From positions 23,758,267 through 23,822,266 of the forward strand of contig OY540809.1 of assembly GCA_961205875.1 (NCBI GenBank): a DNA stretch of 64,000 nucleotides. The letters run 5' to 3'. This document shows, piece after piece, positions 1-64,000 of the stretch (position 1 is the stretch's first letter; the number at the start of each line of letters is the position of its first letter). The stretch comes from Sialis fuliginosa. Its lineage: Eukaryota; Arthropoda; Insecta; Megaloptera; Sialidae. Position numbers and translations under genes: made by a program. The notes under the pieces were generated by a model, which saw nothing but the letters and a program-made list of their open reading frames with translations, ran no database searches and was not told the DNA's origin.

Positions 1-298
1 ATCGAAGCGATGTACAACAGACTGGATTCGCTTACGCTCGGTAGATATTCGGATTCCCTCGACTGATCGTCGTGAGTTTATTTTGTTTTCAATAATTAAC
101 ATTAAAATTTAAACAGAACACAAATTATTTGTACTTTTTTCTTCTGATTCGTTTTTGTTAGGTAATTTAGGTTTTGATATGTTATTATTACAATAATAAC
201 TAATCGTGTTTGTACTTAATTAATTAAACTATATTTTTCAAAAATCCTAAACAATAATTCCGTAGTCTACGCGAGCGAAGCCGCATGGGCAATGCTAG
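1..298 (+). mobile_element. Helitron, 3' part of first tandem copy
   Basis: The right-hand part of a non-autonomous Helitron, cut by the window start. It ends in CTAG at 295-298, preceded by a short GC-rich hairpin region (GCGAGCGAAGCCGC). It is nearly identical to 874-1171. The next copy begins immediately at 299 with TC, so copies lie head to tail with no spacer. No Rep/helicase coding sequence is present. Confidence 0.8.
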
Positions 299-1171
299 TC
301 CTTAATATATATAAAGCTCAACGTCTCTCTGTCTGTCTGTCTGTCCCCCGTTAGTGCGTTTATCACTCGAAAACCACTTATCCGATTTACGTGGCTTTTT
401 TTTGAATTCATACGTACATTCTCTGGCCAGGTTATAGGCTATATTTTGTTACGTTAGGTAACATAACAATTAAGCAGTGACGATAATAGTAAATCAAGTC
501 GGAAAAAAATTTGCCGTCGGCGCGCTGTTTTGCAATACGCTGCCTAAATCGTTCAATATTGAACAAAATAATGTATAGAAGAATTGTGTAAAATCAAAAG
601 ATCTACAATAAAGTCCGCGACACCAACTTTTGTATTTAAGCCACAATGACTGCTTTAATGTAAAAAAGAAAATTAAAAATATTTGGGTTCTGTTTACGTG
701 GACTTATGACCTGCAAAACATTAATCCTTATCGAAATAAATGATTTTATCGTCATAAGCACTTAATGTAGATATAATTTGCCCTTTACAGCATCCAATTT
801 GGTCGTATAGTTTAGAAAATATCTTAAAATAAATTTATAAAGGTAACATATTAAATGTATGGTGTCGTGCCGCATCGAAGCGATGTACAACAGACTGGAT
901 TCGCTTACGCTCGGTAGATATTCGGATTCCCTCGACTGATCGTCGTGAGTTTATTTTGTTTTCAATAATTAACATTAAAATTTAAACAGAACACAAATTA
1001 TTTGTACTTTTTTCTTCTGATTCGTTTTTGTTAGGTAATTTAGGTTTTGATATGTTATTATTACAATAATAACTAATCGTGTTTGTACTTAATTAATTAA
1101 ACTATATTTTTCAAAAATCCTAAACAATAATTCCGTAGTCTACGCGAGCGAAGCCGCATGGGCAATGCTAG
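299..1171 (+). mobile_element. Helitron, complete 873-bp copy
   Basis: A full copy running from TCCTTAATATATATAAAGC to a CTAG end, the TC...CTRR termini expected of Helitrons. A TCTGTCTGTC microsatellite lies ~40 bp inside the 5' end and a GC-rich hairpin ~10-20 bp inside the 3' end. It is followed directly at 1172 by another 5' end. There is no open frame for a RepHel protein, so the copy is non-autonomous. Confidence 0.85.
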
Positions 1172-1722
1172 TCCTTAATATATATAAAGCTCAACGTCTC
1201 TCTGTCTGTCTGTCTGTCCCCCGTTAGTGCGTTTATCACTCGAAAACCACTTATCCGATTTACGTGGCTTTTTTTTGAATTCATATGTACATTCTCTGGC
1301 CAGGTTATAGGCTATATTTTGTTACGTTAGGTAACATAACAATTAAGCAGTGACGATAATAGTAAATCAAGTCGGAAAAAAATTTGCCGTCGGCGCGCTG
1401 TTTTGCAATACGCTGCCTAAATCGTTCAATATTGAACAAAATAATGTATAGAAGAATTGTGTAAAATCAAAAGATCTACAATAAAGTCCGCGACACCAAC
1501 TTTTGTATTTAAGCCACAATGACTGCTTTAATGTAAAAAAGAAAATTAAAAATATTTGGGTTCTGTTTACGTGGACTTATGACCTGCAAAACATTAATCC
1601 TTATCGAAATAAATGATTTCATCGCCATAAGTACTTAATATAGATATAATTTGCCCTTTACAGCATCCAATTTGGTCGTATAGTTTTAATAGTTTAGGAA
1701 ATATCTTAAAATAAATTTATAT
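1172..1722 (+). mobile_element. Helitron, 3'-truncated third tandem copy
   Basis: Starts directly at the CTAG end of the previous copy and matches it up to about 1722, then stops where an inverted copy begins at about 1728. The 3' hairpin and CTRR end are missing. The junction suggests insertion or rearrangement inside the array. Confidence 0.75.
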
Positions 1723-1727
1723 ACTTA

Positions 1728-2650
1728 TTAGCAGTGCCCACGCGGCTTCGCTTGCGTAGACTACGGAATTATTGTTTAGGATTTTTGAAAAATATAGTTT
1801 AATTAATTAAGTACAAACACGATTAGTTATTATTGTAATAAAAACCAAACAACACTTAAATTACCTACCTAACAAAAACGAATCGGAACAAAAAGTAGAA
1901 ATAATTTTTGTTCTATTTAAATTTATAAGTTAATTATTGAAAACAAAATGTGATCATTTCCTCTGCCCTGCGTCTACTTGGCACGCTCCCTCCTTCCCGC
2001 ACGCCGCGACAGGGGTCATCATCGCGCGAATAGTATGTTCCCGAATATCTACCGAGCGTAAGCGAATCCAGTCTGTTGTACATCGCTTCGATGCGGCACG
2101 ACACCATACATTTAATATGTTACCTTTATAAATTTATTTTAAGATATTTTCTAAACTATACGACCAAATTGGATGCTGTAAAGGGCAAATTATATCTACA
2201 TTAAATACTTATGACGATGAAATCATTTATTTCGATAAGGATTAATGTTTTGCAGGTCATAAGTCCACGTAAATAAAATATTTTAAATTTTCTTTGTAAC
2301 ATAAAAGCAGTCATTGTGGCTTAAATATAAAAGTTAAACATATGGTGTCGTTGAGTTTATTGTAGATCTTTTGATTCTACATAATTCTTGAATACATTAT
2401 TTTGTTCAATATTGAACGGTTTAAGCAAAGTATTACAAAATAGCGTGCCGACGCGACGGTAAAATTTTTTCCGACTTGATTTACTATTATCGTCACTGCT
2501 TAGTTGTTATGTTACCTAACGTAACAAAATATAGCCTATAATCTAACCAGAGAATGTACCTATGAATTAAAAAAGAAACCAAGTAAATCTGATAAGTGGT
2601 TCTCGAATGATAAGCGTACTAACGGACAGACAGACAGACAGAGTTAGACA
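1728..2650 (-). mobile_element. Helitron, inverted copy
   Basis: The reverse complement of the same family: read on the minus strand it ends GGGCACTGCTAA, a CTRR variant (CTAA). The 5' end is diverged: the usual TCCTTAATA start is replaced after the GTCTGTCTGTC tract. Relative to the 873-bp unit it carries a GC-richer insertion near 1960-2040. No intact transposition gene. Confidence 0.75.
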
Positions 2651-2896
2651 TTTTATTGCATTTTAGGAGACTTACCTAAAGACACCCCACTTATTGAGAT
2701 AAGGGAGAAAACAAAATTTGAGTAGATTTTTCAGTTTACAGGACGGGGTTAAAAGCTACATTCTGGAATTTTTTTGATAGTTTAGAACAGTGGAGGGGGG
2801 GGGGGGATCTAATAACGACTTTGAACGCAGATATATCGTGACTGAAAGGTTAAAATCAAAAGGTCCTAAGATATTTTTTATTGCATTTATAAGTTA
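2651..2896 (-). repeat. Fragment of dispersed repeat family with poly-G run
   Basis: This spacer between inverted Helitrons matches, in reverse orientation, parts of 49681-50290: both contain the stretches TCTCCTAAAATGCAA and AGGACCTTTTGATTTTAACC (here as complement). A run of about 14 G lies near 2793-2806. No gene is seen. Confidence 0.55.
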
Positions 2897-4345
2897 CTAG
2901 CTGGGCCCGCGCGGCTTCGCCCGCTTGCACTACGGAATTATTGTTTAGGATTTTTGAAAAATATAGTTGAATTAAATACAAACACGATTAATTATTATCG
3001 TAATATTAACTAATCAAAACCTAACGTACCTAAAAAAAACAAATCAGAACAAAAATTACAAATAATTTTTGTTCTGTTTAAAAAAGTTAATAATTGAAAA
3101 CAAAATAAACAACTGCCGGCCGAGCGCTGAATCATCCCTCTCCCCGCGACATTTCATCATAGTTCGCACGAATTGCCGCGAATAATATGTTATTGTATTT
3201 ATATTTCACGATACAGTCGGGACTCGTTTATTTCAAACCTTCTGAATCATATGACGCGCGTTTATTTCATGTCGAGAGGGGCTCCCACCAAGTTATGTAT
3301 AGATCCTTGACCAATCAGCGTTGGCGCGGGAATTGGCGTCAACACGAATACATATTCAAATGTTGTAAATGTGTAATAATGGTAATATGTACATACATAC
3401 CTTGTCTTAATATACGTTGTTATTTATCGTTAATAGTGATAGTGAAATAATTTTACTTTATTTTTAATTTCGAATATGGAAGCAAGGTGACGACTGTGGT
3501 AAGTGTAAATTATAATAACATTATGAATTCTATCTGACATAACCTCAAATCTATAGATATGTTTTTCGTTGCGTTCGCAACATGCAATGAATATCAAAAA
3601 AATTAAAATCTTTCCAATTTGAAATATTAGTTTTCCCGCACTTTCATGTCATTGGTCTTAAGTAGCATTTGACCGCCATGACACGAGAATGGTGGGAGGT
3701 GAAGGAGGAGAAAAAATGTACAATAAACGAATGTCGGCATTCACGATAAACGAGCGTTGAAAATAAACGAGCGTTACAATAAACGAGTCCCGACTGTATT
3801 TCCTAAACCAAAAGACCAAATTGGATGCTGTAAAGGGCAAATTATATCTACATTAAGTACTTATGACGATTAAATCAATTTATTTCGATAAGGATTAATG
3901 TTTTGCATGTCATAAGTCCATGTAAATAGAACCCAAATATTTTATGTTTTCTTTGTAATATAAAATCAGTCATTGTGGCTTAAATATAAATATTGTAGAA
4001 CTTTTGATTCCACACAATTCTTTAATTCAGTATTTTGTTCAATATTGGACGGTTTAGGCAGCGTATTGCAAAACAGCGCGCCGACGGCAAATTTTTTTCC
4101 GACTTGATTTAAGTCGGAAAAAAATTTTGTTTTGTTAAGCAGATAATAGTAAATCGCACTATTATCTGCTTAGTTGTTATGTTACCTAACGTAACAAAAT
4201 ATAGCCTATTACCTGGCCAGAGAATGTACTTATGAATTAAAAAAGAAACCACGTAAATCGGATAAGTGGTTCTTGAGTGATAAGCGCACTAACGGACAGA
4301 CAGACAGAAAGAGGGACGTTGAGCTTTATATATATATATTAAGGA
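2897..4345 (-). mobile_element. Helitron, inverted copy split by a nested MITE
   Basis: On the minus strand it runs from TCCTTAATATATA (5' end at 4345) to CTAG at 2900-2897. The 3' end carries the GC-rich hairpin GCGGGCGAAGCCGCGC. The copy is interrupted by a 583-bp element at 3214-3796 flanked by TA. A small local inverted duplication lies near 4088-4170. Confidence 0.8.
3214..3796. mobile_element. Tc1/mariner- or pogo-type MITE nested in Helitron
   Basis: Terminal inverted repeats CAGTCGGGACTCGTTTAT at both ends, each flanked by TA, the mariner/pogo target duplication. The right subterminal region repeats the motif ATAAACGAGCGTT several times, as pogo-like ends often do. The interior includes a CCAAT/E2F-like cluster at 3311-3330 shared with 62828-62858. 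No transposase frame is seen. Confidence 0.7.
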
Positions 4346-4659
4346 AGAAAATGTGAGTATACTTTTCAGTATATGGGAAGGGGTTTCAAAAAAATAATTT
4401 AAAAAAATCTCATCATGTTTTTGGGTTATCAATCTACGTCTGTATACCAAATTTCATCTTAATAGATATATAATTTATATAGACAGACAGACAGACGGAC
4501 GGACAGAATCTTAAAAAACTGAAAATTATATAAATTAAATATCGAACTAAAAATAAGGAAAATGTAAATACGATATAATATGAATTTAATTATTTAAAAG
4601 ATTAGCAACAAAAATTAACGAATTAAGATCAGTATTAATCAGAAATATATAAATATTAT
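4346..4659. repeat. Degenerate dispersed repeat, no gene
   Basis: The first half (to about 4510) is related, inverted, to the repeat at 49681-50290 (shared phrase ATACCAAATTTCATCTTAAT) and contains a GACAGACAGACAGACGG tract. The rest is plain AT-rich sequence with nothing recognised. Confidence 0.4.
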
Positions 4660-4870
4660 CATATATTAATCTACTAATAATTGTTATAATGAAATCAAAT
4701 ATATTTTAATTGTTTACTATAAATGACAACAATAAACATAAGAACGAATTCCATACATATACAAATTAAACTGACGTGACGTATAATTCCATATTTTTCA
4801 CCCGCACCAACCCCGCTTTCTTCTCTAATATTTATTTTATTTTGCTTTATGCTTACATACAATAGACAAT

Positions 4871-7082
4871 GGGAACGTTCAGCAAATCTACCACTCCGGT
4901 TACTGAACAACGAGTTTTGATTGGCTGATTTATGGAATTTGCGGTAGAATGTACCGAAAATTTAAAGAATGTCACATATAACATCAAATGCCAAAGTGAG
5001 AAAGAAGTAACCAGAAAGAGATAGAGAAGTAACCGTAGAATTTGTTCGGTCTCGTGTGGTCTTCGAGTTGACCGATTAGAGTGGGGGTTAGAGCTGGTGC
5101 ACATGCGTATACATGTTTGCCAACTGTCACTCGAAACTAAATACAACATTACAAAAATAAATTTTGTACTTTGAGGTTATTCTTGTATCGTATAAAACAA
5201 TTTTGTGTTATATATTTTTTTAAACTTTTTTCTATTTAAGTATATTTAACTAATTTGTAGTCTCTATTTTTATAATATAAGCTTTATTAGTGTAAGATCA
5301 TATATTAAATCTAGTTGATTAATATATGATATAACCTTAATAAATGATAATTATTTATAAATGTGTAATTATTTATAACTTATAATTATATTACAATATT
5401 AGTTTTATTTTGTTCACGTACCTACATTTGTCCACTGTGATTTTAATGTTGCATTAAAGAATAGTGAAAAAAGAATAATATATAAAATGTTCTATATAAT
5501 ATTGGCCCTTTTTAGAGATGGTCATGTACGAAAGGTGGACATTTGGAGATTTCACTATATTTGTTACTAAAAATGTTTCTTTTATTTATAATTTTTTGTT
5601 ATTGTTATTAGATTAATAAAACTGTGATTTTAATTTTAGATAGGTGTTTATTTATTGAGTTTTGTATGCTGTGTTTCATCTTTGAAACGTGAGATAAAAT
5701 ACTCGAGAAATTTTATTTTAACATTTTTATCAAACATCTGTTCCGCATTTGTTTAATAAATGAAATGATGATATTTAAATCAGAAAACTTATTTTATATA
5801 GATTATGCTGGTACTCAGATAATGCAGGTTAAAAATAGACTATGTGACGTTACCAGCATTTTATATAAAAATGTTTATGTTAGATATCGCTGACTTTTCA
5901 ATAGAACTAATCGAACCCTATAAAACCTTGCTGGTATCACTTTTGAATTTAAAAAAATTAGGGTCGAGTAACTATCAAACTCCAAGGTATCAAAAGAAGT
6001 TTAGATAAAAATTCCAAATTTATAGCTTAGATCTTTTACTGTGATGGACGGTTGACAAAGTGAGATTAATAGGGTTCTGGTCATAATCCTACGGAGCCCA
6101 AAAAAGAAGTGATTTTTAGAATTTGTATTGTATTATGTTTATAATCGAAGATATGTAAGTAAAATAAATGATGTTAAATGTTTTAAATGGTGCAAGGTTT
6201 CAGGTAAGCATATGTTGTGGTATTTGTTTAGTGCTATGTAAAACTCTTTTTTGATATAAATGCGGCTCTAATGAGCCTTGGTAGAATCAAACTCTTTAAA
6301 AAGAGTTAGCAACGATATTTCTTTTTTCATTAGCTTCCTGGTTGAATTCTTCTTCTACAACATTATCTGCCTCATCAATGTTGAATTCTTCATCTTCAAA
6401 ATTAACGTCATTTTGGTTTATTATAAAATTATGCAAGATGCAACAAGCTGTTATCATCTTATTGCTTAGTTGAAAATCAGTAATATCGAGGTACTTCAGT
6501 CTACGAAATTTGACTTTCAAAAGACCTAATGCCCTTTCAATAATTGATCTAATAGAGTTGAATTTTCTATTATACAGCCTTTGTGCAGGTGTTAGATGGC
6601 CATTATCACGAAATGGTGTCAATACATTTTTCTGTAGTGGATACGCAGTCACCAATTATGTGCATGTTCCCCGGCAAGAGTCGAATTTCTTCATTGTTCA
6701 GTCGATGAAAAATGGGACTATTCCGAAAAACCCTTGCGTCATGCATTCGCCCTGGCATTCCAACAAAAACATCGATAAAACATGCTCGATGATCACAAAC
6801 ACCTACAATAAAATGATTTTATTAATATGTTATATAAAGTTACATAAAATAATAGAATACCTTGTAATATAATAAAATGAAATCCTTTTCTATTATAATA
6901 ATCCACAGGTTTTTCTGGTGGCTAAAATATTTGTGACATAAATAACAGTTTACCAAAAACCAATTCAATACTCATTTTGCTAATACAAAATATCCAATGT
7001 GACAGTTCTCACAGCTGTTCTTCCTTATTTCCACCATTTTGGTTAACCAGAGTTGGTGGGGGTAGATTGGCTGAATGCTCCC
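4871..7082. mobile_element. PIF/Harbinger transposon, copy 1
   Basis: A 2.2-kb element with inverted termini GGGAACGTTCAGC and GCTGAATGCTCCC. It carries a truncated, frameshifted HARBI1-type transposase on the minus strand (6296-6921). An internal CATATATTAA palindrome (5299-5328) is shared with copy 2 and so predates the duplication. The 3-bp sequence AAT lies on its left and between the two copies. Confidence 0.8.
6296..6921 (-). pseudogene. HARBI1-like transposase relic, copy 1
   Basis: A C-terminal half of a Harbinger DDE nuclease. First exon 6921 down to the donor near 6860 reads PPEKPVDYYNRKGFHFIILQ; the second starts VCDHRACFIDVFVGMPGR. Compared with copy 2 a 2-bp deletion near 6648 (GCAGTC in place of GCAGAGTC) breaks the frame just before DSAYPL, the second catalytic Asp region. 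The Glu region IRSIIERALGLLKVKF is present. The N-terminal half with the first catalytic Asp is absent: only ~160 bp separate the first exon from the terminal repeat. It cannot encode an active transposase. Confidence 0.8.
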
Positions 7083-7085
7083 AAT

Positions 7086-9289
7086 GGGAGCGTTCAGCAA
7101 ATCTACCACTCCGGTTACTGAACAACGAGTTTTGATTGGCTGATTTATGGAATTTGCGGTAGAATGTACCGAAAATTTAAAGAATGTCACATATAACATC
7201 AAATGCCAAAGTGAGAAAGAAGTAACCAGAAAGAGATAGAGAAGTAACCGTAGAATTTGTTCGGTCTCGTGTGGTCTTCGAGTTGACCGATTAGAGTGGG
7301 GGTTAGAGCTGGTGCACATGCGTATACATGTTTGCCAACTGTCATCTCGAAACTATATACAACATTACAAAAATAAATTTTGTACTTTGAGGTTATTCTT
7401 GTATCGTATAAAACAATTTTGTGTTATATATTTTTTTAAACTTTTTTCTATTTAAGTATATTTAACTAATTTGTAGTCTCTATTTTTATAATATAAGCTT
7501 TATTAGTGTAAGATCATATATTAATCTAGTTGATTAATATATGATATAACCTTAATATATGATGTGTAATTATTTATAACTTATAATTATATTACAATAT
7601 TAGTTTTATTTTGTTCACGTACCTACATTTGTCCACTGTGATTTTAATGTTGCATTAAAGAATAGTGAAAAAAAGAATAATATATAAAATGTTCTATATA
7701 ATATTGGCCCTTTTTAGAGATGGTCATGTACGAAAGGTGGACATTTGGAGATTTCACTATATTTGTTACAAAAAATGTTTCTTTTATTTATAATTTTTTG
7801 TTATTGTTATTAGATTAATAAAACTTTGATTTTAATTTTAGATAGGTGTTTATTTATTGAGTTTTGTATGCTGTGTTTCATCTTTGAAACGTGAGATAAA
7901 ATACTCGAGAAATTTTATTTTAACATTTTTATCAAACATCTGTTCCGCATTTGTTTAATAAATGAAATGATGATATTTAAATCAGAAAACTTATTTTATA
8001 TAGATTATGCTGGTACTCAGACAATGCAGGTTAAAAATAGACTATGTGACGTTACCAGCAGTTTATATAAAAATCTCTATGTTAGATATCGCTGACTTTT
8101 CAATAGAACTAATCGAACCCTATAAAACCTTGCTGGTATCACTTTTGAATTTAAAAAAATTAGGGTCGAGTAACTATCAAACTCCAAGTTATCAAAAGAA
8201 GTTTAGATAAAAATTCCAAATTTATAGCTTAGATCTTTTACTGTGATGGACGGTTGACAAAGTGAGATTAATAGGGTTCTGGTCATAATCCTACGGAGCC
8301 CAAAAAAGAAGTGATTTTTAGAATTTGTATTGTATTATGTTTATAATCGAAGATATGTAAGTAAAATAAATGATGTTAAATGTTTTAAATGGTGCAAGGT
8401 TTCAGGTAAGCATATGTTGTGGTATTTGTTTAGTGCTATGTAAAACTCTTTTTTGATATAAATGCGGCTCTAATGAGCCTTAGTAGAATCAAACTCTTTA
8501 AAAAGAGTTAGCAACGATATTTCTTTTTTCATTAGCTTCCTGGTTGAATTCTTCTTCCACAACATTATCTGCCTCATCAATGTTGAATTCTTCATCTTCA
8601 AAATTAACGTCATTTTGGTTTATTATAAAATTATGCAAGATGCAACAAGCTGTTATCATCTTATTGCCTAGTTGAAAATCAGTAATATCGAGGTACTTCA
8701 GTCTACGAAATTTGACTTTCAAAAGACCAAATGCCCTTTCAATAATTGATCTAATAGAGTTGAATTTTCTATTATACAGCCTTTGTGCAGGTGTTAGATG
8801 GCCATTATCACGAAATGGTGTCAATACATTTTTCTGTAGTGGATACGCAGAGTCACCAATTATGTGCATGTTCCCCGGCAAGAGTCGAATTTCTTCATTG
8901 TTCAGTCGATGAAAAATGTGACTATTCCGAAAAACCTTTGCGTCATGCATTCGCCCTGGCATTCCAACAAAAACATCGATAAAACATGCTCGATGATCAC
9001 AAACACCTACAATAAAATGATTTTATTAATATGTTAAAGTTACATAAAATAATAGAATACCTTGTATAATATAATATAATAGAATGAAATCCTTTTCTAT
9101 TATAATAATCCACAGGATTTTCTGGTGGCTAAAATATTTGTGACATAAATAACAGTTTACCAAAAACCAATTCAATACTCATTTTGCTAATACAAAATAT
9201 CCAATGTGACAGTTCTCACAGCTGTTCTTCCCTATTTCCACCATTTTGGTTAACCAGAGTTGGTGGGGGTAGATTGGCTGAATGCTCCC
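7086..9289. mobile_element. PIF/Harbinger transposon, copy 2
   Basis: A second copy in the same orientation, ~95% or more identical to 4871-7082 by eye, separated from it by only AAT (7083-7085). Termini GGGAGCGTTCAGC and GCTGAATGCTCCC. The right flank is ATT. A tandem arrangement with a single 3-bp spacer suggests insertion at a duplicated target or tandem duplication after insertion. Confidence 0.8.
8498..9128 (-). pseudogene. HARBI1-like transposase, N-terminally deleted, copy 2
   Basis: The better-preserved Harbinger nuclease copy. Partial first exon 9128-9061 (PPENPVDYYNRKGFHSI) and second exon 9006-8498 beginning VCDHRACFIDVFVGMPGR. Visible family features are GRMHDAKVFRNS, the catalytic-Asp segment IIGDSAYPL, the Glu segment IRSIIERAFGLLKVKFRRL and the tail ITACCILHNFI followed by an acidic C-terminus. 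The first catalytic Asp and the whole N-terminal half are missing, and the end of the first exon carries an extra TATAT-like insertion relative to copy 1. It is a non-autonomous remnant; domestication is unlikely. Confidence 0.8.
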
Positions 9290-10016
9290 ATTAACTGCTC
9301 TATGTTCATACCATAGATAAAATAAAATATTGAGAATGCTGACCATAGATGGAATTATATTTCAAGACGTGTCGCCATCTAGGTATTTTTTTTGTAATCA
9401 TATTCATAGATTGGAACCCTGTGTGGCGCCATCTAGTATTCTGTATATTTGAAACTCATGATGGGACATATTAGTAGATTAATATATGATTATATGATCA
9501 AAAAAAAAAATTTAAAATTACATTAATAATTATAATTTTTTTTTTCGCATATTTTAGAGGCTCTCAGCTATCACTTATCCCGGGGCCTGGTCATATCGCC
9601 CCCCATCGCAAAAAGCTATCTACGCAACTGACTAAAACAAATCTGGGTAAATTTCTCAAGTCCTGTAGAGCCTCTCAACTTTCATGCTGGTGCTGCTATC
9701 AACTGTATTCTATGGGAACCACAATCTTAGTGCAGTGGCGATTTCCGTATGTATTGAAGCCGGTCACTTCGGCCCTCGCAATATAATCTATTAAAAAAAA
9801 AGTTGAGTAATGACCAAAAAAAAACCTGAAGGGGCCTCAAAATTTACCTACACCTACAGCTCCCAATTATGTAAATCCGTCACTGCATATGAACCTTTCA
9901 AAAGCCAAGACTACTTTTTTTGTTTATGAAACCTATAATATTAAGACAATAAAATAATAATAAAAGTCAACCATTAATTACAATATTTTTATTTACAAAT
10001 AAAAAACAAAATTAAT
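9290..10016. other. Intergenic: hAT-like relic and mRpL24 3' flank
   Basis: Between the Harbinger pair and mRpL24. 9733-9885 has inverted ends CAGTGGCG and its counterpart CCGTCACTG, typical of a degenerate hAT MITE, without a clear 8-bp duplication. Otherwise AT-rich with no frame of note. A minus-strand AATAAA for mRpL24 lies at 9988-9993. Confidence 0.5.
9988..9993 (-). terminator. Poly(A) signal of mRpL24
   Basis: AATAAA on the minus strand, 24 bp beyond the mRpL24 stop codon. Confidence 0.6.
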
Positions 10017-10772
10017 CTAATACCAATATGTTTTTGCTTCTGTCCGTTCTTCTTTAATACCCATTTCTTCTGCTACTTCCATTTCAAATGTAGCTAATGC
10101 AGGTTGAAATGTAACAGATGTTACTACATCTGCCACAGTATCTTTAACTGATTCTTTATATGAACCTTTTGTCTTATAATCATAAGTTTCTTCTGCCAAT
10201 TTCGGAATTGGTATAAGCCTACCTGTTCGTAAAGAAACCCTAACTCTATCACCTTCTTCTGTGTATCGCCACTCAACAGCTGTCGATTTCAAATCAGAAG
10301 GGTCAACTAGTGCTACTTGGTTTGTTACAAGCAAAGGAGCTTCCGATTTCATCATAATTCCTGGGAAGTCTTTCTCCTGGCCTACTTTACGTAAATGGCA
10401 GTTCAGACCCTCAACAATTACCCAATTTCGCTCTTGAATTATTTGCTTTACGATACCTTGTTTTCCTTTGTCTTTTCCAACTAAAATTTCAACCCGATCT
10501 CCTCTGAAGTAACTCCAATCTTTTATTGGTTCGATAAATACTTTCTTACGCAGTGTTCCGGGCATGTTCTGTTGCTTAAATTGTGCTGTCCACGGTCTAT
10601 TTGTTGTGAATCTAAATTTCTTTCTCTGAACAACCCTTGGTAAGTATTGCTGTCTAGATGGAGTCCTCCAGTATACTTGTTCCATGCTTCTTTTTATGTA
10701 TGATTCCGGTAAATTTGAAAATTGTTTTGTTAAATCGGCTACTTTACTGAATAATGACTGTCCCAGTCTCAT
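10017..10772 (-). CDS. mRpL24: Mitochondrial ribosomal protein L24 (uL24m)
   Basis: A single-exon gene of 251 aa for the large-subunit protein uL24m of the mitochondrial ribosome, which binds rRNA early in assembly. A KOW domain lies at about residues 91-124 (GDRVEILVGKDKGKQGIVKQ). The N-terminal stretch, basic and with few acidic residues (MRLGQSLFSKVADLTKQF), fits a mitochondrial import signal. The length matches animal orthologues (about 216-250 aa). The ATG at 10772 is the first in frame and lies 379 bp from the divergent MTAP start, so a shared bidirectional promoter is likely. A polyadenylation signal follows 24 bp after the stop. No frame damage or missing KOW residue is seen. Confidence 0.95.
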   Translation of the reverse strand: MRLGQSLFSKVADLTKQFSNLPESYIKRSMEQVYWRTPSRQQYLPRVVQRKKFRFTTNRPWTAQFKQQNMPGTLRKKVFIEPIKDWSYFRGDRVEILVGKDKGKQGIVKQIIQERNWVIVEGLNCHLRKVGQEKDFPGIMMKSEAPLLVTNQVALVDPSDLKSTAVEWRYTEEGDRVRVSLRTGRLIPIPKLAEETYDYKTKGSYKESVKDTVADVVTSVTFQPALATFEMEVAEEMGIKEERTEAKTYWY

Positions 10773-11151
10773 TTTGATAGAATTTTTTTTTAATTTTAAG
10801 CTAAATAATTAAACTTAACCTAAATGTCAATTCACATAAATTAAAATATTTTTTGCATTCTGCATCTTTTGAATTTCAATAATCACCAACTTAAGGAAAT
10901 CAAAATATCAATATTAATTGTTTACTGCATTTCTTCTCAACAATGCTCATAAATAATATATAAAAAACGCGAACAATAAAATACCCCCACTTTAAGCTTT
11001 ATTAATAGCATAATTCAACATGCCGGCTTAAATAATAACCTCAAAGACAATATAACCTTGTAGTACTGATAAGGAACTTATATGTTTTACTAATTAATGT
11101 AATAATTCAGAACTGTTTAATTCCATTTACCTTAGATAAACTCAAGCAAAC
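10773..11151. promoter_or_regulatory. Divergent promoter region mRpL24/MTAP
   Basis: A 379-bp AT-rich gap between two start codons pointing away from each other. No clear TATA box or initiator could be assigned. A shared bidirectional promoter is inferred from the arrangement only. Confidence 0.4.
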
Positions 11152-14100
11152 ATGGGTGATGCGTCCATAAAAATTAAAGTAAGAAACAAACTTGCTTATA
11201 ATATATGAAAATATAGTCATATCAAATTGAAATTTCTAGATAGGAATCATCGGTGGTTCTGGTTGTGATAATCCAGATCTTCTACAAAACAGAAATGAAA
11301 AATCCGTAGACACTCCTTTTGGAAAACCATCTGATGTACTCATTGAAGGTAAAATAAACAATGTCGACTGCGTTCTTCTTGCAAGACATGGACGTAATCA
11401 TACAATAATGCCAACAAACGTGAACTACCGTGCAAACATTTGGGCTCTAAAAGAGGTAGGGTGTACTCATCTAATTGTGTCCACAGCTACAGGTAGTTTG
11501 AGAGATAATATACAACCTGGCGATATCGTTATTCTCGACAACTTCATTGATAGAACTTCAAAACGTGCTCAAACTTTCTATGATGGAAATGAACATTCGC
11601 CTAAAGGAGTGTGCCACTTGCCCATGGAGCCTTGTTTCTGCCCAGAAACCCGTCAAGTGCTTATAGACACTGCTAATGAGCTCAAAATTAAAAACCACCC
11701 AACCGGGACATGCATCACAATAGAGGGTCCCAGGTTCTCAAGTAAAGCCGAGAGCCTCATGTACAGGGAGTGGGGTGGAGATGTTATCAATATGACCACA
11801 GTCCCAGAGGTAAGTGACTAAATTAATAATCTCAAAATATTCAGTGCTTTAAAATTATTTGCCTTTTAAAAACCAGCTAAAAAGCAAAAAATAAAATTTG
11901 GTTACTCTTTTTGTACTAAATATTACATTTAAAAAAAGTTGATTTTGTCTCTTCATACTAGAAGTGTTTAAAAAATGTCTCTTCTAGTATGAACAAAATC
12001 AACTTTTTTTAAATGCAATATTTATTTTCTGCTTTTTAGTCGGTTCTTAAAAGGCAAGTTATTTTTAAAAAAGTTTTATTTTTAGTTTTTAGTTATACAT
12101 ATACAAAGAAAAAAATTCAAAAAAGTTCATATAAATATACCTCCTGAATCTTTACCATCAAATAACCAATTTTAATTTCATTTTTATGTCAAGTTAATAA
12201 TGATCACATTACAAATATATTTTTTGCTGTAAATTAATTATCACTAAAGACTGTCAAACAGGAAGCGGACTGTCCGCGCGGACAGTATGCAGGCGGACAG
12301 TCCGCTGTCCGCCGCGGACTAAGGTGGTCAAACAGAACGCGCAAGTGACGGCGAACCAGTGCAAATTATTTCTTCATTTAGTGACCATCATGTCCAGCAG
12401 TTCGTCTGACGAAAAAGAATTACTTCTTTTCTTAGCTGTGAGTTCAGCAGCAAGACGAAAAAGGAAATGGGTATGCCATAGTCAATGTGCATAATGCAGG
12501 CATTCTATATAGTGACTAGGCATTCTACGTTTGAGAGGGTTGTTTCCCGAGCTAAATACTGAAGCGAAGTCATACAAACAACTGCACTACCGCACAAGAT
12601 CAATCAACTTTTCATCATTATCTTCTCTTTTACTCATTTTGGCATCATGTCCGCGCGCGAACTCTGTAAAAATTTACAACCTGTCCGCTGTCTGCGGCGG
12701 ACTGAATTTATCCGCCGCGGTAGTCCGCTTTCTGTTTGACCAGGGTAATGCAACATTACAGGATACAGAGTTTGCGACTGCCCGCGTGGACAGTCCGCCT
12801 CCTGTTTGGCAGAGCCTTAAAACACATTACGTATATATAATTAATATTTACTAATTTTAATACATTTAATTTTATTTATTTTGTTGTCTAATGTCGAGAA
12901 TAAAAAATATTTTCAATTGACAGTAATTATTAAAAAATGTAGCTATGTAAACGAAATATTTTGGTTGTAACTTAAGTCTCGCTGACAATGTGTTTTCAAA
13001 TTGTACTGGTACATACAGTGCGTTCACGATGAAAGGAACAAATTCGTTTAAAATTCAGGTAATTATTTTGTGGAAAAACGCTCGGACCCGTCGATTAGTA
13101 TTTTTAGTTGCGGATTTTTTGACATAAGAAAATTGTATACAGGGTGTCTCAGGAAAAATATATGCAGTCATCATTGATTTTTTTAAATGGAACACCCTAT
13201 ATATTATACCATTTTTGAATTGTGCGATAAATTCTGAACACTTTTTGTACAGCATATTATATCTCTAAAATCAGTGGTTTTCGGAATAATGACGTTTGAA
13301 AATTGACATTTTGAAATACACACAAGTCAAATAAAATGTTTAAATTGAACAAAAACACTTTGAACATTTTTTTAAAAGCCAACAAAAATAACCTGGTATT
13401 GCAAAAAAAAGAAAAAAAAAGAAAAGAAAAGAAGAAAAAAAAGGAAAAATAAAAGAAAAAAAAAGTTCAATGTTTTTTTTTTTTGGCATACCAGGATGTT
13501 TTTGCTGGCTTTTAAAAAATGTTCAAAGTGTTTTTGTTCAATTTAAACATTTTATTTGACTTGTGTGTATTTCAAAATGTCAATTTTCAAACGTCATTAT
13601 TCCGAAAACCACTGATTTTAGAGTCTTCCATTTAAAAAAATCAATGATGACTGCATATATTTTTCCTGAGACACCCTGTATACAATTTTCTTATGTCAAA
13701 AAATCCGCAACTAAAAATACTAATCGACGGGTCCGAGCGTTTTTCCACAAAATAATTACCTGAATTTTAAACGAATTTGTTCCTTTCATCGTGAACGCAC
13801 TGTATAGTTGATTCGTTACCACAAACATATAAATAAATAAATATCGCAGTGAGTTAAATAATGCAAATTTAAATTTTGGTAGGTTGTGCTTGCTAAGGAA
13901 GCGGGTCTCTGTTACGCGGCCGTTGCCATGGCAACCGACTATGACTGTTGGAAGTCAACAGGTGAACGCGTTTCTGTGGAACAGGTTCTAGAGACGTTCA
14001 AGAAAAACTGCACCAATGTCACACAGATACTCGTCGGAGCTGTAACCAAGATAGCGGGTCGAGATTGGACCAAAACAATCCAAGACTTAAAGGTTATAAT

Positions 14101-14282
14101 AATATATCTTATCCATGTTGATGTTATTATAGTTTTTCACTTGTCATTTTAACTTTCGTTCAAGAAGTTATTCTTCAATTTAATGTATATTTCTACCAAA
14201 CACAAAAACATATTAATGTTACTTTTGTATATTTTTTTTACAGAAAGTCGTGGACTCCAGTATAATGCTGCCAAAACATTAA
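11152..14282 (+). CDS. Mtap: S-methyl-5'-thioadenosine phosphorylase
   Basis: Cleaves methylthioadenosine with phosphate to adenine and methylthioribose-1-phosphate (polyamine by-product recycling, methionine salvage; cytosolic trimer). Four coding exons: 11152-11178, 11240-11809, 13883-14092, 14244-14282, all with GT-AG borders and matching phase, giving 281 aa (human 283). Family features: the N-terminal phosphate loop [12 protein letters not shown] (residues ~10-21), LLARHGRNH, the substrate segment [12 protein letters not shown], and MATDYDCWK. The C-terminus SSIMLPKH resembles the conserved LLPRH end. Intron 2 (11810-13882) holds three palindromic mobile elements. A poly(A) signal lies at 14544. 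The gene looks intact. Confidence 0.96.
11857..12065. repeat. Hairpin repeat in MTAP intron 2
   Basis: About 80-100 bp on the left (TTTGCCTTTTAAAAACC ... AAAAAAAGTTGATTTTGT) return as an inverted copy on the right, with a ~15-nt loop near 11969-11984. It is probably a small MITE. No gene is present. Confidence 0.6.
12248..12817 (+). mobile_element. Harbinger-derived MITE in MTAP intron 2
   Basis: A 570-bp element with inverted ends AGACTGTCAAACAGG and CCTGTTTGGCAGAGCCT, flanked on both sides by the direct repeat TAA, the Harbinger-type TWA duplication. GC-rich inner repeats (GCGGACTGTCCGCG) give it a composition unlike the intron. It keeps the first codons of a transposase at 12390. Confidence 0.75.
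12390..12494 (+). pseudogene. Harbinger transposase N-terminal stub
   Basis: A 34-codon frame from ATG at 12390: [20 protein letters not shown] followed by [14 protein letters not shown] and a stop. The acidic-leucine start followed by a basic RRKRKW box is what Harbinger nucleases of this type show at their N-terminus (often followed by WVHP). All the catalytic part has been deleted. It has no coding role here. Confidence 0.55.
13016..13802. mobile_element. Foldback MITE, TA-flanked, in MTAP intron 2
   Basis: A 787-bp near-perfect palindrome with ends CAGTGCGTTCACGATG and its complement, flanked by TA on both sides (Tc1/mariner-type target). The left arm has ~100 bp (about 13190-13275) that the right arm lacks. 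The centre is an A/G-rich tract (13408-13470). Protein frames that appear on both arms are mirror shadows. Confidence 0.75.
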
Positions 14283-15552
14283 TATCTGCACATTTAGTGC
14301 TATTAAAAGATGTTAATTAAGATTTTTTATAAACTGCTTATTTTCTAAACCAATGCTTATTTTTACAACATAACACGGGGTGCGGTTAAAAATATGGAAA
14401 CTCAACAGTAGATGATGAAACAATTTAGAAAATATATTTTATAAACAAAATAACATGGCGTTGTTAAATAATAATTCTAATTTATTTTTATCTGCACACC
14501 TTGAATGTTCTTACTACAAATATTTACTTCATCGCAATCTAATAATAAAGCAATAACAAAAACTTAAAGAATTCAATTTATTTTCACTTGTTTTTTATCT
14601 ATGTTACAAGAATTAAATTTAAAAGGTAAGTAATGTTAAATGACTGATTATTTTTTATATTATATTATACTGATAATTTTATTTTACATAATTATCTACA
14701 CAAGGAGTTGGAATGTTAATTAATTTATAATTATATACATCGATAAATAATACATTTCTTAATTAGTAAAATATTCTCTATTCTTTTTACATCAATCATA
14801 ATATTCATCATCATCAAACTAAAAACAAAGCCAGAAAATCATTGATTAATAACATCGTAATGGTCTTGTACAATAAAACTAGAATACTCCATACTACTAC
14901 AATAAAATACACAGCTATCAGATAAAACAACAACTCAATTACAAATAACGGAGCCGTTAAAATTTAGTACTTTATTGTCGTTAACAAGAATCTCAATTTA
15001 CAACAGTATGTCTCAGAATAAAAAACACCTGATCTTACAAATTACTAAGAATCATCCATTTACCTGTGGAAACTAAGGGAGTGTAAAATTTTAAAAACAA
15101 CCTTTAAATTGATGTAACTGACCATAAAAATATTGAAAAAAAGTTTGACCTGAGAATGTTTTTTTTACTGTAAGAGATTTTAATAGAATAAAAATATGTA
15201 TGTTTATAATATTTTAGAACCAAAGTCTGTGAATTTATTCTGAAACATCCTGTACTGTATTGATCTCAACAATCCGTAGAAAGAAGAAAATAATAAATAA
15301 GCAGTCCGGAAATGTTATTTTGTATAGAATAAAACACTTTAAAACTTACAACCTAAAATTACGTCAAAGTCAGACAAAAACTATAAATACTGAACAGAAA
15401 AATATAAACTCTGACGTTTTTTATACATCGTAAAATTTACAACTGGAAACAATTGAACCCAAATCCCTAATCTACAGGAATAAAACTTATCGATATATGT
15501 ATTTTCAAATACTACAACAACTTTAGTTTAACAATGTTTAACTTTGTAGCGT
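14283..15552. other. MTAP 3' end and Vha44 3' UTR region
   Basis: Converging 3' ends of MTAP (+) and Vha44 (-). AT-rich, with several poly(A)-like signals on both strands and no frame with protein-like content. I see no transposon in it. Confidence 0.5.
14544..14549 (+). terminator. Poly(A) signal of MTAP
   Basis: AATAAA about 260 bp after the MTAP stop, followed by A-rich sequence. It is the best candidate downstream of the last exon. Confidence 0.5.
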
Positions 15553-18500
15553 TTATACCTTATTGTCGACCATGTCTATATTTATCTTGTAATATACATA
15601 CGGATAATAATCCGCTTGGCCAAATCCAAGTCCAGGAATATCCACACTCTGGAAAAAAAAAAATGTTTACTATTTACCAACAAAAAAATGACTATGCTCG
15701 ACCAATACTATATTGTTATAAAAGTTGCTTTTTTAGTATCACACAATTTCTAGACAAATTCAACCTAAACTCAAAATTCAAGCTCAAATTAAAAAAAATG
15801 GTAAGCAGAAAATTCCAAAATTTTACATTTCAACTATGCTCAACCAATACTACAAGGCTATAATGTTCCAAGACTGTGTCAAAGTTCAATATTTCATTTA
15901 TTATAACAAATGGAAGAAAACTTTAAATGCAAAAGTTGTCAGAATAGACAAGCAGCAAATTTTGAAAATAGTTACATTTATACAGAGTGTCCCATAAGTG
16001 CATTACAAATCAAAGTTATATTTTTTTAAATACAAAGTATATTTTTTTAATTGATAATCTAAAAGCATTTATTTTTTTGGACATTGAGTGAAGTCTTAGA
16101 AACCTCAAGGGGGCACAATGGGCCCTAGTGGCCTAAGTGCCGGAGTCTTGCTCCACCCCCCCTTTATCTATCTATCTAATGCACTTATGGGACACTGTAT
16201 AAATGTAACTATTTTCAAAATTTGCTGCTTGTCTATCCTGACAACTTTTGCATTTAAAGTATTCTTTCATTTGTTACAATAAATGAAATATTGAACTTTA
16301 ACACAGTGTTGGGGCATCTGTAGATACTCACATCTGTCTGGCCAGAACCTTGAAGAGCGCTGCTGTCCAAATGTCCATATAATTGATTCAGAACATCACG
16401 TAACCGCTTTGTGTTCTTCTTGTTAGGATGAAGTAAAATTGCTTGAAAATTGACTGGCAAACCGTATCTGGAATAAAAATAATATTTACAATAAAATTAA
16501 TTTTACAACTTCAAACTAAATTAAACCTAACCTCAAAACGGATTCAACGAAGACACGTAACGCCTTAACGTGAATCCAAGCACAGAAACATTCACTGAAA
16601 TTGACTTTGAGCCATCGTACGAGCGGACCCTGAAATATAACAAACATAAATACAATCGCAAATAACGTATGAACTATTTTTAATAAACAATTGCTACTTA
16701 CAAACTGTTTCTTCTTATCCGTAACAAGTTTGGTTATCTCATTCTTCCCAGCTGCCAACTCCTCCTCATTGTAAGTAAAATCACGAACAATGAACTTCTT
16801 CTCGCGAGCATGGAGTTTAAACTCTTCAACTACCTTTTTGAAAAGCGACACGGTGAACAGGCCGTAATCATTGTCCTGAGAAATTAGCTGCGATGAGCGA
16901 GGCACAATCATATCAGTCAATTTCTCATAGTTTGCATTCCATTCGTTGAAACCCGTTCTAAGAAGTTCAAGCATTTTTAAATATAATATATAAATATAAT
17001 GCACATTTTAAGACCATTCTAAAATTTGTATATTTCTTTTATCCATGTAAATAAATTCAACTTACTTTGGGACAATGACTAACAAAGTTGTGAGGTACTC
17101 CGAATCCAATATGAAGTGTTCTTTCTTAACTAAATCAGCTAAATTTCTTGTTAGAAGACTCCCCCTAAAACAAATTACAATTTTTAGAAATATTTCCAAA
17201 GCAAGTTATTTTTGTTCACACACGTCTGTTTCTTCTCTAGATTTTGTAAGCTGCCTTTGAGGTTGTTGTATGCCGTTGATTTTGTCTTCAAGTCGGCCTC
17301 TATCTGTCCCACCTGCTTGCTGATTATGTCTGCGATGTTCCTCAGAGACTGTTTGATGGGGTACTTGGCCATGTCCCACTGGAAGCGAGTTATATAACTT
17401 GGAAGATCACCTATAGAAAAATAATATTATAAATCAACAACTATAATATTATTTACAATAAAAATACATATAAAATACAGGAGCCAGACATTGAATTTGT
17501 CCATCCCTAATCTAACATAAAAAGCAAAAGTGTACACTCGTGTTTAAGTATTACGTATTTAATTTTCAAATCAATTATATTAATTGTTTAGCAGGTACAA
17601 CAACCCTTTAAGTAAAGTTTAATCAAATTTACAATGGTTGATTTCTAAATATTTCCGATGTACTCTACTAACAATTAATTGAAATAATTTAAAATTTAAA
17701 TCTGTAAAAGTAAACTATATGACAAACATTTTAATTCTGATGTTTGTGTGATTTATAGTTCCAGAATTATCTGTTGCCAAACAGATCTCAACATATAATA
17801 AATACAGATACATATATACGGCGATAAAAATTTCCAACAATCGGCACATCAACATTTTTTTTGCATGACCGTGTGATTAACACACACAAACACTGCGGTG
17901 CGTAGGTGGTGACAACATCTGTGTGCAAGACACCTGTGCGTCCACTGACCTGGGGTCATGCGGGCAGACCTAGACGCTACACACGCGGCCTTGCAAAACG
18001 ATTGCGACTTAACTATTGAAGATCGCGACTGGCCACAGCAAGTCGTAGGACTCCCGTCGAGTGAGCCCCTCTCAGAACGGGGCAGGTTTGAGCTGTCCGG
18101 ACGGGAATTGGAATTGACATCGTTGTTTTGCTCTAAACAACTCCACCTGCGCTCTATTCTATTGCACGACTCTAAATGTTCGCTACATGTATCGCTTTCT
18201 GTGTCGTCAATCGATAGAGAATCTAACCCAGCGATATATATGATGTAGAATAGAATAATGATGGACTCACTTACAAAAATTATTAACGCCTAATATTATA
18301 AAGAAAAACCAAAATCAATTGAACTGAAAATACTTCATAAGAAAGATTTTAACTTGCAAATAAATTCTTTATAATAATAGGCATTATAGGGACGTTATTT
18401 TGATAAATAATCCGTAGTAACAAAATATTATTGTACAATAAAAGCTGAAAGATGCAACTGAGTGAAACCAAAATCTTTTTCTAGCTGATGTAAAAATTTC

Positions 18501-19092
18501 AAATTTATTTTTTGCAATTATTGAACTAAAATAACTAGTCAGTTGCAACTACAGAGCCTGTATTGATAAAAAAATTTGTTTCATTTCACGCAATGATGTG
18601 CCAATAGTTGTTTTCGTAATAAAAAAATCAATATTTTAGTTATAATCAATTATAATGAACATTTTTTACCTATAAATTTTAAAATAACTATCAAAGAAAA
18701 TATCCAAACTGGCTGTATTAAGAAATATTATAACTCAAAATCAAGACACTTACTGTTATTGGCCATAAGATTTTCATGTAATTTATCGCGTTGGTCCTCC
18801 AAAACTTCTCCAAGATAAGTAGCAACTTTCCTTGTAACTTGTTCGACAAACCCATCCAGTTTTCCCAAATCATCTGACAGTCCAACTAGCTGATCTAACG
18901 TCCCTACCTACATTTAATTATTAATCAAATTTGTATCAAATACACTCAAAATAATCGTACCTTCAGATCTGGTATATGGAACTTAAAGTTGGCCGAAAGC
19001 GAATTTTGTTTGCTGGTAACATTGTTCATAGTTTCCCATGTTTGTTGGCAGGTTTTGTCCCCTGGAGCAGATATTAACCAATATTCCGTCAT
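15553..19092 (-). CDS. Vha44: V-type proton ATPase subunit C
   Basis: Stator subunit C of the cytosolic V1 sector, which links V1 to Vo and controls reversible assembly of the proton pump. Eight constitutive coding exons on the minus strand: 19092-18961, 18907-18754, 17410-17224, 17164-17066, 16957-16702, 16629-16532, 16467-16332, 15648-15553; phases fit and give 385 aa (animal subunit C ~382-386). Diagnostic segments: [19 protein letters not shown] (start), [64 protein letters not shown], and [15 protein letters not shown] near the end. An in-frame upstream ATG (19131) is discounted because a splice acceptor (GTGATCCAG) lies at 19107, just before MTEYW. Intron 2 contains a candidate cassette exon; intron 7 a foldback. 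Confidence 0.96.
15873..16312. repeat. Foldback in Vha44 intron 7
   Basis: Left arm 15873-16005 and right arm 16170-16312 are inverted copies (shared AGTGTCCCATAAGTGCATTA / complement and TGCTGCTTGTCTAT). The spacer contains a TCTATCTATC tract. The right arm ends about 20 bp from the exon at 16332, so the transcript could form a long hairpin next to the splice donor. Confidence 0.65.
17950..18222 (-). CDS. Vha44: Candidate cassette exon of Vha44 (91 codons)
   Basis: Inside Vha44 intron 2 a GC-richer island has a minus-strand frame with acceptor GGGTTAG and donor CCAG|GTCAGTG. It is 273 nt (91 codons) and starts with two bases and ends with one, exactly the phase needed between exons 18907-18754 and 17410-17224. 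The peptide is Ser/Asp/Glu/Cys-rich: [19 protein letters not shown] ... [11 protein letters not shown] ... SRSARMTP. It would insert into the peripheral stalk-forming middle of subunit C. From memory, the fly Vha44 gene also makes long isoforms with an insert around this place, which supports the reading. The opposite-strand frame (17958-18248 +) is a compositional shadow. Confidence 0.65.
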
Positions 19093-19660
19093 GTTGAGTA
19101 TTGGGGGATCTGGATCACAAATAGAACCCATTAGTAAATATATTTGACACCAATATGTTGTAATTAAATTTTTTTTAAATTAATTCAAAAGAAAATCATA
19201 TATCTATAGATATACATACGTTTTGTTTTGATTTACAAGCAACAGTTTAATAATCAACGAAACAAACTTGATTACAATTAGAAATAATTGACATAAAAAT
19301 TATATAGAATCAGCTGACATTCAAATAAGGGGCAGTAGATATCATAAGTGGGTTAAGGTTTAAAATACATTTATATATACGCAATTAAGTATAAATCGAT
19401 ATTAAATGGAAACTTTATTATCAAATATAACTTGAAAATTAATATTACGAACGAATTAATACAAATTTCCTATTAAATAATGTTTTAAATTGCAAAATTA
19501 CCATCAAGTCACTCCCAAAAGAAACACAATTTTCACGTGACTATATTACTGCACTCTAGTGGTGAATTATGAAAACTTGAATCGATTTTGACCACTGAAT
19601 TAAAAATGTAAGGAACGGTACGAACGGTAGCTAACAGTATTTACTTATCTATGGTAGCTA
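19093..19660. promoter_or_regulatory. Vha44 upstream region
   Basis: Contains the probable 5' UTR splice acceptor at 19107 and, further up, the presumed untranslated first exon and promoter. AT-rich; no core promoter motif could be fixed. Confidence 0.35.
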
Positions 19661-19667
19661 ATGTCAT

Positions 19668-19699
19668 CATATATTAATCTACTAGTAGATTAATATATG
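19668..19699. mobile_element. Minimal palindromic element (32 bp) with 7-bp direct repeats
   Basis: A perfect 32-bp palindrome starting CATATATTAATCTACTA, centred on CTAG, flanked on both sides by ATGTCAT (19661-19667 and 19700-19706). The end sequence is the same as in the elements at 4660, 45181 and 60229. It looks like two terminal repeats joined with no interior. Confidence 0.6.
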
Positions 19700-19706
19700 A
19701 TGTCAT

Positions 19707-20514
19707 ATATCCATAGCATATATCGCATATATCTAATGTGCATTTACATATATGGTTCTGTTTGTAACAATAAACCCCCTGACAATGGCAATACAAATAA
19801 TAATGTTAATTTTTATTTCTCGACCTCATGATACAAATATACAAGGTAAGATTGACAGCTCTGACCTTGAATGTTGTGACGTCATCGAAATTGCAGAATT
19901 CATGTTGCCTTGGAAACAAATGCAACTAAATTAAAGTGTCAAATTAGTTATTCTACGAATATGTATTATATTTTTAACATTAGGGCATTATAGGACTAAT
20001 ATTTTTAATACAAAGGTGAGTTTTATATCTGACAAATTCCTATTAAATGTTTCATATATTAAAAATTATTTAAAAAGATATTATAGAATATGGAAGTCAT
20101 GTATGGTTCTCCATACCGGTATTTTATGTTCTAGTTTTAATTAAAATATTATAAATCGATGTAGATTTAAAAGAAGCAAATGAAGACGTAATGGAAACCG
20201 CTTAGAAGAATCTAAATTTGTAATAAAAACTCCAGAGGAAGAACCTATACTAGATACTAATGAAGTAACCATAATTGTCAGTGCAAACTGAAAAATAAAA
20301 TGATAATCGTTTATATACATAAATGAAAAGAACAAGTGTTGTTTTTATGTTATAGTTTTAATAAATTTTCTTTTTTGAGATTTATGATACATTCGCTACT
20401 TATTTAATTTACGTAATCTAAAATTTAATCTGCATCTAAAAAATGATTGCTTAGCTTTTTCAGGTATGTTAATTGACTTTTAAGAAATCATAGCGTATGC
20501 TTAACTTAAACTAT
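19707..20514. other. Intergenic, possible orphan C-terminal coding relic
   Basis: Mostly AT-rich. On the plus strand about 20196-20291 reads NRLEESKFVIKTPEEEPILD then TNEVTIIVSAN and a stop, with AATAAA right after (about 20293). A stop codon lies 7 codons upstream and no homologue is recognised. It may be a relic last exon or chance. Confidence 0.25.
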
Positions 20515-21098
20515 TTAAATTAATTTAAAAAAAACCCTTTTTCTAAATCTAAAAGTTTTATTGAAAGCAAAGCATTTGGATTTAGTAACCTCTTGATGAC
20601 AGGATTATTCAAAATAATATATTTGAGTCGCCAATCTTTGTCAGTAAAATTCAGCGAGCAAACTCTGCTTGACTTTATAAGGTATTGGCACAAGTCTTGG
20701 ACGCTTTAATAGCAAGTAAAGCAGATGCTATGATAATATAATAATTAATAAATAGATTACACTAATAATTACTTTAAATTAGCCGATTGTCATCAAATTA
20801 AGCTGTTTTACAGTCAAGTGTTTATAGATTATGATTCAATAATGACAGTATGTAATCAAATATCAACAAACATTTCTAATTTAGTACATTTAATTAAACA
20901 AGAATCCAGCACTAGGGTATGATCTAAGACTGGTGACAGTACCTTATTGATATTTTTAGTCCCGCATGATTTCAACCACAATTCACGCACTTCTCTATTT
21001 TTGGGAATTAACAAAAACTTAATATGTTCAGAATCCTTTTTCTTATTAAGATAACTTGAAGTTTTATATTTTTCCACTGCACAATAAACACCCGGCAT
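20515..21098 (-). pseudogene. THAP-domain-like relic interrupted by a MITE
   Basis: The minus strand reads MPGVYCAVEKYKTSSYLNKK...HIKFLLIPKNREVRELWLKSCG, then a MITE (20684-20946), then SRVCSLNFTDKDWRLKYIIL...NPNALLSIKLL and a stop near 20517. This fits the THAP zinc-finger layout: start C, invariant P in IPKN, invariant W in ELWLKSCG, then the late C-x2-H block. The second Cys is replaced (EKYKTS) and the final His is Asn (CSLNF), so two zinc ligands are lost. THAP domains occur in P-element transposases and in host factors; no transposase core follows. A dead copy is the likely reading. Confidence 0.5.
20684..20946. mobile_element. MITE inserted in THAP-like relic
   Basis: Inverted ends: AGGTATTGGCACAAGTCTTGG on the left and the complement of AGGTACTGTCACCAGTCTTAG on the right, with TA on both sides. 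A relative with the same end and interior lies at 50809-50935. The insertion divides the THAP-like frame between ATCAATAAG and the SRVCSLNF block. Confidence 0.6.
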
Positions 21099-21591
21099 TC
21101 TATATTATTTACTTTTCACCATATATCAAAGCGAATTCTACACAACAACAATACACGAATTTTCCATCTGACACATAAAGTACTTCACGTGACGTCACAA
21201 TAGTAGATGTCATTTGTTTATCGAGCTCACCTTGTAATCTTTCCACCATGTCTCGACCTACTGTCACACATCAATTACACTGTGTTTTGATACATATGCT
21301 TCAAGTAAAATTATATATAGTTGCGTATCCTTATACATAAAGTATATTACACAAATCACATAATATAATATTATGTATGTATATGTGATTTGTGGTATAT
21401 GTATTTAATTTTGACACCTAGCATTCGATTTTTGAACTAATTTCAAATAAATACATGTTATGAAGTTCAATTAATTAATTTAAAATGTTTATATTAATGT
21501 AAATAAATGTAGGCAAATTATTTATTTATTTATGAAATGCTCTATAATAAATAATACATAATATATATACACAAAATATTACAATAAACTT
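21099..21591. other. Intergenic, TM2D1 3' flank
   Basis: AT-rich; contains a TGACGTCA palindrome at 21190-21197 and several AATAAA-like motifs for TM2D1 on the minus strand. No gene is seen. Confidence 0.4.
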
Positions 21592-22290
21592 TTATAACTC
21601 ATTTTTAATCGTATCAAGATATTTCCAATCATCCCGAGGGACACGGAACGTTTCGTTATCGCTACGAATAACAGAAATACCAGCACCGTAGTATGATATT
21701 ACATAAGACGAGCCATCTGCGGGGCCTATGGTCTGTGTAGCTATTAAAATAATATCAACTAACTGTCCTAGAAACATGAAACCCAAAGTACAGAATTTAA
21801 GTAGTCCAATGCCTGGATATCCAAGATAAAATCTGTCTGCTCCAAACATGCCTAAAAAGACGGATAAAAGCATGGCTGTTTCAAAAGAGTAACCGTTCCT
21901 GAAAGTAAATTAATTGTATTATTCTATGCTTACAATGTTGAAATTTTTGTATTTACTTACGTCCATTTACAAGGAAACTCTTTAGTAAAGCTCGTATTGC
22001 CTGTTTCATCGCACATTATTCCATCTACTGCGATACACCAAACTAAAATTAATGTTTTTGATTAATTTTAATTTTATGACTTTTAATTGCTATGGTTGAT
22101 TTTTTTCTTGATTTAAATTACCTTTTGCTTTGTTTTCTTCTGTGCATCCTTTAAGCTGTTGTGTTTTTGGATCTATATGTTCAATATTTGGGTTCGGACA
22201 TAAATATTGACCCATCAATAAATTTTTACAATCATATTGACATGATGATTTCAAGAAAAAAAATAAAACTAAAACAATTTTGAGATCCAT
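21592..22290 (-). CDS. bisc: TM2 domain-containing protein 1 (biscotti)
   Basis: One of the three conserved TM2D membrane proteins of animals, implicated in the fly in Notch signalling; the molecular activity is unknown. Three exons: 22290-22122, 22042-21961, 21898-21592, GT-AG, phases 1 and 2, 185 aa (human TM2D1 207). A signal peptide (MDLKIVLVLFFFLKSSC, residues 1-17) is followed by a Cys-rich luminal part (CTEENKAK, VWCIAVDGIMCDETG, FPCKW) and the two-helix TM2 domain from residue ~92 with the DRF turn at 105-107. The tail GPADGSSYVISYYGAGISVI ... NETFR matches TM2D1 and not TM2D2 or TM2D3. It is divergent from GRASP, 301 bp away. Confidence 0.92.
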
Positions 22291-22591
22291 TGTTCACTAC
22301 ATTTTTTGTAAGCTTATATTCGGTGATTTAATTAAATTTCTATTAATTAAAAAAAAATATTTTTGAATGACGTTTAACAGTTGAAAAAGTTATCGTAAGA
22401 TGGCGACAGTGGAAGTTATCATATGGCAAACCTTAAAAAATCAAAACTCAGCTAGGGATTTCGTGTTCTTGTCATAATGACGTACCACCAAGGCTAAATT
22501 GATATGTGTACGATTAATGCCACGTAATTTTACCTGTCAGTTTTTCTATTAAAAGACTTTTCACATAAAATGCAAATTTAGTTTTATTAAA
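22291..22591. promoter_or_regulatory. Divergent promoter region TM2D1/GRASP
   Basis: A 301-bp gap between two opposite start codons, with AAGATGGCGACAG near 22399 that resembles a YY1-type site. A bidirectional promoter is inferred. Confidence 0.4.
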
Positions 22592-24432
22592 ATGGGTGGT
22601 TCAAATAGCGTTCCCATACCTGGTGGTGGTACAGAAGGTTATCACGTTCTGCGGGTATGAAAAATAATTATTATTTCAATTCTTTAACCTCATTTTTTTT
22701 ACTGTTCCTTTTTCAAATAGGTGCAAGAGAATTCGCCGGGTTTCGAGGCAGGTTTAGAAGCGTTTTTTGATTTTATTGTTGCCATAGGAAATACACGATT
22801 AGATCAAGATAACGAAACATTAAAAGAAATACTCCGAAATGGAATTGGTAATATTGTTGTTAATTGTTAATGTTAACAAAATATTAAATTCTTCTTGTTT
22901 TATTTCTAGATAAAAAACTCAAAATGACTGTTTATAATAGCAAAACTCAAAGTGTAAGAGAAGTTTCGATAACTCCTAGTAATTCATGGGGTGGACAAGG
23001 ATTATTAGGAGTTAGCATTAGGTTTTGTTCCTTTGAAGGTGCTAATGAGAATGTTTGGCATGTTCTGGTAAGTAAACAGTATTTAGAACTATGTCCAACC
23101 TCATCATCTATTTTATTTTAACTTTTCAGGAAGTCCATCCTTCGTCTCCAGCCGAACTAGCTGGTTTGAGACCTTTCACTGATTATATAATAGGAGCTGA
23201 TTCAGTTTTACATGATATAGAAGACCTATTTGCTTTAATAGAAGCCCATGAAGGCCGCGCTCTTAAGTTATATGTGTATAATACAACTGACGATGCTTGT
23301 AGAGAGGTGCGTATTTTAAATTTTTTATGTTTTCTTGTTATTGATGTAATTTTTATTTTCCAGGTGTCAATTACTCCTAATTTGTCTTGGGGTGGTGAAG
23401 GTAGCATAGGCTGTGGGATGGGCTATGGTTATCTGCACAGAATACCTATTAGAAACTCTCCAAGTGTACCACAACAGAATAAAATTGTAAGTTTCACTTA
23501 ACACTTGAGTAATTTATTTTAACAGTACATTCTACTTGATAATGAATAAGTAAATTCATTCAATTCGTAAAAAATGTATACACGATATGAAATATGTTAA
23601 AACAAATGGCAAACAAATATAGCCATTTTGAATAAAAAACTTGAAATTAATATATTCTTTCGATTCTCAGCAAAATAAAAATGAGATCTCAAAAAATAAA
23701 TGTTTATTTATTTCCTGCAAAATGCACTAAGTTTTAAATCATTTCCTGCAGTCATTTGTGAAATCAACTATCAATTTATAAATTTAAATATTTCAGACGC
23801 AGCAAGCTTCACAACCTCGTGCAACAGTCAGTGACTTGTTTGGAAGCCTGCCGCCTCCAGTAGTGTGCAGCTCCATTTCAACAGGGGCTGCAGCGCCTCC
23901 TCCCACACCTGTAACTCAAGACCATCCGAACGAGACAGCAGAATTCCCCACACCATCTCAACCATTTGAAACAAATACACTGATCCAACAACCATCAGAT
24001 TTACCCCAGCAAAGTGCACAATATTATGACCCAACTTCTGTGAACGTTCAGAAACCTACGTTAATCCAAGATTTGCCTCAGACAAATACACAATATTATG
24101 ACCAGAGTTCTGATCAGTTTTCGAGTAACTACCAAAACACGCCACAGTTTTCTACGGATACAAGACAGTATTCCCAGTTGCCCCACTTTGTCCCGAACAT
24201 CCCCGGCGCTTATATCCCCAGTTTACCGCAGCAGCCGATAACTACAGCTTCGGCCCCATACGTCCCACCTACACACATGCAGGGCGTCCCATTTACGACG
24301 CCAATCTCGTTACCGGGCTTGCCCCCCATTACGGTGAGCGCCACTCTGCCCCCAAGCACTTTTGAGGGGATGCAGACACAGGTTTCAGAGGCGCAATCTT
24401 CAGTACCATTCTCAGTTACGAGCCAGTATTGA
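22592..24432 (+). CDS. Grasp65: Golgi reassembly-stacking protein (GRASP55/65)
   Basis: A peripheral Golgi protein that tethers cisternae and assists unconventional secretion. Six exons: 22592-22654, 22721-22847, 22910-23067, 23130-23306, 23364-23486, 23797-24432; phases fit and give 427 aa. Gly2 in [20 protein letters not shown] is the family's myristoylation site. Two PDZ-like GRASP domains follow ([20 protein letters not shown] and [20 protein letters not shown]), with the conserved [13 protein letters not shown] at residues 191-203. The C-terminal ~210 residues, all in the last exon, are Pro/Gln/Ser/Thr-rich and presumably the phosphoregulated tail. There is only one GRASP here, as usual in insects. 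It looks intact. Confidence 0.96.
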
Positions 24433-24721
24433 AATAATTAATTTGTTTTCGTTTCTTTTATATTACTCTTTTTTAACTTAACTTATGTAGCACTTTTGGA
24501 ATTTATGTTATATTTTTATTTTCATTCTCAAATCATCTTTTTCAAATTAGGTAATTGATAAGAATAATGTCAACAACAAAAAATATATACATGCTGTAAT
24601 ATATGTTTGATTTTATTATTAAAAAACTCAATAAAAAAAACTACCATCTTTACATAATATAATTTTTTACAGAATGAAAATTTCCCAGACAGCAACAATA
24701 TTTGTAATACATATCTTAATA
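24433..24721 (+). other. GRASP 3' UTR
   Basis: AT-rich 3' flank with AATAAA at 24630-24635. The foldback element begins 86 bp further on. Confidence 0.5.
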
Positions 24722-27430
24722 GTACAGGCAACGAAGGGATTTAAATAGAACAAATTCGGAGTGGAATGAAATTTGGTATCCATATAGTATACATAATAGT
24801 ACGTCTGTACACAAAAGTCCCCATCCATAGGCCTTGTGGAAAAAAAATTACAGCCGTTTGAAATTTAATTTAGTTTTTATTGAATAACTTCGAAACAAAT
24901 AAAGATACCGAGACGTGCCTTACATTAAAATTTTCAAAAATATTTGCTTTACAACTTTATTTCAAAATTTTCTCCAACGTATCTACATAAATTTCTGAAA
25001 AATCGCCGTGAATCTGAAAACTAAGTGCGTTTAATCAAAAAAATATGTTTAAATGGATTTTTAAGCTCTTAAAACTGATAATCGAGACAAATGTCCTCTA
25101 TAAAAGTTGTAGAGAATAAAATTTTACAATTTTTTTTGTAAGGTACAACATTCGATGTGTAAATTTTTGTTAGATATTTCTTTGTTAAAAAGTCAAAAAA
25201 ACAAATTTTAATTTATAAAATCGTATAAATAGCATGCCATGAAAATTAGTATTACATAAGAAAATAACATATTGGTATAGAAAATTAATGAAAATAAAGG
25301 TAATTAATAATTCCAATACTTCAAATAAGACTTTTAATAACATATTATGATAACAATGTACTGAGGTGTAATTTGTAGCCCCTAGATTTAATATTATTGT
25401 ATGTTTTAATAGTTTTAAATATAAATCTTCAATACATTTTATTTTATATTCAAAATACGGATATTAAATAAGAACAAAATCAGAGTATCATAAAAATTTG
25501 CACATATGTAGTACTTATATTACATTAGACATGTGCAAAAGTCCTCATAAATTGGAGATATGGAAAAAAAATTAGAGCTGTTTTAATTTTGATATGATAA
25601 ATTACTATGTATCATATTTTCACTTATTATTATCCATTTTTTACTTGGACATTTACATATTGTGTATCTCTGTATAGCATGTACATTATGAACAATTGAA
25701 TTATGATCATTTTGATAGAAAATTTTGATTTTTAAATCAAACGGTTGTTAAGATATAAATTTATTTGTTTAATTCGATTTTATAAAAATATATTTTGTTA
25801 TGTATTTTATACCCGTTTACAGATACGCTTATAACTTTTCTTTCGGGATATCAATTAATGGGGATTTTCAAACAAGCGTAGTAGATACATTAGTAAGTGC
25901 ATCTGAAAAAGTCCCCATACATTGAAGCAATAGGACAAAAGTTACAGCTGTTTTTATAAATACTATGTGGTATAAATTACGATCTATGTATATTTAAAAA
26001 AAAAACTTAAGAATATTTTATGGAGAGTCTCGATGGGAAATTAAAAAAAATGGTTACTACTTTCAATAAGAACGTTAGCATTGATCAAATAGGAATAAAA
26101 TTAAGTTTTAATTTTTGAGAGAATCACCCATAATTAAATTTACAGTTAACACATTACATAGATAACAATTTACCACACCGTAATTATAAAACAGCTGTAA
26201 CTTTTGTCCTATTGCTTCAATGTATGGGGACTTTTTCAGATGCACTCACTAATGTATCTACTACGCTTGTTTGAAAATCCCCATTAATTGATACCCCGAA
26301 AGAAAAGTTATAAGCGTATCTGTAAACGGGTATAAAATACATAACAAAATATATTTTTATAAAATCGAATTAAACAAATAAATTTATATCTTAACAACCG
26401 TTTGATTTAAAAATCAAAATTTTCTATCAAAATGATCATAATTCAATTGTTCATAATGTACATGCTATACAGAGGTACACAATATGTAAATGTCCAAGTA
26501 AAAAATGGATAATAATAAGTGAAAATATGATACATAGTAATTTATCATATCAAAATTAAAACAGCTCTAATTTTTTTTCCATATCTCCAATTTATGAGGA
26601 CTTTTGCACATGTCTAATGTAATATAAGTACTACATATGTGCAAATTTTTATGATACTCTGATTTTGTTCTTATTTAATATCCGTATTTTGAATATAAAA
26701 TAAAATGTATTGAAGATTTATATTTAAAACTATTAAAACATACAATAATATTAAATCTAGGGGCTACAAATTACACCTCAGTACATTGTTATCATAATAT
26801 GTTATTAAAAGTCTTATTTGAAGTATTGGAATTATTAATTACCTTTATTTTCATTAATTTTCTATACCAATATGTTATTTTCTTATGTAATACTAATTTT
26901 CATAGCATGCTATTTATACGATTTTATAAATTAAAATTTGTTTTTTTGACTTTTTAACAAAGAAATATCTAACAAAAATTTACACATCGAATGTTGTACC
27001 TTACAAAAAAAATTGTAAAATTTTATTCTCTACAACTTTTATAGAGGACATTTGTCTCGATTATCAGTTTTAAGAGCTTAAAAATCCATTTAAACATATT
27101 TTTTTGATTAAACGCACTTAGTTTTCAGATTCACGGCGATTTTTCAGAAATTTATGTAGATACGTTGGAGAAAATTTTGAAATAAAGTTGTAAAGCAAAT
27201 ATTTTTGAAAATTTTAATGTAAGGCACGTCTCGGTATCTTTATTTGTTTCGAAGTTATTCAATAAAAACTAAATTAAATTTCAAACGGCTGTAATTTTTT
27301 TTCCACAAGGCCTATGGATGGGGACTTTTGTGTACAGACGTACTATTATGTATACTATATGGGTACCAAATTTCATTCCACTCCGAATTTGTTCCAAAAA
27401 CAGGGCAATTTTTCCCTTCATTGCCTGTAC
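24722..27430. mobile_element. Giant foldback element (2.7 kb)
   Basis: Two inverted arms of about 1.24 kb (24722-25965 and 26188-27430), almost identical by eye, around a ~220-bp unique centre. Termini GTACAGGCAA(C/T)GAAGG with TA on both sides. Neither the arms nor the centre carries a protein-like frame. The element at 28972-32704 has the same type of end (GTAYWGG, TA-flanked). It lies between GRASP and FANCD2. Confidence 0.75.
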
Positions 27431-28282
27431 TATAAAGATATCTTTTTTTATGTAGACAAAAAGTTATCTTAATGACATTATTCTGAAAATGTTGCTGTTG
27501 CTGCCTAGGTTGTAATTGTTAATTATTATTATTATACATATTCAATCATTTTGAGTTATATTTAAACTTTTCTTTGTGCAATATTGATTGTAAAATATAT
27601 ATTACTATTTATATATTATAGGTGTATTTTGTATTGACAGATGAACATTAAAATGCGGGTTTAATGGCTAAATAAAATAAATTCAGAACACACATCATAA
27701 TACTTACTACACATATTTTATTTCCTAATATAAAATATGATAAAATCTATAATCTCAAATACAACAATAACGGTCAATATAATTACAACAATTAAAATTT
27801 AAAAAATCGAATATTATGTTAATATAAATTATGTTTGTTATTTTATTAATCTTAACCGTTTTATTATTAATGTAAATATTATTTTAATTATAATTATTTA
27901 TTTAGCATTTTAAATATTTTATATCCAAATATTTGAATATGTATTTTCAATCAGCTTTTATAGATTTTTGTAGCGTTACATATATGACCATGTGTTATGT
28001 ACAAATAAAGAATATTTGAAATTGATTTGCATTAAATCGTTTTCTTTTTTACAATATGTAATATATTTTTTCAAATTTCTGTTTTTATTTTCAGATTTTT
28101 GTTCTCAAATTAGCCGCCAAAAAGTGTCACCAACATTAATATTATTATAGGTTAGGACGGTTAGGTATAAAAATATTGTTGATGTTTCGTGCACTGATAA
28201 ATGAAAATTGGCGGAATTTTTCTGTGAATGAAAGATATGTACATATTTGTTTATAAATAAATTCATATGAAAATTTGTAAAA
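27431..28282. other. FANCD2 upstream region
   Basis: Very AT-rich sequence with no frame or repeat of note. The promoter and 5' UTR of FANCD2 should lie in its right part; no core element could be fixed. Confidence 0.4.
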
Positions 28283-31200
28283 ATGTACAAACGACGTCCT
28301 GTGAAAAAGTCACTCAGTACTGTCGATTCTATTTTACCTGGAAGTAGCCAAAATTGTGCATCGACATCTAAACCAAATATAATAAACAGAAAAAGAAAAT
28401 TATCAAGCACTGAATTAAATAAACAAAGTGATATTACAGATGTGTCTTCAAATAATAATGGAAAATCAGCTGAAAGTGATGACAACGTAGATTATTATGA
28501 AAAAATTCTAATTCAAAGTGGTTTAATTACTCGTAACAGTCCAAGGCCTTTATTAAGTTTGTATTCTGCTTTAAATTTAAAACTTAAATAAACAAATCCT
28601 CAAATATCTCTTCTAGCTAAGGATCAGACACTAGTAATGAAAGAAATTCAAAAGAATTTAGAAAACGAAAAAAATTATCCGAATAATATCCAAATTTTTG
28701 TAAATAGCTTTGAAAAAGTTTGTGAGGATGCAGATTTTTTAAAAAAGATGTTGATTCAAACTGAAGTAAGCTAAGGAATGATTAGCATTATTGAAATTTA
28801 TTAAATAATATAATTTCAGCTTGAAAAAGAATCGGATGCAGAAGTTGTTAGTGGAATTCAACAAGAGAGTGTAATACGAATATTATTCACCATAGATTCG
28901 TTACAGACGGATTTAATCCAATGGTTACTTGATAAAATTCTAGAGATTGTAATAGAAGAGTAAGAAATATAGTATTGGAGCCAGCTGCAAAATCGGTGTA
29001 GGTTTAACAACCGTCTGCCATTGTGGTTACTTTGAAGTACTCAGAAAAGCTCGGATGATGAGTCCGGTTCACCAGCTTGTAGGAGTTTAATAGATAGGGC
29101 CCACAAAAAATATGCAAAAAAGAATCGCGTAACAACCGTTTGGATGTGACGGTTACTTAAAGTAGACCCCAATTAAAGATGTTTTGGATATACGGCAGAA
29201 ATTTTTGCTTAGCAGTTTAATTACAGGGGCCCTTCAAAATTTCGACCCAAAAATTTCAGATAGCAACCGGACCAGGCCTGGTGCAAAATGTTTATTTGAA
29301 CGTACACTTACATAAAAACATAATGGAAAAATTTTTTATGTAGGGACTTTGGTGCTTCAAGGCCTACAGTTGGCCAGAATTGGGTCCAAATCTTGAAAAT
29401 GCTGTAAAATTTAAAATACCGAATGAAAATTTCTGCCACACGGTGTATACCTTTGTTATGGACTATAAAATAGTTATATACGCATGGTAGCTCCCCCAAA
29501 AGGTAAGTTTGGGTTAGTAATAAAATGCACTTAAAAAATCATAACAAATAGGCCTATAGAGGCTTATAAACTTATAAAATGATAATATATATTGTATGTA
29601 ATGTTAGACACCCCCATGCTCCACCCCCCACCCTCAAGGGAAAGTTTGGGTTTGTAATAATATGTGCTAAAAAATCATTACAATTAGGTCTATAATGGCT
29701 TATGAACTTATAAAATGATAATATATTATTGTATGTAATGTTAGACTCCCCCATCATCCCCCCGTCACCACTAAGGGAAAATTTGTTACATGATTTCGAT
29801 CAATCAAATGAATGAATTACTAAAAATTACTAAAACAAATTTTAATGCATTTTATTACTAACCCAAATTTTCTCTTGAGGGTTATGGGGGGGATGAGGGG
29901 TCCTTGTCTAATATTACATACAATAATATATTATAATTTTATAAGTTCATAAGCCATTATAGACCTAATTGTATTGATTTTTTAGCACATTATTACTAAC
30001 CCAAACTTTCCCTTGGGGAAGGGGGTGGGGCAGGAGGGTGTCTAACATTACATACAAAAATATATTATCATTTTATAAGTTTATAAGCCTCTTTAGGCCT
30101 ATTTGTTATGATTTTTTAGTGCTTTTTATTACTATCCCAAATTTACCTTTTGGGGAGGTGGGAGCAGTACCGGATTAAGCAAGTGCGGAATCCGTAGCAA
30201 ATGTTATAAAGAGGCCCTTGGCAGTGACGGAATAAATCGATAGTTTCACCCACTCCCTCCGAGTCAATAGGATTTTTTTTGCACATTAAGCGGGCGTCAC
30301 TCCCTGTGAATTTTTAATGACATAAAAATATTAGTGGTATCTATTTTTTAAATAAATTGAATGGTCATCACCTCTATCGACTTTCAATAATAAAAAAGTC
30401 AATTCACTCAATTTATTAGACATTTTTCCCATTGGAAGCTTTAAATAACCAAAAAAGAGGTAAATATTATACCATAGACATAGAGCACAGACCGCGCATC
30501 TGACTCGAAAACAGAGCCGTGTCAAAAGAAAGAGATAGAAAATGGTTTGTCCTTTCTTATTAGATAAAGAGATATATCCCAAACGTCACCGTATCTCTCT
30601 CACTGTTTTGACGAAATGTTACACCATTTTTTCGGGATACATCTATATCCCAAATCATTTTCCATCTCTTTCTTTTGACATGGCTCTGTTTTCGAATCAG
30701 ATGCGCGGCCCATGCTCTATGTCTATGGGTAAATAGGTTTTATTTTTTAACAATTAAGACAGCTGTCACCCCTTCAGGTTGTCACCCGGGTCGGACTGCC
30801 ACGCCCCCCTACCCACCACCTAACTTGATTTAGAATATACAATCCTTAAAAAAATTGATCCGTTAATAAATTAAGGGATATTTTTTTGAACTCTTTTAAC
30901 CCTTGCTAAAGAACGGAAAGGGATGATAAAATTTGTGGAAATTTTTATTAAAAAATTAGAAAGTGCAAGCTTTTGAATGAGCTTTGGAACACGCAAATCA
31001 AATGAATTTTCGTGGAAATATCTGTTTGAAAATTTGAATTTTTTGTTTTAATTTTTTTATAAAATCCCTTAATTTTTTTGAGGAGTGTATAATAAAACAC
31101 CACTTTTACAAACAAAATTTTCTTGATTTAATTTGAGCAAATTTAGAAAAATCGATTAAAAAAAATCAAAAATCGATTTTTCGATTAAATCTAAATTTAA

Positions 31201-34200
31201 ATTATTAATTACTGTAGATTTGGACACCCCGTATCAACCATGTGGTAATTCCAATAACAGATATTTTTCCGCAAAATCGCGGGGTCCCCAGAGGCGCAGG
31301 GCCCGTAGCATTTGCTACTCCTGCTACGTTGTTAATCCGGCACTGGGTGAGAGGGGGAACTGCATGAATAAAAACTTCTGCCATGGGTATATATCTATTT
31401 TATAGTTCATAACAAAGGCATACACCGTGCAGTAGAAATTTTCATTCGGTATTTTAGATTTTACAGCATTTTCAAGATTTGCACCCAATTCTGGCCAATT
31501 GTAGGCCTTAAAGCACTGAAGTCCCTACATAAAAAATTCTTCCATTATGTTTTTATGTAAGTGTACGCCTAAATAAACAATTTGCACTAGGTCTGGTCCG
31601 GTTGCTATCTGAAAAATCACTAAAAAAATAAAAAATCATAACAAATGGGCCTATAGAGGCTTATAAACTTATAAAATGATAATATATTATTGTATGTAAT
31701 GTTAGACACCCTCCTGCCCCACCCCCTTCCCCAAGGGAAAGTTTGGGTTAGTAATAATATGTACTAAAAAATCATTACAATTAGGTCTATAATGGCTTAT
31801 GAACTTATAAAATTATAATATATTATTGTATGTAATATTAGACACAGATCCCTCATCCCCCACCACCCCGAAGAGAAAATTTGGGTTAGTATTAAAATGC
31901 ATTAAAATTTGTTTTAGTAATTTTTTAGTAATTCATTCATTTGATTGATCGAAATCATGTAACAAATTTTCCCTTGGTGGTGGTAGGGGGATGATGGGGG
32001 GGGGGGGGGGTCCAACATTACATACAATAATATATTATCATTTTATAAGTTCATAAGCCTCTATAGGCCTATTTGTTATGATTTTTTAAGTGCATTTTAT
32101 TACTAACCCAAACTTACCTTTTGGGGGAGCTGCCATGCGTATATATCTATTTTATAGTCCATAACAAAGGTATACACCGCATGGCAGAAATTTTCATTCG
32201 GTATTTTAAATGTTACAGCATTTTCAAGATTTGGACCCAATTCTGGCCAATTGTAGGCCTTAAAGCACCAAAGTCCCTACATAAAAAATTTTTCCATTAT
32301 GTTTTTATGTAAGTGTACGTCCAAATAAACATTTTGCACTAGGGCAAAAATTTCTGCCCTATATCCAAAACATCTTTAATTGGGGTCTACTTTAAGGAAC
32401 CGTCACATTGAAACAGTTGTATGTGGTCGAAATTTTGAGGGGCCCCTGTAATTAAACCCCTAGGAAAGAATTTCTGCTGTATATCCAAAACATCTTTAAT
32501 TGAGGTCTGCTTTAAGTAACCGTCACATTGAAACGGTTGTTGCGCGATTTTTTTTGGGTATTTTTCGTGGGCACTATCTATTAAACCCCTACAAGCTGGT
32601 GGACTGGACTCATCGTCCGAGCTTTGTCTGAGTGAGTACTTCAAAGTAACCACAACGGCAGACGGTTGTTAAATCTACACCGATTTTGCAGCTGGCTCCT
32701 GTACTAATAGAATTTAATTTTAATAGCAATAATTTATTTTCCTCTGGAAAATTTGCTAAAACAGAATTTGTATTTTCAGAGATGAAAACAATAATTTATT
32801 ATCAATGATGTTAAAACCGTTGAGATTTCTACCGTCCGTACAAGCTTCAAGTGTTTTAGCAGAACGTCTATTGGATATAATATTATCAGCAAATAAATTT
32901 TCTCAGCCGCAGTTAATCTGCTGTCTTCCAGATATTTTATTTGACGTAGAACATGACAAAGCCGCTACTGAATTAAGGTACTTGTAAAATACTAAAATAT
33001 CAATAATTATACACTTATTTAATATTTATTTTTTAAGCAAACTTATAAAGGAAGATGTAAACATAGTTTCTGCCATCATTGAGTGTCTAAACCATTTAAG
33101 TTTGAGTCAGATTGTACTTTCTGAAGTGAAAGATAATTGTTTACAAATACTAAAGACAGTAAATGTACCTTTTATGCATATTCCAAAGATTATAGAGTTT
33201 TTACTTAATTCGTATCAGCCAGAAGAGATAGGGGAGGTAAATAAATGTACACTAGGTGAATAAAAATAAGGGACTTATTCTCCAGCCTAAAATTGAAACT
33301 ATAAAATAAATTTTTCATCAAAGTCCCTTTTTTATATCTACCTCGTATAATAAATTTATGTTATACACTTGAGATTTGATCATTTTCTTTTGATATTTCC
33401 ATAGATCGTGAAAGGAATTCGCACTACTTTAGATTTTACTATAAGTGAAGATAAACCAAAATCAGAATATGCAACATATCAGAAATTAACATGTGATTGT
33501 TTACAAATGACAGTTATGAAATCGTCAATTTTAGCGACAGCTTGGCTGAAATTGATTTTGAGCATTAAAAACCCAAATAATCATAAGTATGTTTTATAAT
33601 AATGAAATAAAGAATTACTTTCTTTGGATGTTTTTTCAATCACTGTAATTTTGGTAACAATGATTGAAATATTATCATTAAAAAAGTATTTAGTAGCTTA
33701 CAATCTCTTTTTTCTTGATCTCTTTTTTACCAAAGTTACAGCGCTTTAAATATTGTTGTTTGTTGATTTTTTTAACGATAAATTATTTTGATTATTTTTG
33801 ACATTTACAGACCTTTCGATATAATAATGCTGTTAATTTTACGATCTAGTACAACTAATAGAAAAAAAGTGATAGACGGAATTTTTAAAAAAAGAATTCT
33901 TTCTGGACACTTTAAAGTCTCGCTTTTAGAATATACCGTTAACAAATGTATGACTGTAAGTATTAAGCACTGATAATTAATGTGTTATTTAATTAATTAA
34001 TTAACTTTTTCACAGGTGGAAGTGTTTAAAGAATATCTAACACACATTTTAGAAATAGCATCAAGTTTAATTAAAACCCGAGGCAGTCTTTTAACTGTTG
34101 ATTTTGCAACATCAATGTTTACGTTAGTAAAATTACAAAATAGACAAATATGTTTTAACTTTACTGACTAGCAATTTTCACATTTTAGTTTATCATTTTC

Positions 34201-37200
34201 CCACCCTGATGCAAAACCTTTTCAAAAGCATTGTGTTATTTCGGAACTAATTCTTTTAACGGGAACAGCTGACTACGGTACTATAATTTCAGCTCTCAAC
34301 GTATTGTCGATATTAACTGAAAAGCATTCAAATGATTTACAACCATTTTCATCTGTTTTATTGGTAAAATAAGTACAGTGTTATATTTTAAGAATTGAAT
34401 AATGTTTTATATTATTGATTAGGGCTTATTGGATAAAATAGAAGACTTAAAAATTAATGAAGTGCGTAAAGTAATGGATATTTTATGTAACCTGGCATTT
34501 TCTTCAAGTAATGGGAATATTTTGCAAGACAATATACATATAATGGTTAGAAAACAGCTTTCTAGTTTGAAAAGAGAGTAAGTTATTGTTTTAAATTTTT
34601 TTTTAACTCATAATTATTGATAAATGTATATTTTTTTCAGTATTAAACTAAAAGGTATCGTAGGAGCTGTTATGGCAGTGAAGTACATCGCTTCTGAAAG
34701 CAATACCAACGATAACTGCTCTGTTAGAACTGACCAGAGCTTTAACTCTGTCACGGAATTGCCTTGTGAGTCAGCAAAACAAGCTGCACTGTTGATAGGT
34801 GTGTTTCTATTTATTTAAAAGAGAATGTAACTTATTCAGGTTTTATTTGAAAGATTTAATTGCAAATACTTGCTCATTTTTTTATAAAAATGACTTTAAA
34901 GTGGAGTTGATTATTTTGGTTTGTAAAAGACTTGTTTGGTTGTATGTGTTTGTTAATAGAATTGATATCGGTGAGTACTAAGAGCTACACTGAGGCAAGT
35001 GGACTCATGTACGACCAAGTAGCAGCTATGTTGTATAACACTGAAAATTTGAACAAATATTTTATGGTGAGTGTTTTTTTTTTTTTAATAGTTTTAAGGA
35101 GGTTGGGTAGTTACGTCAAACCAGTAGGAATAAGTTGAAATTTCTTACAATTGTTTAAACACTCAAAATGATTGAAATACTGTGCATGTCCCAGCACCAT
35201 ATTGGATTTAGAATAACGTCACATAGCTTATCATATTCTACTCACCAAACCCTTTTATTTGATATCTATATCAAGGTGGTTGTGAAGGAAAAGGTAATCC
35301 GCCTTATTAGGTTTAGCTTATCGTAATCTACTCGTCAAACCCTTTCATTTGATACTCATGTCAAGGGGATTGTGAAGAAAAAGGTAATCCACCATCTTGA
35401 GGCGTCCACCATATTGGATTTATGTAGAATAATATTAGATATACTATATTGCATTGTCACCAGACTTATACACATGTACAAAATTTCAAAGCTCGCTTAA
35501 TTAGAACTAGTCGAAATTTTGATTGCAATGTTTGACCTTAACATACTAACGTATGTACTAACAAGTGAAGTTTAATAAAAACTTGTAAAAAGATTGATTT
35601 GAAAATGAAGTATATTGTAAAGTATGCATTTATGTAATTATTTAAACAAGAATTACACGTTTTGACCATATCATTATTAAAAAAAAAAAAACAATATAAG
35701 AAACTTGAAAAATATTTGAAATGATGTATAAATATTTGAAACTAATGTGTAAAATGGCAACAGCACTGGCATTGTAAAATGACAAATACATGAATGCAAG
35801 TGAGAAAGACACAGGTCGTAGTTTTGGCAACAGCAAACACTGCGTCCTACCTCACTGTCTGCCCTGCAAAAGTAACTCGCCAACCTCCTTAAATACATTT
35901 GGAACCCCAAAACTTATATATTTTATTAATTTTCCAGAGCTGGCTTATGGATGCCACTGTAAACGACTTCACAAATTTTTTTATCATCGAAGAAATTCCT
36001 CCAGAAAAGTACAATTAATTAATTTTTTTTGATTGTTAATTTTATTTATATGTATCATTTTTTCCAGTGACGGCATTAAATTCACAATGCAATACGGTTT
36101 AAACGATCCTGCAGAAGAAGAAGCCACAATTGCTATAAACATCGGAGGATTGTGCGGTAAAAAAACTGACAGGTATTTTAAAATGTAGTACATAGTATAT
36201 TTTTCAAAACCCCACATAAAAGTTTACAGAGAAAAATCTCGTAATATTGAGTTGTAATAAATATTTTTGAATTCTTTTCTTTTATTACGATAATAGACCT
36301 GGATAAAATAAAAAATAGGATTTCTGTATTTTCACTTTATAGCAATGAGACATCTCTAGTAATCCTCGCTCCGTACTTTCACTTAATGAGACAAATACAC
36401 CACAAACAGCATGGAGATTTGACAGCTATAAACGCACTTCTCGGTTGTGCAGTTATAATGCCGCAAATAGCCCCAGAAGAGTATAAATCTCTGGACCTGG
36501 ATCAGGCAAAATGGGTCCTAGATTGTTACTTCTGTTGTGATAATTGGTTTAGAGAGGTTATTAGCGGCTTTATCGACCAGGAGGATCAAAATATACATAG
36601 AAAGGTAGATGGAATTTCATAAGACTTTTTTTGTGCTTATTTAAGTTATAATGTTTTAGGTTTCAGCCCGTCTCTACGATCTAATACATTTAGAAGAAGA
36701 GATAGCTAGATTGGTACAATATGCGCCTAATGATTACAGGGCTCCACTGGCACATTTTCCTGTCTCAGAATCTGACAATTTACCAGTCGTTGTTAAAACT
36801 ACAACTAAAATAACTGCAGGTAAAAATAAATAACTGTTGATTTGTATTCATAAATATAGATTTTATATATTTATATTAGGTGCTAAGAAAAAACGAAAAG
36901 TCGATCTGTCAACTTCTACCAATACAACAAAATCAAATGTAACAGAAGTCCAAGAAAAATCTGTTACGGAAACTGAAACGACTAGAGACGCATTAAGGCG
37001 GTCGTGTTTCCGGGAAGTCGATAATTGGCTATTGTTTTTAAGAGAGCCATTGAAAATTGAGGTGAGGACTTTCTTATACATGTATATTAGGGTGTGTAAA
37101 AAAAAAGCAATATTTTTTTTCTTCACTGTTATTACGAAATAAGTTAGATTATGACCTGAAATAAATCCTTGTTAAAGGATTACCCTGTAGTTCAATTTTA

Positions 37201-40200
37201 AGAGGTGCCACAAGGGGGGGTCTTGTTTCCCATTTAAATAACATCGAAAAATTATTCTTTAGTACTAAGTTGGTATTACCATATATTTGTAGAGAATAAA
37301 AATTATGTTCTAATAATGCTAGTTATCAGCTTGGTCATTTCTTTTCCGTCATCTCAGTAGTAGGGTAATATATAAATTGCTATTTAATTGATATTTATAG
37401 AAAATTGACGTTAAAATGTTGATTTTTATAAAAAAATAAATATTTAAAACGCTTATAAGTTTTAACTCATTGCATTTACACCTACAGCTTTCTGAACTAT
37501 TTTTATAGAGAATTAAATTTCCTACAAAATTACCGTTTAACTTATTTTTATAGAAACAATGGTTTAGCCGTGAGAGCTTTTTAGACGTACAATTTAACAA
37601 ATAAATCACTTTGAATGTCTGTAACTTTTGATACGTTGAATTGAGAGACATGACTTTGTAGACACTTACAAAATGATGTCTTTAAAAAAATTTCATTAGT
37701 TATCATGAATCAGTAATACCAACTTTAGTACTAAATAGTCATTTTCCCATGTTATTTAAATGAGAAACAGGACCCCCTTTGCAGCACCTCCTAAAATTGA
37801 ACTACAGGGTAATACTTCAGCAAGGATTTATTTGAGAAACTAATGTATTTCGTAATGAGAGCAAAATATTTTTTTTGACACACCCTAATGTAGGTATATG
37901 TTGTTTCTTAAAAATATATAAACACACCCTAATGTATATGTTGTTTCTTAAAAATATGTACTTTTATAGGATTCTGAAGATACTGAAGAAGTTAGAAAAC
38001 ATTCGTTTAATTTACCGAAATTACGTTTTGTTTTGGAAGATTTAGTAGAAAAATTAAATACTATATCTAACGAAAAAAAGCAGGACTTGGATAAAATAAG
38101 TATTTTTCAAATAATCAAGCCAATTTATCTTATAATGGACTGTGCTAAACTATTGCCTTCTATTTATGCTCTTGCTAAAAATATTAATAAATACTTACAG
38201 GTAATTATTATTAAGGCGGTATTGCAGTGGGATGATTTAAAATTTTCGATTTTTTTTAACATATTTTGAAAGTAAAATATATTGAGAGTATATTGTGAAA
38301 ATTGAAGATCGAAATTCAAAGTATTTGCAAAGTTATAACACATAGAAGAAAACGGGCCGTGTTAGTGTAACATCTTTTAATATGCGTTTTTCTCAAAACC
38401 ACTTTTTTTGGTTAGTGGGAAGCAGAAACTAAATTCGAATCAACCGATCGGACTACAATTTTAACACGTTGTTCTACACATTATCATATTATCTAAAATT
38501 ATTTTATTAGTAATTTCTTATTTTTTTTTCTCGGTTATCAACGAAAAAACACAATTTTTGCAAACTTTTTTATAAGTCTGCCATTTTGTTTTTTATTAAT
38601 ATAAATGTTTGATTCTAGATAATACGATAAAGACAAGTCTATAAAATGAAAATATATTTGATATTTTTGGAGGAGTACGCTTTGACCCCAAAAAATTTTA
38701 TTTTGTTACAAAAGAATCCTGAAATAAGCTTAAAATTTTAGACGTCACACTGCAATACTGCCTTAAGCTGCAAAATCATTGTTGGGGAAAAATTAGTTTT
38801 CGGTGAAATATGACCTTTATATTTCAATGTGTTTTATTAATTAAATTTTCCAATTTTGATGAAAAATAATCACTTTAGCTATAAATTAAATGAAAATATG
38901 GTCTTAATTTAATTTTTTAAACTAATGCTCTTAAATATTTTTGTTTGTGGTTTTCAGAATTTGCTTGATTCCTCGGACGGAATCAGAGACAGCCCCGTAA
39001 TATTCTTAGGAGATAAATCATGTGATGCTAAAGTGTGTTTCGCTTTACTCTTAGAAATTCAGGCTTTACTATTTTCTTATCCACAATTTCAGAGTAATTA
39101 TAAATTAATCCGAGGTACGTTATTTAGAAGCAAAAAATTAATAATGTTTACATCAAGGACATTTTTATATTTATTAGATACTTTACGATCGTTGGTCGAC
39201 AAACAACATTCTACTGTAAGATCGGTGAAGTCACTCGTAGAAGAAATAACAGAAGAGCTTGTTGTATATGCAAACACATGTCTACATCTACCGTCTGCCA
39301 TTAGTCTAGTGAAACTACATCAAACTCTAGTGCAGTTATCATCTGATACAAATTTAATAAAGAGAAATGGTAAAACTTTTTTTTGCAGTGAAAATGAATG
39401 ATCTTAATTATTTTTAATTTCCAGCACGTCTTTGTGAAACTTTACTTTCAATGAGTTGGTATGACTTAAAAGGCAAAGAAGAGAGAGGTTTGAAATATAA
39501 TATACAGGTAAGTTATAAGTGAGCAGTGGCGCTGGAACCAAATTTTTTAGGCAATACGAACCTCAAAAATTAAGCTGACCTAACTTTACTTGGCATTCTT
39601 AAAATTCAAAATTGACTTCAATTTTCTTTAACTTGCTTAATGTTGTATTATTTGTTAAAAAAAAATAAAAAATAAACAGAGATACTAACTTTTCTATTTT
39701 TTGTCTCTGACTAGACTCGTGGTTACATTTTATAATTTGTTTGTGAAAAGAATTTTCAAGAGTAAATATATTACACTAAACTCCAAAATTAAGGGGTTTA
39801 AGGTATTTTTAAATGGCTGAATCTCTGCGAAAAATGGTCGTAGAACAGTTTTAAAAATAACAGTTTTAAAGTTTGAGTATTTTAATATCCTTAAGGATAA
39901 CCTCTTTTTTGAATATGGCTTAAAATACCTATATATATGTATATCAATTTTGAGAGGCTTTACAGAACTTGAGATATTTTTTTGGTCAAATCAAATAAAG
40001 GATATTTGTAGATCAGACTTTTTTCTTTAATTTGTTTTTTTTTTTTTGCTGTACGGCCATTTTTGACCAAGTTACTTGCAATCAAAGCAAAAATTACATA
40101 TTTCACTCAGAGCACTTATAACTAAGAAACAAATAATTGTAAAAAATATTCAAGGGCAGATTTGGAAAGTTGAAAGTTTTTTCTTTAAGGCCCTTTAGTT

Positions 40201-41545
40201 ACTTATTTCATAAAAAAAATTCATTATGAAAAATCCACTTGAAAGTGACCTAAAAAATTGCATATTTTTTATTTTTCATAAAAAATGGGGGAAATCATGG
40301 GATCATTAAAGTGTCCATGTTTTTGTAAGTTAAGTGTTCCTAAGATTCCTGCGAAACCCTGAATCACTCAGATTTGTTTTAGTGATTCCTTAATTTTGGA
40401 GTTTAGTGTACAAAAAGTAGTCATTACCCCCCCTCCCCCCACACTGAAAATGTTGGGGTGGCAGCTGACACCCCCCCCCCCCAGCTCCGGCGCTTCTGCC
40501 CTGTAGATATTAATGCGTAACGTTTAATTTTACAGATAGATACTTTAATAAAAGGATATTTAATTGATGCTGACTTAGACATGATACAAAACATAGTTAT
40601 ATGGATGCAAGAAGAAATAACGTTACTTAAAACAAAAGCTGATTGCTTACAAACATTTCCGAGCATTCAAAAGTAAAGAGATTTATTTTTGGAATGATTG
40701 TGCAAAAAAAATTATTTTGTTTCAATTTCAGGGCAAATTTTCCTTTATTATATCGAGCGATTTGTGCAGCATTGTCTGCAAGTGTGCGAGCAACTTTAGA
40801 TACAGGAATGGCGACAGAAAAACATCTTACTGTATGGAAAACTGCCGCGACAATCCTACACGGGCTTATGGGAATCGTAAAAGAACAAGATGCAAAACCA
40901 AATCTTGCCGCTTTTTTTAAAGTAATGTTAATGAACAGAATATTCATAGATTATTATGGATCATCATATGATTTATGTCATTTTTTACAGCGTGCTTTGG
41001 AAATACTGAAGATATTTTTATCAAAAGGTATGCCGATTTTGGAAATCACGTTAAGTACTAAATCGGAGACTGTAATCGAGATTTTGAGAACAATGCAGCA
41101 TTCTACAAGATTTTTACATAACGTTTGTTGCCATTCAAAGGTAAAAAAAATAAAAATATGTACATTTTTTATTTAAAAAATATTATATTTTATTTAAAAA
41201 TTATTATATTTTTCAGATGACGAAAGACAGAAGTCTTATAGGATTGGTTCCTTCAATGCGTCTAACTTTAGAAACACTAGTGTTTAGAGTGAAAGCAGCT
41301 CTAGTTGCTAATAACTGCTCTACTGCGTTCTGGATGGGTAATCTACGCAATAAAAATCTAATGGGTGAAGAAATATTATCACAGGTATGCATATATTATT
41401 TTTTATAAATCCTCGATGTTATTTCATTTGTTTTTAGGCATCTACAGTGTCTACGGACTCTAATGCAGCAAATGATGAAGAATTACTTCCTTCAGATGAA
41501 GATGATGATGATAATGAAGTGAATGAAGAAAGTTTAACCATTTAA
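28283..41545 (+). CDS. Fancd2: Fanconi anaemia group D2 protein
   Basis: The FANCD2 half of the FANCI-FANCD2 DNA clamp, mono-ubiquitinated to start interstrand-crosslink repair. 25 coding exons give 1415 aa (human 1451-1471): 28283-28556, 28617-28765, 28820-28959, 32780-32977, 33038-33236, 33405-33586, 33811-33955, 34016-34122, 34189-34363, 34423-34577, 34641-34798, 34960-35066, 35938-36008, 36068-36172, 36343-36604, 36660-36819, 36880-37061, 37970-38200, 38958-39369, 39425-39507, 40536-40672, 40732-40921, 40991-41140, 41217-41384, 41438-41545. All phases fit. The ubiquitin-acceptor segment IMVRKQLSS keeps its Lys (residue 567, codon 34552; human K561). A basic cluster AKKKRKVD (864-871) is a likely nuclear signal. 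The end is acidic (SDEDDDDNE), as in other FANCD2. Intron 1 is 60 nt with a weak GTTTGT donor and an in-frame TAA. Confidence 0.95.
28557..28616 (+). other. 60-nt FANCD2 intron with in-frame stop
   Basis: GTTTGTATTC...TCTCTTCTAG, a multiple of three in length. If retained, translation stops at TAA 28589-28591 after 102 residues. Removing it gives RNSPRPLLTKDQTLV, which lines up in length with the human segment, so splicing is favoured. Confidence 0.7.
30165..31345. mobile_element. hAT-type element nested in the foldback
   Basis: Ends CAGTACCGGATTAAGC and TTAATCCGGCACTG, flanked by GGTGGGAG and GGTGAGAG, a 7-of-8 match to an 8-bp hAT duplication. It is a longer relative of 61439-62180. It contains a further palindrome at 30470-30728. 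No transposase is seen. Confidence 0.75.
30470..30728. mobile_element. Palindromic MITE nested in the hAT element
   Basis: Inverted ends ACCATAGACATAGAGCA and TGCTCTATGTCTATGG with arms of ~75 bp (CGCGCATCTGACTCGAAAAC and complement). This third nesting level is absent from the sister hAT copy at 61439, so it inserted later. Confidence 0.65.
35098..35888. mobile_element. TTAA-flanked MITE in FANCD2 intron 12
   Basis: 791 bp with inverted ends GGAGGTTGGG(T)AGTTAC / complement of GGAGGTTGGCGAGTTAC and TTAA on both sides, the piggyBac-type target. No transposase. The frames within it are shadows. Confidence 0.65.
37088..37887. mobile_element. Foldback MITE in FANCD2 intron 17
   Basis: Inverted ends TTAGGGTGTGT and ACACACCCTAA; arms share CAATTTTAAGAGGTGCCAC and complement, and CAAGGATTTATTT. 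A 45-bp duplication of the right flank (ACACCCTAATGTA...TGTTGTTTCTTAAAAATAT) follows to about 37955, just before exon 18. Target flanks are TA-like. Confidence 0.6.
38215..38762. mobile_element. TTAA-flanked MITE in FANCD2 intron 18
   Basis: 548 bp with inverted ends GGCGGTATTGCAGTG and CACTGCAATACTGCC, flanked by TTAA on both sides (38211-38214, 38763-38766), which fits a piggyBac-type target. It begins 14 bp after the exon 18 donor. No coding frame. Confidence 0.65.
39523..40498. mobile_element. hAT-like element in FANCD2 intron 20
   Basis: Inverted ends CAGTGGCGCTGGAACC and AGCTCCGGCGCTTCTG suggest a hAT MITE; an 8-bp duplication is not clear. It contains a TA-flanked MITE (39774-40408) and C-rich runs near 40428-40482. 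Confidence 0.5.
39774..40408. mobile_element. TA-flanked MITE nested in the hAT-like element
   Basis: 635 bp with inverted ends CACTAAACTCCAAAATTAAGG and complement, TA on both sides: Tc1/mariner type. No transposase frame. Confidence 0.7.
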
Positions 41546-41615
41546 GTTATATTTTGTATTACTAATAATAAGTTACAGTTATTTAATGTAAATAATCTGT
41601 TTTAAAATCAAAACA

Positions 41616-41621
41616 AATAAA
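41616..41621 (+). terminator. Poly(A) signal of FANCD2
   Basis: AATAAA 70 bp after the FANCD2 stop, in an A/T-rich 3' flank. Confidence 0.6.
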
Positions 41622-41690
41622 AAAATTAATATTGTTTCAATTTTTTTTTAATCAGTGGAATGAAAAATTGCTTCTAGATTTATATTTGTA

Positions 41691-42278
41691 CTAGCTGTTA
41701 CCCGCAACTTCCATTGTGTCATATATACATATATAATAAGAAGTATGTATATTGTTAGCTTAGATTAGGAAAGACATAACAACAAATGCTAGTCCGTACA
41801 TGAAACTGTTACCAAAATTTGATGATAGCCATCTTTTCTTAAATGTCATTTTTATCATTTCCATACATATTATCCAAGAGGTGTCAGTTGAAAATTTATA
41901 ATATGCAAATATGCTTTAAATTACAATTGACTTGTGGAGCGATATGGTAACAACGCTAGGTAATGTGTTATTTGCATAGATAAGTTATTTGTCTAAGATC
42001 GTTAGCATGGAATTTAGGTTGGGTAGGAGCTGTCACCCATGAAGAAGAAGAAGAAGATGGTTAGGTAATACAGATTTCTGTTATAATAGTCGATAAAACA
42101 GGTCACGCATACAAATGTTACACCCATTTTTTTATCTAATAAATATTTTGGGATATAAAAAAACACTATGTCTTTCAAGATGCAAGCTACATATCTCTCT
42201 GCCAAATTTCATCAAGAATGATTTAATTATAAAAAGGTAACAGACAGACAAACACACTTTCAATTTATAATATTAGTA
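41691..42278 (-). mobile_element. Second Helitron family, degenerate copy
   Basis: On the minus strand it runs from TACTAATATTATAAATTG (near 42278) to TTGCGGGTAACAGCTAG, with CTAG at 41694-41691. These are the ends of a Helitron family widespread in Lepidoptera. The GC-rich hairpin is decayed. It sits between the 3' ends of FANCD2 and the transporter. Confidence 0.65.
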
Positions 42279-42422
42279 AATGCAAAGATAAACTTTTGGC
42301 ACATCGTAGAGAGTTACAGGACTCAAAAGATTAATTTTAAGATACATTAAAAAAAAGAAATTTATTATACATAAAAACAAGTAAAATTATTCTAAAACAA
42401 TTAAATACTAAATTTCAGTTAC

Positions 42423-44688
42423 TTAAATTAATTTAACCATCAACATACTGAGAGCGGAGCCCGTGGCAAGACCGATACCTAGAAACGATGCAATTATTGC
42501 AGACGCAGTTTCTTTTTCGTGTTCTTCAACCAATCTACAACAAAAATTGAATAAATTGATTTTTAATAACTAGTACATAATGCAATCCATTTATGTAAGG
42601 AAACTTAAGTAACTAGAGTGTTATAGTTTAAGTAATATAAAATCAATTTATGTAAGGAAACAGTCAAGCAGTACACACGTTAAGATAATTTTACCTTGGT
42701 GTACACATCATAGATAAATTAGCTAAATATCCATTACTTAATGCAAATGCACACATAATACAAATGTACCCTGCATCAGACGCTATCAAAACAGGTAAAT
42801 GAGATCTTGGGTGGACGTTAGAATACATTATCAGTGGGACGAAAACTATACGAGCTGTAGAAAGCAGTGCTACCAACCATGGTTTGTCTCGGGGCTGAAA
42901 TTAATCAGATTATTTAGATGCATGTGAAGTAAATGTTATGTTCAGTGAAATTCTTACTCTATGAAATAATCCTGCTAATATTCTTCCTAAGTAATCTCCT
43001 AAATTAAAGATTAAGTAACATATAACAGGTACGAAGTATATATCTGTAAAATATATGTTGCATTACTTAACATTTAAAAAATAATGGATTTTATATTGTT
43101 ACATCTTAGTAACAAAAAGAGATTTAAAGTTATTAACCTAGCACTTAAAACGTCTCTGTATAGAATTAATTGGATATTAAAAACTCTATTTATAATATCC
43201 AATTACTCAAAAACCATGTCCAATATTAAAAAAAAATAGTAAAATATATGAACTATCCATAAATAACATAGTAAAATTTTAGACTTTTATCTATACATTG
43301 CTCTAACGATCGAATAACCTTAAAATGGTATTAATCTATTTTTATCTCTTTATTTACAAGTGTTATGAACCAAATTAAAACTATTAAAATATCTCTTTTC
43401 ATTACCAAAAAATAAAAATGGTTCGTTTTTGAATACTGACCATTCCATTTGTACCCTTGTCCTTTATATTCTGATTCAACTAGAACGGTAACGCTTGGAA
43501 AGACTGCAAAGGAAACTACAAAAACCAACCATTCTGAGTAACAGTATGGCCATATCTTCTTGAACACATTGGTATAAGATATTTGTATTTCGTTTATCAG
43601 TTCGATCGGTGATTTGTCGACTTCTATGTAATATCTATTTAAAAAATAATTTAAATCAGTTAACAAGAATATAGGTATTTATTTCACTATAAACCAACCT
43701 GAAGAAATTATTTTCATTGAGAATCATGTAGAATATTAGAGAAAGAAGAATTGTAGCATCAGCTATGAGAAAATAAAATAAAGCACTGTGGACAGGTGAA
43801 GCTCCCAAAGAAAGTGAAACTATTTCAGCTATTGCAGCGAATATACCTCCCAAAGCTTGTCCACTCACAACGGCAGATATGTATTTAGGAGGGAATTTTC
43901 CAGCGATACCGTAAAGCCCCCCACACAAAATAGAACTGGCAACTTGAAAATAATAGCAAACATTATTATATTGTTTAGATTAAAAGCTATGAGTCTAGTA
44001 AATATTTCAAAAATTATAAGTTCTGATACAAAAGTCTAAATATAATATAATAATATGTACTTACTATTTAATACTATCACAATTAAAAGGGTTATAATAA
44101 AAAACTGCAATTGCCCTAAAAATAAGTGCATAATAAACATACAATTTTTACATTATATTAATAATATTTCAATGTACTTACAAGAATCAGTATTGATATT
44201 AACAAATACTGTGGTAATAATGAATAAAATTAACATGAATAATAAAGATCCAATCATTCGAATTTGTAAAGAGATTCTTTTACTTAAAAACGTATTAAGG
44301 ATTAAAAACAATGTACTAGGAACTGTTGAAGCAATGCTTAAATAGGATGTGAATTCTACTTGTAAAGTTGTACGATGATCAGTACTAGTCTGGTTTTTGA
44401 CATCTCGTAATTTATACATCCAATACTGTGAAATTAATAGTTATTAATAATTAAAAAATAAATATTTTAAATGTAATAAGTACATACATTATCTGCAGTT
44501 ATAAAAAAATTCCAAGGGAATAACGTGGTCATCCCTAGTAAATAAAATATTAAAAACGCTGCATGATTTCTATCGAAAGGAATTCTTATAATAAATGTTT
44601 TAACACTTGTATTTTCATTGATTTCTGAATCTTCAGATTCGCTGTCGGATTTTTCCAATAGTGGTTTCGTGTTAATAGATGTATCCAT
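42423..44688 (-). CDS. Equilibrative nucleoside transporter (SLC29 family)
   Basis: Facilitated transport of nucleosides across membranes. Eight exons: 44688-44488, 44425-44182, 44115-44065, 43942-43699, 43634-43441, 43043-42958, 42894-42695, 42534-42423; GT-AG with matching phases, 443 aa, the usual ENT length. The ENT signature FPWNFFITADNYW spans residues 57-69 across the first intron. Further family segments are GLYGIAGKFPPKYISAVVSG, FLIADATILLSLIFY, FNLGDYLGRILAG, and RIVFVPLIMYSNV with SNGYLANLSMM, the TM10-11 region. An acidic Ser/Glu-rich N-terminus (SDSESEDSEINEN) precedes the first helix; about 11 hydrophobic segments are visible. Which insect ENT subtype it is cannot be told. It looks intact. 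Confidence 0.94.
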
Positions 44689-45173
44689 TTTAGAATCATA
44701 ACAATAAATAAAACTGGTTTCTTTGTTATACAGTTAGCTTATCTCTTATAATAAGTATTAAAAGTCATACTTGACATTTTTGACATATGTTTTTAAAAGT
44801 CATGTTTATTTTAAATTAAAAACCACACATGCATCTGACATTGATTCACAGCATTGATTACATTACATATTATGTGTGTTTTTATTTTATCGTGCAAATA
44901 AATAATAAATTAGTTATCATACGTCAAATATGATACATACCAATACATACATACATACTACCTATAGGACCTATAGTATGAATGTGTCATATAGCGTATG
45001 ACGTCACTTTTAGAAAACCATTGAATGGTAGCACTGCATGTGTATCACAGAATAATAAATATGTATATACATATTGTGCATGTAAAAGCACCAATGAATA
45101 AGTTTTTGTTTGAAACAGTAAATTTTAGCAAACTATATAAATATATCAGTTGTATATCCACAGATGTATATCC
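44689..45173. other. ENT upstream region
   Basis: AT-rich; holds ACATACATACATA repeats and a TGACGTCA palindrome at 44999-45006. The ENT promoter should lie here. No gene seen. Confidence 0.35.
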
Positions 45174-45180
45174 ATATAAT

Positions 45181-45214
45181 CATATATTAAACATACTAGT
45201 ATGTTTAATATATG
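45181..45214. mobile_element. Minimal palindromic element (34 bp) with 7-bp direct repeats
   Basis: A perfect 34-bp palindrome starting CATATATTAAACATACTAG, flanked on both sides by ATATAAT (45174-45180, 45215-45221). Its first 10 bp equal those of the 32-bp element at 19668, while the centre differs. Confidence 0.6.
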
Positions 45215-45221
45215 ATATAAT

Positions 45222-45951
45222 CTATAGGAGGCATAAATTGGAGATAGTTGATAAAGAAAAACCATTGTTATACGTGTGAAATAAAGATCTTTATAAAAAA
45301 ATTAAATTAAACTTTTTTCAAAATTTGAAGACCAATGCCACTGACCTTTGAAGAAACAATTGGGTTGTTTTTGTTATGATTTCTGTATCAAGGCCGTAAC
45401 TAGAATCTTTCGTTTGTTCGGAGGCCCCTTATGCTCAGGTGCTCCAGCGGTAGTGATATTTATTATCTCCATTGATAAATAATAATTTTTAATATATCTT
45501 ACCATACATAAATAATACAATTATAAATGAGAAATAATTTTTATTGATATATTAATAAAATAGTACGATACAATATAAAATTACATCTATTTTATAAAGA
45601 TTAAGGCACCTCTGCTTCCGATAAGGCAATTAATAACTGTGACACAACACCACAAAATACACAGATAAAAATACAAATATTATAGCATTAAATGCCTCTA
45701 TTTATATTATCAATCTTACAATTTTCTTCACGTTTGTGCAAATAATATTTAATGGATGCAGAACATTGAAAATTGTAGAATAAATGGATTTTTCTGTAAT
45801 AATTAAATATGTATATAAATATGTTTAATATACTTTTTATTAGTTTTTCAGACAGCAAGAGTTTCATAATGATATAATCAAGATATCTGTATGATATCAG
45901 TCTGAGAATATTTACTGTCCGAGTTTACATAGAATTTTAAAGGCACTTTTA
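45222..45951. other. Syb 3' flank with a hAT MITE fragment
   Basis: 45389-45462 resembles the 115-bp hAT MITEs at 54185 and 54347 (GGCCGTAACTAGAA...TTCGTTTGTTCGGAGGCCCC). The remainder is AT-rich 3' flank of Syb. Confidence 0.45.
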
Positions 45952-46803
45952 TTAGGGCTTAGGTGTTGAAGCAATTGCTGGAGTTTTAGAATCACCAGAG
46001 AAGTCTGACGCAATGGACACTGAAAAATAATACAACACATTTTTTGAGAAATAAGGGCAATATTAACTATCATTAAAATTATATATAACTTTTTTTTTTA
46101 ATTTGAAATCTCTACATTCAAATTTTTTTGCTGATTGAAATTTTGTGAACTCTATAAGGATGTATTTAATAGTTTCAGCTTCAAAATGTTTCTTTTTTAG
46201 TTTTTATATACGATTTTTCCCCAGTTATTTGACATTAAAAAAATGCATATTTAATTAAGAGAAGACTTCAAGCACTTCATACATTTATTAATTACGATTT
46301 TTTTTTAGATGTTAAATAATGGTGAAAAACTCGGAAGTGAACAAGGATTAGATATAACGTTTAACTAAAAATATATAAAATAACTTACAAAATGATAAAA
46401 ATATATATACTGCTTACCAATTATAATAATGAGAATAACTGCACCAATAACGCCCAGAACGATCATCATCTTGATATTCTTCCACCACATTTTTCGTTTG
46501 AGTTGTGTTGCGTGTTTTTCAAACTGACTCGCCCCTGCTTGCAACGCATCAGCTCGGTTATCAAGCTCACTGAGTTTTTGATCACGTTCTAATACCTAAA
46601 ATATACAAACTCAATTCATATTGCACGTAAAAGTTTATGTAATAATCATTAATTGATAAAGTTATTAATGTACTTACTTTTTCAACATTTACTCGCATAA
46701 TACCCACAACTTCGTCAACTTGTTGTTGCGTTTGCTTGATACGATTATTTGAAAGGTTTGGAGCATTCCCTTGGGAGGTATTGGGTCCATTTCCACCATC
46801 CAT
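45952..46803 (-). CDS. Syb: Synaptobrevin/VAMP, ubiquitous type
   Basis: A vesicle R-SNARE for membrane fusion. Three coding exons: 46803-46678, 46595-46418, 46019-45952, 123 aa. The SNARE motif starts [17 protein letters not shown] and continues [19 protein letters not shown], with the zero-layer Arg in LERDQ; then the linker [10 protein letters not shown] and a C-terminal anchor [17 protein letters not shown], ending in a short tail [18 protein letters not shown] 5' UTR exon is likely (donor AC|GTAAGT near 46934; acceptor TTGTTAAG just before 46830). The start is the first ATG (MDGGNGPN). It lies head to head with nSyb. Only the last intron position (phase 1, within the anchor end) is shared with nSyb; the others differ. 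Confidence 0.93.
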
Positions 46804-48561
46804 ATTTAGTGTTTGTGTTGAATCACTTAACAATAAAACATATGTTTTATTGGAGTTAAGATTATGTACTTATCTTTTTTATCATAAATAATTTTTATTG
46901 TGAGTAAAATACGTAATGATAAAATGTACTTACGTTTAAAAAAAGAAAAAGATGGATGGATGTTTCAAAATTAACTGAAATGAATAATTAGAAAATGTCA
47001 ACGAAAGAAATAATAAATTAATATAAAATATTTTGCGGTGAATGACAAAACTACATATCGTCGGCCATTTACTGAAGTTCCAACTTGGAGTTGTCAACTT
47101 TTAAGTGTTGTTCTAACTTTGTTTAACGCGAACAAAAGCGTTTGACAGTGAGAAAGACGGACTGTGAGTATTACAGGAACTATCGTTAAAAGTTCGTCAA
47201 TTTACTCACAGATGGCCTTACTGATAATTATGTAAATACAATTTAAAAAAACAATTATGGACTATGTACTAATTATTCTAATAAACTCCCTGTAATACCT
47301 TGTATGTTTACATTTTCAGATAAAAAATGTCTGCATTAAAAAATTATAATTTTATTTAGATTGAACCAATAAATATTTCCAAGAAATTATTGAAATGACG
47401 AAATTCCATTGTTGATGACATTAAAATTTAATTTAATGGTTTTTGTAAATATAAAAAAAATAATACAGTATGTACATATATTCGATTAAATAAAACGGTT
47501 TCAAATGTAACGGAAACACATTTATATTAATTTTAATTAATAACTCATATCCGTTTTTTTTATATAAAAAATATTGGTTCTAGTTTTTTAGTACAAGCTA
47601 CCCCCATCGATGTTAAATGTCAATGGCGCTGTAATCAATGAATTCAGGTCCGTACTACGAATATTTTCTGATACAATTTATTGAATATGTCTTATAAAAG
47701 AGTCAAATTATTTATGTATTACTACAAGCACTTTGAAATATTATTATTATTTGAATTTGAGTTTCTAGGTGTAAGCCATGGCATTTTGTTTGTTTTCACA
47801 ATCAATTCTTCGTCACATTGCAATGGACTTAAAGACCCCCGAAAGAATGCACTACTATTAAACTATTAAATAATATATCCAGCAACTTATTGATCATCTG
47901 TATGCATTGATAGTGATTAATCACCCCAAGACAGAGCAGTATTAAAATGAAAATAGAGAACAAAAAATGCTTAAATATTTCCTAAGGCGATTTGTCTTAT
48001 TGACACATTCTTCCAATAGTATCCAGTGACTTGCGGATCATTTGTGCGACTTCACCACAGCGATTTATGAATCTTCCAATTTCAAACTACCTACAGATAG
48101 AGCAGTTTTAAAACAAAATATACAAAAAAATGTTTAAACTGTACGATTCATTTCATGATGTCTAAGGACTTTCAGATCTCATATACACTCCCCTCAGAGC
48201 GGCGTCGCGGCGCGCTAAAAATGACGTCACAGAACATCAATACTTGTGTTCACTACACCCGTGCTATAGGGCCGAGAATCTTCCACTCGTTAAGGGAAAT
48301 ATCACAGTGTGAAAAATATAACTATATAATAATAAATACTTATAACAAATGTAAGTGTGATTTCAAGTTAACAGACCCCTAAATATATCCCCGGTGTTCC
48401 CCGGTTGTTAATAGTTATTGTGGCTATCGATTCGACAAGAAAACGAGGTCTTTTTTGCGTAGGATTTACTGTGTGAATTATCGGAAAATCGGGTTCATTT
48501 TAATAAAATTTTTTTTGGGTGTTGGTTCATTTATTTTTGTGTGATTTGTTGAAAACAGAAA
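46804..48561. promoter_or_regulatory. Region between divergent Syb and nSyb
   Basis: 1.76 kb between the two starts. It includes a Syb 5' UTR exon near 46935-47100 and, toward nSyb, a GC-rich patch at 48192-48217 followed by TGACGTCA (48222-48229), a CRE-type palindrome. Promoters for both SNARE genes are expected here. No other gene is recognised. Confidence 0.45.
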
Positions 48562-51500
48562 ATGTATGTATTTCTTGATATTTTATATTAATTTACGTAT
48601 GTATGGATATATATATGTATATAAATATCTCCATATACATATGTATATATCTATACATATTAATTCAGATATTGACATTTAAAGTATTGTTATCCTTACT
48701 ATATTATAATTAATTTTTATCCAATTATTTGATGAGTCATTTTTACATAATACACTTATAGTTTTATATCAGAATATATATTAAAATATAGTTTGAAAAT
48801 TGTATTAATTGATTAAAAATTTTACTGTAATATAAATACATTTACATACCTTTTTAGTGCACCTTTAAAGTTACTATCATTTTTTTTAAATAAAAATAGT
48901 TTCATTCAAAATTTAAGACCAAATTTTGATAAAAATAAAAGTAAATCTATTGTTCAACTATTTTTTTGTATACATTTAAAATACCGACAATTTTTCTTAC
49001 CTCTTTTTAGAATTAGACCTATATAGGCACTATAACGTAAATTATATATGTAAATATTAATAAATTTATTCATTACAATATAAGTAATATATTGATTTCA
49101 TTAATGTAGGTATATGAACCAAAAATTATTTTAATGAAAACCATTGTTCCATATTAAGCATATAATAATTTTTAACAATTTAGAACAGGTTTATAGATTG
49201 AGGTTTAAGAAATAAAACCGAAATAAAAATGTATTTTTTAATATATATAAATATATACATGTGTGATTTAGGGCGGCTCCAAATCCTGGTGATAACTTGG
49301 ACCCGTCATCGGCCCAGGGTGGCGATGGGAGCATTGTGGGGGGGCCCAGGACGCCCCAGCAAGTGGCCGCCCAACGAAGATTGCAGCAGACGCAAGCGCA
49401 GGTACAAAAACACGTTCAATATATTTAAACCAAAAAAAAAAATGAAAATTTAATTTGCTAATGACATAATTTAAAAAAAAATCGATGACAATTCCTTAAA
49501 ATTTAATAAAATTAAAAATTTTACGAACAAAAATTTCCTTGGTGCTTCATCCGCGAGTATTTCAAAATCGGTACATTTTCGCGTGACTAGCTTTTCTAAA
49601 ACCGAATCACATCTACACCGACAGTAATGATGGTTTAATTAAATTAACAACTATCATTGCATTTTTATGGTTACATAGCCAACTAGGAACCCTAATGGTT
49701 TCGGTCTGTCCCTCTGTCTGTTTGTATGATACAGCCTTCCCATTCTCTCATTTATATACCTATTAGATGAAATTTGGTATACGGATGATCTAAAAACAGA
49801 AATGATGAGATTTTTGAAATACATTTTTTTGGATTCCCCTCACAAAGACTGAAAAGTGTACACTTAGCCCATTGAGTGGGGTTTCTTTAAATAGGTCTCC
49901 TAAAATGCAACAAAAAATGTATTAGGACCTTTTGATTTTAACCCTTCGGTTACGAGATATTTGCTATCAAAATCATTATCAAAGCGTCCCCTCTCTCTAA
50001 TTTCGAAACTGTCGACGTAAAAAGTCTGAAAAAATTCCAAAATATAACTTTTGATTAGTACTTTCAATGAAAGTTATAACAAACATTGAAGCAAAAATAG
50101 TTTAAGATAAATTTAGAAATAACTATTTTTTATAAATCGTCACACGAAGATGTACACTTTATAGATATTACTTTTTACGTCAAAATGAAAGTAGATAATG
50201 TCAGTTAAAGAGAAAGCTAGTGAGAACGGCTACGGAACCCTATCACGTGCGTGCCGAAAATGCACTTGGCCGATTTTTTTTACATATCTACGTTCTTCAT
50301 GTATTTTTATAAGAATAAGTTAATTGTAAATTAATACTCGCCTGACCTAATTACTAAACATAAATTGGTTTACAACTATCTGATTATTTTCATTTTTATA
50401 TTTTTTGATTAGAAAATATCAATTGTTCATTGTATTTAATACGGGCCTGTCTTAAATCAATTATAAAACATAAACTATTCTAGTAAATTAGGCTGATTTA
50501 AAGGTAAAAGTCCCATCGAAATCGGTTCAGTCTTTATCGTGTTAAATAAAAACAAACAGACGGACACAAATTCTAAAAACTATCAAAATGAACTATGTAT
50601 ATATAGTTTGTAAAACGATGTTGACTCAAAAAACTTAAAAAATTACATTGTATTACAGACACAGCTAGCGAAATTATTCGAATTTAAGGCTCAATGAAAG
50701 CTCTAATAATATTTATAATTTTCTATTAAACGTATTTGCTATATTTTTCATATATTTCTTATACTAGAAAATATATGAGCTGTTATTATGGAAAGTCGTA
50801 TAAGTCCATAAGGTACTGGCACCAGTCTTGAATCATGATTATTCATTGATATTTGATTACTACCATTACTGAATCATAATCTATAGACACTGAACTGTAA
50901 AACAGCTTAATTTGATGACAATCGGCCGATGGGTATCAAAATGGTGGACATTTAAATTAATACTGTTAGTGTAATATACATTTATTAATTATTATATTTA
51001 ATATAATGATAATATAACATATTATCATATTACATTACTTCAAAATTTACGATTCTTTATTTTATAACATTTGTGTCGTAGTACTTATCATTTTATAATC
51101 ATTAGCAAGTATCCATTACTGGTTTTATTTTTTCCATTACTGGAGAAAAAACATTAACAAAATAAAAGGCTATAATTAAAAAAAAAAAAATATTTGCGGA
51201 CTTTGGTATACATATACATACATATATACTTAAATTGATTTAATAAAGAGATGCGCATTATCCCAAAAAACTGTATATTTTTCTCTTAGAAGGATTAAGG
51301 CTGGTGGCAGTACTTTTACATATTATTTATTTGTATTTACTAATTACATACGAAAGTATTCATTCATATATATTTTATATAATTCCTTTACTACTCACAC
51401 CACTACGGGGGGGGGGGGAGGTTTAGGCCTGCCTGCCCCCCTTAGTTATCCCACTTTCAGTATATAGTTTACCTTTTATCTTTTATCTGATTGTAATAAA

Positions 51501-54500
51501 ATAACGCCATATTTTCAAGGTGGACGAAGTCGTGGATATCATGAAAACGAATGTCGAAAAAGTACTGGAGAGAGATCAGAAATTGAGTGAACTTGACGAT
51601 AGAGCAGGTGATTATACAGTTACACTTATAAAATCGAATGTATATAAGTTGAACCTTAGATACCCTATGTACTATGGGCTTCAGAAGTCGTCTGCTACCC
51701 TAAAGGTCAGAATCGCTTACAACAGATTCGCAAATATTAAGACAAACATCATTGGTTATCTTTTTTCTAGGACGGAGCTTATATAGTTACATCATTTTAA
51801 ATAAAATACAAATATACTTCCATTTCATTAATTAATTTTATATCAAGTTTAACACATTTAAATACTAAAATTCGGAATATCAAATATTTATAGCCACAAA
51901 ATTTATTTAAGTATACAATTTTCAATAGATTGAAATGAAAACTGGTCGACCACTTCTGTATGCGACTCTACCTATTATCACTTGACAAGAAAATTCAAAA
52001 TAAATTTTTTCATGTCCTAATTTTTGGGGATGGGTCCACTTATAGGCGTTCTACTATAATGTTTTATTTATTTTTAGCTAGATTAATAGACATAGGTACA
52101 TGGACTGCGTATTCTGTATTAACATAACGTGCAAAATTTGGTTCACAAAAGTGAAGATTTAGATATAACCCAAACAAAACTCTATCATAAGAGCTAACTT
52201 TTCGGGCTGCTGTCCATGTTGTCGTATTATGTTTCTTGACGTTTCGACTCTCATGTTGGAGTCTTCTTCTTCTTATTCTTTTGAAACAGTTTCAGAAACA
52301 CTTCTGAAGAAGACTCCAACATTAGAGTCGAAACGTCATGTTAAATAATACGACAACGTGGACAACAGCCTAAAAAGTTAGCTCTTATAAACAATGGCCA
52401 CGAAAGCCTACAAAAGAAAAATACTCATCATTTTCACTCATGTTTAAGTAAAGACAAAAATAATCTAAAATACGGTCTATTATTTTTTTTGTGAAGATTA
52501 GATTTTCGAATCACAGTTCATGCTCTGTATCTATGGCTAGACTAATTATTGAAAATATATGTGTTTTATGAGTTTAATTCCTCCGAAATCCTAATATTAA
52601 TATATGTATTTAAAATGTCTATTGCCAAAGCGGGCTATTGGGATATAGACAGAAAAAAATAGAATATTTTGTGAATTTTATTTTATTTACAATCGCAAGC
52701 CTCATAAAGTATCATAATATCTGCTGTCACGACAGTTATTGTACCTGTTTATACCTATGTTGCGTTTTTGTGGCATACTACGTATAAGAACTAGATATTA
52801 GAGAACGTCTGAGCAGAAATTTGTTACGGCAAACCGGAATACAGTCAGGGCCGGATCAGGCTCTATTACGGAGAGCCCTATTCAGGCATACAGATGTGAA
52901 CCTGATCAGGTTCTGATAAGGAATGACCTATTAGGGCATTCCCGATCAGGTTCGGATAAGGAGAATTGTATTTCAACCCTCTTAATGCATTCTATGTCTT
53001 AACTCATCCAGCCCTGATACGATTAACCGTATTAAGGTATTCCATGTTTTAACTTATCCGGGCCTGATATGGTTGCCTGATTTTGACCATATTAAGGCAT
53101 TCCTTGTTTGAATTTACCCGGGCCTAATATGGTTGCCTGATTTTGACCATATTAAGGCATTCCATGCTTGATATAACAGTGGAAAAAATTACGTATACCT
53201 GATTGATCGGGACTCCCCCCCCCCCCCCCCCCCCGATGTTTTTTTTTAATTTAGTAACTTGATCAGGCACGTATAGAACTGACCGATCAGGGCCGGATTT
53301 GATTAATCAGTTCAGAGTCGGATCCGGCCAGCCCTAGTCATGATAAGGTCCAGATCAGGAAAACCTGATCCTGTACGGATGCGAACAGGCGTTACATTTT
53401 GTATCCGGTTCGGATCAGGTTTAGGGTTGGCCGGATCCGACCCGGACTCCAGCCTTAACAAATTTCTGCTCGGGACCTTGGAATATTTATTCTGCCTAGA
53501 TACTGTGACGGCGGCATAACAAAATTGTTCTCACTATTGCGACATTGAATGTCATGACGTTAGTGTCGCGACATTAATGTTACCGTCAGAACAAGGTTTT
53601 AACTTAAACAATCGATTCATACACATATGTATATAAATATTTACTTTTACAAATAGCTGAACAATTGTGTATTACTTGTTATTATTATTTATTTATTTTC
53701 ATGCAGATGCTCTTCAACAAGGTGCGTCTCAATTTGAACAACAAGCGGGTAAACTAAAGCGAAAATTTTGGCTACAAAACTTAAAGGTAATGTAAATTTT
53801 TACTATTGACATTTTTATATAAACATTGTTAAAATGATGATAAAGTAGTTTTTCTATGCCACGAAAAAAAGAACCGAAACGCCGTTCTACCGTGTTACAT
53901 GACAAAAAAATTCTGCAAATTACTATTTGAAAAATATATAATCTACAAGTTTTATTTAAAATTTTTTTTATTCAATTACAAACCACATCAGAAATATTCC
54001 GATAATCTTAAAAATTACGAGACTGATAACAATTGAAAGCCTTTTTTACTGTTTAAATATATATAAATATGTATTTTTAAATGGTTTTGGTTATAAATTA
54101 ATTTCTATGTCAACTGAATGTTGTTCAAATACACATACATACCTATCTCCCTAATTTATGTTTTTTTATGTTTTACCTTTTTAACAGGGCTGTAACTAGA
54201 AACTCTGAAGCCCCGGGACAACAAGTGATCAAGGGGTTCTTTATTTCCCCACTTTCGTTTGTTCGAAGGCCCCTTATGATCGGGAACCCCGGGGCACTGC
54301 TTTTTAACCTAACCTAATTTATATTTGTCATGTTTTACCTTTTTAACAGGGTCGTAACTAATGGCTCTGAGGCCCCGGGACAACAAGTGATCAAGGGGCC
54401 CTTTATCTCATCAATTTCGTTTGTTCGAAGGCCCTTTATGATCGGGGGCCCCGGGGCACTGTTTTTTAACTGTATAAGTATATAGACTTATCACTCATAG

Positions 54501-57500
54501 TTTTCATTATAGAGCTCGATTCAGGGACCCTTAAACTCAAATGCGTATTTTTTTCGAAACCTTGAGTTTGAATTGAGTATGATATTTTATCATACATTAT
54601 TTATAAAAATTAAAAACAAATTTTTTGGGAAAAAAAATAATTTACCCTAAAAAAATGAGCTAGATAGTTCGAATTGACACTAATTTCGCTTGTTTATTTT
54701 TTCAGATGATGATCATAATGGGAGTAATTGGACTTGTTATTTTGGCTATTATAGTCAGTGAGTATACTTAGTTAATAATCATACTTTATATATATCTTTG
54801 TCTCCATATATGTACTTTCACACCGCGGAGTCGGGAACACAGTAAAAACAATATAAAATCACTACGTTTAGACAAATAGGTACCGTGTAAGATATATTGG
54901 CACTTATATGTAGCACTATACATAAATAACCGCATAAAATTCACATTAGCAGGGTTACAGTCACTAAGCACACTATTATAGACATTTAAAGCCCTTTTTG
55001 CAACATCAAAAAATTTAATAAAATATACCTTTTTAAATAAAATAAGTGTGCATAGGATATTTTATAATGTTAAATAAGTAAAATATATTTTATACTCAAT
55101 TTTAAATATATAAAACACTTTCAATTGAAACTTTCTACAGATCGATAAAATAATAAATATAGACTATTTATTTATTTTTTTAATATCAAAAATACAAATT
55201 TCTGGGAAAATATCAATTTAATTAATTAAAGATACAACAATATTCCTTATTATTGTAATTTGTAACTGACAATTCAAATATATAGTCTATATTTTCAAAT
55301 ATAACAATTAAAACCTGTTAGGTTGGTATTACATGTATATAACTTCACTATCTATAACAAAGGTTGTGTTTTTCTTTTTTGCAGTGAATTTTATGTAAAT
55401 TCGGACCAAGTTACGCTATATTATTATTATTTAAAATCAAGAAAACGGCAATTTTATTAAATAATTTAAATAAGAGCGTTTTTAATATCTGAAAACGGTA
55501 ATTCAAACAAAATTGATAGTTTATGTGGCCTTTTTTAGACAATGTCCATGTATTCTGGCTGAAATAATCGTGTTTTTTTTTTTCTTAAAATCGGTGTTGA
55601 AAATTCCCTCAGTCCGTATTCATATATACCTATATGTAGTTGATTATACACAAAAATTGAATTGTTTTAGTGTATAATAACTTTATAATCACTATATATA
55701 ATGTGAATAAAAAGTAAAGAACTAAATCTATTCTACACATATTTAAAATCAATTTAATTTGTATATTAGTCAACACAATAAAAAAATTACCTCCATTTTA
55801 TCTTTCATAAATAAATATTTGAATCAATAATATTGACAATCATTTAAATATAAACTTCCTTTGATTGAATTAAAAATATATTTAAAATCAATAAATCTAA
55901 CTTTTTCATAATATTTTAGATGAAATTGATTATATTATATTATAGCATGGTAACTTAATAAAATATGACAATTAAAAATATCGATTATCATATTACCTAC
56001 CTCATTTTTAATCTATGAATACGAACTATAAATTCTATGTAGACGTCAATAGAAGATACATTTCTATCCCTCTCTTGTACATATCAAAGTCTGTCTTTCT
56101 CTGTCCTTTGAGCTCATATTATATTTGATGTTTATCAAACACTTGCAATTGCTATGCACTTGTTTTCATTTTGTTTTTGAGACATGTTTTCTTTTTGTTT
56201 AGAATTTTTCATTAGTTTCAGCATGAAAATGTTATCATAAAATGCATGAAAACGTAATTATATTCTTGATGTTGTAGTTTAATAAATGGAAATGAAATTT
56301 AAATGAAAAATCGGTTATATAATTCAACAATGGAATATTTGAAAACCGTAACATTTTTTCATTTAATTTTAATCCACATGTTTTGAACTGTGTAACTGTT
56401 ATCTGTGTGTATCTTTTTAAATAATTTCATTTAAAGCAATGTGAACTAGTAATTAAATTGTTTACTTTATTTAGATTTCTTTCAAAAGTCATGTTTTGTT
56501 AGATGCATTTTCCATTGCTTTAAATCGAACTTAAGTATTACGTTAGGTGTTATTTAGTACTGTTTAAAACCTAGTTGATCTAAATTTTGATTTGTTGAAT
56601 AATTGAGCAACATTTCTCTTTCAGCTTCGACATAAATATATAGCCATCTATTGAAACAAAAATCGGTCAGACATTGGCATACCGAAAAATTGTATATCTT
56701 AAATGAAAATAATAATAATTTTTTAAAAACTATACTGCTTCTAACAACTTTTAGCTAGCAACGTCTATATACATATATATATATATATAATATATATATG
56801 CATAATATATATATTGTTGTTATTATATTCATAAATGCGAAAGAATGAAACAGCCATCTTCAGAGCGACTATTAAAAATAACACCAAATACTCTTAAACC
56901 TAGTGCCCTCCCAAAAAGCTGGCGAAAAAAAGATGAGCGCACCTTGAAGATAGCAAATTATTCCTATATAATTATTTCTTGTAAAATACGTAAATTTATG
57001 TTTATATGAAGAGTGATAGAGATTTTTTCGAATAAAAGAGGGCGTAAAGATCAATTTACACGGGTTAATTTTGGCCAAATAATTTTATTTGATAAATTTA
57101 ACCGTGTGAATTGGCTTTTTTAGGTTAAACCATGTTATTGGTGGCATTCATTATCAATATAAGGTCAGTTTTTCTCGGACTAGTTTTGAGTGAATTGACC
57201 TGTGTGAATTGGTCTTTTTAGAATAGAAAATGCAGTTTAGTTAAAATAATGGCACGAGTTTATTTTGAGCAAATCACTTTATTTGACTAAATAGGCCCGT
57301 GCTAACTGACCATTTTAGTTGTCAAATTTCATCGAATATAAAATTATAAAATATGTAGAAAATTTTGTCATATTAGTGTTAACTATTAGATCTTTTCGAG
57401 TCTCTATCGGACTTTATATAACTATATAGAATATACATTTCTTGCATTCGTATTATTTTCTTATAGAGGATGCAAGAAATGTATAGATCAATTTAAAAGC

Positions 57501-59971
57501 TGGTAGCAATTTTGATTTATTTTTAAATTTTAAATATACATAATATATTTTAAACGGCTATTAAAAAATATGTATTTAAAATGTAGGGACTTATCAAAAT
57601 ATTATATAAAGTTTGAGTGTGTGTAAAATTATATGTTAGAAAAAAATGATACAAAACACATGTAACTTGCAATATCATGAAATACACCCACTGTATATAG
57701 ACAGAAACAATTTTTGACAGTTATTACCACTCCGTACCCCGTTTTTATTTTTCTATCATCGAAAGGTAAACCTAAATATCTACAATATACTTATATAACA
57801 TTTATTGCCCTCAAATGAACAAGTATTGATAAAATATTATTATAAATAACAAAAACAGTAAACTAATTGTTGTATTTTTTGTTTTAAATGTTGTTGTTTA
57901 TGATCGAATTAATGTATTTTTGTTAGTGTAGTTAAATTGGTTTTAAAAAGTACAAATAATTTTAAAATATTGGTATACGGCCATCTTAGAAAAGACAGAA
58001 TTTGACGGTTTTTAACGAAAACTTGAAAACAAATGGTTTACTGTAAATTTAAATAAATTTTGCAGTATTTTTGACTTGATTTTATTTTAAATTCAATATT
58101 TTGCTTCATTTGTTGGCAGTTTTTAGCATGTCACAGTTAACACAGGTTCTATTCAGTTCCAAGTTTTATATGCATGACGTTTATAGACCACTAGTCTTCA
58201 AAATTTTTGCAATTAAAATTAATATATTATGCACTGTTGTAAAAGCATTTTTAAATCATTAAAATTATTTGGAAACTATTGGTCTAATCCATTTCCACTT
58301 AACAGCCATGCGTTAACAAACATTAATTCACTTACACTTAGAAAGACAGACACAAATATACGAATCATAAACTAAAAAATATTGTACCTCTTCTATACCA
58401 AAATTTTATTTTCGTTATTTTCATTTCACAATTACAGATATACACATCTGTTGGAACATTTTCTTGATTTTTAATGACTGTACTATACAAACTTCCAAAA
58501 CGGATGAATGAAATATTTATGGATATATTGAAACAATATAATAAACATTATATAAACAAAACAGGCGATGTTTATCGATAATTAATGCATTAATATAAAT
58601 TTTGTAATTTAGAACGTCATTGTCGTCATTTGAAATTTGTTTGACAACAATTTTTTAAAAACATGTTGGCAGTTGGCAGTCATTAACAGTGAAGTTGATA
58701 ACATAAGGTTCTATTACATAGAATTACATTTTTAATATTAATTATTTTACGTAATTCAACCTTTAAAAATTATGTAAAATAAATTAAAGTAAAGGAATTC
58801 ATATAAGAATTGATGATATGATTAAATTGATAAATTTTAAATATTTATTAAAGTTAATAAAATAAATCTAACGTTTTATTAAACAGTAAAGTCATAGATT
58901 GTATTGTAATATAGAATTAGATATTTTTAGTATACTATCTATGCCTTTAAATGTTTATATATTTATTATTTAATCAAAAATAATAGTTTTTTAATTTTGT
59001 TTATATTTTTGGCAAATAATTTTGATTCTAGTAGTTATATATAAATATAATAATTTTTATTTAAAAAAGTGTATAATAAAACTCTTGTAATATTAAAATT
59101 AAAACATTCATAGTTTACAATTGTATAGCGTGTTATAAAATTTTGAAATTGGATATACATAATGAAATATTCTAAAATGTAAAAAATAATTAAATAAATT
59201 CAGTAATGATTTAGAAAAAATATATATAGATTAATTTGAAAATTTGAAAATACATATCTAATAATATTGCTAGTATTATAGAGGAGTTCTGTATATAATA
59301 AAAATACAATACTTACTTTAATTTGCAATCTTGATTAACAAATGGTTATATTTCAAAATTTAAAAAATATAATATTATTAGTACAATTGACAATAAAAAT
59401 ATGATGTTATTATAATTGAAATATGAGTATCAAATATTAAAAAAAAGTTAATTAATTATTATCTATTAATCTGTAATAGTTTTTTTTTTATACACCAATA
59501 ACAGAAAATATTGAAGTATAGACAAATTATTTAAATTTATAATTATTGCATAGATAATATATACATCTTTAATCAATAATATGAAATATATTATTTTCTT
59601 AAAAGTTAAAATCAATCTAACATACAAACTTAGATTTTTCAATTGTTTGCTAAGATTATTTAATTTAAATCTCAACAATGACATTTGAAACCCACCCCTT
59701 TGTTCATACTTCAGTATTACAACCACCAAACAAAATAAATATATTACACGAGAACATAACTGCACAAATTTCCCTAAAACACTACCACATTGATGCACCC
59801 ACAGTGAAGTTTATGCCGGAAAGTCCACCGCAAGCCCCTGCGATGCCGTACCCACCTGTCGTGATGCAACAACCCCCTGCAGCAGGGGGTGTGGCACCCC
59901 CGGCTGGGCCCCAAACCGCGCCTGCAGCCCTACGCCTCACAGACCTCTTTGGAAGCGTCAAAGCAGTTTAG
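48562..59971 (+). CDS. nSyb: Neuronal synaptobrevin (R-SNARE) with alternative last exons
   Basis: A vesicle SNARE driving neurotransmitter release. Coding exons: 48562-48563 (only AT of the start codon), 49272-49401, 51520-51607, 53707-53786, 54706-54757, then either 55385-55398 (121 aa) or 59805-59971 (172 aa). The N-terminus is [16 protein letters not shown], a variable Gly/Pro part; the SNARE motif follows ([40 protein letters not shown]) with the zero-layer Arg, linker [13 protein letters not shown] and anchor [17 protein letters not shown]. The exon borders QAQ|VDEVV and NLK|MMII are those I know from animal VAMP genes. Phases fit for both endings. Long AT-rich introns hold several MITEs. 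Confidence 0.93.
49681..50290 (+). repeat. Dispersed repeat with GGAACCCTA ends
   Basis: Begins near CTAGGAACCCTAATGG with a CTGTCTGTTTG tract and ends near TACGGAACCCTATC...GCACTTGGCCGATTTT, phrases typical of an insect (mainly lepidopteran) repeat. Inverted fragments occur at 2651-2896 and 4346-4510. Class not determined. Confidence 0.5.
50809..50935. mobile_element. Partial MITE related to 20684-20946
   Basis: Starts TAAGGTACTGGCACCAGTCTTG and shares CGATTGTCATCAAATTAAGC (complement) with the MITE in the THAP relic. Only one end is clear. Confidence 0.5.
52185..52390. mobile_element. Palindromic MITE in nSyb intron 3
   Basis: A ~205-bp palindrome with outer arms ATAAGAGCTAACTTTT / complement and inner arms GAAGACTCCAACATTAGAGT. 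A TTCTTCTTCTT tract lies at the centre. No gene. Confidence 0.65.
52809..53473. mobile_element. MITE with internal 60-bp minisatellite and poly-C
   Basis: Inverted ends CTGAGCAGAAATTTGTTA and TAACAAATTTCTGCTCGG. Inside, a ~60-bp unit containing GGCCTGATATGGTTGCCTG and CATATTAAGGCATTCC recurs two to three times (about 53030-53170), then a run of more than 20 C (53212-53234). Many GATCAGG motifs in both orientations fill the rest. Confidence 0.6.
54185..54299. mobile_element. 115-bp hAT MITE, copy a
   Basis: CAGGGCTGTAACTAG ... CCCCGGGGCACTG with the perfect 8-bp flank CTTTTTAA on both sides (54177-54184, 54300-54307). Confidence 0.75.
54347..54461. mobile_element. 115-bp hAT MITE, copy b
   Basis: CAGGGTCGTAACTAA ... 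CCCCGGGGCACTG, flanked by CTTTTTAA and TTTTTTAA. Together with ~45 bp of matching left flank it forms a ~162-bp tandem duplication with copy a. Confidence 0.75.
55385..55398 (+). CDS. nSyb: nSyb short-tail terminal exon
   Basis: Acceptor TTTTTTGCAG then TGAATTTTATGTAA. Joined to exon 54706-54757 (ending GTC A) it gives MNFM and a stop directly after the membrane anchor. The acceptor has a strong pyrimidine tract. The first 10 bases resemble the start of the long exon (TGAAGTTTATG), which suggests an exon duplication or conserved anchor end. Confidence 0.75.
55399..59804. other. nSyb sequence between the two last exons
   Basis: 4.4 kb of strongly AT-rich DNA: 3' UTR of the short isoform and intron for the long one. 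Contains a TATATATA tract near 56765-56815 and weak inverted matches around 57050-57310 (CCGTGTGAATTGGCTTTTTT). No further exon was recognised. Confidence 0.45.
59805..59971 (+). CDS. nSyb: nSyb long proline-rich terminal exon
   Basis: Acceptor CACCCACAG, phase 2 start, 167 nt. Joined to exon 54706-54757 it gives [20 protein letters not shown] followed by [20 protein letters not shown] and a tail [16 protein letters not shown] content is far above the surrounding intron. In the fly, n-Syb isoforms also carry a Pro/Gln-rich C-terminal extension after the anchor, so the exon is probably real and used. The tail would face the vesicle lumen. The sequence upstream of 59805 in the same frame is intron. 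Confidence 0.8.
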
Positions 59972-61430
59972 ATCCGACACCAATAACGTACAGAATACAT
60001 TCGTTATCATTTTACGTATTATAAATAATATTCTAACGAATTTGTTGATCTGTAAGTTTTCCAACTATAATGGCCTATTTTGGATAAAAGCGAAGGCCTT
60101 AAAATACGAAAATAATACGGTTACCATATCTAACGTGGTGGTTCCCTTTAAAGACCGGTAGATGGCAGTGCAATCCCTAGAAAATAGTATTGCAGCACAA
60201 AAAAACGAAAACTATTAAATCATTATACCATAATATATTAATCTACTATACTTTACTTTATTTAATAATGCAGTGGTTGCCGTGGTTTTTGACGGTAAAA
60301 TGCACGATTCGTACCGTCAAATTCCCGCAACCACTGCATTCTTAAATGAAATAGAGTATAGTTGATTAATATATGGTTATACTTTATACAACTAGTAATT
60401 TTTATCATTTTTGAATTTTAAAGTTGTTGTTTTTCATATTAGTATCGCCCCACCTATCGATTTATAAAGGAAATTATTACTTTATCGTATATGGTGACTA
60501 ATAATAATATATGATAATAGATATCGTGTGCGATTTGGTTGGGAACCACTGGAATAATTAAAAAGGTTAAAAATATGTAAATTGGCTCTAATATTTGTTT
60601 AAATAGGAATTCTGAAATAAAAAATTTAGAACAATTAATAATTTTCTTTAGATAATTAGATATCAAATTAATTTTTGAAGTTACGTGGAAGAATAGAAGA
60701 AAATCAACTTTTTGTGATGAATATATGAATAAACTTAATTTTAATAAAATGGCTCGATTCATTCAATATTTAAATGAAATTTCATATTTAGCCTTCTTTA
60801 CCGTGTATTATGGTTCTGATACACAACTCACTTTATTTGGAATAAGATCAGTTTTAAAATATTTATATGTACCCCAGATAAAAATAATTTATTCATTTTA
60901 TTAAATTATAATTAAAAATATATAAATAGCTTACCTTTAAGTACATAAATACATTAGAATTATAATGTTATCTATATATAATCATTTAGAAAAGAATTTA
61001 ATACTGATTTTATTCCTGAGTATACATACACATATAACAATAAAATAATACAGGATTATTATTAAATGTATGTAAATTTAAATTGCATAATACCACATAC
61101 ATATTATATAAATAATCATTACAATTTAGGTGTATATACAAGTATTTAAATTTAAAATGAAATGTAACAATACACATAGCACCAACTCAATAATTGTTGG
61201 TATGATTATTAATTATATCATATTTAGAGAATATGATCACTTTTAGAACATAGAATTTGCTATTTTCTATTATATTTAATGTGTATAAAATATTATTATT
61301 TATTGCTCTGTGTTAGTTATTGCAGAATAAATGTATTTATGTTTATATTGTTTTTGTAATTTTCTTTATCCCTAACGTCCCTAGATTTTCGAGTATCAAA
61401 GATATAAGTTGGTATCGTAGAGATATATGG
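59972..61430. other. nSyb 3' region, AT-rich
   Basis: 3' UTR of the long nSyb isoform followed by AT-rich DNA. Holds the palindromic element 60229-60375. No gene is seen. Confidence 0.4.
60229..60375. mobile_element. 147-bp palindromic MITE with CATATATTAA-type ends
   Basis: Arms from CATAATATATTAATCTACTA inward, including GCAGTGGTTGC and complement GCAACCACTGC, around a ~12-bp loop. Flanks ATTATAC (left) and GTTATAC (right) agree at 6 of 7 bases. Same end type as at 4660, 19668 and 45181. Confidence 0.65.
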
Positions 61431-61438
61431 TTGGTACT

Positions 61439-62180
61439 CAGGGCCGGATTAAGCAAGCGCGGGGCCCGTAGCAAATGTTATAAAGAGGCCCTTGGTAGTG
61501 GCGTCGGGGGGGGGGGGAACTCGGGGAGTAAATCGATTTCTCCACCCACTCCCCCCGAAAAAAGTCAATAGGATTTTTTTTGCACATTAAGCGGGCGTCA
61601 CACCGCTGACTGACTTGATTTAGAATATACAATCCTTAAAAAAATTGATAAGTTAATAAAAAATTCAGGGGGTATTTTTTTGAACCCTTTTAACCCTTGG
61701 CAAAGAACAGAAAGTGATGATAAAATTTGTTTAAATTTTTATTCAAAAATTAGAAAGCACAAACTTTTAAATGTGCTTTGGAACACGTAAATTAAATTAA
61801 TTTTTGCGGAAATATAACTGTTTGAAAATTTGAATTTTTTGTTTTGCTTTTTTTTTAATTATCCTTTAATTTTTTTGAGGTGTGTATAATAAAACACCAC
61901 TTTTACAAACAAAATTTTCTTGATTTGAGCAAATTTAGAAAAATCGATTAAAAAAATCAAAGATTGGAGCTTCAAAAATCGATTTTTCGATTAAATCGAA
62001 TCGAGATCGGAAACCCTAAATTTAAATTATTAATTATTGTAGATTTGGACACCCCGTATCAACCATTGGACGGTAAGTGGTAAGTCCAATAAGAGATATT
62101 TTTCCGCGAAAGTCGCGGGGCCCCAGAGACGCGGGGCCCGTAGCATTTGCTACTCCTGCTACGTTGTTAATCCGGCCCTG
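61439..62180. mobile_element. hAT-type element with perfect 8-bp duplication
   Basis: 742 bp, ends CAGGGCCGGATTAAGC and TTAATCCGGCCCTG, flanked by TTGGTACT on both sides (61431-61438, 62181-62188). A sister of 30165-31345 without the nested MITE. No transposase frame. Confidence 0.9.
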
Positions 62181-62256
62181 TTGGTACTAAGCATAGACTT
62201 ATAGAATAGACTACATCGACTATCAAGGTTAGTAAATGTCAAGGTTAGTATATGTA

Positions 62257-62749
62257 TAGGTTGCCTCATAACTTTTTGACCAATCAACGGCTGCGTGTGA
62301 TGACGTCACCCTGAGGAACCTTTAAACGTTGTTTCATATATTAAGTTTTTTTTCAAATTATTTCGAATTTTTGGATATTTGTATTAAAAAAAAGTAAATA
62401 TTATTGTTTATTACAGAAGCACAAATTATTACATATAATATTTCTTGATAAAAACTTTAAAATGATGTCAGAAATCAATGCTTAAAGAAAATACATTTCT
62501 TGGTTACACATAAAAAAACACTTGTTTAAAACTATAATTTATAATAATAAAATAATAAAAATTTAGATTTAAAACTCAGTACACTATCGATATCAAATGA
62601 AAATATTTAAAAACAACTTACAATAAATCAGCTTAACTAAAATAAAGAGTAAATATAGTTTGACAGCCATTTATAATGTCAAAGAGTTCCTCACGATGAC
62701 GCGTTCTCCCCTCTCATGCCACTCCCCGCCAGAGTTATGAGGCAACCTA
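62257..62749. mobile_element. MITE with AGGTTGCCTCATAACT ends
   Basis: About 493 bp with inverted ends TAGGTTGCCTCATAACT and AGTTATGAGGCAACCTA. It carries CCAAT (62280) and TGACGTCA (62301-62308). A partial relative begins at 62775 (TAGGTTGCCTCC). No coding frame. Confidence 0.6.
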
Positions 62750-63126
62750 TTACTTTACTAATCTTGAGTAAATGTATAGGTTGCCTCCAAGGTATATAAA
62801 GACAAGGTAGTTTCAATAATTCCTTGACCAATCAGCGTTGGCGCGGGAAATGACGTCACCTGGGGGATCTATTCAAATGTCATAAATTTTTAATAGAATA
62901 TTAATTACAAAAAATTCCTTTATTTATTCTTGTTTTCGTATTTTTTGATATTTTAACAACACATACAATCAAATAAGTACAAATTCGACATTGTAAAATC
63001 ATAAAAAAGCTGTCAAAGACAATTTGGTCAATTCGGGAAGCATAAAAAAAATAGCGCCAAGTGAACACAGTCATGAACTAAAATTGAAAACGCGCTAAAT
63101 TTAAACACCCTCAATACAGTTGTTAT
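62750..63126. repeat. Partial MITE relative with CCAAT/E2F/CRE-like cluster
   Basis: Contains the compact string CCAATCAGCG, TTGGCGCGGG, AAATGACGTCACC at 62828-62860. A close copy without the CRE part lies at 3311-3330. The rest is AT-rich. Confidence 0.5.
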
Positions 63127-64000
63127 CCTTAATATATATAAAGCTCAACGTCTCTCTGTCTGTCTGTCTGTCTGTCTGTCTGTCCGTTAGTTACCTTATC
63201 ACTCGAGAACCACTTATCCGATTTACGAGTTTTTTTTTTTAATTCATAGGTACGTTCTCTGGCCAGGTTATAGGCTATATTTTTTTACGTTAGGTAACAT
63301 AACAACAAAGCAGTGACGATAATAGTAAATCAAGTCGGAAAAAATTTTGCCGTCGGCGCGCTGTTTTGTAATACGCTGCCTAAACCGTTCAATATAGAAC
63401 AAAATAATGTAATAAAGAATTGTGTAGAATCAAAAGTTCTTCAATTAAGTCCGCGACACCATATGTCTAACTTTTATATTTTAGCCACAATGACTGCTTT
63501 TATGTTACAAAGAAAACATAAAATATTTGGGTTTTGTTTACATGGACTTATGACCTGCAAAACATTAATCCATATCGAAATAAATGATTTTATCGTCATA
63601 AGTACTTAATGTAGATATAGTTTGCCATTTACAGCATCCAATTTGGTCGTATAGTTTAGAAAATATCTTAAAATATATTTATAAAGATAATATCTTAAAT
63701 GTATGGTGTCGTGCCGCATCGAAGCAAGTACATCAGACTGGATTCGCGTACGCTCGGTTGTTATTCGGAGTCCCTCGGCTGATCGTTTGTGTTTATTTTG
63801 TTTTCAATAATTAACATTTAAATTTAAACAGAACACAAATTATTTGTACTTTTTTCTTCTGATTCGTTTTTGTTAGGTAATTTAGGTATTGATAAATTAT
63901 TATTACAATAATAACTAATCGTGTTTGTACTTAATTATTTAAACTATATTTTTCAAAAATCCTAAACAATAATTCCGTAGTCTACGCGAGCGAAGCCGCG
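63127..64000 (+). mobile_element. Helitron copy at the right edge
   Basis: Starts TCCTTAATATATATAAAGC at 63127 after an A and continues to the window end within the 3' hairpin (CGCGAGCGAAGCCGCG); only the CTAG end is missing. Same family as 299-1171, with scattered differences. Confidence 0.85.

Follow-up and report, generated by a model that had tools for sequence, protein, structure and literature searches.

Does the nSyb gene of Sialis fuliginosa end its protein in one way or in two? A sequence-only reading of 64,000 nucleotides of this genome (hereafter, the window; contig 1, positions 23758267-23822266, of a 392 Mb genome in 20 contigs) proposed that the exon encoding the membrane anchor can be joined to either of two last exons. 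We consider it probable, at roughly 77%, that the transmembrane exon of nSyb is followed by two mutually exclusive last exons, which would yield either a 121-residue form or a form with a 55-residue tail. It is important to separate this reading from the question of where the long exon begins, and from any role of the two tails in the vesicle, as our confidence in these points differs.

The nSyb gene

The window contains, on its + strand, a synaptobrevin gene with four exons that have GT/AG borders and compatible phases. Its parts up to the anchor are as follows.

48562..48563, + strand: probable end of nSyb exon 1; the start codon is split between AT and G, followed by the donor GTATGT
49272..49401, + strand: nSyb exon 2, N-terminus and start of the SNARE motif (tblastn and splice sites; weak acceptor, score -1.19)
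51520..51607, + strand: nSyb exon 3, SNARE motif (splice sites and tblastn)
53707..53786, + strand: nSyb exon 4, end of the SNARE motif (GT/AG borders)
54706..54757, + strand: nSyb exon 5, transmembrane anchor (phase 1 end, donor GTGAGT)

The end of exon 1 was placed where it is because exon 2 needs two upstream bases in order to read ATG GCG GCT. The anchor exon is preceded by ...TTTTTTCAG, and its last bases, GTCA, stand directly before the donor.

The assignment of this gene to nSyb, made in the sequence-only reading, is borne out. The gene matches the Pfam Synaptobrevin family (PF00957) with E 6e-32, and the short and long products score 109.7 and 108.9 bits, respectively, against a cut-off of 26.4, so that both have the SNARE motif and the anchor. 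A provisional fly nSyb query is 93% and 94% identical to exons 3 and 4, versus 75% for the neighboring paralogue, Syb; the first exons of nSyb and Syb are 57% and 58% identical to the same query. In an alignment of the long product with this provisional fly protein, the SNARE motif is nearly unchanged. A search of the whole genome gave nine matches to the synaptobrevin family, three of them in the window (Syb, and exons 3 and 4 of nSyb), and among eight loci compared by tblastn with the window's protein, those of Syb and nSyb are by far the most nSyb-like.

Upstream of the presumed end of exon 1, at 48222-48229, lies the palindrome TGACGTCA, which we take to be CRE-like; the motif occurs six times in the window.

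Two candidate last exons

As had been claimed, the phase-1 end of the anchor exon can be joined in frame to 55385 or to 59805, with GT/AG splice signals at both junctions. As far as sequence signals go, this is the fly-type arrangement, i.e., a single anchor donor followed by two exons that are in phase and have splice signals.

55385..55398, + strand: short last exon up to its stop codon, with MNFM and TAA at 55396-55398 (best acceptor of 293)
59805..59971, + strand: long last exon up to its stop codon, with a 55-residue tail and TAG at 59969-59971

The acceptor at 55385 is preceded by TTTTTTGCAG, and its exon opens with TGAATTTTATGTAA; the resulting product has 121 residues and ends ...VILAIIVMNFM. 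The acceptor at 59805, 4.4 kb away, is preceded by CACCCACAG, its exon opens with TGAAGTTTATGCCGG, and the product has 172 residues.

We scored the 293 AGs from 54790 to 62500 using approximate acceptor and donor matrices, and inspected the best 25 by score and the 25 with the longest tails. The acceptor at 55385 ranks first, with a score of 6.9. That at 59805 has no T-rich tract and ranks 16th (1.90), outscored by fifteen AGs that include 59715 and 58120, and it still beats two of the four upstream nSyb acceptors (-1.19, 0.44, 4.33 and 4.71). The donor of the anchor exon scores 1.72, and the other nSyb donors range from 0.83 to 4.8.

The near identity of the two exon starts, also part of the earlier description, withstands comparison with the rest of the window. 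The starts agree at 10 of 11 bases, and among the 5675 11-mers that follow an AG on either strand of the window, only 59805 itself and 55385 match TGAAGTTTATG at 10/11 or better; the next best downstream AG, at 58690, matches at 9/11. In interpreting this result, it must be considered that the pair of exons was possibly chosen for the likeness of their starts; independently of this, 55385 is the top-scoring acceptor. The related claim that the end of the anchor is preserved whichever exon is used is nearly correct, but the second residue of the tail differs (MNFM versus MKFM), a neutral Asn being replaced by a charged Lys.

It might be supposed that the long form is the only regular product and that 55385 marks a rarely used cryptic exon in the last intron. 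The coding part of the short exon is just 14 bases, which leaves coding evidence nearly nil, and the fly nSyb protein is a long-tailed form. Against this speak an acceptor that tops all 293 AGs, a start that matches that of the long exon and an overlap with a 20-base stretch common to the Syb gene (see below), and we consider this explanation improbable.

The tail of the long form

The long exon stands out by composition, as the earlier reading stated: its G+C content is 62%, versus 21% and 31% in the flanking 500 bases. The tail had been described as rich in Pro, Ala and Gln. This is right for Pro (13 of 55 residues) and Ala (10 of 55) but not for Gln; with only 4 Gln among the 55 residues, the tail is better described as rich in the first two.

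Tail length alone is no evidence for an exon, since 8 of the 293 downstream AGs give phase-1 tails of at least 55 residues, and when the long exon is shuffled by a Markov model, 760 of 3000 shuffles stay open over 53 codons. The G+C-rich stretch also has a second open frame. These observations are what one would cite in favor of the idea that nSyb has the short form only and that 59805-59971 is an unrelated G+C-rich island, open by chance. We compared the tail with that of fly nSyb, for which the provisional sequence was used in all tail comparisons. The coding frame scores 54, while the other five frames score 19 to 33, and a score of 54 is reached by 2 of 3000 Markov shuffles of the exon's DNA. 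When protein sequences are shuffled with their composition kept, the score is reached in about 2% of cases (109/5000 with the fly tail shuffled and 83/5000 with the window's tail shuffled). The suggestion that fly n-Syb has a comparable tail draws support from the frame control and, to a lesser degree, from the protein shuffles, with a fly sequence that is provisional. This frame-specific likeness, the exon start in common with 55385 and a search of the window with the exon, which up to E 1 gave nothing beyond the exon itself and two short self-matches, all argue against a chance island, which we regard as very improbable. A search of the PDB with the tail alone gave no matches up to E 1, and among 260 + 22 pattern-matching stretches in collections of prokaryote and virus contigs none was confirmed as a relative, as expected there.

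The start of the long exon is less certain. The acceptor at 59805 that was originally named is credible, but another start is possible in the same open frame, which extends back to a stop at 59666.

59715..59804, + strand: stretch by which the long exon may extend upstream, if another acceptor in the same phase is used (85-residue tail)

If the exon is real but starts at 59715, its first part would be AT-rich and the likeness of the exon starts would be incidental. At 2.67, the acceptor at 59715 scores slightly above that at 59805 (1.90). The alternative C-terminus of the fly protein likewise has 85 residues according to a figure legend (PMC6025963), which may be a coincidence. However, the 10/11 match of exon starts exists for 59805 only, and G+C content rises from 34% in the additional 90 bases to 62% in the exon proper; for these two reasons, we prefer 59805. 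The alignment with the provisional fly tail, moreover, has no need of the added residues. We consider a start at 59715 unlikely, although it is the strongest competitor to our reading of the last exons.

Some other acceptors were set aside. That at 58120 (3.05) leads to a mostly hydrophobic 47-residue tail without a Pro/Ala bias; it was set aside on composition only and is a candidate for a further terminal-exon acceptor. Acceptors 56625, 56203, 56222, 58306 and 62417 score above many others, but their tails are short, and 59943 and 59886 lie inside the long exon.

The precedent in fly n-Syb

Up to residue 121, fly nSyb presumably reads ...VVVGIIA, and this sequence aligns with ...VILAIIV, the last residues encoded before the junction in S. 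fuliginosa. In Drosophila, the n-Syb exon of variant J is predicted to lead to a 206-residue protein with an alternative C-terminus. LNv clock neurons use this exon in 85% of their n-Syb transcripts, versus 25-36% in LNd, DN1 and TH neurons (PMC6025963; eLife 2018, 10.7554/eLife.35618). In the same report, the alternative stretch is given as "85 bp" in the text and as 85 amino acids in a figure legend. Subtracting the legend's 85 from 206 puts the fly switch after residue 121, a position that depends on the legend, as the text gives 85 bp instead (PMC6025963). The switch point in S. fuliginosa may thus be homologous to that of the fly: the two agree at residue 121 if the legend's 85 amino acids and the provisional fly sequence are taken as the basis.

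Like variant J, the proposed exons would alter the C-terminus of nSyb, and the long tail is similar in make-up to the provisional fly tail. Because an alternative n-Syb C-terminus has been published for Drosophila (PMC6025963), the idea of two tails is less new than the sequence-only reading implied. The passages on variant J differ in that they describe an alternative 85-residue C-terminus and no nearly tail-less form, and it is in Drosophila only that use by cell type has been measured (PMC6025963). This was the one report of an alternative n-Syb C-terminus among the literature matches listed; subscription papers fell mostly outside these matches, and a tail-less insect nSyb may already be in print. 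A search of PMC6162566 gave no passage on the nSyb C-terminus. Splicing of human VAMP7 is treated in PMC3123573. The kind of switch is thus known, and what appears special here is that one of the two forms has a tail while the other has next to none.

A possible switch between the two tails

As a property of the sequence, the two-tail layout is confirmed: the gene, the phase, the splice signals and the like exon starts are all in place. That cells produce both mRNAs and regulate which one is made, and that the tail acts on the vesicle lumen or the fusion pore, is our inference. The mechanism we propose is as follows. Splicing to 55385 with polyadenylation nearby would give the 121-residue protein, which would end about where vertebrate VAMP2 ends. 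If the short exon is instead skipped and the weaker acceptor at 59805 is used, the same v-SNARE would carry a 55-residue luminal tail rich in Pro and Ala. Use of the proximal terminal exon would compete with its skipping, under the control of RNA-binding proteins, and in the long form the Lys just behind the anchor and the long tail could act on the vesicle lumen or the fusion pore. A strong proximal acceptor with a weaker distal one suggests that the choice may be regulated by cell type, by analogy with fly n-Syb.

Candidate polyadenylation signals lie behind both stops. The first AATAAA behind the short stop is at 55706 (308 bases on), and the variant ATTAAA is found already at 55456; behind the long stop, the first ATTAAA is at 60214 and the first AATAAA at 60616. 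Such hexamers carry little weight, because they are frequent throughout this AT-rich stretch. One further feature, which along with the acceptor pair and the hexamers behind the short stop would fit such a competition, lies between that stop and its first AATAAA.

55573..55583, + strand: run of 11 T, a possible regulatory site

Luminal residues in vertebrate VAMPs

The short product aligns with VAMP2 up to residue 120 of its 121, and VAMP2 (2kog_A, 119 residues) ends two residues further. The short form is like VAMP2 (synaptobrevin 2; PDB 2kog, 3hd7) in its SNARE motif and anchor and in ending at nearly the same residue; VAMP2, unlike the long form here, is without a long luminal tail. VAMP-1B, a splice isoform of vertebrate VAMP1, is reported to be mitochondrial, with a C-terminal positive charge involved (PMC4592070, PMC2659752 and PMC9964399; Isenmann 1998 as a cited reference). 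It resembles the present case as a v-SNARE splice isoform with a different C-terminal region, and differs in its reported mitochondrial location and C-terminal charge, one of the options here being a long Pro/Ala-rich tail.

According to a review, a single charged residue appended at the luminal end of Syb2 is enough to inhibit fusion, a result for which Ngatchou 2010 is cited, whereas exocytosis is supported by Syb2 joined to a pH-sensitive GFP via a flexible linker (PMC5641348). By analogy with the former observation, the change from Asn to Lys behind the anchor may matter for fusion. Given both observations, the effect of the long tail on fusion is unpredictable. If both forms are made, one and the same v-SNARE could be compared in nature with a luminal tail and lacking one, and C-terminal switching of nSyb would extend beyond Drosophila. 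Such a comparison would bear on whether residues behind the anchor restrain the fusion pore, on which PMC5641348 cites engineered additions to Syb2.

A 20-base stretch common to nSyb and Syb

The paralogue Syb (- strand) and nSyb (+ strand, 48562-59971) lie head-to-head, with start codons about 1.8 kb apart. The Drosophila genes Syb and nSyb are on different chromosomes. A stretch of 20 bases near the end of the short form of nSyb recurs behind Syb.

45952..46803, - strand: coding span of Syb, with exons 46803-46678, 46595-46418 and 46019-45952
55387..55406, + strand: nSyb copy of the 20-base stretch, overlapping the last coding bases of the short exon and the first of its UTR (18/20 identical to the Syb copy)
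45917..45936, - strand: Syb copy, AATTCTATGTAAACTCGGAC, 15 bases beyond the stop codon of Syb

When this match was compared locally with Markov shuffles, 5 of 3000 equalled it. The window holds no third copy with up to four mismatches, and a degenerate pattern built from both copies found these two only in the 392 Mb genome, versus 0 for a reversed control.

Conceivably, the stretch is an element of the 3' end that has been conserved in both duplicates. A more specific proposal is that it is an RNA element kept since the duplication, which would govern the choice of terminal exon or the use of 3' ends, such that neurons switch between a tail-less, VAMP2-like SNARE and a tailed one; we regard this as speculative and, on balance, doubtful. 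Judged by eye, the two bases that differ between the copies are third codon positions in a frame that encodes FYVNSD, but no credible donor leads into this frame in nSyb. A phase-2 donor at 54761, with which the stretch would be read (again by eye) as EFYVNSD in nSyb, versus KFYVNSD in Syb, was discarded with a score of -6.4.

We also looked for a second last exon in Syb. There are 147 AGs in the 3.5 kb considered, and among those that were best by pyrimidine count or retained by a simple filter several have open tails, none outstanding. The likeness of the Syb tail to a provisional fly Syb tail is not significant (1377/5000 shuffles).

Other features of the window

Rfam at gathering thresholds gave no matches in the window, and in a Pfam scan of six window translations two had no match. 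Two similar open frames on the - strand, at 8498-8962 and 6296-6655, resemble the transposase DDE_Tnp_4; the frame at 8498-8962 was the one included in the Pfam scan, and it matched this family (E 6.5e-25). A ribosomal L24-like gene of the mitochondrial 39S type lies at 10017-10772 (- strand), an exon of the phosphorylase superfamily (PNP_UDP_1) at 11408-11821 (+ strand), and a GRASP55/65 exon at 23091-23501 (+ strand). Just behind the long exon, at 60233-60374, is an inverted repeat with 48-base arms that are 90% complementary and 46 bases apart, which looks like a small foldback (MITE-like) element.
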